Source: a virus. Taken from it: DNA of 34,392 nt. The position numbers and the translations under genes are program-made. Position 1 is the stretch's first letter, and the number at the start of each line of letters is the position of its first letter. The notes beneath the pieces are model-generated. The model did no database searches and was not told the DNA's origin. It saw nothing but the letters and a program-made list of their open reading frames with translations. Of this stretch, positions 1 to 34,392 are shown one piece after another. The stretch spans positions 1-34,392 of the IMG/VR virus record IMGVR_UViG_3300042691_020856; one strand, written 5' to 3'.

Positions 1-417
1 GCAGATACAAATTGCTATGGAAAATTATATAACTGGTTTGCAGTTAATGACCCTCGTGGTTTAGCACCAGTAGGATATCATATACCATCTAAAGCTGAAT
101 GTGATACATTAATATCATTTCTTTCTGGTAATCCTGGAGGTAAATTAAAAGAAGTGGGTACAACAAATTGGAACAGTCCTAATAACCTTGCTACAAATTT
201 ATATGGATTTACAGCACTTCCTAGTGGTATTAGAAATGAAGCAGGTAACTTTGATTGGGAAGGAACTGATGCATACTGGTGGACTTCTACAAGTTATGAT
301 GCACAATATGGTGGTGTAAATGCTTGGACTTATTACACATATTACCTTGGAGGGGGGCTTCCTACAACAATTACTAAAAAAGTTAGAGGAAAAGCAATTA
401 GACTTATAAAAGATTAA
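1..417 (+). CDS. FISUMP-domain adhesin/tail appendage protein, 3' part (5' end outside window)
   Basis: The frame is open from base 1, giving 138 visible residues, so the gene starts upstream; an ATG at 154 is internal. The visible sequence reads as a complete Fibrobacter succinogenes major paralogous (FISUMP) domain: an opening YGKLYNWFAVNDPRGLAP, then GYHIPS, GGKLKEVGT, NWNSPN, ATNLYGF, ALPSG, the WWTSTS block and a final IRLIKD. This domain is common in surface proteins of Bacteroidota and Fibrobacterota and in tail-tip or receptor-binding proteins of their phages. Next to a Thr-rich fibre gene it is most likely the C-terminal receptor-binding end of a fibre or adhesin. The stop is TAA, 2 nt before the next ATG. 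The domain call is strong; the receptor-binding role is inferred from context. Confidence 0.85.
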   Translation, partial: ADTNCYGKLYNWFAVNDPRGLAPVGYHIPSKAECDTLISFLSGNPGGKLKEVGTTNWNSPNNLATNLYGFTALPSGIRNEAGNFDWEGTDAYWWTSTSYDAQYGGVNAWTYYTYYLGGGLPTTITKKVRGKAIRLIKD

Positions 418-419
418 TC

Positions 420-1994
420 ATGGAACAAGAAGGTAAAATAAAAATTGTAACAAGAACTCCTGTTAGTTTAACAGATCCAGAATTTTTTTGTAATAAATCT
501 TGGACTGTCTCTTTTAATATGAATACAAAGAGATGGACTTCTTTTCATAGTTACATTCCTAATTGGTATATAGGAGAAAACAACTTCTTTTACTCTGGTT
601 TAAATAACTGTTGTAGTGATGTAGAGGCTGATTTCTTAGCATTAGTTGGTAGACTTGATAGAACTATTACTACTACTACAACAGCAGCTCCTATTCCTCC
701 AAGCACTACAACAACATCTACCACTATATTTACAACAGATTGTACATTAGTTGGAACAGCATATGATGTAGATTGTAATTTAGTTGGTACAGGAGTAATT
801 ACTGTTCCTCCAACTACAACAACTACAATTTGTCAAAGACCTTCTTGGTTAGTTTCTTATACATTATATAGTGGATATGAAATAACAGGAGAACTTCCTG
901 TAAACACTTCTACATCATTTGAGTTATTATGTGAATCATTACCTATTATATTATCTCCAGTAGAAAAAACTTTAACAAGTTTTACTTGTATGTCTGATTT
1001 GACTGTTAGTTATACTAGTAATAATATGTTGGAAGTAGGCCAAGTATTGTATAACACTGATTATTTAACAGATTGCTCTTTAGTTGCAGATGGTTGGTAT
1101 TTTGATATTAATAGTCCTATTACTGGTTATACTTATCATGTAGTAAATGGTGTAATTACTGAGATTCTAACTTGTGATTGTGGAACAACCACTACAACTA
1201 CTACTACAATATTTATTCCTGAGTGTTGTGGTGTTGTAATACTATCAACTGATGGTATGTACTTATTAGATACACTATCAGGATATACAACATCAATATT
1301 AAATACTCCAAACTTTATGGCTGCAAATGGTTTAGCAATGACACCTGAATTTTTATGGAGTATAGATAATACTGAATTTAGACAATGGGATATAACATTA
1401 AATCCTTTTACTGCTACATATAATAGAGAGATAGCTTTCCCAATGGGATATGTACCAGGACCAATTACTGCTTTAAATAATGATGTATTGATTTGTGTAG
1501 ATAATGCAAATGCTCCTACTAGTGTTGATATTGTAGAGATGGATATAACAGATCCAATAGGAGTTAGTACATTAATACTTTCAATACCAGATATAACAAT
1601 AATTTCAAATTTATTATATACCTTTGAAGGCAAATTAATATTTGCTAATCAAGACTTAATATCTGGTGATACATACATATCTCAATATGATTATGCTACC
1701 ACCACACTTGAATTAAATATTAATATAGGTTCTACTATTGTAACATCTATGTTTGAGTGCGATTGTGCAATATTCTTTGTAGATGATAATAATGTAACAT
1801 ATAACATTAGAAGAGAGAGTCCATATGATATTACAGAAGTAGCAACTATAGGAATACCAGTTGTTACAGCTACACAACCTAATAGTTGTGTTCCTAATAA
1901 TCTAGAGCCCACTACAACAACAACTACTAGCTCCTCAACAACTACCACCACCACCACTATAGCTCCAACAACTACTACTACAACAACTCTTTAA
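420..1994 (+). CDS. Threonine-tract tail fibre/appendage protein
   Basis: A 524-residue protein in which four low-complexity Thr tracts (about residues 81-107, 129-137, 255-264 and 497-524) separate Cys-containing beta-rich modules. One module carries a short duplicated phrase (DCTLVGTAYD then DCNLVGTG). The stretch from about 268 to 490 has recurring strand-turn segments (GVVILSTDGMYLL, NGLAMTPEFLWSID, ALNNDVLICVD, YTFEGKLIFANQD) that look like blades of a beta-propeller. It ends in a pure Thr tract at the C-terminus. Thr-tract linkers with Cys-rich modules are typical of appendage proteins of Bacteroidota phages. The ATG at 420 follows the previous stop by 2 nt. The exact structural position in the virion and the propeller fold are inference. 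Confidence 0.7.
   Translation: MEQEGKIKIVTRTPVSLTDPEFFCNKSWTVSFNMNTKRWTSFHSYIPNWYIGENNFFYSGLNNCCSDVEADFLALVGRLDRTITTTTTAAPIPPSTTTTSTTIFTTDCTLVGTAYDVDCNLVGTGVITVPPTTTTTICQRPSWLVSYTLYSGYEITGELPVNTSTSFELLCESLPIILSPVEKTLTSFTCMSDLTVSYTSNNMLEVGQVLYNTDYLTDCSLVADGWYFDINSPITGYTYHVVNGVITEILTCDCGTTTTTTTTIFIPECCGVVILSTDGMYLLDTLSGYTTSILNTPNFMAANGLAMTPEFLWSIDNTEFRQWDITLNPFTATYNREIAFPMGYVPGPITALNNDVLICVDNANAPTSVDIVEMDITDPIGVSTLILSIPDITIISNLLYTFEGKLIFANQDLISGDTYISQYDYATTTLELNINIGSTIVTSMFECDCAIFFVDDNNVTYNIRRESPYDITEVATIGIPVVTATQPNSCVPNNLEPTTTTTTSSSTTTTTTTIAPTTTTTTTL
660..740 (+). repeat. ACN-codon microsatellite tract 1 (poly-Thr linker)
   Basis: A run of ACT/ACA/ACC codons encoding Thr-rich linker residues about 81-107, interrupted by AAPIPP. 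The triplet repeat is imperfect and stays in frame, so gain or loss of units would change linker length without breaking the gene. Confidence 0.8.
1183..1212 (+). repeat. ACN-codon microsatellite tract (poly-Thr linker)
   Basis: Eight consecutive Thr codons mixing ACC, ACT and ACA, directly after a Cys-Asp-Cys-Gly segment and before the propeller-like module. A shorter five-Thr tract lies at about 810-830. Confidence 0.75.
1906..1991 (+). repeat. ACN-codon microsatellite tract at 3' end of fibre gene
   Basis: The longest Thr tract of the gene: blocks of six, seven and seven Thr codons separated by SSS and IAP, reaching to one residue before the stop. This is the likeliest place in the gene for slippage or recombination. 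Confidence 0.8.
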
Positions 1995-1998
1995 TACT

Positions 1999-2865
1999 AT
2001 GCCAAAAGTTGCAACCATAAAATTAACAAAAGCTGGATCTATTGCTGGCCCATTTACTATATCTACAGAATATGGAGATGTATTAGCAACTAATGTTTCT
2101 AAAAAATCTTTAATACAAGGAGTAAATTATACTGTAGATGATAATGTAAATTTTATAGTTTTAGAGTCTACAGGAAAATGTAAGATTAAAAAAATGTTTC
2201 CTTTAGAAGTAATTAGTATATATCAATATCAAGAAGCTACATACACACAATCTTCTACAGCTTGTTTATGGAGACACCTCACCAACATTCAATTGTATAA
2301 TTCTTATTATGGAAATATAGAACCATACATAATTGAATACCCTTTTGCATATCAATACCAAGATGAAATCTTACAGAATGTAAAAGACTATACAAAAGCA
2401 TATGAATATCTCCCTATTCCTGATGGTGTATTTAATGATAACACAAGAATAGAAGTGGATGATAAATGGTTTACACATGCTATTCTTTATAATGGACAAC
2501 AGAGCTCTGGATTATTAGAACTTGTTCCTAAACCAAAAAATAACTTACAAGCATATAATAAATATCCTATATACAATACAGATAGTAAAACAATCACATA
2601 TACTAAATCAGATAACTTCTATCTTTTTAACACTTTTTGGTCTTTAAATAAATCTTCACAAATACCATTATTTTACACAGGTTGTGAATCATTATCTATT
2701 GACAAAGTAATTAATCAGGAAAATATGGATTATTCTTCTAGAAGCTTTAAGAAAGCTCCATTAAGAGCAAAAGAATTAAAAGTTAGAATGATCTTAGAAA
2801 ATAATTGTACAACTCATTTAGTGAGCCAATTCATCACCGCTCCTGCTATGATAAGCTATAAATAA
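1999..2865 (+). CDS. Uncharacterised 288-aa phage protein, probably virion/tail associated
   Basis: I do not recognise a named family. The first 60 residues read as a beta-rich segment (TIKLTKAGSIAGPFTIST, then a VDDNVNFIVLEST hairpin). The middle is rich in Tyr and aromatic residues (IEPYIIEYPFAYQYQDEI), and the C-terminal part contains LRAKELKVRMILENN. No signal peptide or membrane segment is visible. It lies between a tail fibre gene (4-nt gap) and a large virion-type protein (1-nt gap), all co-directional, so a tail or appendage structural role is the best guess. The start ATG at 1999 is the first in frame after the upstream stop. Confidence 0.6.
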   Translation: MPKVATIKLTKAGSIAGPFTISTEYGDVLATNVSKKSLIQGVNYTVDDNVNFIVLESTGKCKIKKMFPLEVISIYQYQEATYTQSSTACLWRHLTNIQLYNSYYGNIEPYIIEYPFAYQYQDEILQNVKDYTKAYEYLPIPDGVFNDNTRIEVDDKWFTHAILYNGQQSSGLLELVPKPKNNLQAYNKYPIYNTDSKTITYTKSDNFYLFNTFWSLNKSSQIPLFYTGCESLSIDKVINQENMDYSSRSFKKAPLRAKELKVRMILENNCTTHLVSQFITAPAMISYK

Positions 2866-2866
2866 T

Positions 2867-5800
2867 ATGAAAGGAAAAGTAAATTGCACATGTGGATGGA
2901 GCTGGAACAAATCTGATTCTAGCAAAAAAGATATGTACATATGTCATCAGTGTGGAAGAGATAATTCTAACAACATGAAGAATGGTGGTGATATACCACA
3001 AGCTCAAGATGGTACAAAAACTATTTCTTCTAGACAAAAGAAAGGAATTGAATTACAAATAAAAGAGTTAAAAAAAGAACAAGCAGATAAGAAAGAATTA
3101 CAGACAACAGGACAAGTAAAAAATCCTAAGTCTATTTCATATAAAAAAAAGAAAGAAAGTTTAGAAAAAAAACAAACTTATATATCTCAAGATAATAGAA
3201 CTGATTACGAAAGAGAGAAAGATAGAGAAAAGGGTCAAGCTATAGAAGATAAAAAACAACTTAAAAAAAATATATTAGCTCCAGTAGATGTAGTGACAGA
3301 TATAATGCAAGTAGGTAATTTTGTTCCTAATCCTATTGGTCAAGGTATTGGTAAAGTAGGAAATATTTTAGGAGCAGTAATTGATGCATATCAAGCTTAT
3401 GATGCTTTATCTGAAGAAGACTACACGTCTACTGCAGTAAATGCTGGAAGTGTATTATTACCTATGGGTTTAGGTTCTAAAACATTTAGAAGAAACTCAA
3501 AATATTTACAACCAGGACAACCTTTATATCCATTTAGTCCACAAGCTAATTTACCTGCTAACGCAACTTTCTCTATGCGACTAAATTCTCCTAGAGTAAA
3601 TTACATAGAGCCTTTTACAAAAGTGCAAGGAATGACAGATACATCTTTGTTAGCAAACAGAACTTTATTAGGAACACTTGGAGCTGAAACAGTTTATGAT
3701 ATTCCTAAACAAAAAAATGGTGGATGGTTAGATAATTATGGAACACAAGCTAATTATAATGATTCAAAAGCTACAGCTTCTCCAGATATGATAGGAGAAG
3801 GATTCTCTAATGTAGGAAGAAATTATTCTCCTGCATGGGGAGGACAGTTTCAAGGTGGTGGTTATGTAAAAAAGAAACTTAAGAAAACAGAAAGAGAACT
3901 TTTAAAAAAATATGTAGATCCATCAACAAAGAAAGCTTTAGAAAGAGCCAATCAACAAGGAATTAATACAGGTATACATAATGGTCCATTAGATGCTATA
4001 AGACATTCATCAAGTGCTGCTGCTATGACTTCTGCATTACCTACATGGACAAACTTCATTCCTGGTGTTGCACCATTAAAAATAGCAGCTACTAATGTTG
4101 CAGGAGCAGCTCATGAAATTGGTTCACCAAATAGTTGGAAAGAACATGCATCTGATTTGTATAATAATTTCATAGGAAGTGTTGTAGGAGCATTACCTAT
4201 CCCAGAAGAGACTCAACATGACCTTTTAATAAAAGCTCAAAAATATGGTGTGCTTTCAGACATGGGTAATAAAACACCTTTACGTAAAAAACCAGCAGCC
4301 CCTCAACTACCACCACTTCCTAAACGTCAAACAGGAGGTAAACTTAAATTCTTACAACCTACTAGTGATAGATTACCAGAAGGATATAGAATACCTTATG
4401 ATACTCCTAGTACTGAAAGAGCTACATCAATTGGTGGTGTAGATGGAGAACCAGCTTACTTGATTCCTAGTTTTAAATATGGTAAACCATTATACGATCC
4501 TTTGGAAGAATTTAAAAGAACAGGAGAACATCTTGGTGGCCCATTTAAAACATGGCAAGAAGCTGATGAATGGGAAAAAACAGTTAGACACCCAGCTGTA
4601 GAGAATAGAGAAACAATTATGTTCCCTCAAGAAAAATTTCAAACAGGAGGATCTCTTCCAGGCTCTGTGGGATTTACATATGCTAGAACTAAAGGAATTC
4701 CTTCTAATGGTCCCTATGCTAAGAAAACTCTTGCTAGTGCACAGAATGGTCAAGAGATGAAATACTACCAAAATGGATTAGACTTTAAACCAAAAAGTAT
4801 TAGTAGAGATGGAGCATGGTTGAATAAATATGAACAAGCTCAAACAGGTAAAACATTTAAACTAAAAGATGAAAGACTACAAGCTATTAGGCCTTCTGAA
4901 TCTACATATGTTAAAAAACCAAACTTTGAAGCAGAGCAAGCTAAAGTTCAAAGAACATATGTAGACCAACTAGGAAAACAAATGGCTGAAGAAAAAAGAA
5001 GAAAAAAATTAACAAAAGAACAAAGAGAAAGAGAAGATTACAATACTATTAATGAACAAAGAGGAAGTATTCAATCACCTGTTGAAGAAAGTACATGGGA
5101 TAGAACAAAAGCAATTGTTTCTAACCCATTAACTGCATTTGGGTATGTTGCAAGAAATGAAAGTTTGCCTACAAGGTTTCAACATGGAGAAAGAAACACA
5201 TTAGATTATGCTGTTGATTGGATAAATCCATTACAAGGAGCTGCAGCCTTATCAGAAATTCCTGGAGAATTAGGAAGAGGAGAATTCTTAAATGCAGGGC
5301 TAAGTGCATTAGATGCTGCAGATCTTGGTGTATATGCTAGAGGAGCAATGAAAGCTTCTAAACCATTATTACAAAAAGCAGGACAACAATTAGGAAATGT
5401 AAAAATGAGTATAGCTCCTGAGTTAAGACAAGGATTAAGAACAGCTGGTTCTTCCATAAACAATATTGGAAAAAAATCAATAATTACAGATTTAAAACAA
5501 GGATTGGCTAATTTTAATCCTAAAAATTTAAAATCAGAATCTGGTTTAGATTGGATGAAACAATGGTATGAACATCCTGATTTTGTGAAAAGATATAAAG
5601 CTACTGGCGAATATAGTCCTTTTGGTATGCAAAATCATATACTAAATCAATTAGATGAGTACCAACCTAAAAATTATTTAGATTTATTAAAAGATAAAGG
5701 TGTAAAAGAATATATTAATAAAAGTATAACAAGTGGTGGAGTATCTTGGGGAGTTCCTGAATCAATATATCATAATAGAACTATGTATGGTCCATTTAAT

Positions 5801-6547
5801 AAAAAAGGTATAGAATCTACTAAAACTCATGAACTAACCCATTTAATAGAAAATAATGGAAGATTGTTAAGTGATAAAGATCAAAATAGTTTATTAAAAC
5901 CTTTTGGATACAATACAGAAGAAATTTTTGGAAGAGATATCCCACCTAATAAATTACTAGGTAGAGACAAAGCTTATTATTTAGATCCTACAGAAATACA
6001 TGCTAGAATGAATCAATCAAGATTTGAGTTAGGGCTTTCTCCAGAAAATAAATTTACTGAAGAAATGTTTGATAGTGTAATGAAAAAGAACGAATTCAGT
6101 GGAATGGGTAAATACATAAAAGATAAAAAAGGATTTACAGATTTAATGAATAATTTCTGGGCTGTCCCACCAGCAGTAATAGGAGCTGGAGCATTACAAC
6201 AAAGCACTCAAGAAGAAGCTCCACAATATAAACAAGGAGGAATTATTAAAGATGATCGTGGACAATGGGATCATCCAGGAGAAATAACAGAAATAGGTTC
6301 TAACCAAATAACAATGCAAGGAGTTCCTTATCCTGTTCTTGGTATATCAGACACAGGAGATACAAAACTTATGCTTCCAAATAAAAACTATAAATTCAAA
6401 GGAAAGAAAGTTACAGAATACCCAATGGCTAAAAATGGTATTAATAATTTAGATGCCAGACCTTTGGTTAAACTAGATCAATTAACTAATTTTACAAACT
6501 ATAACAAACCACAACCAGGTAGCGGATGGTTGAGCAAATACAATTAA
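2867..6547 (+). CDS. Large multidomain virion-type protein with zinc ribbon, DAxRH/HE/DLxNN module and HExxH metalloprotease-like domain
   Basis: 1226 residues. The N-terminus has a CxC...CxxC zinc ribbon (C7, C9, C26, C29). A short Gly-rich motif recurs along the chain: KNGGDIPQAQDG (~37), KNGGWLDNYG (~283), QTGGKLKF (~487), QTGGSLPG (~591), a cluster at 625-664, KQGGIIKDD (~1121) and GSGWLSKYN at the extreme C-terminus. Residues ~376-434 carry a DAIRH...HE...DLYNN pattern resembling DUF6973-type domains. Residues 988-992 are HELTH, followed by DPTEIHAR at 1040-1047, a plausible gluzincin with E1043 as a third ligand candidate. Residues ~1130-1190 (HPGEITEI, ITMQGVPYPVLG, VTEYPMAKNG) I remember as widespread in crAss-like phage proteins. 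Function unknown; a structural or ejected protein with enzyme modules is likely. Confidence 0.72.
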   Translation: MKGKVNCTCGWSWNKSDSSKKDMYICHQCGRDNSNNMKNGGDIPQAQDGTKTISSRQKKGIELQIKELKKEQADKKELQTTGQVKNPKSISYKKKKESLEKKQTYISQDNRTDYEREKDREKGQAIEDKKQLKKNILAPVDVVTDIMQVGNFVPNPIGQGIGKVGNILGAVIDAYQAYDALSEEDYTSTAVNAGSVLLPMGLGSKTFRRNSKYLQPGQPLYPFSPQANLPANATFSMRLNSPRVNYIEPFTKVQGMTDTSLLANRTLLGTLGAETVYDIPKQKNGGWLDNYGTQANYNDSKATASPDMIGEGFSNVGRNYSPAWGGQFQGGGYVKKKLKKTERELLKKYVDPSTKKALERANQQGINTGIHNGPLDAIRHSSSAAAMTSALPTWTNFIPGVAPLKIAATNVAGAAHEIGSPNSWKEHASDLYNNFIGSVVGALPIPEETQHDLLIKAQKYGVLSDMGNKTPLRKKPAAPQLPPLPKRQTGGKLKFLQPTSDRLPEGYRIPYDTPSTERATSIGGVDGEPAYLIPSFKYGKPLYDPLEEFKRTGEHLGGPFKTWQEADEWEKTVRHPAVENRETIMFPQEKFQTGGSLPGSVGFTYARTKGIPSNGPYAKKTLASAQNGQEMKYYQNGLDFKPKSISRDGAWLNKYEQAQTGKTFKLKDERLQAIRPSESTYVKKPNFEAEQAKVQRTYVDQLGKQMAEEKRRKKLTKEQREREDYNTINEQRGSIQSPVEESTWDRTKAIVSNPLTAFGYVARNESLPTRFQHGERNTLDYAVDWINPLQGAAALSEIPGELGRGEFLNAGLSALDAADLGVYARGAMKASKPLLQKAGQQLGNVKMSIAPELRQGLRTAGSSINNIGKKSIITDLKQGLANFNPKNLKSESGLDWMKQWYEHPDFVKRYKATGEYSPFGMQNHILNQLDEYQPKNYLDLLKDKGVKEYINKSITSGGVSWGVPESIYHNRTMYGPFNKKGIESTKTHELTHLIENNGRLLSDKDQNSLLKPFGYNTEEIFGRDIPPNKLLGRDKAYYLDPTEIHARMNQSRFELGLSPENKFTEEMFDSVMKKNEFSGMGKYIKDKKGFTDLMNNFWAVPPAVIGAGALQQSTQEEAPQYKQGGIIKDDRGQWDHPGEITEIGSNQITMQGVPYPVLGISDTGDTKLMLPNKNYKFKGKKVTEYPMAKNGINNLDARPLVKLDQLTNFTNYNKPQPGSGWLSKYN

Positions 6548-6549
6548 TC

Positions 6550-7194
6550 ATGAAAGATACCAAAATTTGTAAAAAATGTAACAAAGAACTATCTTTTAAT
6601 AATTTTTGGAAACAACCTAACAATAAAGATGGCTATTTTGGCAAATGTAAAACTTGTGCTTTAATTTTAGTAGGAAATAATGCAATTAATAAACAACCTT
6701 TTTTAGATAAAAATATTTGGATATGTACTTCTTGTAAAGAAAAATTAGAACTAACTCAGGAAAATTTTCATTTAGACTGCACAACCTCTACTAAATTTAA
6801 AGGTAAATGTAAAAAATGTACAAATAAAAGCAGATTAAATTTAACTAGAATGATTGATAAAGATAGTTTAGATTATTTTTTAAAAGAAGTATTTAGTGCT
6901 GCTAAAGGAAGAGCTGTAAAGAAAAAATTAGAATTTAATTTATCACTAGAGTTTTTAAAAAATCTATGGGTAAAACAAGAAGGAAAATGTGCTATAACAG
7001 GACTTAATATGAGTCACACTATATTAAGTGGAAGATTAAAAAATAATCTTAGTATAGATAGGATAAACTCAAATGAGGGATATACAACAAACAATATTCA
7101 ATTTGTTTGTACATCTGTAAATATTATGAAAAGCACTTTAACAATGAATGAATTAAAATATTACTGTAATTTAATACTACAACATAATGAATAA
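6550..7194 (+). CDS. HNH homing endonuclease (free-standing)
   Basis: 214 residues from the ATG at 6550, two bases after the preceding stop; an in-frame ATG at 6526 would lie inside the upstream gene and add nine unrelated residues. Two zinc-ribbon-like units come first (C7xxC10...C33xxC36 and C59xxC62...C87xxC90). The C-terminal third is a typical phage HNH core: GKCAITGL, then LSIDRINSNEGYTTNNIQ and FVC..VN.MK. Such enzymes nick or cut DNA at intron-less or intron-containing alleles and spread the gene by homing. It sits between two genes with related motif content and overlaps the next start by 8 nt, as expected of a mobile gene inserted into a structural gene cluster. The family is well supported; the target site is unknown. 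Confidence 0.88.
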   Translation: MKDTKICKKCNKELSFNNFWKQPNNKDGYFGKCKTCALILVGNNAINKQPFLDKNIWICTSCKEKLELTQENFHLDCTTSTKFKGKCKKCTNKSRLNLTRMIDKDSLDYFLKEVFSAAKGRAVKKKLEFNLSLEFLKNLWVKQEGKCAITGLNMSHTILSGRLKNNLSIDRINSNEGYTTNNIQFVCTSVNIMKSTLTMNELKYYCNLILQHNE

Positions 7195-10100
7195 ACAATC
7201 AATACTTAAAATAGCTGGGGTTAAATCTGAAAAGGAATTCTACAAAAAATATCCTTCAGAGGAAGCATTTATGAAAGTACATGGTAAAGCTTTTAAGAAA
7301 GCTCAAATGGGAGCTGCAATTAATAAAGCACAAGGAGGAATATTACAAGGACCTGAACAAGCACCTAGTAATAATTATTATCAAAATAATAATCCATATT
7401 TTGCTACTAACCCAGGAGCAACAGGTTTAAATAATCCTTCTATAGCTGCACCTACAGCATCAGGATCTTTTGATATAATGCCTTATGCTCAAGCAGCAAC
7501 AAGTGTTTTAGGAGGTTTACAGACTTTAGGAGCGCAGAAAAAAGCTTTAAAAGAAGCTAGAATGTGGAATAAAGTAACAGGACTCCAAGCAAGAGCTGCA
7601 GAGAGTGTAGATGTAGATGCTAATCGTCCAAAGAATTATGTACGTCCAGAAGATCAAATTGTAAATCCTAATGAATTATTTCCTACATATGGTGTGGGAA
7701 CAAATGTGCTTGCTAAAAATGGTGCGGAGATTCAAAATACATATGCTCCTGGTACATTATATGATGATTTAGGTTATGAGCCTTTAGAAGACTCAAGTCA
7801 AATTAAACAATACTATCATGGTGGTGGAATTCATCAAATGCAAGATGGTGGTTATGCAAATTCACAAGATTATTATAATCAAATAATAGGTGCAGGTAAT
7901 AATACTGGTATAATAACAGGAGGAGCTCAAGCTTTAGGAATGTTATCTAATGCTTTTTCTGATAATAGTGGAGGTTCTCAAATTGGTAGTGGACTTGGTA
8001 CAGGTATTGGAACAGCTTTTGGTGGACCTGTTGGTGGTGCTATAGGAGGAGCTTTAGGAAGTATAGTTGGTGGGGCTTTTGATAATACAGGAAGAAAAAT
8101 AAAAAAAGAGCAAAAAGGTATAGAAAGAAATGTAAATAGAGTTATGGGTGCTCAGTTTGCAAGAGGTCTTCAGGGACAATATGGAAGTTATATGGAAGAG
8201 GGTGGTCAAATAACAAACCCTCAATTAATAACAAGATTTGGAGAACTTGATCAGCAAGACTTTTATGACTATGCACATGAAGGAATGGATTCTTTAAGAG
8301 CAGGTGGTCATTTAAGAGAATACACTCCAATCTCAGAAAGAGGAATGGAACAATATGCTATGGGAGGAGAAGTTAAAACTACCTGGGGAGGACACGCAGA
8401 AACTATTTCCCAAAATCCATATATGCCTGGTACAGGAGAAACTATTATGTTTAGAGGAAAGTCACATGATGAATCTGATGGTAATGGTCATACAGGTATT
8501 GGTGTTAAATATGGAGCAGGAAAACATGACTCCTATACAGATTATGCTGAATATGGAACACAAAATGCAGATGCTCACGTAGAAGTAGAAAGAGGAGAAC
8601 CTGCTGCTGAGTTACAAGATGCTAATGGAGAAAAGAATTTAACAGTGTATGGTAATTTAAAAATTCCAAATCAATATATAGATATGTTAGGAGATCCTAA
8701 AGCAAAAGGAAAGAAGTTTAAAAACTATATAGCTGAAATCTCTAAAGATGAAGATAAACAAACTAAGCTTATAGATAAATCAACAAGTTTGTTAAATGAT
8801 TTAGATGTAAGAAACTCTTTTGATAAATTAAAATTTGAATCCTTAACAGCAAATATTAATGGGGCTAATATGAAACTTAAATCTATTGCTGATAAGAAAA
8901 AGAATGCAGCTTATTTACAAAATGCAATTAATGATACAGCAGAAGAGTATGGTTTAGTAGCTGATGATTTAGCAAAAGGAAAAGCTAAAATAAATAAAGA
9001 GGCTCTACAAGAATATGCTGAATATGGAAAAAATTTAAAAAAATATCAAAATGCTCCTGAACCAATTTATGCTTCAGATAAAGCAAGTACAGGTAATAAT
9101 GAAATTTTTAGTCAAATAGATGAACTTTATGAAAAAGCCCAAGAAGAAGAAAGAAAACATCCTGGAAGAAAAAATAAATATCATTTACAGTTACAGCAAT
9201 TATTTCATAAAAACTTTCCAGAAGTTGCAAAAAATATAATTATTAATGCTGATGGAGTTACAGGTAAAGCTAAAAAAATGGGATATAAAACAATAAATGA
9301 TTTAAAAAAAGCTTCAGATGAGGAAATTCTTAAAACAAATGAAGATTTGTATTTTGGACCTAGGACAGAACAATATATGGCTGAATTAGATAAATTAAGA
9401 ACTAAAAGAAATCGTTCTGCAGATTTTTCAGTTCCTGAGATTAGTTCTAAAAAAAATAAAACAGATAATACAAAAGAAAAAGATAATAAATACGAAATTA
9501 CAGAATACAAACAAAGTCCTTGGTTAACAGCTTTAAATCAAATTCTCCCATTCATTAGACCTACAGATCAAGAACCTCTTGACCCTAGACAACTATCTGG
9601 AGAACTATATGCACTTTCAACTAATCAACTAGAACCAGTACAAGCACAAGGATATCAACCTGATTTAGCTACTCCTTATGATATTTCATTACAAGATCAA
9701 ATGAATGAAATAACAGCACAAACAAGAGCAGCACAAAGAATGACACAAGGTAATCCTGCAGCTCAAGCAGCTATTGCAGCTCAAGCATATGATGCTATTA
9801 ATAAAGTGAAAGGAGAAGAGTTTAGAGCTAACCAAGCAATGAGAGCTAATATATTTGATCAAAATAGACAAGCATTAAATGATGCTAAACTTAAAAACTT
9901 AGCAATATTTGACCAACAGTATACTAGACAAGAACAAGCTAAGAGTAATACAAAAGCTATTGCTCAAGCAGCTCTTAATTCTATTTCTGACAAATATGCT
10001 AAAAATAGATTAGAAAACAGAACTCTTGGTATATATGAAAACTTATACAACTATAGATATGATCCATCAGGTAGAGCAATAAACATGAACCCTCTTTTTC

Positions 10101-10396
10101 AACCATATATAATGCAAAGATATCCTCAATATAAAGATGCTAACTATAAAATTAATCCTGACGGAAGTATTACAGTTATTCAAAATAAAACAACAGAATA
10201 TACAGATATTCCTCCTACAGCTACTCCCACGTATGTAAATAACAGACAAACATCTTCTTCTGGTTATTTACCAAATACATACACATCTCAAGAAGAAGAA
10301 GATATTTTTGCACCTCTTCCACAAAAAAATGGTGGTAAAACAAAGAAAAAAATTGCAATGAATGGATCAATAGTTAAAATGTACAAGACTGTATAA
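7187..10396 (+). CDS. Large Gly-motif virion-type protein with glycine-zipper segment
   Basis: 1069 residues. The N-terminus (SILKIAGVKSEKEFYKKYPS, then FMKVHGKAFKKAQMG) is a pattern I remember from crAss-like phages. Gly-doublet motifs recur (KAQGGIL ~50, HGGGIHQMQDGG ~214-225, EEGGQI ~337, RAGGHL ~372, AMGGEVK ~391, KNGGKTKKK ~1047), matching those in the gene at 2867. Residues ~262-300 form a glycine-zipper-like, potentially membrane-active stretch (GLGTGIGTAFGGPVGGAIGG). The middle is Lys/Glu rich, and from ~780 a helical Gln/Ala-rich domain begins after WLTALNQILPFIRPTDQEPL. The gene overlaps the endonuclease by 8 nt and is followed by the largest gap in this half of the window. Likely a virion or ejected protein; no catalytic motif is visible. 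Confidence 0.68.
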   Translation: MNKQSILKIAGVKSEKEFYKKYPSEEAFMKVHGKAFKKAQMGAAINKAQGGILQGPEQAPSNNYYQNNNPYFATNPGATGLNNPSIAAPTASGSFDIMPYAQAATSVLGGLQTLGAQKKALKEARMWNKVTGLQARAAESVDVDANRPKNYVRPEDQIVNPNELFPTYGVGTNVLAKNGAEIQNTYAPGTLYDDLGYEPLEDSSQIKQYYHGGGIHQMQDGGYANSQDYYNQIIGAGNNTGIITGGAQALGMLSNAFSDNSGGSQIGSGLGTGIGTAFGGPVGGAIGGALGSIVGGAFDNTGRKIKKEQKGIERNVNRVMGAQFARGLQGQYGSYMEEGGQITNPQLITRFGELDQQDFYDYAHEGMDSLRAGGHLREYTPISERGMEQYAMGGEVKTTWGGHAETISQNPYMPGTGETIMFRGKSHDESDGNGHTGIGVKYGAGKHDSYTDYAEYGTQNADAHVEVERGEPAAELQDANGEKNLTVYGNLKIPNQYIDMLGDPKAKGKKFKNYIAEISKDEDKQTKLIDKSTSLLNDLDVRNSFDKLKFESLTANINGANMKLKSIADKKKNAAYLQNAINDTAEEYGLVADDLAKGKAKINKEALQEYAEYGKNLKKYQNAPEPIYASDKASTGNNEIFSQIDELYEKAQEEERKHPGRKNKYHLQLQQLFHKNFPEVAKNIIINADGVTGKAKKMGYKTINDLKKASDEEILKTNEDLYFGPRTEQYMAELDKLRTKRNRSADFSVPEISSKKNKTDNTKEKDNKYEITEYKQSPWLTALNQILPFIRPTDQEPLDPRQLSGELYALSTNQLEPVQAQGYQPDLATPYDISLQDQMNEITAQTRAAQRMTQGNPAAQAAIAAQAYDAINKVKGEEFRANQAMRANIFDQNRQALNDAKLKNLAIFDQQYTRQEQAKSNTKAIAQAALNSISDKYAKNRLENRTLGIYENLYNYRYDPSGRAINMNPLFQPYIMQRYPQYKDANYKINPDGSITVIQNKTTEYTDIPPTATPTYVNNRQTSSSGYLPNTYTSQEEEDIFAPLPQKNGGKTKKKIAMNGSIVKMYKTV

Positions 10397-10486
10397 CTCA
10401 TTTCATTATAGCAAATTAATTAATCACATTATGTAATATTGGAACATATAATATTTTCTATTACATTTGTTAAATAATATACACTT
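10397..10486 (+). promoter_or_regulatory. Intergenic promoter with Bacteroidota -33/-7 elements (TTG at 10439-10441, TACATTTG at 10462-10469)
   Basis: This 90-nt gap holds a TTG, 20 nt of spacer and TACATTTG, fitting the Bacteroidota housekeeping consensus TTTG-N19-21-TAnnTTTG. The expected start of transcription would leave only about 10 nt of leader before the ATG at 10487. No Shine-Dalgarno sequence is present, in keeping with this phylum. The gap also contains a perfect 10-bp palindrome ATTAATTAAT (10415-10424) and two AATATT copies, one overlapping the -33 element and one in the spacer. It would drive the three-gene block to 31232. Consensus match is seen; activity is inferred. Confidence 0.65.
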
Positions 10487-13333
10487 ATGGCATCGTTTAC
10501 AGATAATCCACAAGCTTTAGGAACCTTTAACCCTTATGTTCAACAACTTCCTGTTGAAGCTATGGTAAAGGTTGGTATGCAAAAACAAGAGCAATACAAC
10601 CAAGGAATTCAAAAAATACAAACAGCAATAGATAATATATCAGGATTAGAAGTTGCTAATGATGCAGATAAAGCTTATTTACAATCAAAAGTTAATGAAC
10701 TTGGAAATAAACTTAAGTTTGTAGCTGCTGGAGACTTTTCTGATTTCCAACTAGTTAATTCTGTAAATGGAATGACTAATCAACTTGTATACGATCCTAT
10801 AGTTCAAACAGCTGTTGGATCTGCTGCTAAAAGAAAAAAAGAAATAGAGTTAATGGAAGAAGCTAGAAAAAAAGGAGAACTAGTTCCTGACAATGAAGTT
10901 TATTTTGCTAAAAGAGACAATGAATGGTTGAATAGTATAGAACCAGGAAAAGCTTACAGTACAAAATATGTTCCTTATTTTGATGTGTTTAAATTTGCAA
11001 AAGAAAAAATTGATGCTCTTAAACTAGATGGTTTTTCTTTTGACGAAATTTACCAAAAAGGATCAGATGGTCAATATCTTACAGATGGAAAAGGAAATCT
11101 TATTCTTAATGAAACAATGAAAAGAATAAAAGAAGAAGGATATTTACCAGGAAAACTTCAAGCTACTATGGATGAAGTTTTTTCAGATGGAAGAGTTAAA
11201 CAACAACTTGGTATATCTGGAGAATATTTTTACAGAAATTCTACTCCAGAAGATTTAGCATCTCTTTCTACAGAAAGTGCAAATACATTAAAAAATAAAT
11301 ATGAAGACCAGCTTGATATATTAAACCTAAAATTACAAGCAAATCCTGACAATTCTTCTATAAAAGAAGAAATTAAAAAAACAGAAGATGCTATTTTAAA
11401 AATAGGAGAAAATCTTCTTGAAACAGGAAAATTAATTTCAGAAAATCCAGATGCTGTTAAGTCTTATTTGTATACAAATAACAAAAAAGAAAATTATATG
11501 TCTATTTTTAATGTTTCTAAGAAATATGAAGAAATAATGCAAAGCCCTGCTTATCAGGTTAAAATAGAATTACAAAAAATGGCAAACGAGCAATCTAGAT
11601 TTAGTCAACAAGAAGCTAGACTTAGATGGCAATTTTCAAAGGAACATGAGCAAAGAGAAAGATTTAAGAAATCAGACCAAGAAACCAAACTTGCTGAGGC
11701 AAGAATTAAGGCAGGGGTTGGAATAGGAACTGGTATAGGTGCAGACGGATTTCCTACACTTTCTCCCGATCTTGAACCTTCAACTTTTAATGCCTTAGCA
11801 TATCATGCTGAAAAAGTAACTAATGCTGCAAATAATTTTTCTAACTCACAAGCCAAACTTGTTTGGCAATCTCTTTGGAATACAGAAAAAAATAAAAGTA
11901 TTTTAAAAAGAGAAATGACTAAAACTGTAAATGGCCAACCTATAACAGAAGAAGAAGCTATTAAAAATATTATAACTAGATGGGCAAAATCAAAAGGAGT
12001 TAGTTATGATGATTATATGGTAGCTTCTTCTGATAAAGTTCTTAATCAATATAATAGTCCAGAATCAATAGAAAGCCTTCAAAAAAATAACTATGCATTA
12101 TATAACTCTCTTAAAAAATATGAGGATGCTCAAGTTAATTGGAAAATTGAAAAAGCAAAAGATGATGATGTTAAAGCAAACAGTCTTGCTTCTTTTTATA
12201 AAGAATTAGAAAGTTTAAACATTCAAGATAAAAAAATAAAAATAGGAAACGAGTCTTATACTCTGACAAAACAAGATGCTATTGATTTAGCTGCAATTGC
12301 TAAATATGAAGACAGGAGTTTTATCAGTGCTTTAACATCAAATGAGGAAAGTGAAGCTCTTAAAAAACTTCATGATGCAGCTAAAATTAGACTTGAAAAA
12401 GCAGGTAAGTCTAGAGTTATAAACGCTTTTTTAAATTCTTTTCCAGGAGAAAAGAAAGCAAAAAGTTCTTTAGATTTAAGAACTAGTTATCCTTTTCAGG
12501 GGGTTGCAGAAGGAATAGAAAAAATGATGTTTGGAAGAACTCAAACAGAAAAGGAAGAAGCATATAGAAAACAAAAAATTGCTGGAAACCCCTTTGAAGA
12601 TGTTTATAGAGCTATGGGTAAAATTAACCCAGAAACTATTACAAATCAAGTTGAGAATGCATCAAAAGTAATTTCAAAATACAGAAAAGTTGTTCCTAAT
12701 TTATCAGGATCTCTTAGCACTGGGGATGATAAAACAGATAAAGTTATTTTACAAGAGCTAAAAACTACTGCAAATCAATATGCTAAAAATAGAAATATGG
12801 TTGGTGTAGATGCTGATAAAGTTGTTGAGGCTATTCAAAAAATGGAAAACATTGATGATTTTAGAAATGAAACAATTTTAAGAGGTGTAGAAAAAATAGG
12901 TGCTAAACCTGTAGGATTTATTCAGATTGGAGACAATAAACTCTATCTTAATGACCCTGAATCAGTAAAATTTAGAGTAAATCCCGAAAGTATTTATGAA
13001 GATGATTACATTACTGCTGTAGAAGAAATTATAGAATCTAATTTAGGAACAAGTTCTTATGGAGATATAAACAAAATTAATACATACAGAGAAAACGATG
13101 TTGTTATGAAAAGTAGTGATTTTCCTTTTTTAAATAACTCTAAATACTCTGCAAAAGTTAATTTTTTAAAAAGTGATAATATGTACTATCCCTATCTTTA
13201 TATCAATGATGGTAAAAAAGAAAAAGTTGTACCTTTGCCAGTAAACTCTCCTTATTTAGGAAAACTTATGAGAGAAGATCTTCCTAGTTATGTTTCTCCA
13301 AAAATTGTAGAACAATTATTAAACAGTTATTAA
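10487..13333 (+). CDS. crAss-like conserved protein upstream of the RNA polymerase gene, putative virion cargo
   Basis: 948 residues, almost entirely Lys/Glu/Asn-rich and predicted helical by eye, without signal peptide or membrane segment. The N-terminal ~90 residues (FNPYVQQLPVEAMVKVGM, then DADKAYLQSKVNELGNKLK and VAAGDFSDFQLVNSVNGM) are a pattern I recall from proteins encoded beside the giant polymerase genes in crAss-like phages. A long coiled-coil-like stretch lies near 265-310. It is the first gene after the 10439-10469 promoter and is separated by 10 nt from the polymerase gene, so the two are almost certainly co-transcribed. A role as packaged or ejected partner of the virion RNA polymerase is inferred from this position; no enzymatic motif is visible. 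Confidence 0.68.
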   Translation: MASFTDNPQALGTFNPYVQQLPVEAMVKVGMQKQEQYNQGIQKIQTAIDNISGLEVANDADKAYLQSKVNELGNKLKFVAAGDFSDFQLVNSVNGMTNQLVYDPIVQTAVGSAAKRKKEIELMEEARKKGELVPDNEVYFAKRDNEWLNSIEPGKAYSTKYVPYFDVFKFAKEKIDALKLDGFSFDEIYQKGSDGQYLTDGKGNLILNETMKRIKEEGYLPGKLQATMDEVFSDGRVKQQLGISGEYFYRNSTPEDLASLSTESANTLKNKYEDQLDILNLKLQANPDNSSIKEEIKKTEDAILKIGENLLETGKLISENPDAVKSYLYTNNKKENYMSIFNVSKKYEEIMQSPAYQVKIELQKMANEQSRFSQQEARLRWQFSKEHEQRERFKKSDQETKLAEARIKAGVGIGTGIGADGFPTLSPDLEPSTFNALAYHAEKVTNAANNFSNSQAKLVWQSLWNTEKNKSILKREMTKTVNGQPITEEEAIKNIITRWAKSKGVSYDDYMVASSDKVLNQYNSPESIESLQKNNYALYNSLKKYEDAQVNWKIEKAKDDDVKANSLASFYKELESLNIQDKKIKIGNESYTLTKQDAIDLAAIAKYEDRSFISALTSNEESEALKKLHDAAKIRLEKAGKSRVINAFLNSFPGEKKAKSSLDLRTSYPFQGVAEGIEKMMFGRTQTEKEEAYRKQKIAGNPFEDVYRAMGKINPETITNQVENASKVISKYRKVVPNLSGSLSTGDDKTDKVILQELKTTANQYAKNRNMVGVDADKVVEAIQKMENIDDFRNETILRGVEKIGAKPVGFIQIGDNKLYLNDPESVKFRVNPESIYEDDYITAVEEIIESNLGTSSYGDINKINTYRENDVVMKSSDFPFLNNSKYSAKVNFLKSDNMYYPYLYINDGKKEKVVPLPVNSPYLGKLMREDLPSYVSPKIVEQLLNSY

Positions 13334-13343
13334 TAAAACCATA

Positions 13344-16300
13344 ATGGAAAATAATCCTTTTGATAATAAAAATTCTTTATCTGAAAATATTACTAACAGA
13401 CCCGCAGTAGCATTAGGTATACCAAAGCAATCAATAGTTCCCTTTCCTAACCTTCAACAAGGATCTCAGGAAAATAAAAATCCTATTGATTTATTAAGAA
13501 GCATAGTGGCATCTCCTTCTAAAGACCCTAGAGTTTCTTCTATTCCTATTTCTTCTTTTTCTACAGATCCAAGATATTCCAGAGGTACAAGACCTGGAGA
13601 TGATTGGGAAGAAGCTTATGCTCAAAATCAAACTTTTGTTGAAAAAGCAGGAGCTATTTTAAAAGGAGTCAATCTTGCAGGAACTACAATAGCAGGAGGA
13701 TTTTCTAATATTCTTGTAGGTATTCCCTCTGCATTTATTAAAGGAGACATTACAAAAATTTGGGATAATCCTGTTAACCAAGGATTACAAAAATGGAATG
13801 AAAAAGTTGATAGAGAATATCTTCCTAATTTTTACACAAAACAAGAACAAGAGGCTGATTGGTGGAATACTGACAACTGGGTTACATGGAACTTTTTGTT
13901 TGATAAACTTATTAAAAACTCAGGGTATGCTGTAGGAGCAATGTATTCAGGTAATATTGCCAATTCCCTTTTTTTAAAAGCAGGCAATGCTATTGGTAAA
14001 GGAGCAGCAGCTTTGGGAACTACAGCAGAAGCTAGTCAAGCTTTTAAACTTGCCACTCCTTTATTAAGAGGAACATCAAGAGCTTTTTCCCAAGGAAAGA
14101 ATATTGAAGCTTTTGAAGTTTTAACTTCTGAAATATCTTCAATTGCTGATGCAACTAAAAAAGCAAATCAACTTTCTCAAATAACAAATACTGCTTCTAA
14201 GTTTGCAAATTTTGGAAATACAGGAAGAAGAACACTCATTTCTTTATATTCTTCTGCAGGAGAATCTTCTATGGAAGCTATTATGGGTGGTAATCAAATG
14301 AGAGAAAAATTAATTACTGATTTTTTTAACCAAAATGGATATGAACCAACGGGAAAAGATTTAGAAAATATAAATAACACTGTAAAAGAATTTGGAAAAC
14401 AATCTTTCTTTGGAAACATGGCTCTTCTTGGAGCTACAGAGTTTGTACAACTTCCTTATTTAATGGGCTCTTCTTGGAAAAATTCTAAAAATGCTATTAG
14501 AAATATTACAGATAATGTTGTTAGAACAGGTTCTGTAATAGAAGAAGTTGTTCCTAAAACAAAATTTGGTAAAGTTTATAAAGGTTTTAAAAAGTATGGA
14601 ACTTATGTTTTTGATCCAAAAGAAGCTGGACAAGAAATAGGGCAATATGCTTTAGAGGTTGGTGCTTCTAATTATTTTAATAAACATAAAGAAACAGATG
14701 CTGCAGAAGGATGGATTGATTCTGTTTTAAGTTCTTTGGAAAATGTTCCTGGAGTTGTAAAAAATGTTTTATCTTATGGTATGTTTGGAGAAGATGAAAC
14801 AGGAAAACCTGTAGGAGCATTAGTATCTAAAGAAGGAATTGAAGGAGGTATTCTTGGTGGTATTACAGGCGGATTAATGCAGGCTACTATTATAAGAGCA
14901 CAACAAATCCAAAGAAAAAATAACACTCAATCTTTAATAGAGCAATCTAAAAATGCTCCTTTACTAAGAGATGTTTTAATAGATAGAATTAAAACAGTAA
15001 ATAGAGGAATTGTTTTACAAGAACAACAAAAAAACTCTGTTTTAAATAATGATTTATTAGAATCTAAAGATTTAAAAACAGACTTGGCTTTTAACTATGC
15101 TATGCATAAAGTTAAATTTGGAAGAACTGACCTTGTTCTTGATGAAATTCAAGAGTTAAGAAAAGAAATAATGACTAAAGGTTTAGAAGGTTTTTCTTCT
15201 TTACAACAAGAAGGAATTGGAAATACATTAGACTCTAAAGATCAGTTTCTTTCTAGACTTACAGAAATTGAAACATTTGTAAAAGATCTTGATAGTACAT
15301 ACGAAAACTTAAATACATTATATGGATCTCAAACAATTAAAGATGTTAAAACAGAAAAACTTTTAAAAAAGTATTCAGACAGTGCTATTGAAAGACTCTC
15401 TTATATTACTACTAAAATTAAAGATTATGATACTAGAATTCCACAATTAAAATTAGAATTAGGTTTAAAAAATATTGTAGTAGATAATGCTCTTGCTGAT
15501 GTTGTTAAAAATCCTGATTCAGAGGCAATAGATATGCAACTTTTGGAAATTGATTCTTTAGATCCAGCAGAATATACAAATGAAGAGAAAGATTCTTTAA
15601 AAAAATCTGTCTTAGATTTAACAGAGATTACATTAAGAAAAAAACTTTTTATAGATGAATATAATGAAGTAGTAAAAAATCCTGAAAATTATATTGAACT
15701 TTCTGAAGAAACACAACTAATAAATAATAAGGGAGAATTAGTAGATGCAAATGGTAATATAATTCCTAAAGAAACTATAAAAATTAAAACTAAAAAAGGA
15801 GAAAGAAATATTGAAATTGGTACAGAGTACTTTTTAGGAAAAAGAGTATTTGAAGATAGTAAAGGAAAAGAAGTATACAGAACTCCTAAGATAACTATAT
15901 TAGGAGAAAATGAAGATGGTACAATTAAAATTAAAGATGCTAAAGGAGATATAAGAGATATTTCTAAAGATGAATTACTTGACTATAGTTTAGCAAAAGT
16001 TTCATCTACATTAAATAATAAAACAGCTAAGTATTACTTAGAGCACATGAACTCTGTGTTTTCTTTTTATGGTAAAAAAGTTACAAATGAAAAAGGAGAA
16101 AGAGTTCCTGTAAAAGGAAGACTTGAGTACTTTCAAACAGAAGATGGACAAAAAGATAAGTTGTTTTTTGTTTACAAAAATGAGAAAGGAGAGATAGTTA
16201 AAAAAGAAATAGATGGTTCAATGGTTGTACCTAAAAAAGGGTACAAACATGCTATATTAAAACATGTAGGAGAACTAACACCTGCACAACAAAAAGCAGA

Positions 16301-19300
16301 AGAAAGTTTTGGTAAAACAACCTCTTCTAGTTTACAAGCAAAACTTCAAAGAAGAGAAGAAACTCTTAATCAGTTATACGAAGAAGTTTTAGAGAAAAAA
16401 GAAAACACAGAAAAACTTATTTCTGAAAAAACTGCTCAATTAGAAAAATTAAAAAAACAAATAACTGATATAACTGATCAGATTGAAACTAATAAAAATC
16501 CTGAAGATAAAAGATTTAAAAAATTTACATTAAAAGAAACTATTTTTGATGCTATTTCACAATTAAAAGCATTATCAAAAATGGAACAAGATCTTCAACA
16601 AGAGCTTGAAGAACTATACACTGTAGATGATGAATTAAAACTAAATATAGAATATATTGAACAGCTTATTGATAACATAGAAGAACTTCCTACATCAACA
16701 AAAGAATTTATTAATGAATTAAATGATGAACTTATTGATTTAAATATACTAGTTGAAGAGACTGGTAAACAAATTAATACAGTTAGTTCTTTAATGGATG
16801 CTACTAGAGATGCTATTAAGGCAGCTATTAAGTATCTTAGTGGTTTAATCAAAAACTTTGAGTCTAGATATTTTAATGTTCCTTCCCCAGAGGGACAACA
16901 ATGGGTTGATTTCTTAAAAGCAAATCCTAATTTCTTAAAAACAAAACCAAACTACAAAGCTGAATTGTCAGCTCTTGAAGAAATTATAGCTACAACAGAA
17001 GATTTTACAATCACTCCTTCTGAGGCTAGACTCCAAGATCTTGAAGAGCATTTAGATATACTAAATGGTGCTATTAAAGATTATGAAAAACAAATTAAGG
17101 TTAGAGAAGATGTTCTAGCTAAACTAGAAGATATATACAAAAAAGCTTTAGAACAAAAACAACAAGAAAAAGAACTAGCTAATAATGAAGCATTATTACA
17201 AGAGTTTATTGGTACATTAGATAGTGGTATACAACCTATAGCTTCTACTTCTAATAGTGAAAAAGTTTATGAGCAAGATGCAAAGAAAAGTGATTATGAT
17301 GTAGTGGGAGGAACTAGGCCTATATCTAATGCTAGACCACATAACTTAAGAGCTAATAGATTTGGTTCTAGATTTAATTCATTACCAAAGTCTAAAAAAG
17401 AAAATATAAAAGGTAGAATTGTTACACTAAAAACAGAAGAGTTACAAGGAGTTCCTGGACTTTCTAATTTAATAGTAGATGGAGAAGCAGATCCTAAAGA
17501 TGTAATTGCTTTAGTAATGGTGATAATGAATGAGGATGGTTCTTATTCATTAGTTGATGAGTTTGGTAATGCATTTACAGAAGAACAAAAACAAAATCCA
17601 TTAGAACATGCTGTATTCCAAGTATTTCCAGGTGATAGTTTACAAGGAAAATATTCTGGAAAAACAGAATCTATGTTTAGAAATGCTACTGCTGAAGATA
17701 GAAAAGAAATTATTAATGAGCTGACTAAACAATATAGAGAGTGGAGAAAAGATCAACTTTCTAAAGAAGAATTAGAATACCCAAAAGATTTTAAAACTTC
17801 ATTTGGTATTCCTGAGTATGTAACAATGCTTGTTGAGAAAACAGTTGATGGTAAAACAATTCAAGTTGAAGAAATAAATTATAATGCTACAACTCCTGTA
17901 GAAAAAACAGGACTGGTATCTAAAAAAGATTTATCCTCTAAAAAAGTTATTGCATTCTCTACAAGTGATTCAGTAAGTGAAGGATCTGTTACATTTAAAA
18001 CAGGACCTGGTAGAGTGTTTCTATCTTTACCTGGGGGTCTTATTAAACTTAATAATAGAAAACTAACACAGGAAGAAGCTACAACAATCTATGAAGCAAT
18101 ATATCAACTTTCTAAAATAGCCTTTGATAAAGGAACAATAAAAGATAATGATGAGGCACAACAGATTGTTCGTTGGTTAAAGAGTGTTGTTTATTGGGGT
18201 ATTGCAAAAAATACTCAAACAGGAGAAAGAAAGAAAGCTGGATATAATAATATATGGTTTGAAGACATCACTGATGATAAAGGAGTTAAATCAACTAGGT
18301 TATTTATATCAGGACTAGGTGGTAATATGAGTTTTGCTCCTACAGAATTATCTAATAGAAGAAATGAATTAATAACATTAATATCATCGCTTTATCATAA
18401 TGTAAGTGGTACACAAGTAAATGATAATTCTTGGAGTGTACCTTATACACAAATACTTGGATTTGATAAAAATGGTGAAGCCATTACTAGAGAGTGGCCA
18501 AACTACCAAACATATCTCCTATCTTCAGAAGGAAGAAAAGATGGAGAAATTCCTTTAACAACAATTATAAGACCACAACAAGGAGAAAATGATGTTGTTA
18601 GAAAAGGAATGTATTTTACATTAAATCAAACAGCAGATACATTTAACTTTGAATTAGCTAAACCAGCACCAGTTGTACAAAAAGAAAATGCACCTGTAAC
18701 ACCTGCTCCTGAACAAGCTCCACCTACTAAACCTGAAGAAAAAACTTCTGAATTTAAATTTGATAATAAAACTCCTAATCTTTATCCTTTTAATAGTGGT
18801 AAAGTTAATGTATTATTAGATGAAAATGGAATTGCTAGTTTCGTAGTTGATAATAAAAATGAATTAGATTTAGAAACTTCCAATACAATAAAGGCTGTTG
18901 CTAAAGCTAAAAATATGTCAGAACAAGAAGCAGGCTCTTTATTGCTAACAGCCATTGAGGCAAAAACAAAATTAATTGCTATAGCCAATTCTATTCCTCA
19001 AGATAATGCTGTTACAGCAGCTCCTGTAGTAGAATCTCCAGTTGAACAACCAGTTGCTGAAGCTGAAATTCCTACAGAAGAGACATCAGAAGTAATTACT
19101 AAAGAAACCAAACCTACTGAAGAAGCTGCTACTACAACAGCTAACCCATTTGCTAATAGACCAAAAACAAATGGTATAGAAGGTATTGATAAAACAGCGT
19201 ATAGATTTGAAACATATAAACAATTTAGACAATTTGCTCCAGAGAACTTTAATAAACTAGAAGAATGGTTAACAGCTAATTTTCCTAATCTTCCTGTATA

Positions 19301-22300
19301 CAGAGTTAAGAATATAATTAAAGCTTCTAATGGAAGACAAGCTTGGGGAATGTTACATAAGGGAGCAATCTATTTATATGAGAATGCAGAGACAGGTACA
19401 GCTTACCATGAAGTATTTGAAGCTGTATGGGCTATGATGACTACTACTCAAGAAAGAATTAACATAGCTAAAGACTTTAGAAATAGAGAAGGAAGTTATA
19501 TAGATAGATTTACAGGAGAAACTGTTGTTTATAAAGATGCAACAGATGATCAAATGAGAGAAGAACTTGCAGAAGAGTTTAGAGATTATGTTTTATATGA
19601 TAAAAACCCTCAGCAAGCTCCTAACCCAAAAACTCCTTCATTCTTAAAAAATATATTTGATTGGATAATTAACGGAATTAAAACATTCTTTGTAGGCAAA
19701 GATGCTGCTAAGAACACACAAGAACTATTTGATAGAATAGGAAATGGTTATTATAAATCTTATATACCATTTGAGCAAAAACTTTCTTTTGCTAATGTAG
19801 GGTATACAGATATTACAGAAGTTATTCCTGATAACTCTTCTGTATTTAGAGCTAAAATAGAAAACTTAAGTGCAACTGATATTCATCAGATTATGCAACA
19901 AATGACCTATACTACAATCACTCAAATGATTGGTAATAATCAAAGTTTATTTAATATTACATCTATAGATAGAAAGAAGATGTATGATATTATTAAAGAT
20001 GATTTATTAAATAATAGAATAGGGGCAATGGCTGACCAAGTTCTTTTAGATATTGAGAAAAATAAAATAACTAAAGAACAAGGTGATGTATATTATAACA
20101 ATATAGGAACATTATATAATAATGTATATAACCAATGGCCACTGCTTCAACAGAAACATGAAGAGTATTTGCAATCATATGGAATTGTATTTGATGAAAA
20201 TGATGAAATAAACTATGATGATTATGAGAAATCTAAAGATGAAGGCTATGGTGATCCAAGACAAATTGATGGATTTAAAAAACTAAATAATACAATTAAA
20301 CTTTTATTATCAAGTTTGTCTGAATCTACTTTTGTAAATGGTGGTACAGCTACAGAGTCTAAAATAAACAATGTTGGGGGAGTTACATTAGTTCCTCTTG
20401 GAAGTGTATATGTTGATCTTTTAAATCAACTACATAACTCTGTGGACCAGTCTGATATGATTAATAAGTTTAGAAAAGCTTCAAGAAATAACCCTAACTA
20501 TGTTTCTTTATTTGAAAGAATGTTTAAAGTTAGTCCTCTTTCTGAAAATCCAATAGACTACACTTTATTGAGTAAGGAAGATCTAAGACTTATAGATGGG
20601 TTTTGGAAAACATTTAAAAAACAATCTCCTACAGTTTCTGCACTATTTATATTAGGAAATGGAGATATTGTTGTTGGAGATTCTAATACATCTGGTGCTG
20701 TTAGAGAGTATAGAAGACAATTTATAAACTCTATTCTAGAAGGTGCAAGAACAGGTACTAATCCATATATTACAAAAGATAAAACAAAAGGATTTGTAAG
20801 AACAAAAGCATTAACTGCGCTTAATGAACAAACAGATATAGCACAACTAGTTAACTTTCTTTCTAATTTAGGAATAGAATTTTCTGAAAAAGAATTGAAG
20901 AAAGCTAATTATGATGTTCAAAAAATGTTTAGAAATGCTGCTAATGGTATTATTAGAAGTTTAAAAGAAAGAGTTACAGATACTGGTATAGAAAAGATAA
21001 ATGTAAATACATTAGATGTATCTGGAAGATTATTAGAACTAGGACTTGTTAAATCAAAATTAGAAACTTCTGACTTTGATACAACGTATTTTAATATTAA
21101 TGGGGAAAGATCTCAAACTTTCTTGGGTCCTAATTTATTAAGCTCATTCTATGATGTTATTTCTAAAGTTGATAAAATATCTGACTTAGCTAATACAAAC
21201 TTTGGATATTTAATAACAGATACATATTCTAACATAGGAAGTGTAATGTTAAATAGAATATTTGATGAGAATGGAGATAAGAGAGAAGGTCTTAGTTTAG
21301 AAACTTTAAAACCATTTATTATAGATGGTACTATAAATGAAGAGCTAGGAAAAAATACTGAGTCTTCAAGACTCACTAAAAGACAGAGATATCTTCAAGA
21401 ATTAAATATGAACTTGAAAGGAATATACATGAATCTTGTTCCTGGTGATGCTAATATGCAAACTGCTATAAAGCTACATGATTCTGACAATCCTTTTGTA
21501 ACAAAGGATATGCTTTTGAGCAAAGGGTATATGAATATATTTAAAGATCAATTTATTTCTGAAATTACAATGTCTAGAGAAATAAATAGACAGGTTGCTA
21601 AAGGAAGAAATAATGAAAACTTAAGATTTTTTAAATCTATATTGGGAGAATCTCTTCATAAAAAAATTGTAAACAAAGCTCAAAATACAAATGTTTCTGC
21701 AGAAGAAATATATGAAGATTTTAAAACAGAAATTAATGATAGGGTTAAAGAGTTTATAGACACTAAAACAGATAAATCATTAAATAAAATGAAAGAATAC
21801 AACATTATAAAACCTTCTGCTGAAGGAAATTATAATGTTGAAAATGTTTCTATTTTTAATACAGATGAATCTTACACAATAGATGCTATTAGAAGTGCAA
21901 TTAAACAACAGCAAATTAACTTTATGATTGCTAATGTTGAATTACACAAACTTCTATACTCTGATCCTTATCAATATTCTGATCAGCTTAAACGTATTAA
22001 AAACTTTACTTCTCCAAGACAAATTCTTTCTTATGGAAACAATGAAATAAATTCTAGATATGGAGAATTATATAACAATAACAACCCTGAAGATAAATTG
22101 TTTAACACCAACTTTAATAGAGACACTATTAATGGTGGAACAATATCTGATGTTCTTTCAGATAATGAAGAGTTAGGATATGATGCATTTGAGGAAACAG
22201 ATGGTGGTGGTTATATTACAGATAAGGGATTAAGATATACCAAAATCAAAAATGGTGAATGGACAGATGAAAATGAAGAACAATACATATATGATATGGC

Positions 22301-25300
22301 ATATATGAAAAAAGTTCTTAATAAACCATTAAATACTGTTGAGAAAGAAAGACTTAAAAAAGGTAATCCTTTTGAGCAAAGTAATTACACTCCTATAAAA
22401 CCTATTGTTGCAGGTAATAAAAACATGGGAAGAAGTTATAATGATGTACTTCTTGATAAATTCTCTTTGTTTCCTATTTCATTTAGAATGATACATGAGC
22501 TTAATCCAACAGCTAACATGTTAAAACTTTATGAAAAAATGATTAATGATGATGTAGACTATGTTGTTTATGCATCAGGAAGAAAAGTTGGTAAAGAAAA
22601 TATTTATGAGTTGTATGATAAAGATGGAAACTTTAATGAAGCTCCTTTAATTAGTGCTGAAGAAAAGAAAAACCCATTAGGAAAACAAACTGTTCTTACT
22701 ATTCCTCTTTCAATATTTGCTATTCAAACAGAAGTTCCTACAAAAGAAAATAATAAAGTTACTCAAGGATCACAACCTACAAAGTTAGCTACTATGGACT
22801 TTATGGAAGCTGGTGTGCCTATTGACTTTATGTCTGATGAAAAAAATTTTACAACTCGTTATAATGAATGGATTAAATTATTAGATAAAGGTTCTTATAA
22901 TGATGGTGATAATTTATATAATGAAATAAAGAATAATCAAAATCTTCTAGAAGCAAGAATACAAGATGGACTAAGCTCTTTATTTAAAGAACTAGGAATA
23001 ACAAAAGTAGGAGATGATAAGTACACACTATCTAAACCAGAATTAACATTTGATATTCTTAAAAAAGAATTATTAAAAAGAGAGATTAATGATAATATAG
23101 TAGATGCATTAGATGGTTATGAAGATGGTAAGTTTGTACTAGAAGCTATTCCTTCATACCAACAAATTAGAAACATATTATACTCTATTGCACATAGAGC
23201 TGTTGTATCTACAAAACTAAAAGGAGGACAAAAAGTACAAGTATCTTCTGCATTGTTAGAGTCTCAAAGAGCAAAAGCTAAAGAAATAACTGATAGTAAA
23301 GGAAATACAAAAACTATATACGAATCAGATATACTTAAGTTCTATACAAATAAGGATGGAAAAAGAGCATGTCAGATTATGATATCTAGATGGTTTAAAA
23401 GTCCTTTATCTGATGAAGAGCTTATAAACTATTTTAACAATACAGAAGAAGGTAAAAAACAATTATCTGCTTTAGCTGGTATTGCTTTTCGTATTCCTAC
23501 ACAAAAACAAAATTCTATTGAAGTATTTGAAATTGCTAAATTTCTTCCAGAAGGATATGGTGATTCTGTTATTGTTCCTTCTGCTTTAGTTAAGAAAGTA
23601 GGAAGTGACTTTGATATTGATAAACTTTTCATTTATCTAAAAAACTTATACCCTTCAAAAAATAACTCTTTAAAAGTTGTTCCTTATTTTGGAATTGGTA
23701 AAGAAGCTAAAGCTAAATTTGAAGAATTATATAAAGCTGGAGAATTTGATGAATATATAAAAACTAAAAAAGATGCTCTTCCGCAGGGAGAAGCAGAAGA
23801 TAGATTGTTTGAAAGTATATTTCCAGAAGAATATAGTAATTCTAAAGAAGAAATTATTAATGGTTTGTATAGACAATCTTTAGACAATGCTTATGTAGAC
23901 TCTTTAGAAAAACTTATATCTCATCCACTCAATTTTAAAAACTTAGTTAAACCTAACTCTGCAGAACAATTACAAAAATTAACTACTGATATTGAAACTC
24001 TTCTTGGTTCTAAAAAAATAGATTACTCTGATGTTGGAGAAATGTTAGATAGAGAGTTTATGTCTGAATTAAGAAATGACTTTGTTAGAGCAAAAACTGC
24101 TATTGGTATTGCAGCTACATCTCAAACAGGTAATGCGCAAGCTCAAAGAAGTGTTCTATCAATAGATAGAACAAAATTAAATCGTGTTTCTGAAAGAGAC
24201 AGAGCTTTTCTTGGAGATGCATTAATTAAATTTGAAAACTTTAACTCAGTTAAAGGCATGCCTACATTATCAATAATTGAAGATGCTAATGCTATTCCAG
24301 AAGATAGAAACTATATTTCTGATGTAATTGGACAAGTTATTGATGGGTATGTAGATGCTGCTAAAGACCCTTGGGTTATGCGTTTAGGAATTACTCCTAA
24401 TGTTGCTGGAACTTGGTTATTCTTAATTAGAACTGGTGTACCATTAGAAAATGTTGCATACTTTATGAATCAACCAATTATTAAAGACTTGTTGCAAACA
24501 TTAGAAAACAATGGATATTCATATATATTTAATAACAAGTATATAAATGCTGTTAAAGAAGGATATGAATACGAAGCTATTGATTCTGAAAACCTTGAAA
24601 TTAATGTTATTCCTGGTGTTGATGAGCTATCGAAAATGATTGGAAAAGATGAAGAAACTTTATCTCCATATCAATCATTACAACAACTATTTATATTAGA
24701 TGAGTTTTTGAAATACTCAAAAATGGCTGAACAACTACTAACATTTACACAAGCTACAAACTTTGATACAGCAACATTTAATGATCCTTTTTTAATAGCT
24801 AAGAAACTAAGACAAATAGAAAAAGCTAGAAATACAATTTTTTCAGATGTTGATGATTTCTTAGACTCTTCTTTTATTGGAGAATTAAAAAATTCTTTAA
24901 ATTCATTTAGAGATGGAATTGCTGAAATACTGCTATCAGATAAAAGAAATAACCCTAATGGTCAATCTATAAGAGAGGTGTTAGAGCAAGTGTTAGAACC
25001 ATACATGGATATGAATGATAAAGACTTTGTATCTACAAGTAAAAAAGCAGTGCTAACATTATTTGATTGGGCTGTACAAACTAATAGAAATTTAAACACA
25101 CAGCTTACAAAAGTTTTGCTTTCTAATGAAAAAGGAGAATCAACTGCCTCTGAATTAATGAAATTAAAAAGAGATGCTGAAAATCCTAATCATCCTTTGT
25201 ATAATAATTATGTTCTAAAAGCATTACAGATTGAAAAAGGAAATAGTGAAACTGAACCAGACAATTTATACATTAATTCAAAAGATGTTAAAGTGTATGA

Positions 25301-26258
25301 TCAAAATCAAATCATATATGCTTTAAGAGAGATTAAAAAATTATTACCAGAGTCACAAAAACCATTATATGGAAATTTAGTAAGACTTGCTGTATTACAA
25401 TCAGGGCTTTCTAATTCTAGAATTTCTTTTACAAGCTTGCTTCCTTTTGAAGATTTTGTTGAAGTATATAATCAAACTCTTTCACAAATAGATAAACTTC
25501 CAAATCTTTCTGATTTTGTAGATATGAATGTATTTGAAAGAGGAAATTGGAATGATCCTAATATTGTAGATCAACATAAAGAAAGAGTTATTCTAACTAA
25601 AAAAGGAAGATTCAAACCTGAAACTACACTAGTGTCTAAAAAATTAAAAGATGCAATGGATAAAGGACAGATTCCAAAAACCATAAACATCTCTGCAAAT
25701 TCAATGGAAGCCAATAGTGATGTAATTACATACATATGGTCAGACATGACTGTAAATAAAGATACAAAAAGAGAAATGGTTAAGAAAGGGGATTATTCTT
25801 TTATGAAAAAAGGATTATTCAAGAAAGTTTATTCTAAAAATAAAAAAGGAATTTCTTCTCCAATTGTATATGAAACTATTTCTACAGATAAGGTAACTAA
25901 AAAAACAACAGTTTATAAAAACTATGTTTATAAAATGATTAATGCTTGGGGAGATTCTCTATATGCAAAAGAATTTTATGATAAAACCTATCCTGAGATT
26001 TCAACATCAACTGTTTCACAAGCATCTGTATTTGATAATGGATACGAAAAAGTTATTGAAAAAAACATTACAAATGTTGTAGCTGGGATAGAATTTAAAG
26101 GTAAACAAAGTGCTGAAGTAGAAGACAGTGTTATTGTAGAAATACTTGGAAACTCTGCATATGTAGAAGGAGATGAATTTATTTCTTCATTTGAAGAAGA
26201 ATCTCTACCTTTACAAACAGAAGAAGAAAAAAAAGATGATACTTGTAATCCTTTTTAA
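13344..26258 (+). CDS. Giant 4304-aa virion-type polyprotein with single-chain RNA polymerase core (DFDID)
   Basis: Domains in order: residues ~95-215 with Gly/Ala-rich hydrophobic segments (possible membrane insertion); ~550-960 mixed helical and beta-rich; ~975-1290 long coiled coils; Pro/Glu linkers ~1773-1810 and ~1893-1932; a degenerate zincin site HEVFE at 2022-2026 followed by EELAEEF near 2074; then the polymerase region. R3383-IPTQ...SIEVFE followed by GSDFDID (D3422, D3424, D3426) parallels the RxPTLH...IQAF and NADFDGD blocks of the beta-prime double-psi barrel, with Ile for Gly. About 270 residues upstream, SGRKVGK and QGSQPTKL are candidates for the Lys-bearing beta-like barrel. 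In crAss-like phages such an enzyme is packaged and ejected to transcribe early genes. The C-terminus is acidic and ends DDTCNPF. Polymerase identity is strong; the outer domains are unassigned. Confidence 0.85.
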   Translation: MENNPFDNKNSLSENITNRPAVALGIPKQSIVPFPNLQQGSQENKNPIDLLRSIVASPSKDPRVSSIPISSFSTDPRYSRGTRPGDDWEEAYAQNQTFVEKAGAILKGVNLAGTTIAGGFSNILVGIPSAFIKGDITKIWDNPVNQGLQKWNEKVDREYLPNFYTKQEQEADWWNTDNWVTWNFLFDKLIKNSGYAVGAMYSGNIANSLFLKAGNAIGKGAAALGTTAEASQAFKLATPLLRGTSRAFSQGKNIEAFEVLTSEISSIADATKKANQLSQITNTASKFANFGNTGRRTLISLYSSAGESSMEAIMGGNQMREKLITDFFNQNGYEPTGKDLENINNTVKEFGKQSFFGNMALLGATEFVQLPYLMGSSWKNSKNAIRNITDNVVRTGSVIEEVVPKTKFGKVYKGFKKYGTYVFDPKEAGQEIGQYALEVGASNYFNKHKETDAAEGWIDSVLSSLENVPGVVKNVLSYGMFGEDETGKPVGALVSKEGIEGGILGGITGGLMQATIIRAQQIQRKNNTQSLIEQSKNAPLLRDVLIDRIKTVNRGIVLQEQQKNSVLNNDLLESKDLKTDLAFNYAMHKVKFGRTDLVLDEIQELRKEIMTKGLEGFSSLQQEGIGNTLDSKDQFLSRLTEIETFVKDLDSTYENLNTLYGSQTIKDVKTEKLLKKYSDSAIERLSYITTKIKDYDTRIPQLKLELGLKNIVVDNALADVVKNPDSEAIDMQLLEIDSLDPAEYTNEEKDSLKKSVLDLTEITLRKKLFIDEYNEVVKNPENYIELSEETQLINNKGELVDANGNIIPKETIKIKTKKGERNIEIGTEYFLGKRVFEDSKGKEVYRTPKITILGENEDGTIKIKDAKGDIRDISKDELLDYSLAKVSSTLNNKTAKYYLEHMNSVFSFYGKKVTNEKGERVPVKGRLEYFQTEDGQKDKLFFVYKNEKGEIVKKEIDGSMVVPKKGYKHAILKHVGELTPAQQKAEESFGKTTSSSLQAKLQRREETLNQLYEEVLEKKENTEKLISEKTAQLEKLKKQITDITDQIETNKNPEDKRFKKFTLKETIFDAISQLKALSKMEQDLQQELEELYTVDDELKLNIEYIEQLIDNIEELPTSTKEFINELNDELIDLNILVEETGKQINTVSSLMDATRDAIKAAIKYLSGLIKNFESRYFNVPSPEGQQWVDFLKANPNFLKTKPNYKAELSALEEIIATTEDFTITPSEARLQDLEEHLDILNGAIKDYEKQIKVREDVLAKLEDIYKKALEQKQQEKELANNEALLQEFIGTLDSGIQPIASTSNSEKVYEQDAKKSDYDVVGGTRPISNARPHNLRANRFGSRFNSLPKSKKENIKGRIVTLKTEELQGVPGLSNLIVDGEADPKDVIALVMVIMNEDGSYSLVDEFGNAFTEEQKQNPLEHAVFQVFPGDSLQGKYSGKTESMFRNATAEDRKEIINELTKQYREWRKDQLSKEELEYPKDFKTSFGIPEYVTMLVEKTVDGKTIQVEEINYNATTPVEKTGLVSKKDLSSKKVIAFSTSDSVSEGSVTFKTGPGRVFLSLPGGLIKLNNRKLTQEEATTIYEAIYQLSKIAFDKGTIKDNDEAQQIVRWLKSVVYWGIAKNTQTGERKKAGYNNIWFEDITDDKGVKSTRLFISGLGGNMSFAPTELSNRRNELITLISSLYHNVSGTQVNDNSWSVPYTQILGFDKNGEAITREWPNYQTYLLSSEGRKDGEIPLTTIIRPQQGENDVVRKGMYFTLNQTADTFNFELAKPAPVVQKENAPVTPAPEQAPPTKPEEKTSEFKFDNKTPNLYPFNSGKVNVLLDENGIASFVVDNKNELDLETSNTIKAVAKAKNMSEQEAGSLLLTAIEAKTKLIAIANSIPQDNAVTAAPVVESPVEQPVAEAEIPTEETSEVITKETKPTEEAATTTANPFANRPKTNGIEGIDKTAYRFETYKQFRQFAPENFNKLEEWLTANFPNLPVYRVKNIIKASNGRQAWGMLHKGAIYLYENAETGTAYHEVFEAVWAMMTTTQERINIAKDFRNREGSYIDRFTGETVVYKDATDDQMREELAEEFRDYVLYDKNPQQAPNPKTPSFLKNIFDWIINGIKTFFVGKDAAKNTQELFDRIGNGYYKSYIPFEQKLSFANVGYTDITEVIPDNSSVFRAKIENLSATDIHQIMQQMTYTTITQMIGNNQSLFNITSIDRKKMYDIIKDDLLNNRIGAMADQVLLDIEKNKITKEQGDVYYNNIGTLYNNVYNQWPLLQQKHEEYLQSYGIVFDENDEINYDDYEKSKDEGYGDPRQIDGFKKLNNTIKLLLSSLSESTFVNGGTATESKINNVGGVTLVPLGSVYVDLLNQLHNSVDQSDMINKFRKASRNNPNYVSLFERMFKVSPLSENPIDYTLLSKEDLRLIDGFWKTFKKQSPTVSALFILGNGDIVVGDSNTSGAVREYRRQFINSILEGARTGTNPYITKDKTKGFVRTKALTALNEQTDIAQLVNFLSNLGIEFSEKELKKANYDVQKMFRNAANGIIRSLKERVTDTGIEKINVNTLDVSGRLLELGLVKSKLETSDFDTTYFNINGERSQTFLGPNLLSSFYDVISKVDKISDLANTNFGYLITDTYSNIGSVMLNRIFDENGDKREGLSLETLKPFIIDGTINEELGKNTESSRLTKRQRYLQELNMNLKGIYMNLVPGDANMQTAIKLHDSDNPFVTKDMLLSKGYMNIFKDQFISEITMSREINRQVAKGRNNENLRFFKSILGESLHKKIVNKAQNTNVSAEEIYEDFKTEINDRVKEFIDTKTDKSLNKMKEYNIIKPSAEGNYNVENVSIFNTDESYTIDAIRSAIKQQQINFMIANVELHKLLYSDPYQYSDQLKRIKNFTSPRQILSYGNNEINSRYGELYNNNNPEDKLFNTNFNRDTINGGTISDVLSDNEELGYDAFEETDGGGYITDKGLRYTKIKNGEWTDENEEQYIYDMAYMKKVLNKPLNTVEKERLKKGNPFEQSNYTPIKPIVAGNKNMGRSYNDVLLDKFSLFPISFRMIHELNPTANMLKLYEKMINDDVDYVVYASGRKVGKENIYELYDKDGNFNEAPLISAEEKKNPLGKQTVLTIPLSIFAIQTEVPTKENNKVTQGSQPTKLATMDFMEAGVPIDFMSDEKNFTTRYNEWIKLLDKGSYNDGDNLYNEIKNNQNLLEARIQDGLSSLFKELGITKVGDDKYTLSKPELTFDILKKELLKREINDNIVDALDGYEDGKFVLEAIPSYQQIRNILYSIAHRAVVSTKLKGGQKVQVSSALLESQRAKAKEITDSKGNTKTIYESDILKFYTNKDGKRACQIMISRWFKSPLSDEELINYFNNTEEGKKQLSALAGIAFRIPTQKQNSIEVFEIAKFLPEGYGDSVIVPSALVKKVGSDFDIDKLFIYLKNLYPSKNNSLKVVPYFGIGKEAKAKFEELYKAGEFDEYIKTKKDALPQGEAEDRLFESIFPEEYSNSKEEIINGLYRQSLDNAYVDSLEKLISHPLNFKNLVKPNSAEQLQKLTTDIETLLGSKKIDYSDVGEMLDREFMSELRNDFVRAKTAIGIAATSQTGNAQAQRSVLSIDRTKLNRVSERDRAFLGDALIKFENFNSVKGMPTLSIIEDANAIPEDRNYISDVIGQVIDGYVDAAKDPWVMRLGITPNVAGTWLFLIRTGVPLENVAYFMNQPIIKDLLQTLENNGYSYIFNNKYINAVKEGYEYEAIDSENLEINVIPGVDELSKMIGKDEETLSPYQSLQQLFILDEFLKYSKMAEQLLTFTQATNFDTATFNDPFLIAKKLRQIEKARNTIFSDVDDFLDSSFIGELKNSLNSFRDGIAEILLSDKRNNPNGQSIREVLEQVLEPYMDMNDKDFVSTSKKAVLTLFDWAVQTNRNLNTQLTKVLLSNEKGESTASELMKLKRDAENPNHPLYNNYVLKALQIEKGNSETEPDNLYINSKDVKVYDQNQIIYALREIKKLLPESQKPLYGNLVRLAVLQSGLSNSRISFTSLLPFEDFVEVYNQTLSQIDKLPNLSDFVDMNVFERGNWNDPNIVDQHKERVILTKKGRFKPETTLVSKKLKDAMDKGQIPKTINISANSMEANSDVITYIWSDMTVNKDTKREMVKKGDYSFMKKGLFKKVYSKNKKGISSPIVYETISTDKVTKKTTVYKNYVYKMINAWGDSLYAKEFYDKTYPEISTSTVSQASVFDNGYEKVIEKNITNVVAGIEFKGKQSAEVEDSVIVEILGNSAYVEGDEFISSFEEESLPLQTEEEKKDDTCNPF
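19407..19421 (+). other. Degenerate zincin motif HEVFE in the giant polymerase protein (H2022-E2026)
   Basis: The context GAIYLYENAETGTAYHEVFE resembles phage zincin domains where GTxYHExFH is usual; here the second His is Glu. A Glu-rich segment EELAEEF about 50 residues on could provide another ligand. It sits just after a Pro/Glu linker and before the polymerase region. Confidence 0.55.
23607..23621 (+). other. RNA polymerase catalytic loop DFDID (D3422-D3426)
   Basis: Three Asp residues spaced DxDxD, preceded by a RIPTQ block 39 residues upstream and followed by the hydrophobic KLFIYLK. This is the Mg-binding signature of the largest RNA polymerase subunit and of single-chain two-barrel polymerases; the usual Gly at position 4 of DFDGD is Ile. 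Confidence 0.85.
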
Positions 26259-26267
26259 TAATAAAAT

Positions 26268-29200
26268 ATGAAACTTTGTCATAGAGATAAAAAACAAATG
26301 CCTTCTATTGAGGGAACAAGACTTGCTTTAATTCAAGAAAAAATTTTAGATGAAAAAAATCCTTTATTAATTATTAATAAAGAAGAGTTTGATATAGAAA
26401 ATGATTCTCTGTCTAAAATTGCAAATCAAAAAACTGGTAAAGAAGGAAGTCTTTATACAGTTGAAGATAGATCTAAGATAAGAGATATAAGTAAAAATTC
26501 TGATGGCTCTACATATAGAGGTTCTACAATAATTCAATATTATGCAATTCCTAATAAAGAATTATTTGATGCATTAGATGCAGCAAAAAATAAACCTTCA
26601 TTTCAACTTGAAGGTGTTCCTGCATCTAAAGCTTCTAAAGAAACTATAGAGAAAGTTAAGAAGGTGATTGAGCAAATGGGTGTTAACATTGTTGCTCTAC
26701 AAGATTATTTAAAAGGAAATCCTGATGTAAATGCAAAAGATGCTACAGCACTTGCAGATCTTGTACAAGGAATTATTGCTATTGCTGAAGGAAAAGAAGA
26801 TGTTGCTCTTACAGAAGAGATGGTGCATATTGCTACAGCTATTATAGAGCAAGTAAATCCACAACTAGTTACAAACCTTATTAGTAAAATCTCTCAATAT
26901 AAAATATACAACATTGTATTAAATAAATACAAAAATAACAAAGCATATCAATTACCAAATGGTAAACCAAACATTCGTAAGATAAAAAAAGAAGCTGTAG
27001 ATAAATTAATAGCAGAAATGATTATTAATATGTCTGAGGGCACTACAGAGTTTCCCGAGCTATTAGAGAAAGAAAGTAGAAACTTAGTTCAACAAATGTG
27101 GGATGCTATTCTTTCTTCTATTAGATCTTTATATGGAAGATCTGATATTGATTTGTTTGAACAAACAGCTCAACAAATTTCTGAAGGAAACCTAGGAGCA
27201 GGAATAGAAGTTTTAGAAGGAACAGAAGACCAAGGCATATTCTTTCAGCTGGAAGAAAATCAAAAAGTAAATGAAGCATTTGGTAAGTTTAAAGATATGA
27301 ATGATAGAATGAACTTTATTGATGCAAATGAAACAGAAAAAAGACATTATACGTATGATAAAAACCCTTTAGAATTTACAGTTACAACATTAAAGAAAAA
27401 GAAAGACCTTAAAAGAACAGATGAAGAAAAGTTATTAGATGATCAAAAAAGAGCATGGGGATCGGAAGGTCATGATTTTTTAGAAAAATATATCAAAAAA
27501 AATCTTATTAATAAAGATGGATATGCTTTACCTACTGATAGAGAAGAGGAAATAGCTACACCATTAAATGATGATGTAAAAAAATCTATTATTATTTTTG
27601 CAAAAGAACTTATAGCATCATATGAAGATGGTACAAGATTTTTAGTTGAAACATATGTAGCTAATCTAAAAGTTAAAGGAGGTATGGGATCTAAAATTGA
27701 CTTTATGGCTTTTGAACCTGTTAAAAATAGTAAAGGAGAGTCAGATGTTAAAGTGGATATATTAGACTGGAAATTTACAAGTTTTAATACAGAGTCTAAT
27801 ACAGACATTCCTTGGTATAAACAAGATGAGTGGAAAGCACAAATGGGTGAGTATACAAAAATTGCTTATAACTTAGGAATTGAAAGAAATCAATTGAGAA
27901 GAGCAAGAATGATTCCCTTTATAACAAACTATAGATATGCAATTAAAAATAATAAAACTTCAGGACTTGTTGCAAGATCTGTAGAAGTAGGAAAAATAGA
28001 TTCATTAAAAGAAACAAACGTTTATTTACTTCCTGTTCCTGTCGATTTTGAATCTACAGGTAATGAATCTGTTGATACATTTATTTCTAGTCTTAGAAAA
28101 TTGTATGAAAAAATGTATAAATCTACTGCTAAGCCAGAAGATAAATTTTCTAAAAATTTAAAACTAGAACAACTTAGTCTTGCTATTAGAAACTTACATT
28201 TAAAACTAAACTTCTTTCCTGTATATGATGTTGCTAAAACATTCTTAAATGATATGGAATTAACCATACAAGAATTCGATGGTATAGATTTTAACACCCT
28301 ATCTAAAGATGAGTTAAATACAAAGCTTGAAAAGCTAGTAGAATATCAAAGAAGTGCTGAAAAGTTTACACAATTAAGTAATGTGTATACATCACACATT
28401 CCTAGAGAAAACATGTCAGTTGAAGAGTTAAAGTTATTAAATAATTTTGATAGACTTTCTGCAGGAATAAAAAGAAAACTAAAAGAAATACTATCTATTC
28501 AACAAGAATATGTTCTTCAAAAAGGACTAAAAGAAGGAATTGTTGAAGAAGAAAATGTAGGAGACATTTTAAAAGCTGAAAAATTAGTATCTAGCTTAGA
28601 CAAAAACTTCTTAGAGAGTTCAAAACTTTCCCCACTAATTATACAGTTGGCTGCTAAAGTTTATTTAAAAGCTAAAAATTTAATTAATGTTAATTTTAGT
28701 AAAGTTGCAAATAATTATTCAAAAATATTAATTCCTCTAGAAGAGGAAGCAAGATCCAAAGGTAAAACAGCTTTTGAAATGATTGGCACTCTAACTGAAA
28801 GAGGTCCTAGACTAATTAAAAAATTAGACTCTAAATTTTTAGAAGATATAAAAACAGCTAAAGAAAAAGGAAACAAACAATTTTTATTAGATAATTTAGA
28901 TGTTGAAGAATATAAAAGACTAACTGATCCATTAATAGAAAGAACACTAGATGAATTAGAAAGAACACAATTTTCTTCAGATGAAACAGAAAATGAGGAA
29001 ATAAAAGAAAGAAGAAAAAATAGATTTATTAACTCTATAGATATTACATCAAACACTTTTGATGGTTTTGAAAATTATACATTTCAATATTACTACAGAC
29101 AAGCTATGATTGAAGAAGGTCATTTGTCTAAAGAGTTTTTAGAAATGTCTAAAAGTGAAAATGCTTTAAAAGTTTGGAACTTTTTTACAGAACTGAACGA

Positions 29201-31232
29201 GAAAGCTAGAAAGATGGGATATTTAGATAAACAAGGACTTTCTTTTTTTCCATTAATAGAAGCCACCACTCTTCAAAAAATGTCTCAATCAGGAGATATA
29301 CTAAAAGAAACAAAAGATTTCTTTAAAGATATGTATAGTATAAACCCTAACGAAGAACAATTATATGCAAAGGTTGATGAGGAAACAGGAGAATTAAAAA
29401 GAGTTATCCCTAAGTACTTTACAAGAACTAATAAAGATGTAGCACAACTATCCACAGACTTAAATAAAGTTGGCCTTATGTGGATTAAGTCTTTAATGGA
29501 ATATGAATCTACAAAAGATTTAGAGTTTCCATTATTAGTAATGCATTCGGTTGAGCAATCTAAAGGATCATTAATTACAGATACTAAGGGAGAGGTAGTA
29601 TTTGAAGGACAAACCCCTAAAGAACGTGCAGAAAATGAGAATGCAAATCTTTTAGAAGCAATACTAGATGATTACTTATACGGAATTACAGAGAATTTAA
29701 ATTCAATGGGAAATATATTAATGACTTCCACTGTTTCTAAATTGTCAAAAAATAAAGATAAGGTAGAAGATAGAACTATATCTACAAAAAAACTACTAAG
29801 AACAGGTGATACTTATATTAGAAATCTTGCTCTTGGTCTTAAACCATTAATTGGGGTAGCTAACTGGTTTGGAGCCCAAATGCAAATGTATATTAATTCA
29901 GCAGGATTTTATCTTCCAGGAGAATTTGAAAAAAATAATGTAAAAGTTACTCTTCCAATAGGAAAACTTTCTCTTATTGAAAAAGCTTTATTAGATACTA
30001 TTTCACCTCTTACAGGAGAAAGTGTTGTAGAAATAAAACAAAGAATGATAGCAGAGAAAAAATCATATGCAAGCTATTTAGCAACATGGACTTTTTCTGA
30101 TGTAATGATGTCTACAAACTCTTTTGGTGAAAAGAAATTAGAATTAGCTAATGCTTTAACAATGATTGATAATGCAATTGTTATTAATGGAAAAATTATA
30201 AACATTAGACAACATTTAAGAGCTTTGGATAGACAGGCTAGAAAAGGAATGACATTTGAGCAAAGAAAGGCCCTAGAAAACTCTTTTGAAGAAAGAGTTA
30301 AATCTCTTAAAGAAGGAAACACTTCATTAAAAAAATTATCAAAAATTGAAAATGATGAACTAGTTATAGAAGGAGTTAGTGATGAAGAACTTGCTAAATT
30401 TAGAATGGGTATTATTGATTTTTCTAGAAACCTAACAGGACAAATGAGTAATGATGATAAGATGGGATATAGAAGAGATACTATTTTTAATTCATTCATG
30501 ATGTTTAAAGGATGGATTCCCAAACTTCTTTCTGTTAGATACAAAAATATTACAAAAAATACTGCAACAGATGAGTGGGAGTATGGTAGATATAGAGCTT
30601 TCTTTTCAACCTTAAGTCAAATTGGTTACAAAAATATAACAGATCTTAGAGATATTACTCTTGGTACAGATAAAGGTCTTGCTATAATAAATGAAATGCT
30701 AGAAGCAAAAAAACAACAATACTATTTACAAACAGGAAAAGAATTAAACATAACTGAAGAAGAGTTTCAAGACTTAATTAGAACTCAAGTTAAAAACATG
30801 TTTAAAGAACTTAAGCTTATAGTAGGTATTCTTTCATTACTGGTTGCTGCAAAGTTAGCTGCACCTGATGATGATGAAGATATTCTTACTAAGAATAGAT
30901 ATAAGTATGTTGCTAAAATGATAAATAAAATATCTGATGAGCTTTTGTTTTATGTAAACCCAGCATCTGCAGATGAAATGACAAGAGGTTCCATTATTCC
31001 TTCTTTAGGTCTTTTTTCAAAAATTGGAAGTTTACTTAATGCTTTAAGAAAAGAAGTATATTATACAGCAATAGGGGATGAAAAAGAAGCAGATAAAGCT
31101 TATCCAATGAAATATTTTATTAATTTATTTCCTGTAGCATCTCAAGCATTAAATGAAGCTCTTCCTTATATTGATGCAGAATATGCAAAAGAAATGGGTG
31201 TTAGAGTTACAGCAGAGTCTAGAAGACAATAA
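26268..31232 (+). CDS. Giant 1654-aa virion-type protein with RecB/Cas4-like PD-(D/E)XK nuclease domain
   Basis: Residues ~395-540 carry the full RecB-family signature in order: G-x-E-G-H (H402), ID (D478), ILDWKF (D500, K502) and QMGEY (Q525-Y529, the QxxxY motif). Before it, residues 178-195 contain DVALTEEMVHIATA (E183-E184-x-x-H187), a motif I remember from crAss-like proteins but cannot assign. The middle and C-terminal parts are long Lys/Glu-rich helices, with one hydrophobic segment at ~1513-1531 (LKLIVGILSLLVAAKLAAP) followed by an acidic DDDED. It follows the polymerase gene by 9 nt without a promoter, so co-expression and co-packaging are likely. The domain could trim or degrade DNA on entry, or act in packaging. 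The nuclease fold is well supported by motifs; substrate and timing are inference. Confidence 0.78.
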   Translation: MKLCHRDKKQMPSIEGTRLALIQEKILDEKNPLLIINKEEFDIENDSLSKIANQKTGKEGSLYTVEDRSKIRDISKNSDGSTYRGSTIIQYYAIPNKELFDALDAAKNKPSFQLEGVPASKASKETIEKVKKVIEQMGVNIVALQDYLKGNPDVNAKDATALADLVQGIIAIAEGKEDVALTEEMVHIATAIIEQVNPQLVTNLISKISQYKIYNIVLNKYKNNKAYQLPNGKPNIRKIKKEAVDKLIAEMIINMSEGTTEFPELLEKESRNLVQQMWDAILSSIRSLYGRSDIDLFEQTAQQISEGNLGAGIEVLEGTEDQGIFFQLEENQKVNEAFGKFKDMNDRMNFIDANETEKRHYTYDKNPLEFTVTTLKKKKDLKRTDEEKLLDDQKRAWGSEGHDFLEKYIKKNLINKDGYALPTDREEEIATPLNDDVKKSIIIFAKELIASYEDGTRFLVETYVANLKVKGGMGSKIDFMAFEPVKNSKGESDVKVDILDWKFTSFNTESNTDIPWYKQDEWKAQMGEYTKIAYNLGIERNQLRRARMIPFITNYRYAIKNNKTSGLVARSVEVGKIDSLKETNVYLLPVPVDFESTGNESVDTFISSLRKLYEKMYKSTAKPEDKFSKNLKLEQLSLAIRNLHLKLNFFPVYDVAKTFLNDMELTIQEFDGIDFNTLSKDELNTKLEKLVEYQRSAEKFTQLSNVYTSHIPRENMSVEELKLLNNFDRLSAGIKRKLKEILSIQQEYVLQKGLKEGIVEEENVGDILKAEKLVSSLDKNFLESSKLSPLIIQLAAKVYLKAKNLINVNFSKVANNYSKILIPLEEEARSKGKTAFEMIGTLTERGPRLIKKLDSKFLEDIKTAKEKGNKQFLLDNLDVEEYKRLTDPLIERTLDELERTQFSSDETENEEIKERRKNRFINSIDITSNTFDGFENYTFQYYYRQAMIEEGHLSKEFLEMSKSENALKVWNFFTELNEKARKMGYLDKQGLSFFPLIEATTLQKMSQSGDILKETKDFFKDMYSINPNEEQLYAKVDEETGELKRVIPKYFTRTNKDVAQLSTDLNKVGLMWIKSLMEYESTKDLEFPLLVMHSVEQSKGSLITDTKGEVVFEGQTPKERAENENANLLEAILDDYLYGITENLNSMGNILMTSTVSKLSKNKDKVEDRTISTKKLLRTGDTYIRNLALGLKPLIGVANWFGAQMQMYINSAGFYLPGEFEKNNVKVTLPIGKLSLIEKALLDTISPLTGESVVEIKQRMIAEKKSYASYLATWTFSDVMMSTNSFGEKKLELANALTMIDNAIVINGKIINIRQHLRALDRQARKGMTFEQRKALENSFEERVKSLKEGNTSLKKLSKIENDELVIEGVSDEELAKFRMGIIDFSRNLTGQMSNDDKMGYRRDTIFNSFMMFKGWIPKLLSVRYKNITKNTATDEWEYGRYRAFFSTLSQIGYKNITDLRDITLGTDKGLAIINEMLEAKKQQYYLQTGKELNITEEEFQDLIRTQVKNMFKELKLIVGILSLLVAAKLAAPDDDEDILTKNRYKYVAKMINKISDELLFYVNPASADEMTRGSIIPSLGLFSKIGSLLNALRKEVYYTAIGDEKEADKAYPMKYFINLFPVASQALNEALPYIDAEYAKEMGVRVTAESRRQ
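27471..27854 (+). other. PD-(D/E)XK nuclease catalytic region (H402, D478, D500/K502, Q525/Y529)
   Basis: Ordered motifs of the RecB/Cas4 group within one 128-residue span. All the metal-binding and catalytic positions I would expect are present, so the domain looks active rather than decayed. Confidence 0.75.
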
Positions 31233-31244
31233 TAGAAAAATAAA

Positions 31245-31264
31245 ATAATATTATGCTATATTAT
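31245..31264 (+). terminator. Weak AT-only hairpin after the giant-gene operon
   Basis: ATAATAT, a 6-nt loop TATGCT, and ATATTAT form a perfect 7-bp stem 12 nt after the stop at 31232. There is no GC in the stem and only CCTTTCC follows, not a U-run, so termination is doubtful. Confidence 0.25.
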
Positions 31265-31287
31265 CCTTTCCATGTTTTCATCATAGT

Positions 31288-31318
31288 TTTATAAATCCAC
31301 ATTAATTATTTAGATTTG
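31288..31318 (+). promoter_or_regulatory. Putative Bacteroidota promoter for lysis cassette (TAGATTTG at 31311-31318)
   Basis: TAGATTTG matches TAnnTTTG exactly. At the 20-nt spacing the upstream element is TTT within GTTTT, a poor -33 match. The leader would be about 25 nt and is an A/T-rich stretch without Shine-Dalgarno before the ATG at 31351. It lies in the 118-nt gap between the giant-gene operon and the lysis genes, the second largest gap context in the window. Confidence 0.5.
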
Positions 31319-31350
31319 TAGCTTAGTATTAATATAAAAATTTTAAAAAT

Positions 31351-31857
31351 ATGTCTTTGTCAGATTGGCTTAATACAAACTGGATGCTTTTGTCAACAGT
31401 TGGTGCATCTATAAGTGGAATAGTTGGTTGGTTTTTAGGGGGCAAGCAAGCTAAAGCACAAGAATTAAAAAGAGGTGATGTTGAAATAGAATCAGCAGAA
31501 GTTGACTACGCTGCTAAAGTTAGAGAATTATATGATAATTTAAATACGAAATTAGCACAAGAAAATGAGGGTCTTAAGAGTGATAAAGAGGCAATAGTTG
31601 CTGAATTTAAAGCTGAAAAAGAATACTTTAGAAGTCAAATAGACACTCTTAGATCTCAACTAGGAGAAATGCAAAACCAATTTAATGTTATTCAATTAGC
31701 ATATGCTAAGGAAGTTGAACAATCTCAAAATTGGGAAAAACTACATAGAGAACTCACAGATAAATATAACGCTCTAGCAAAAGATCACGAAGAATTAAAA
31801 GGCTTATATTCTAAATTAAAAGATGATTTTGATAAACATAAAAAAGCAGCAAAATGA
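31351..31857 (+). CDS. Membrane-anchored coiled-coil protein of the lysis cassette (holin candidate)
   Basis: 168 residues: one N-terminal hydrophobic segment at about 11-28 (WMLLSTVGASISGIVGWF) and then a charged coiled coil to the C-terminus (EYFRSQIDTLRSQLGEMQ and similar heptads). It overlaps the lysozyme start through ATGA (31854-31857), which suggests translational coupling. Short one-helix membrane proteins in this position of Bacteroidota phages are often proposed as holins or pinholin-like factors, but the long coiled coil is unusual for a holin and could instead be spanin-like or act as an envelope tether. First gene after the TAGATTTG element. Confidence 0.65.
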   Translation: MSLSDWLNTNWMLLSTVGASISGIVGWFLGGKQAKAQELKRGDVEIESAEVDYAAKVRELYDNLNTKLAQENEGLKSDKEAIVAEFKAEKEYFRSQIDTLRSQLGEMQNQFNVIQLAYAKEVEQSQNWEKLHRELTDKYNALAKDHEELKGLYSKLKDDFDKHKKAAK

Positions 31858-32324
31858 GTCCGAATGAAGAATTATACCAAATGATAGCAAAGGATGAGGG
31901 ATTAAGATTATCTCCTTACCTCTGTCCTGCAGGTGTACCAACTATAGGATATGGTAATACATTCTATCCTAGTGGAGCAAAAGTTACAATGAAGGACAAA
32001 CCAATTACACAAGCAACAGCTTATTGGATGTTAAAACAAACAGTTAACATGTTTGCTAAAGATGTAGATAGACTTGTTACATCTACTATTAATCAAAATC
32101 AGTTTAATGCTCTTGTATCTTTTGCATACAATGTTGGTTCAGATATTGATGTGGATAATATTCCTGAAGGTTTAGGAGATAGTACATTGCTTCGTAAAGT
32201 AAATGCTAACCCAAATGATCCAACTATCGCTAGAGAGTTTGCTAAATGGAACAAAGTTAATGGTAGGGTTAATAATGGATTAACTAAGAGAAGACAAAGA
32301 GAGGCTAATTTATACTTCAAATAA
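31854..32324 (+). CDS. Phage lysozyme (endolysin), GH24/T4-type muramidase
   Basis: 156 residues, the usual size of single-domain GH24 endolysins. The catalytic triad spacing is intact: E15, eight residues, C24, five residues, T30 (KDEGLRLSPYLCPAGVPTIG), with Cys replacing Asp as in P21-type enzymes. Further family hallmarks are GYGNT, ALVSFAYNVG and the C-terminal GLTKRRQREANLYF. It hydrolyses the MurNAc-GlcNAc bond of peptidoglycan. There is no signal peptide or N-terminal signal anchor, so it should need a holin for release. Start at 31854 overlaps the upstream TGA; the next gene begins 2 nt after its stop. Confidence 0.95.
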   Translation: MSPNEELYQMIAKDEGLRLSPYLCPAGVPTIGYGNTFYPSGAKVTMKDKPITQATAYWMLKQTVNMFAKDVDRLVTSTINQNQFNALVSFAYNVGSDIDVDNIPEGLGDSTLLRKVNANPNDPTIAREFAKWNKVNGRVNNGLTKRRQREANLYFK

Positions 32325-32326
32325 TT

Positions 32327-32695
32327 ATGAATATATTAGATAAACTTAATGTAATTCCAAATAAAATAAAAGACTATATTTTAATAGGACTAATTGTTTT
32401 GATTATTATAATTGTTATTGTTATGTCTATTAATGGGTTTTCTAAAGCTAGAAGAGCTGTTAAAATAGAGAGAACAAAAAATGAATTAGTTGATACCAAG
32501 ATAGAAGTTGAACAAAACAAAGAAGCATTAGTTGATCATGTTAAAGCTCACGATAGCTCTACACAAGAGAAAGTTAAAGAAATAAAAAGATTAACAAAAT
32601 TCAAACCTAAAAGAATTAAATATGAAACTATTAAAGTTAGGGATACTAGTTATGATGTTATGCGTAGGGTGCTTGACACTGTACAGCCAAACTAA
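32327..32695 (+). CDS. Putative inner-membrane spanin-like protein (Rz-like)
   Basis: 122 residues with a single strong N-terminal membrane helix at about 17-33 (YILIGLIVLIIIIVIVM), then a Lys/Glu coiled-coil region (about 45-90) and a basic tail KFKPKRIKYETIKVRD. Topology, position immediately after the endolysin, and a second gene starting out of frame inside its 3' end all resemble an i-spanin with embedded o-spanin. In that model it spans the periplasm and disrupts the outer membrane together with the next protein. No sequence family is recognised with certainty, so the spanin call rests on architecture. Confidence 0.6.
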   Translation: MNILDKLNVIPNKIKDYILIGLIVLIIIIVIVMSINGFSKARRAVKIERTKNELVDTKIEVEQNKEALVDHVKAHDSSTQEKVKEIKRLTKFKPKRIKYETIKVRDTSYDVMRRVLDTVQPN

Positions 32696-33074
32696 AGATT
32701 TAAATTCTCCAGAAAGGGTTAAAGCTTTGTATGGCATAGCTATCCAGCATAAAGAACTTACAAAGCAAGTTAAAGACTGTCAAGATAGATATAATGCAGA
32801 GATGAGAGAGTTTGAAAACAAGTATAAACAAATACAAGATTTAGCTGTTGCTTTAGGAGAAGAATCTAGTGCTTTTGTTAATCATAATTTAGATTTACAA
32901 GCTGGATTATTAGGGTCTTTAAAGAAACAAGAAGAGCAAGAAGTTAAACTAGCTAAATTAGAATCTAAAAACAAAAAAAGATTTGGACTTGGTTTATATG
33001 GAGGATATGATGCTATAAACAGACAACCTTCTGCAGGAATTAGTTTTCATTATACATTAATACGTTTATTTTAA
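32622..33074 (+). CDS. Putative outer-membrane partner with signal peptide (o-spanin-like)
   Basis: 150 residues; starts 74 nt inside the preceding gene in another frame. The N-terminus is a good signal peptide (MKLLKLGILVMMLCVGCLTL); the Cys at 17 in LCVGC is close to a lipobox but lacks the usual -3 residue, so it may be a lipoprotein or a plain secreted protein. Residues ~30-115 are coiled coil with heptads (KQIQDLAVALGEES, KQEEQEVKLAKLESK). The last ~28 residues (RFGLGLYGGYDAI, then AGISFHYTLIRLF) alternate like outer-membrane beta strands and end in Phe. Such a layout would link the outer membrane to the upstream inner-membrane protein. The signal peptide supports the overlapping start. 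Confidence 0.6.
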   Translation: MKLLKLGILVMMLCVGCLTLYSQTKDLNSPERVKALYGIAIQHKELTKQVKDCQDRYNAEMREFENKYKQIQDLAVALGEESSAFVNHNLDLQAGLLGSLKKQEEQEVKLAKLESKNKKRFGLGLYGGYDAINRQPSAGISFHYTLIRLF

Positions 33075-33080
33075 ATACAA

Positions 33081-33221
33081 ATGGCAAAATTAACCAACAC
33101 AGTAGAGAAAAAAGTATCACCAAATATTAGTAGACCAGGTATACATGCAAAATCTCAAACCTCTAGTTTAAAAACTAGTAAGAATTATAAAAAAGCTTAT
33201 AGAGCACAAGGAAGAGTATAA
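33081..33221 (+). CDS. Tiny basic 46-aa conserved phage protein
   Basis: Starts at the ATG at 33081, six bases after the previous stop, and ends with TAA whose last A begins the next ATG. The product is strongly basic; its C-terminal half (RPGIHAKSQTSSLKTS, then KNYKKAYRAQGR) matches a pattern I remember from small proteins scattered through crAss-like and other Bacteroidota phages (GVHAK...SKNYKK.YRGQG). Function is unknown; a nucleic-acid or ribosome-binding role would suit the charge but is only a guess. Its length places it below usual gene-calling cut-offs. Confidence 0.7.
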   Translation: MAKLTNTVEKKVSPNISRPGIHAKSQTSSLKTSKNYKKAYRAQGRV

Positions 33222-33367
33222 TGGAATGGGAATTAGAAATAATGTTTCATTGGCCACATGATAGGTTTACTATTGGCTGGGATATTATAGATCCCGATGA
33301 AAAGTATGATTACACTACTTATAATGTTTATTTAGGAATATTAACAATAACATTGAATACATACTAA
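33221..33367 (+). CDS. Small 48-aa hypothetical phage protein
   Basis: ATG at 33221 overlaps the preceding TAA by one base (TAATG). The 48-residue product is acidic, aromatic and beta-strand-like (MFHWPHDRFTIGWDIIDPD, ending YNVYLGILTITLNTY). It has no signal peptide. Alternating hydrophobic pattern at the C-terminus suggests a small beta-sheet protein. Tight coupling on both sides (next ATG is 2 nt after the stop) supports a real gene. No family recognised with certainty. Confidence 0.6.
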   Translation: MEWELEIMFHWPHDRFTIGWDIIDPDEKYDYTTYNVYLGILTITLNTY

Positions 33368-33369
33368 TA

Positions 33370-33669
33370 ATGAATACAGTATTTCAAGGAAAGATTGCTT
33401 TAGATGGTAGTACAAGAATTAACTGTATAACTACCTCTATGGAAATTTCTTTAATTATACTAAATAATATAGATAGTAATTACACTGTTACAGTTAGTAG
33501 ATTTGAAACTGGTCCTGGTATACATGAAGTTCCTATATATAAATTTGATTTAGATGCTGGAGATTCTGTAAGAGATACAACTATTTATACTCTCTCTCAA
33601 GGAGATTACATTCGTTTAGAATCTACACAACTAGATACAACATATTATATTTCAGCAGAAACAACATGA
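33370..33669 (+). CDS. Small beta-rich 99-aa protein, probably tail-fibre accessory
   Basis: 99 residues that read as successive beta strands (INCITTSMEISLIILNN, NYTVTVSRFE, VPIYKFDLDAGDSV, DYIRLESTQLDTTYYIS). The final strands resemble the surface-associated beta-sandwich proteins that often accompany tail-fibre genes. It overlaps the following fibre gene through ATGA (33666-33669), implying translational coupling. I do not recognise a named family; role is inferred from context. Confidence 0.6.
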   Translation: MNTVFQGKIALDGSTRINCITTSMEISLIILNNIDSNYTVTVSRFETGPGIHEVPIYKFDLDAGDSVRDTTIYTLSQGDYIRLESTQLDTTYYISAETT

Positions 33670-34392
33670 TACAAGTTTATGATAAGTATGGGAAGATAAA
33701 ATCTTCAGGACTTCCTGGATCAGGTACTGTTACAAGTTTTTCTGCAGGAAATTTTTCTCCATTATTTAATTCTACAGTTACTTCTCCTACAAGTACTCCT
33801 AATATTTCTTTTTCTTCTATATCACAAGCACAAAATTTATTTTATGCTAGTCCTAATGGATCTTCAGGAGTTCCTACATTTAGAGCATTAGTAGCTGCTG
33901 ATATTCCTACATTAACAAACTATGTTCCTACAAGTAGGACATTAACTATTAATGGGGTTACGTATGATTTATCAGCAGATAGAAGTTGGACAGTAACTGC
34001 TCCTGGAGGTTCTGGAATACCTCACGCAACAGCAGCAGGAACAGATACATATACAGCTACTGTTACAGGGGTTACAGCATACGCAGATGGGGATGCTTAT
34101 CTTATTAGGTTTACTAACGGAAATACAACAGGATGTACACTTAATATTAATTCACTAGGAGCAATACCTCTTTACAGAAATAATGATGGTCCATTATTGG
34201 GTGGAGATATTGTGGATGGTGCTGAGATGTTGTGTGTATATAATTCTACATCTGTTCACTTTCAAGTAATTGGTGTTGCGCCAAATACATTAATTGCTTA
34301 TGTAACAAATGATGATTCTGTAACAATCACTAAAGGTCAAGCAGTTTATGCTTTTAGTGGTACAGGGGATAGAATGACTGTTAAAAGAGCTT
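33666..34392 (+). CDS. Tail-fibre/appendage protein, 5' part (3' end outside window)
   Basis: Opens at the ATG at 33666 inside the upstream TGA and stays open for 242 codons to the window end with no stop. The text is typical of Bacteroidota phage fibres: GTVTSFSAGNFSPLF, TSTPNISFSSISQAQNLFYA, then RALVAADIPTL and TLTINGVTYDLSADRSWTV. A glycine/Thr module follows with ATAAGTDTYTATVTGVTAY and TTGCTLNINSLGAIPLY. The last visible part, TKGQAVYAFSGTGDRMTVKRA, matches a beta-rich fibre module. Probable role: host receptor binding or baseplate appendage. Because it has no stop in the window it is easy to miss. Confidence 0.8.
   Translation, partial: MIQVYDKYGKIKSSGLPGSGTVTSFSAGNFSPLFNSTVTSPTSTPNISFSSISQAQNLFYASPNGSSGVPTFRALVAADIPTLTNYVPTSRTLTINGVTYDLSADRSWTVTAPGGSGIPHATAAGTDTYTATVTGVTAYADGDAYLIRFTNGNTTGCTLNINSLGAIPLYRNNDGPLLGGDIVDGAEMLCVYNSTSVHFQVIGVAPNTLIAYVTNDDSVTITKGQAVYAFSGTGDRMTVKRA

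What the first reader, a model, noticed from the sequence alone, without database searches (positions are those of the whole stretch)
23490..23632. Single-chain RNA polymerase with DFDID instead of DFDGD inside a 4304-residue protein
The block R3383-IPTQ...SIEVFE...GSDFDID reproduces the order of conserved blocks of the beta-prime barrel, but the Gly of DFDGD is Ile. All three Asp are kept, so metal binding should survive; the Ile may alter loop geometry next to the growing RNA. The host protein is about twice the length of the structurally studied crAss-like polymerase of phage phi14:2. From memory I believe DxDxD variants occur in crAss-like phages, so the variant may mark a subclade rather than be unique.
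Basis: partly seen in the sequence, partly recalled or inferred. Interest (0 to 1): 0.75.

Follow-up and report, generated by a model that had tools for sequence, protein, structure and literature searches.

The report
Ordinary crAss-like phage virion RNA polymerase
This giant phage protein contains an RNA polymerase of the kind that crAss-like phages carry into the bacterial cell, and the supposedly odd catalytic motif is the usual form in that enzyme family.

Summary
In detail: window 23490-23632 encodes RIPTQ...GSDFDID (residues 3383-3429) in an intact 4304-residue ORF. The suggested novelty fails. The solved reference enzyme, phi14:2 gp66 (PDB 6VR4), carries the same GSDFDIDK. A capped pattern scan of IMG/VR that leaves the fourth residue free gave 118 family members: Ile 76, Val 38, Gly 4. 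Of 19 named phages examined: Ile 10, Val 7, Gly 0, and 2 with the frame broken inside the motif. An AlphaFold model of residues 2640-3800 (pLDDT 86.3) matches 6VR4 (Foldseek E 1.4e-33; VIA Z 21.0, 3.3 A over 928 residues); a profile finds 6VR4 at E 2e-160. The double length fits an N-terminal domain like gp67, the neighbouring phi14:2 gene (hhalign 95%, E 3e-8), in the same chain. All 9 named records examined outside Steigviridae have one CDS of 4253-4946 aa. Verdict: a new member of a known kind, low interest. Activity and packaging in the virion are inferred from phi14:2 and PhicrAss001. Open point: Ile/Val where DFDGD enzymes have Gly.

The parts
13344..26258 (+). 4304-aa ORF: gp67-like N-terminal domain plus gp66-like RNA polymerase in one chain
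   Evidence: nine full-length relatives have a single ORF of 4176-4694 aa
13530..14915 (+). residues 63-524, similar to phi14:2 gp67 residues 39-411 (gp67 is the gene next to gp66)
   Evidence: hhalign probability 95.1, E 3e-8 over 356 columns; plain BLASTP finds nothing convincing (best E 0.036, elsewhere in the chain)
19245..19703 (+). residues 1968-2120, zincin-like fold between the two modules, with a conserved HE-containing helix
   Evidence: AF2 model of residues 1290-2180, mean pLDDT 70.4, pTM 0.51; VIA Z 6.5 to zincin protease domains, weak; Foldseek finds nothing at E<=0.001; alignment A4
21411..24491 (+). residues 2690-3716, aligned with phi14:2 gp66 653-1657: polymerase core
   Evidence: BLASTP E 5e-26, 22% identity; A3 profile finds 6VR4 at E 2e-160; model matches 6VR4
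22398..22784 (+). residues 3019-3147 with Lys 3019, 3039, 3081 and Gln 3144 invariant in 44 of 44; assigned by inference to the beta-like barrel (DPBB-B)
   Evidence: the assignment to DPBB-B is inferred from order and from the 6VR4 match
23475..23654 (+). residues 3378-3437, beta-prime-like barrel block (RIPTQ...GSDFDIDKLFIYL)
   Evidence: modelled strands at model residues 739-743, 753-762, 769-772, 788-792, 796-798; alignment
23607..23621 (+). DFDID metal-binding loop, D3422, D3424, D3426
   Evidence: aligned with D1361, D1363, D1365 of gp66; the three Asp invariant in 10 of 10 of A1, whose rows were not selected by this motif
26268..31232 (+). 1654-aa downstream ORF at the position of gp65; carries a PD-(D/E)XK-like stretch; homology to gp65 not shown
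   Evidence: position; hhalign to gp65 probability 1.1; PD-(D/E)XK by eye

Best explanation
[quoted passage not shown] D3422, D3424 and D3426 in the beta-prime-like barrel hold the catalytic magnesium. After ejection with the genome the protein refolds and transcribes the early phage genes. The Ile in DFDID is the family's ordinary residue. Shown here: homology, fold, place of the motif, conservation. Inferred from phi14:2 and PhicrAss001: metal binding, packaging, ejection, early-gene transcription, activity.
For: phi14:2 gp66 = PDB 6VR4 carries the same GSDFDIDK. BLASTP E 5e-26 aligns the two motifs. hhalign gives probability 99.7. hmmsearch finds 6VR4 at E 1.4e-21 with the 10-sequence profile A1 and 2e-160 with the 44-row profile A3. 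The AF2 model has pLDDT 86.3 and pTM 0.84; Foldseek gives 6VR4 E 1.4e-33 and QDE-1 1.1e-6; VIA gives 6VR4 Z 21.0, 928 residues at 3.3 A, and QDE-1-type Z up to 13.7. The three Asp are invariant in 10 of 10 of A1, found by other peptide patterns; in A3, blocks outside the motif are invariant in 44 of 44 (K3019, K3039, K3081, Q3144, R3383, P3385). Family survey: Ile 76, Val 38, Gly 4 of 118. Named phages: Ile 10, Val 7, Gly 0 of 17 readable, 2 broken. Relatives carry crAss-like portal (7 of 9) and large terminase (6 of 9).
Against: Plain phmmer at E<=1 with the whole protein or its C-terminal 1804 residues does not find 6VR4, and Pfam (E<=1, nothing above cut-off), PHROGs (E<=0.001) and NCBIfam (E<=0.01) give no usable match, so the claim rests on BLAST pairs, profiles and the model. 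The GSDFDxDK conservation seen in A3 is partly by construction: 33 of its 44 rows were found through that pattern. phi14:2 major capsid protein finds nothing in nine relatives. No metal, template or activity was observed. The gp65 equivalent could not be shown by sequence.
Confidence: 0.94

Rival explanations
1. The Ile in DFDID is a phage-specific variant that changes loop geometry and the behaviour of this particular enzyme.
For: Gly is at this position in P23-45 gp96, DFDGD (PMC10770324, passages); bacterial and QDE-1 motifs with Gly are recalled.
Against: The reference enzyme has the same residue; Ile or Val in 114 of 118 and 17 of 17 readable. It is not specific to this phage or to a small subclade.
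Confidence: 0.02
2. The motif is a chance DxDxD in an unrelated virion protein (for example a structural or tape-measure protein).
For: The DNA pattern appears in 7 of 100 shuffles of the window, and 2 of 120 pattern matches in IMG/VR were in proteins without similarity to the family.
Against: Homology over about 1000 residues and a fold match over 928 residues.
Confidence: 0.01
3. The chain is a dead polymerase remnant kept as a structural or ejection protein.
For: None found; activity was not tested.
Against: The three Asp are kept in 10 of 10 full-length members of A1, down to 40% identity, and DxDxD is read in 17 of 19 distant named phages; the ORF is intact and conserved in nine full-length relatives.
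Confidence: 0.03
4. The 4304-residue protein is a precursor cut into a gp67-like and a gp66-like part by a protease, possibly the zincin-like domain between them.
For: gp67 and gp66 are separate genes in phi14:2; a zincin-like fold lies between the modules.
Confidence: 0.08

Closest known systems
Cellulophaga phage phi14:2 gp66, virion RNA polymerase (PDB 6VR4)
   Same: Same single-chain fold, identical GSDFDIDK loop, same gene order (gp67 upstream, one large gene downstream)
   Different: 22% identity over the aligned core; here the gp67-like and gp66-like parts are one ORF (4304 aa) instead of two genes (1797 + 2180 aa); no HExxH in gp66 or gp67, one in gp65
Single-CDS giant polymerase proteins of 4253-4946 aa in cr4_1, cr50_1, cr118_1, cr10_1, cr1_1, cr6_1, cr125_1 (Suoliviridae), ctcc615 (Intestiviridae) and Fpv1 (no order given in the record)
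   Same: Similar size in one CDS and an Ile/Val motif
   Different: 21.9-26.5% identity over the aligned part; the gp67-like N-terminus was not tested in them; the ctcc615 CDS begins at base 1 of its record; cr125_1 has in-frame TAG
QDE-1 / RDR RNA-dependent RNA polymerases
   Same: Two-barrel single-chain fold (Z up to 13.7)
   Different: Gly in the catalytic loop (recalled); eukaryotic RNA interference enzymes
P23-45 gp96 tail-tape-fused virion RNA polymerase
   Same: Virion two-barrel polymerase inside a giant virion protein (PMC10770324, passages)
   Different: DFDGD; at the N-terminus of a tape measure protein; VIA Z 7.9 only

Membership tests
crAss-like (gp66-type) virion RNA polymerase | Sequence homology to phi14:2 gp66 | tested here: met
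   BLASTP E 5e-26; hhalign 99.7%; hmmsearch 6VR4 E 2e-160 with A3
crAss-like (gp66-type) virion RNA polymerase | Two double-psi barrels in one chain, gp66 fold | tested here: met
   Model pLDDT 86.3; 6VR4 E 1.4e-33, Z 21.0 over 928 residues. Met as an overall fold match; the barrels were not traced strand by strand.
crAss-like (gp66-type) virion RNA polymerase | DxDxD metal triad in the beta-prime-like barrel | tested here: met
   D3422/D3424/D3426 aligned with D1361/D1363/D1365; invariant in 10 of 10 of A1. Metal binding itself not testable here.
crAss-like (gp66-type) virion RNA polymerase | Packaged in the virion, transcribes early genes independently of host polymerase | not testable with these tools
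   Reported for phi14:2 in passages of PMC7886860 and PMC10136315; not tested for this phage
Order Crassvirales | crAss-like portal and large terminase in the genome | tested here: met
   In relatives, not in the window (a 34,392-base fragment): portal in 7 of 9, large terminase in 6 of 9 records with phi14:2 queries
Order Crassvirales | crAss-like major capsid protein | tested here: inconclusive
   0 of 9 records with the phi14:2 capsid protein as single query and no positive control
Zincin metalloprotease (domain at residues 1968-2120) | Zincin fold and zinc-binding site | tested here: inconclusive
   VIA Z 6.5, Foldseek nothing at E<=0.001; zinc-site motif not canonical in most rows

The most novel reading that the evidence does not exclude
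The crAss-like polymerase lineage as a whole replaced the Gly of the catalytic DFDGD loop by a beta-branched Ile or Val, with one nested clade back at Gly. The bulkier residue beside the metal and RNA 3' end may set a lineage-wide property of the enzyme (fidelity, backtracking, primer or template choice). The natural Gly clade offers a ready comparison.
Probability: 0.2. Interest if true: 0.45.

Novelty: new member of a known kind. Interest (0 to 1): 0.17.

Why it matters
It removes a false lead: DFDID is the standard form of this enzyme family and is present in the solved structure. It also gives a count of the Ile/Val/Gly states in 118 metagenomic and 17 readable named members, accounts for the double length by a gp67-like domain in the same chain, and points to natural Gly-bearing members as a comparison for anyone who wants to ask what the residue does.

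Tried and rejected
Pfam (E<=1), PHROGs (E<=0.001) and NCBIfam (E<=0.01) with the 4304-aa protein: nothing usable. phmmer of the whole protein or its C-terminal 1804 residues against the PDB at E<=1: no 6VR4; profiles were needed. BLASTP to gp67 and gp65: nothing convincing; hhalign recovered gp67 but not gp65 (probability 1.1). The major capsid protein of phi14:2 found nothing in nine relatives. Coiled-coil-like proteins hit by profile A1 around residues 1004-1230 were judged compositional, without a further test. A literature search for the literal string DFDID returned 16 papers, none relevant by title or listing (not opened). I make no statement that the Ile/Val state is absent from print: the phi14:2 structure paper (PMC12127119) and the 2018 crAss paper (PMC5736458) are not held, so anything about them is recalled.

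The middle-region model (residues 1290-2180) is only moderate (pLDDT 70.4, pTM 0.51). Its one structural lead is the weak zincin-like match; no function is claimed.

Rows dropped and sample limits. Counts are of sequences, not of independent events: L037 and L073 are identical and L044 and L102 nearly so over the tree segment. The tree has 122 rows: L009 and L010 lack the motif in the stored stretch, and rows with the motif near a contig end were left out; it is a quick search (42 of 117 inner branches open, several long branches), rooted at the midpoint. A3 is the window plus 43 of the 70 loci listed; 33 of its 44 rows were found through the motif pattern. A4 is the window plus 24 of the 40 loci listed. 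Named phages: 19 records examined out of 140 with matches, chosen by me for spread. Complete ORFs: 22 of 130 (9 of 4176-4694 aa, one of 3618, seven of 1943-2567 including phi14:2, five of at most 415); long ORFs are cut more often because the stretches are short.

Full report
What is there. The window is a 34,392-base IMG/VR virus record. ORF 13344-26258 encodes 4304 residues without interruption. The reported block starts at R3383 and ends in GSDFDIDKLF. DFDID (3422-3426, nt 23607-23621) is the only DxDxD in the protein. The motif by itself is not decisive: the DNA pattern occurs once in the window, 0.07 expected, with one in 7 of 100 shuffles, and an equivalent protein motif appears in 5 of 2000 shuffles. 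Homology settles it.

What it is. tblastn of residues 2501-4304 finds 140 phage records, among them many crAss-like phages and phi14:2 gp66 at E 4e-21 (60 records listed). phi14:2 gp66, which is PDB 6VR4, aligns with residues 2690-3716 (22% identity, E 5e-26), motif on motif. hhalign gives probability 99.7. A 44-row profile of the core finds 6VR4 at E 2e-160; the next two hits have E 1 and 2.6. The AlphaFold model of residues 2640-3800 is good (pLDDT 86.3, pTM 0.84); its best match is 6VR4 (Foldseek E 1.4e-33; VIA Z 21.0, 928 residues at 3.3 A), followed by QDE-1-type polymerases (Z up to 13.7).

The motif is the family norm. phi14:2 gp66 reads KTGSDFDIDKMYVML: the structurally studied enzyme has exactly DFDID. 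Of 120 stretches, 118 belong to this polymerase family (BLASTP E<=1e-3 to the window or gp66): Ile 76, Val 38, Gly 4; the other two are unrelated. Because that pattern fixes the flanks, I also looked at 19 named phage records found by similarity: Ile 10 (one as DYDID, Fpv1), Val 7 (one as DLDVD, cr111_1), Gly 0, and two, cr108_1 and cr116_1, in which the reading frame breaks inside the motif. In the window's own group, A1, the position is Ile 9, Val 1 of 10. On a tree of 122 members built with the position masked (Ile 84, Val 34, Gly 4), the four Gly members form one clade (SH-aLRT 93) nested among Val members, and at least 16 changes among the three states are needed. So Ile and Val interchange repeatedly, and in this sample Gly arises in one place.

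Why the protein is twice as long. In phi14:2, gp67 (1797 aa), gp66 (2180 aa) and gp65 (1421 aa) are consecutive genes. Residues 63-524 of the window protein match gp67 residues 39-411 by hhalign (probability 95.1, E 3e-8), with the gp66-like part following. Either two genes were fused here or one was split in phi14:2. Nine full-length relatives have the same single ORF, 4176-4694 aa. Among the named records, eight of ten Steigviridae have an uninterrupted separate polymerase gene of 2180-2562 aa (cr108_1 and cr116_1 are interrupted), while the nine records outside that family (seven Suoliviridae, one Intestiviridae, Fpv1) have single CDSs of 4253-4946 aa (calculated from the coordinates). The two sizes do not sort simply in IMG/VR: some complete ORFs there are 1943-2567 aa, for example L119, L018. 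A review gives sizes up to about 6000 aa (PMC10136315, passages). I tested the gp67-like N-terminus only in the window's own group.

Context. Relatives carry crAss-like portal (7 of 9) and large terminase (6 of 9) but no match to the phi14:2 capsid protein (0 of 9, without a positive control). The 1654-aa downstream ORF sits where gp65 would be, but sequence homology to gp65 was not shown. One paper reports that some crAss-like phages have a PD-(D/E)XK domain in a large transcription-block protein (PMC7886860, section 7 part 1), which fits what I see by eye in that ORF.

How it most likely works. By analogy with phi14:2 and PhicrAss001 (PMC7886860, PMC10136315 and PMC10172136, passages), the chain is stored in the capsid, ejected partly unfolded ahead of or with the DNA, refolds, and transcribes early genes independently of host polymerase. 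Homology, fold and motif position are shown here; metal binding, packaging, ejection and activity are inferred.

Results against the reading. Single-sequence PDB searches and three family libraries with the full protein gave nothing usable. The capsid protein query was empty. The conservation of GSDFDxDK in A3 is by construction in 33 of 44 rows, so I rest on A1 and the named phages instead. The tree is a quick one with open forks and long branches. The motif survey is a capped sample and holds near-duplicates.

Verdict. An ordinary new member of a known enzyme family. The one open point of some interest is the family-wide Ile/Val in place of Gly, with natural Gly members for comparison.

Noticed in passing
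L143 (cr108_1) and L149 (cr116_1), around the polymerase motif: The reading frame breaks inside the catalytic motif itself (after GSD and after GSDFD), and similarity resumes further on in another CDS; it looks like an intron-type insertion at the most conserved site. PMC7886860 reports disruption of this motif for the Zeta group (passage); these two are Steigviridae.
   Followed up: partly
window 19245-19703 (residues 1968-2120): Zincin-like fold between the gp67-like and gp66-like modules, conserved in the group, with a zinc-site motif that is not canonical in most rows; weak fold match (Z 6.5).
   Followed up: partly
L041, L044, L076, L102: The only four family members in the survey with Gly in the motif (GSDFDGDK), one clade nested among Val members.
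   Followed up: partly
L043, L080, L082, L118, L133: The motif lies in short reading frames of at most 415 aa, as if these polymerase genes were interrupted or use another code.
   Followed up: no
window 26268-31232: 1654-aa ORF at the gp65 position with a PD-(D/E)XK-like stretch (IDFMAFE...VDILDWKFT), by eye.
   Followed up: no
window 6526-7194: 222-aa HNH-like ORF with paired cysteines between two large genes, overlapping the gene before it; looks like a homing endonuclease, by eye; no Pfam match.
   Followed up: no
window 2867-6547: 1226-aa protein with an HExxH motif by eye, a DUF6973 match just under its cut-off and a C-terminal DDRGQWDHPGEITEI block.
   Followed up: no
window 7187-10396 and 1-417: 1069-aa protein with a partial tape-measure match (phrog_167, E 3.4e-9); a Fib_succ_major domain at the window's left end (E 5.3e-22).
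   Followed up: no
window 31854-32695: Endolysin (phrog_7, E 1.5e-48) followed by a spanin-like ORF (phrog_8821, E 8.6e-5).
   Followed up: no
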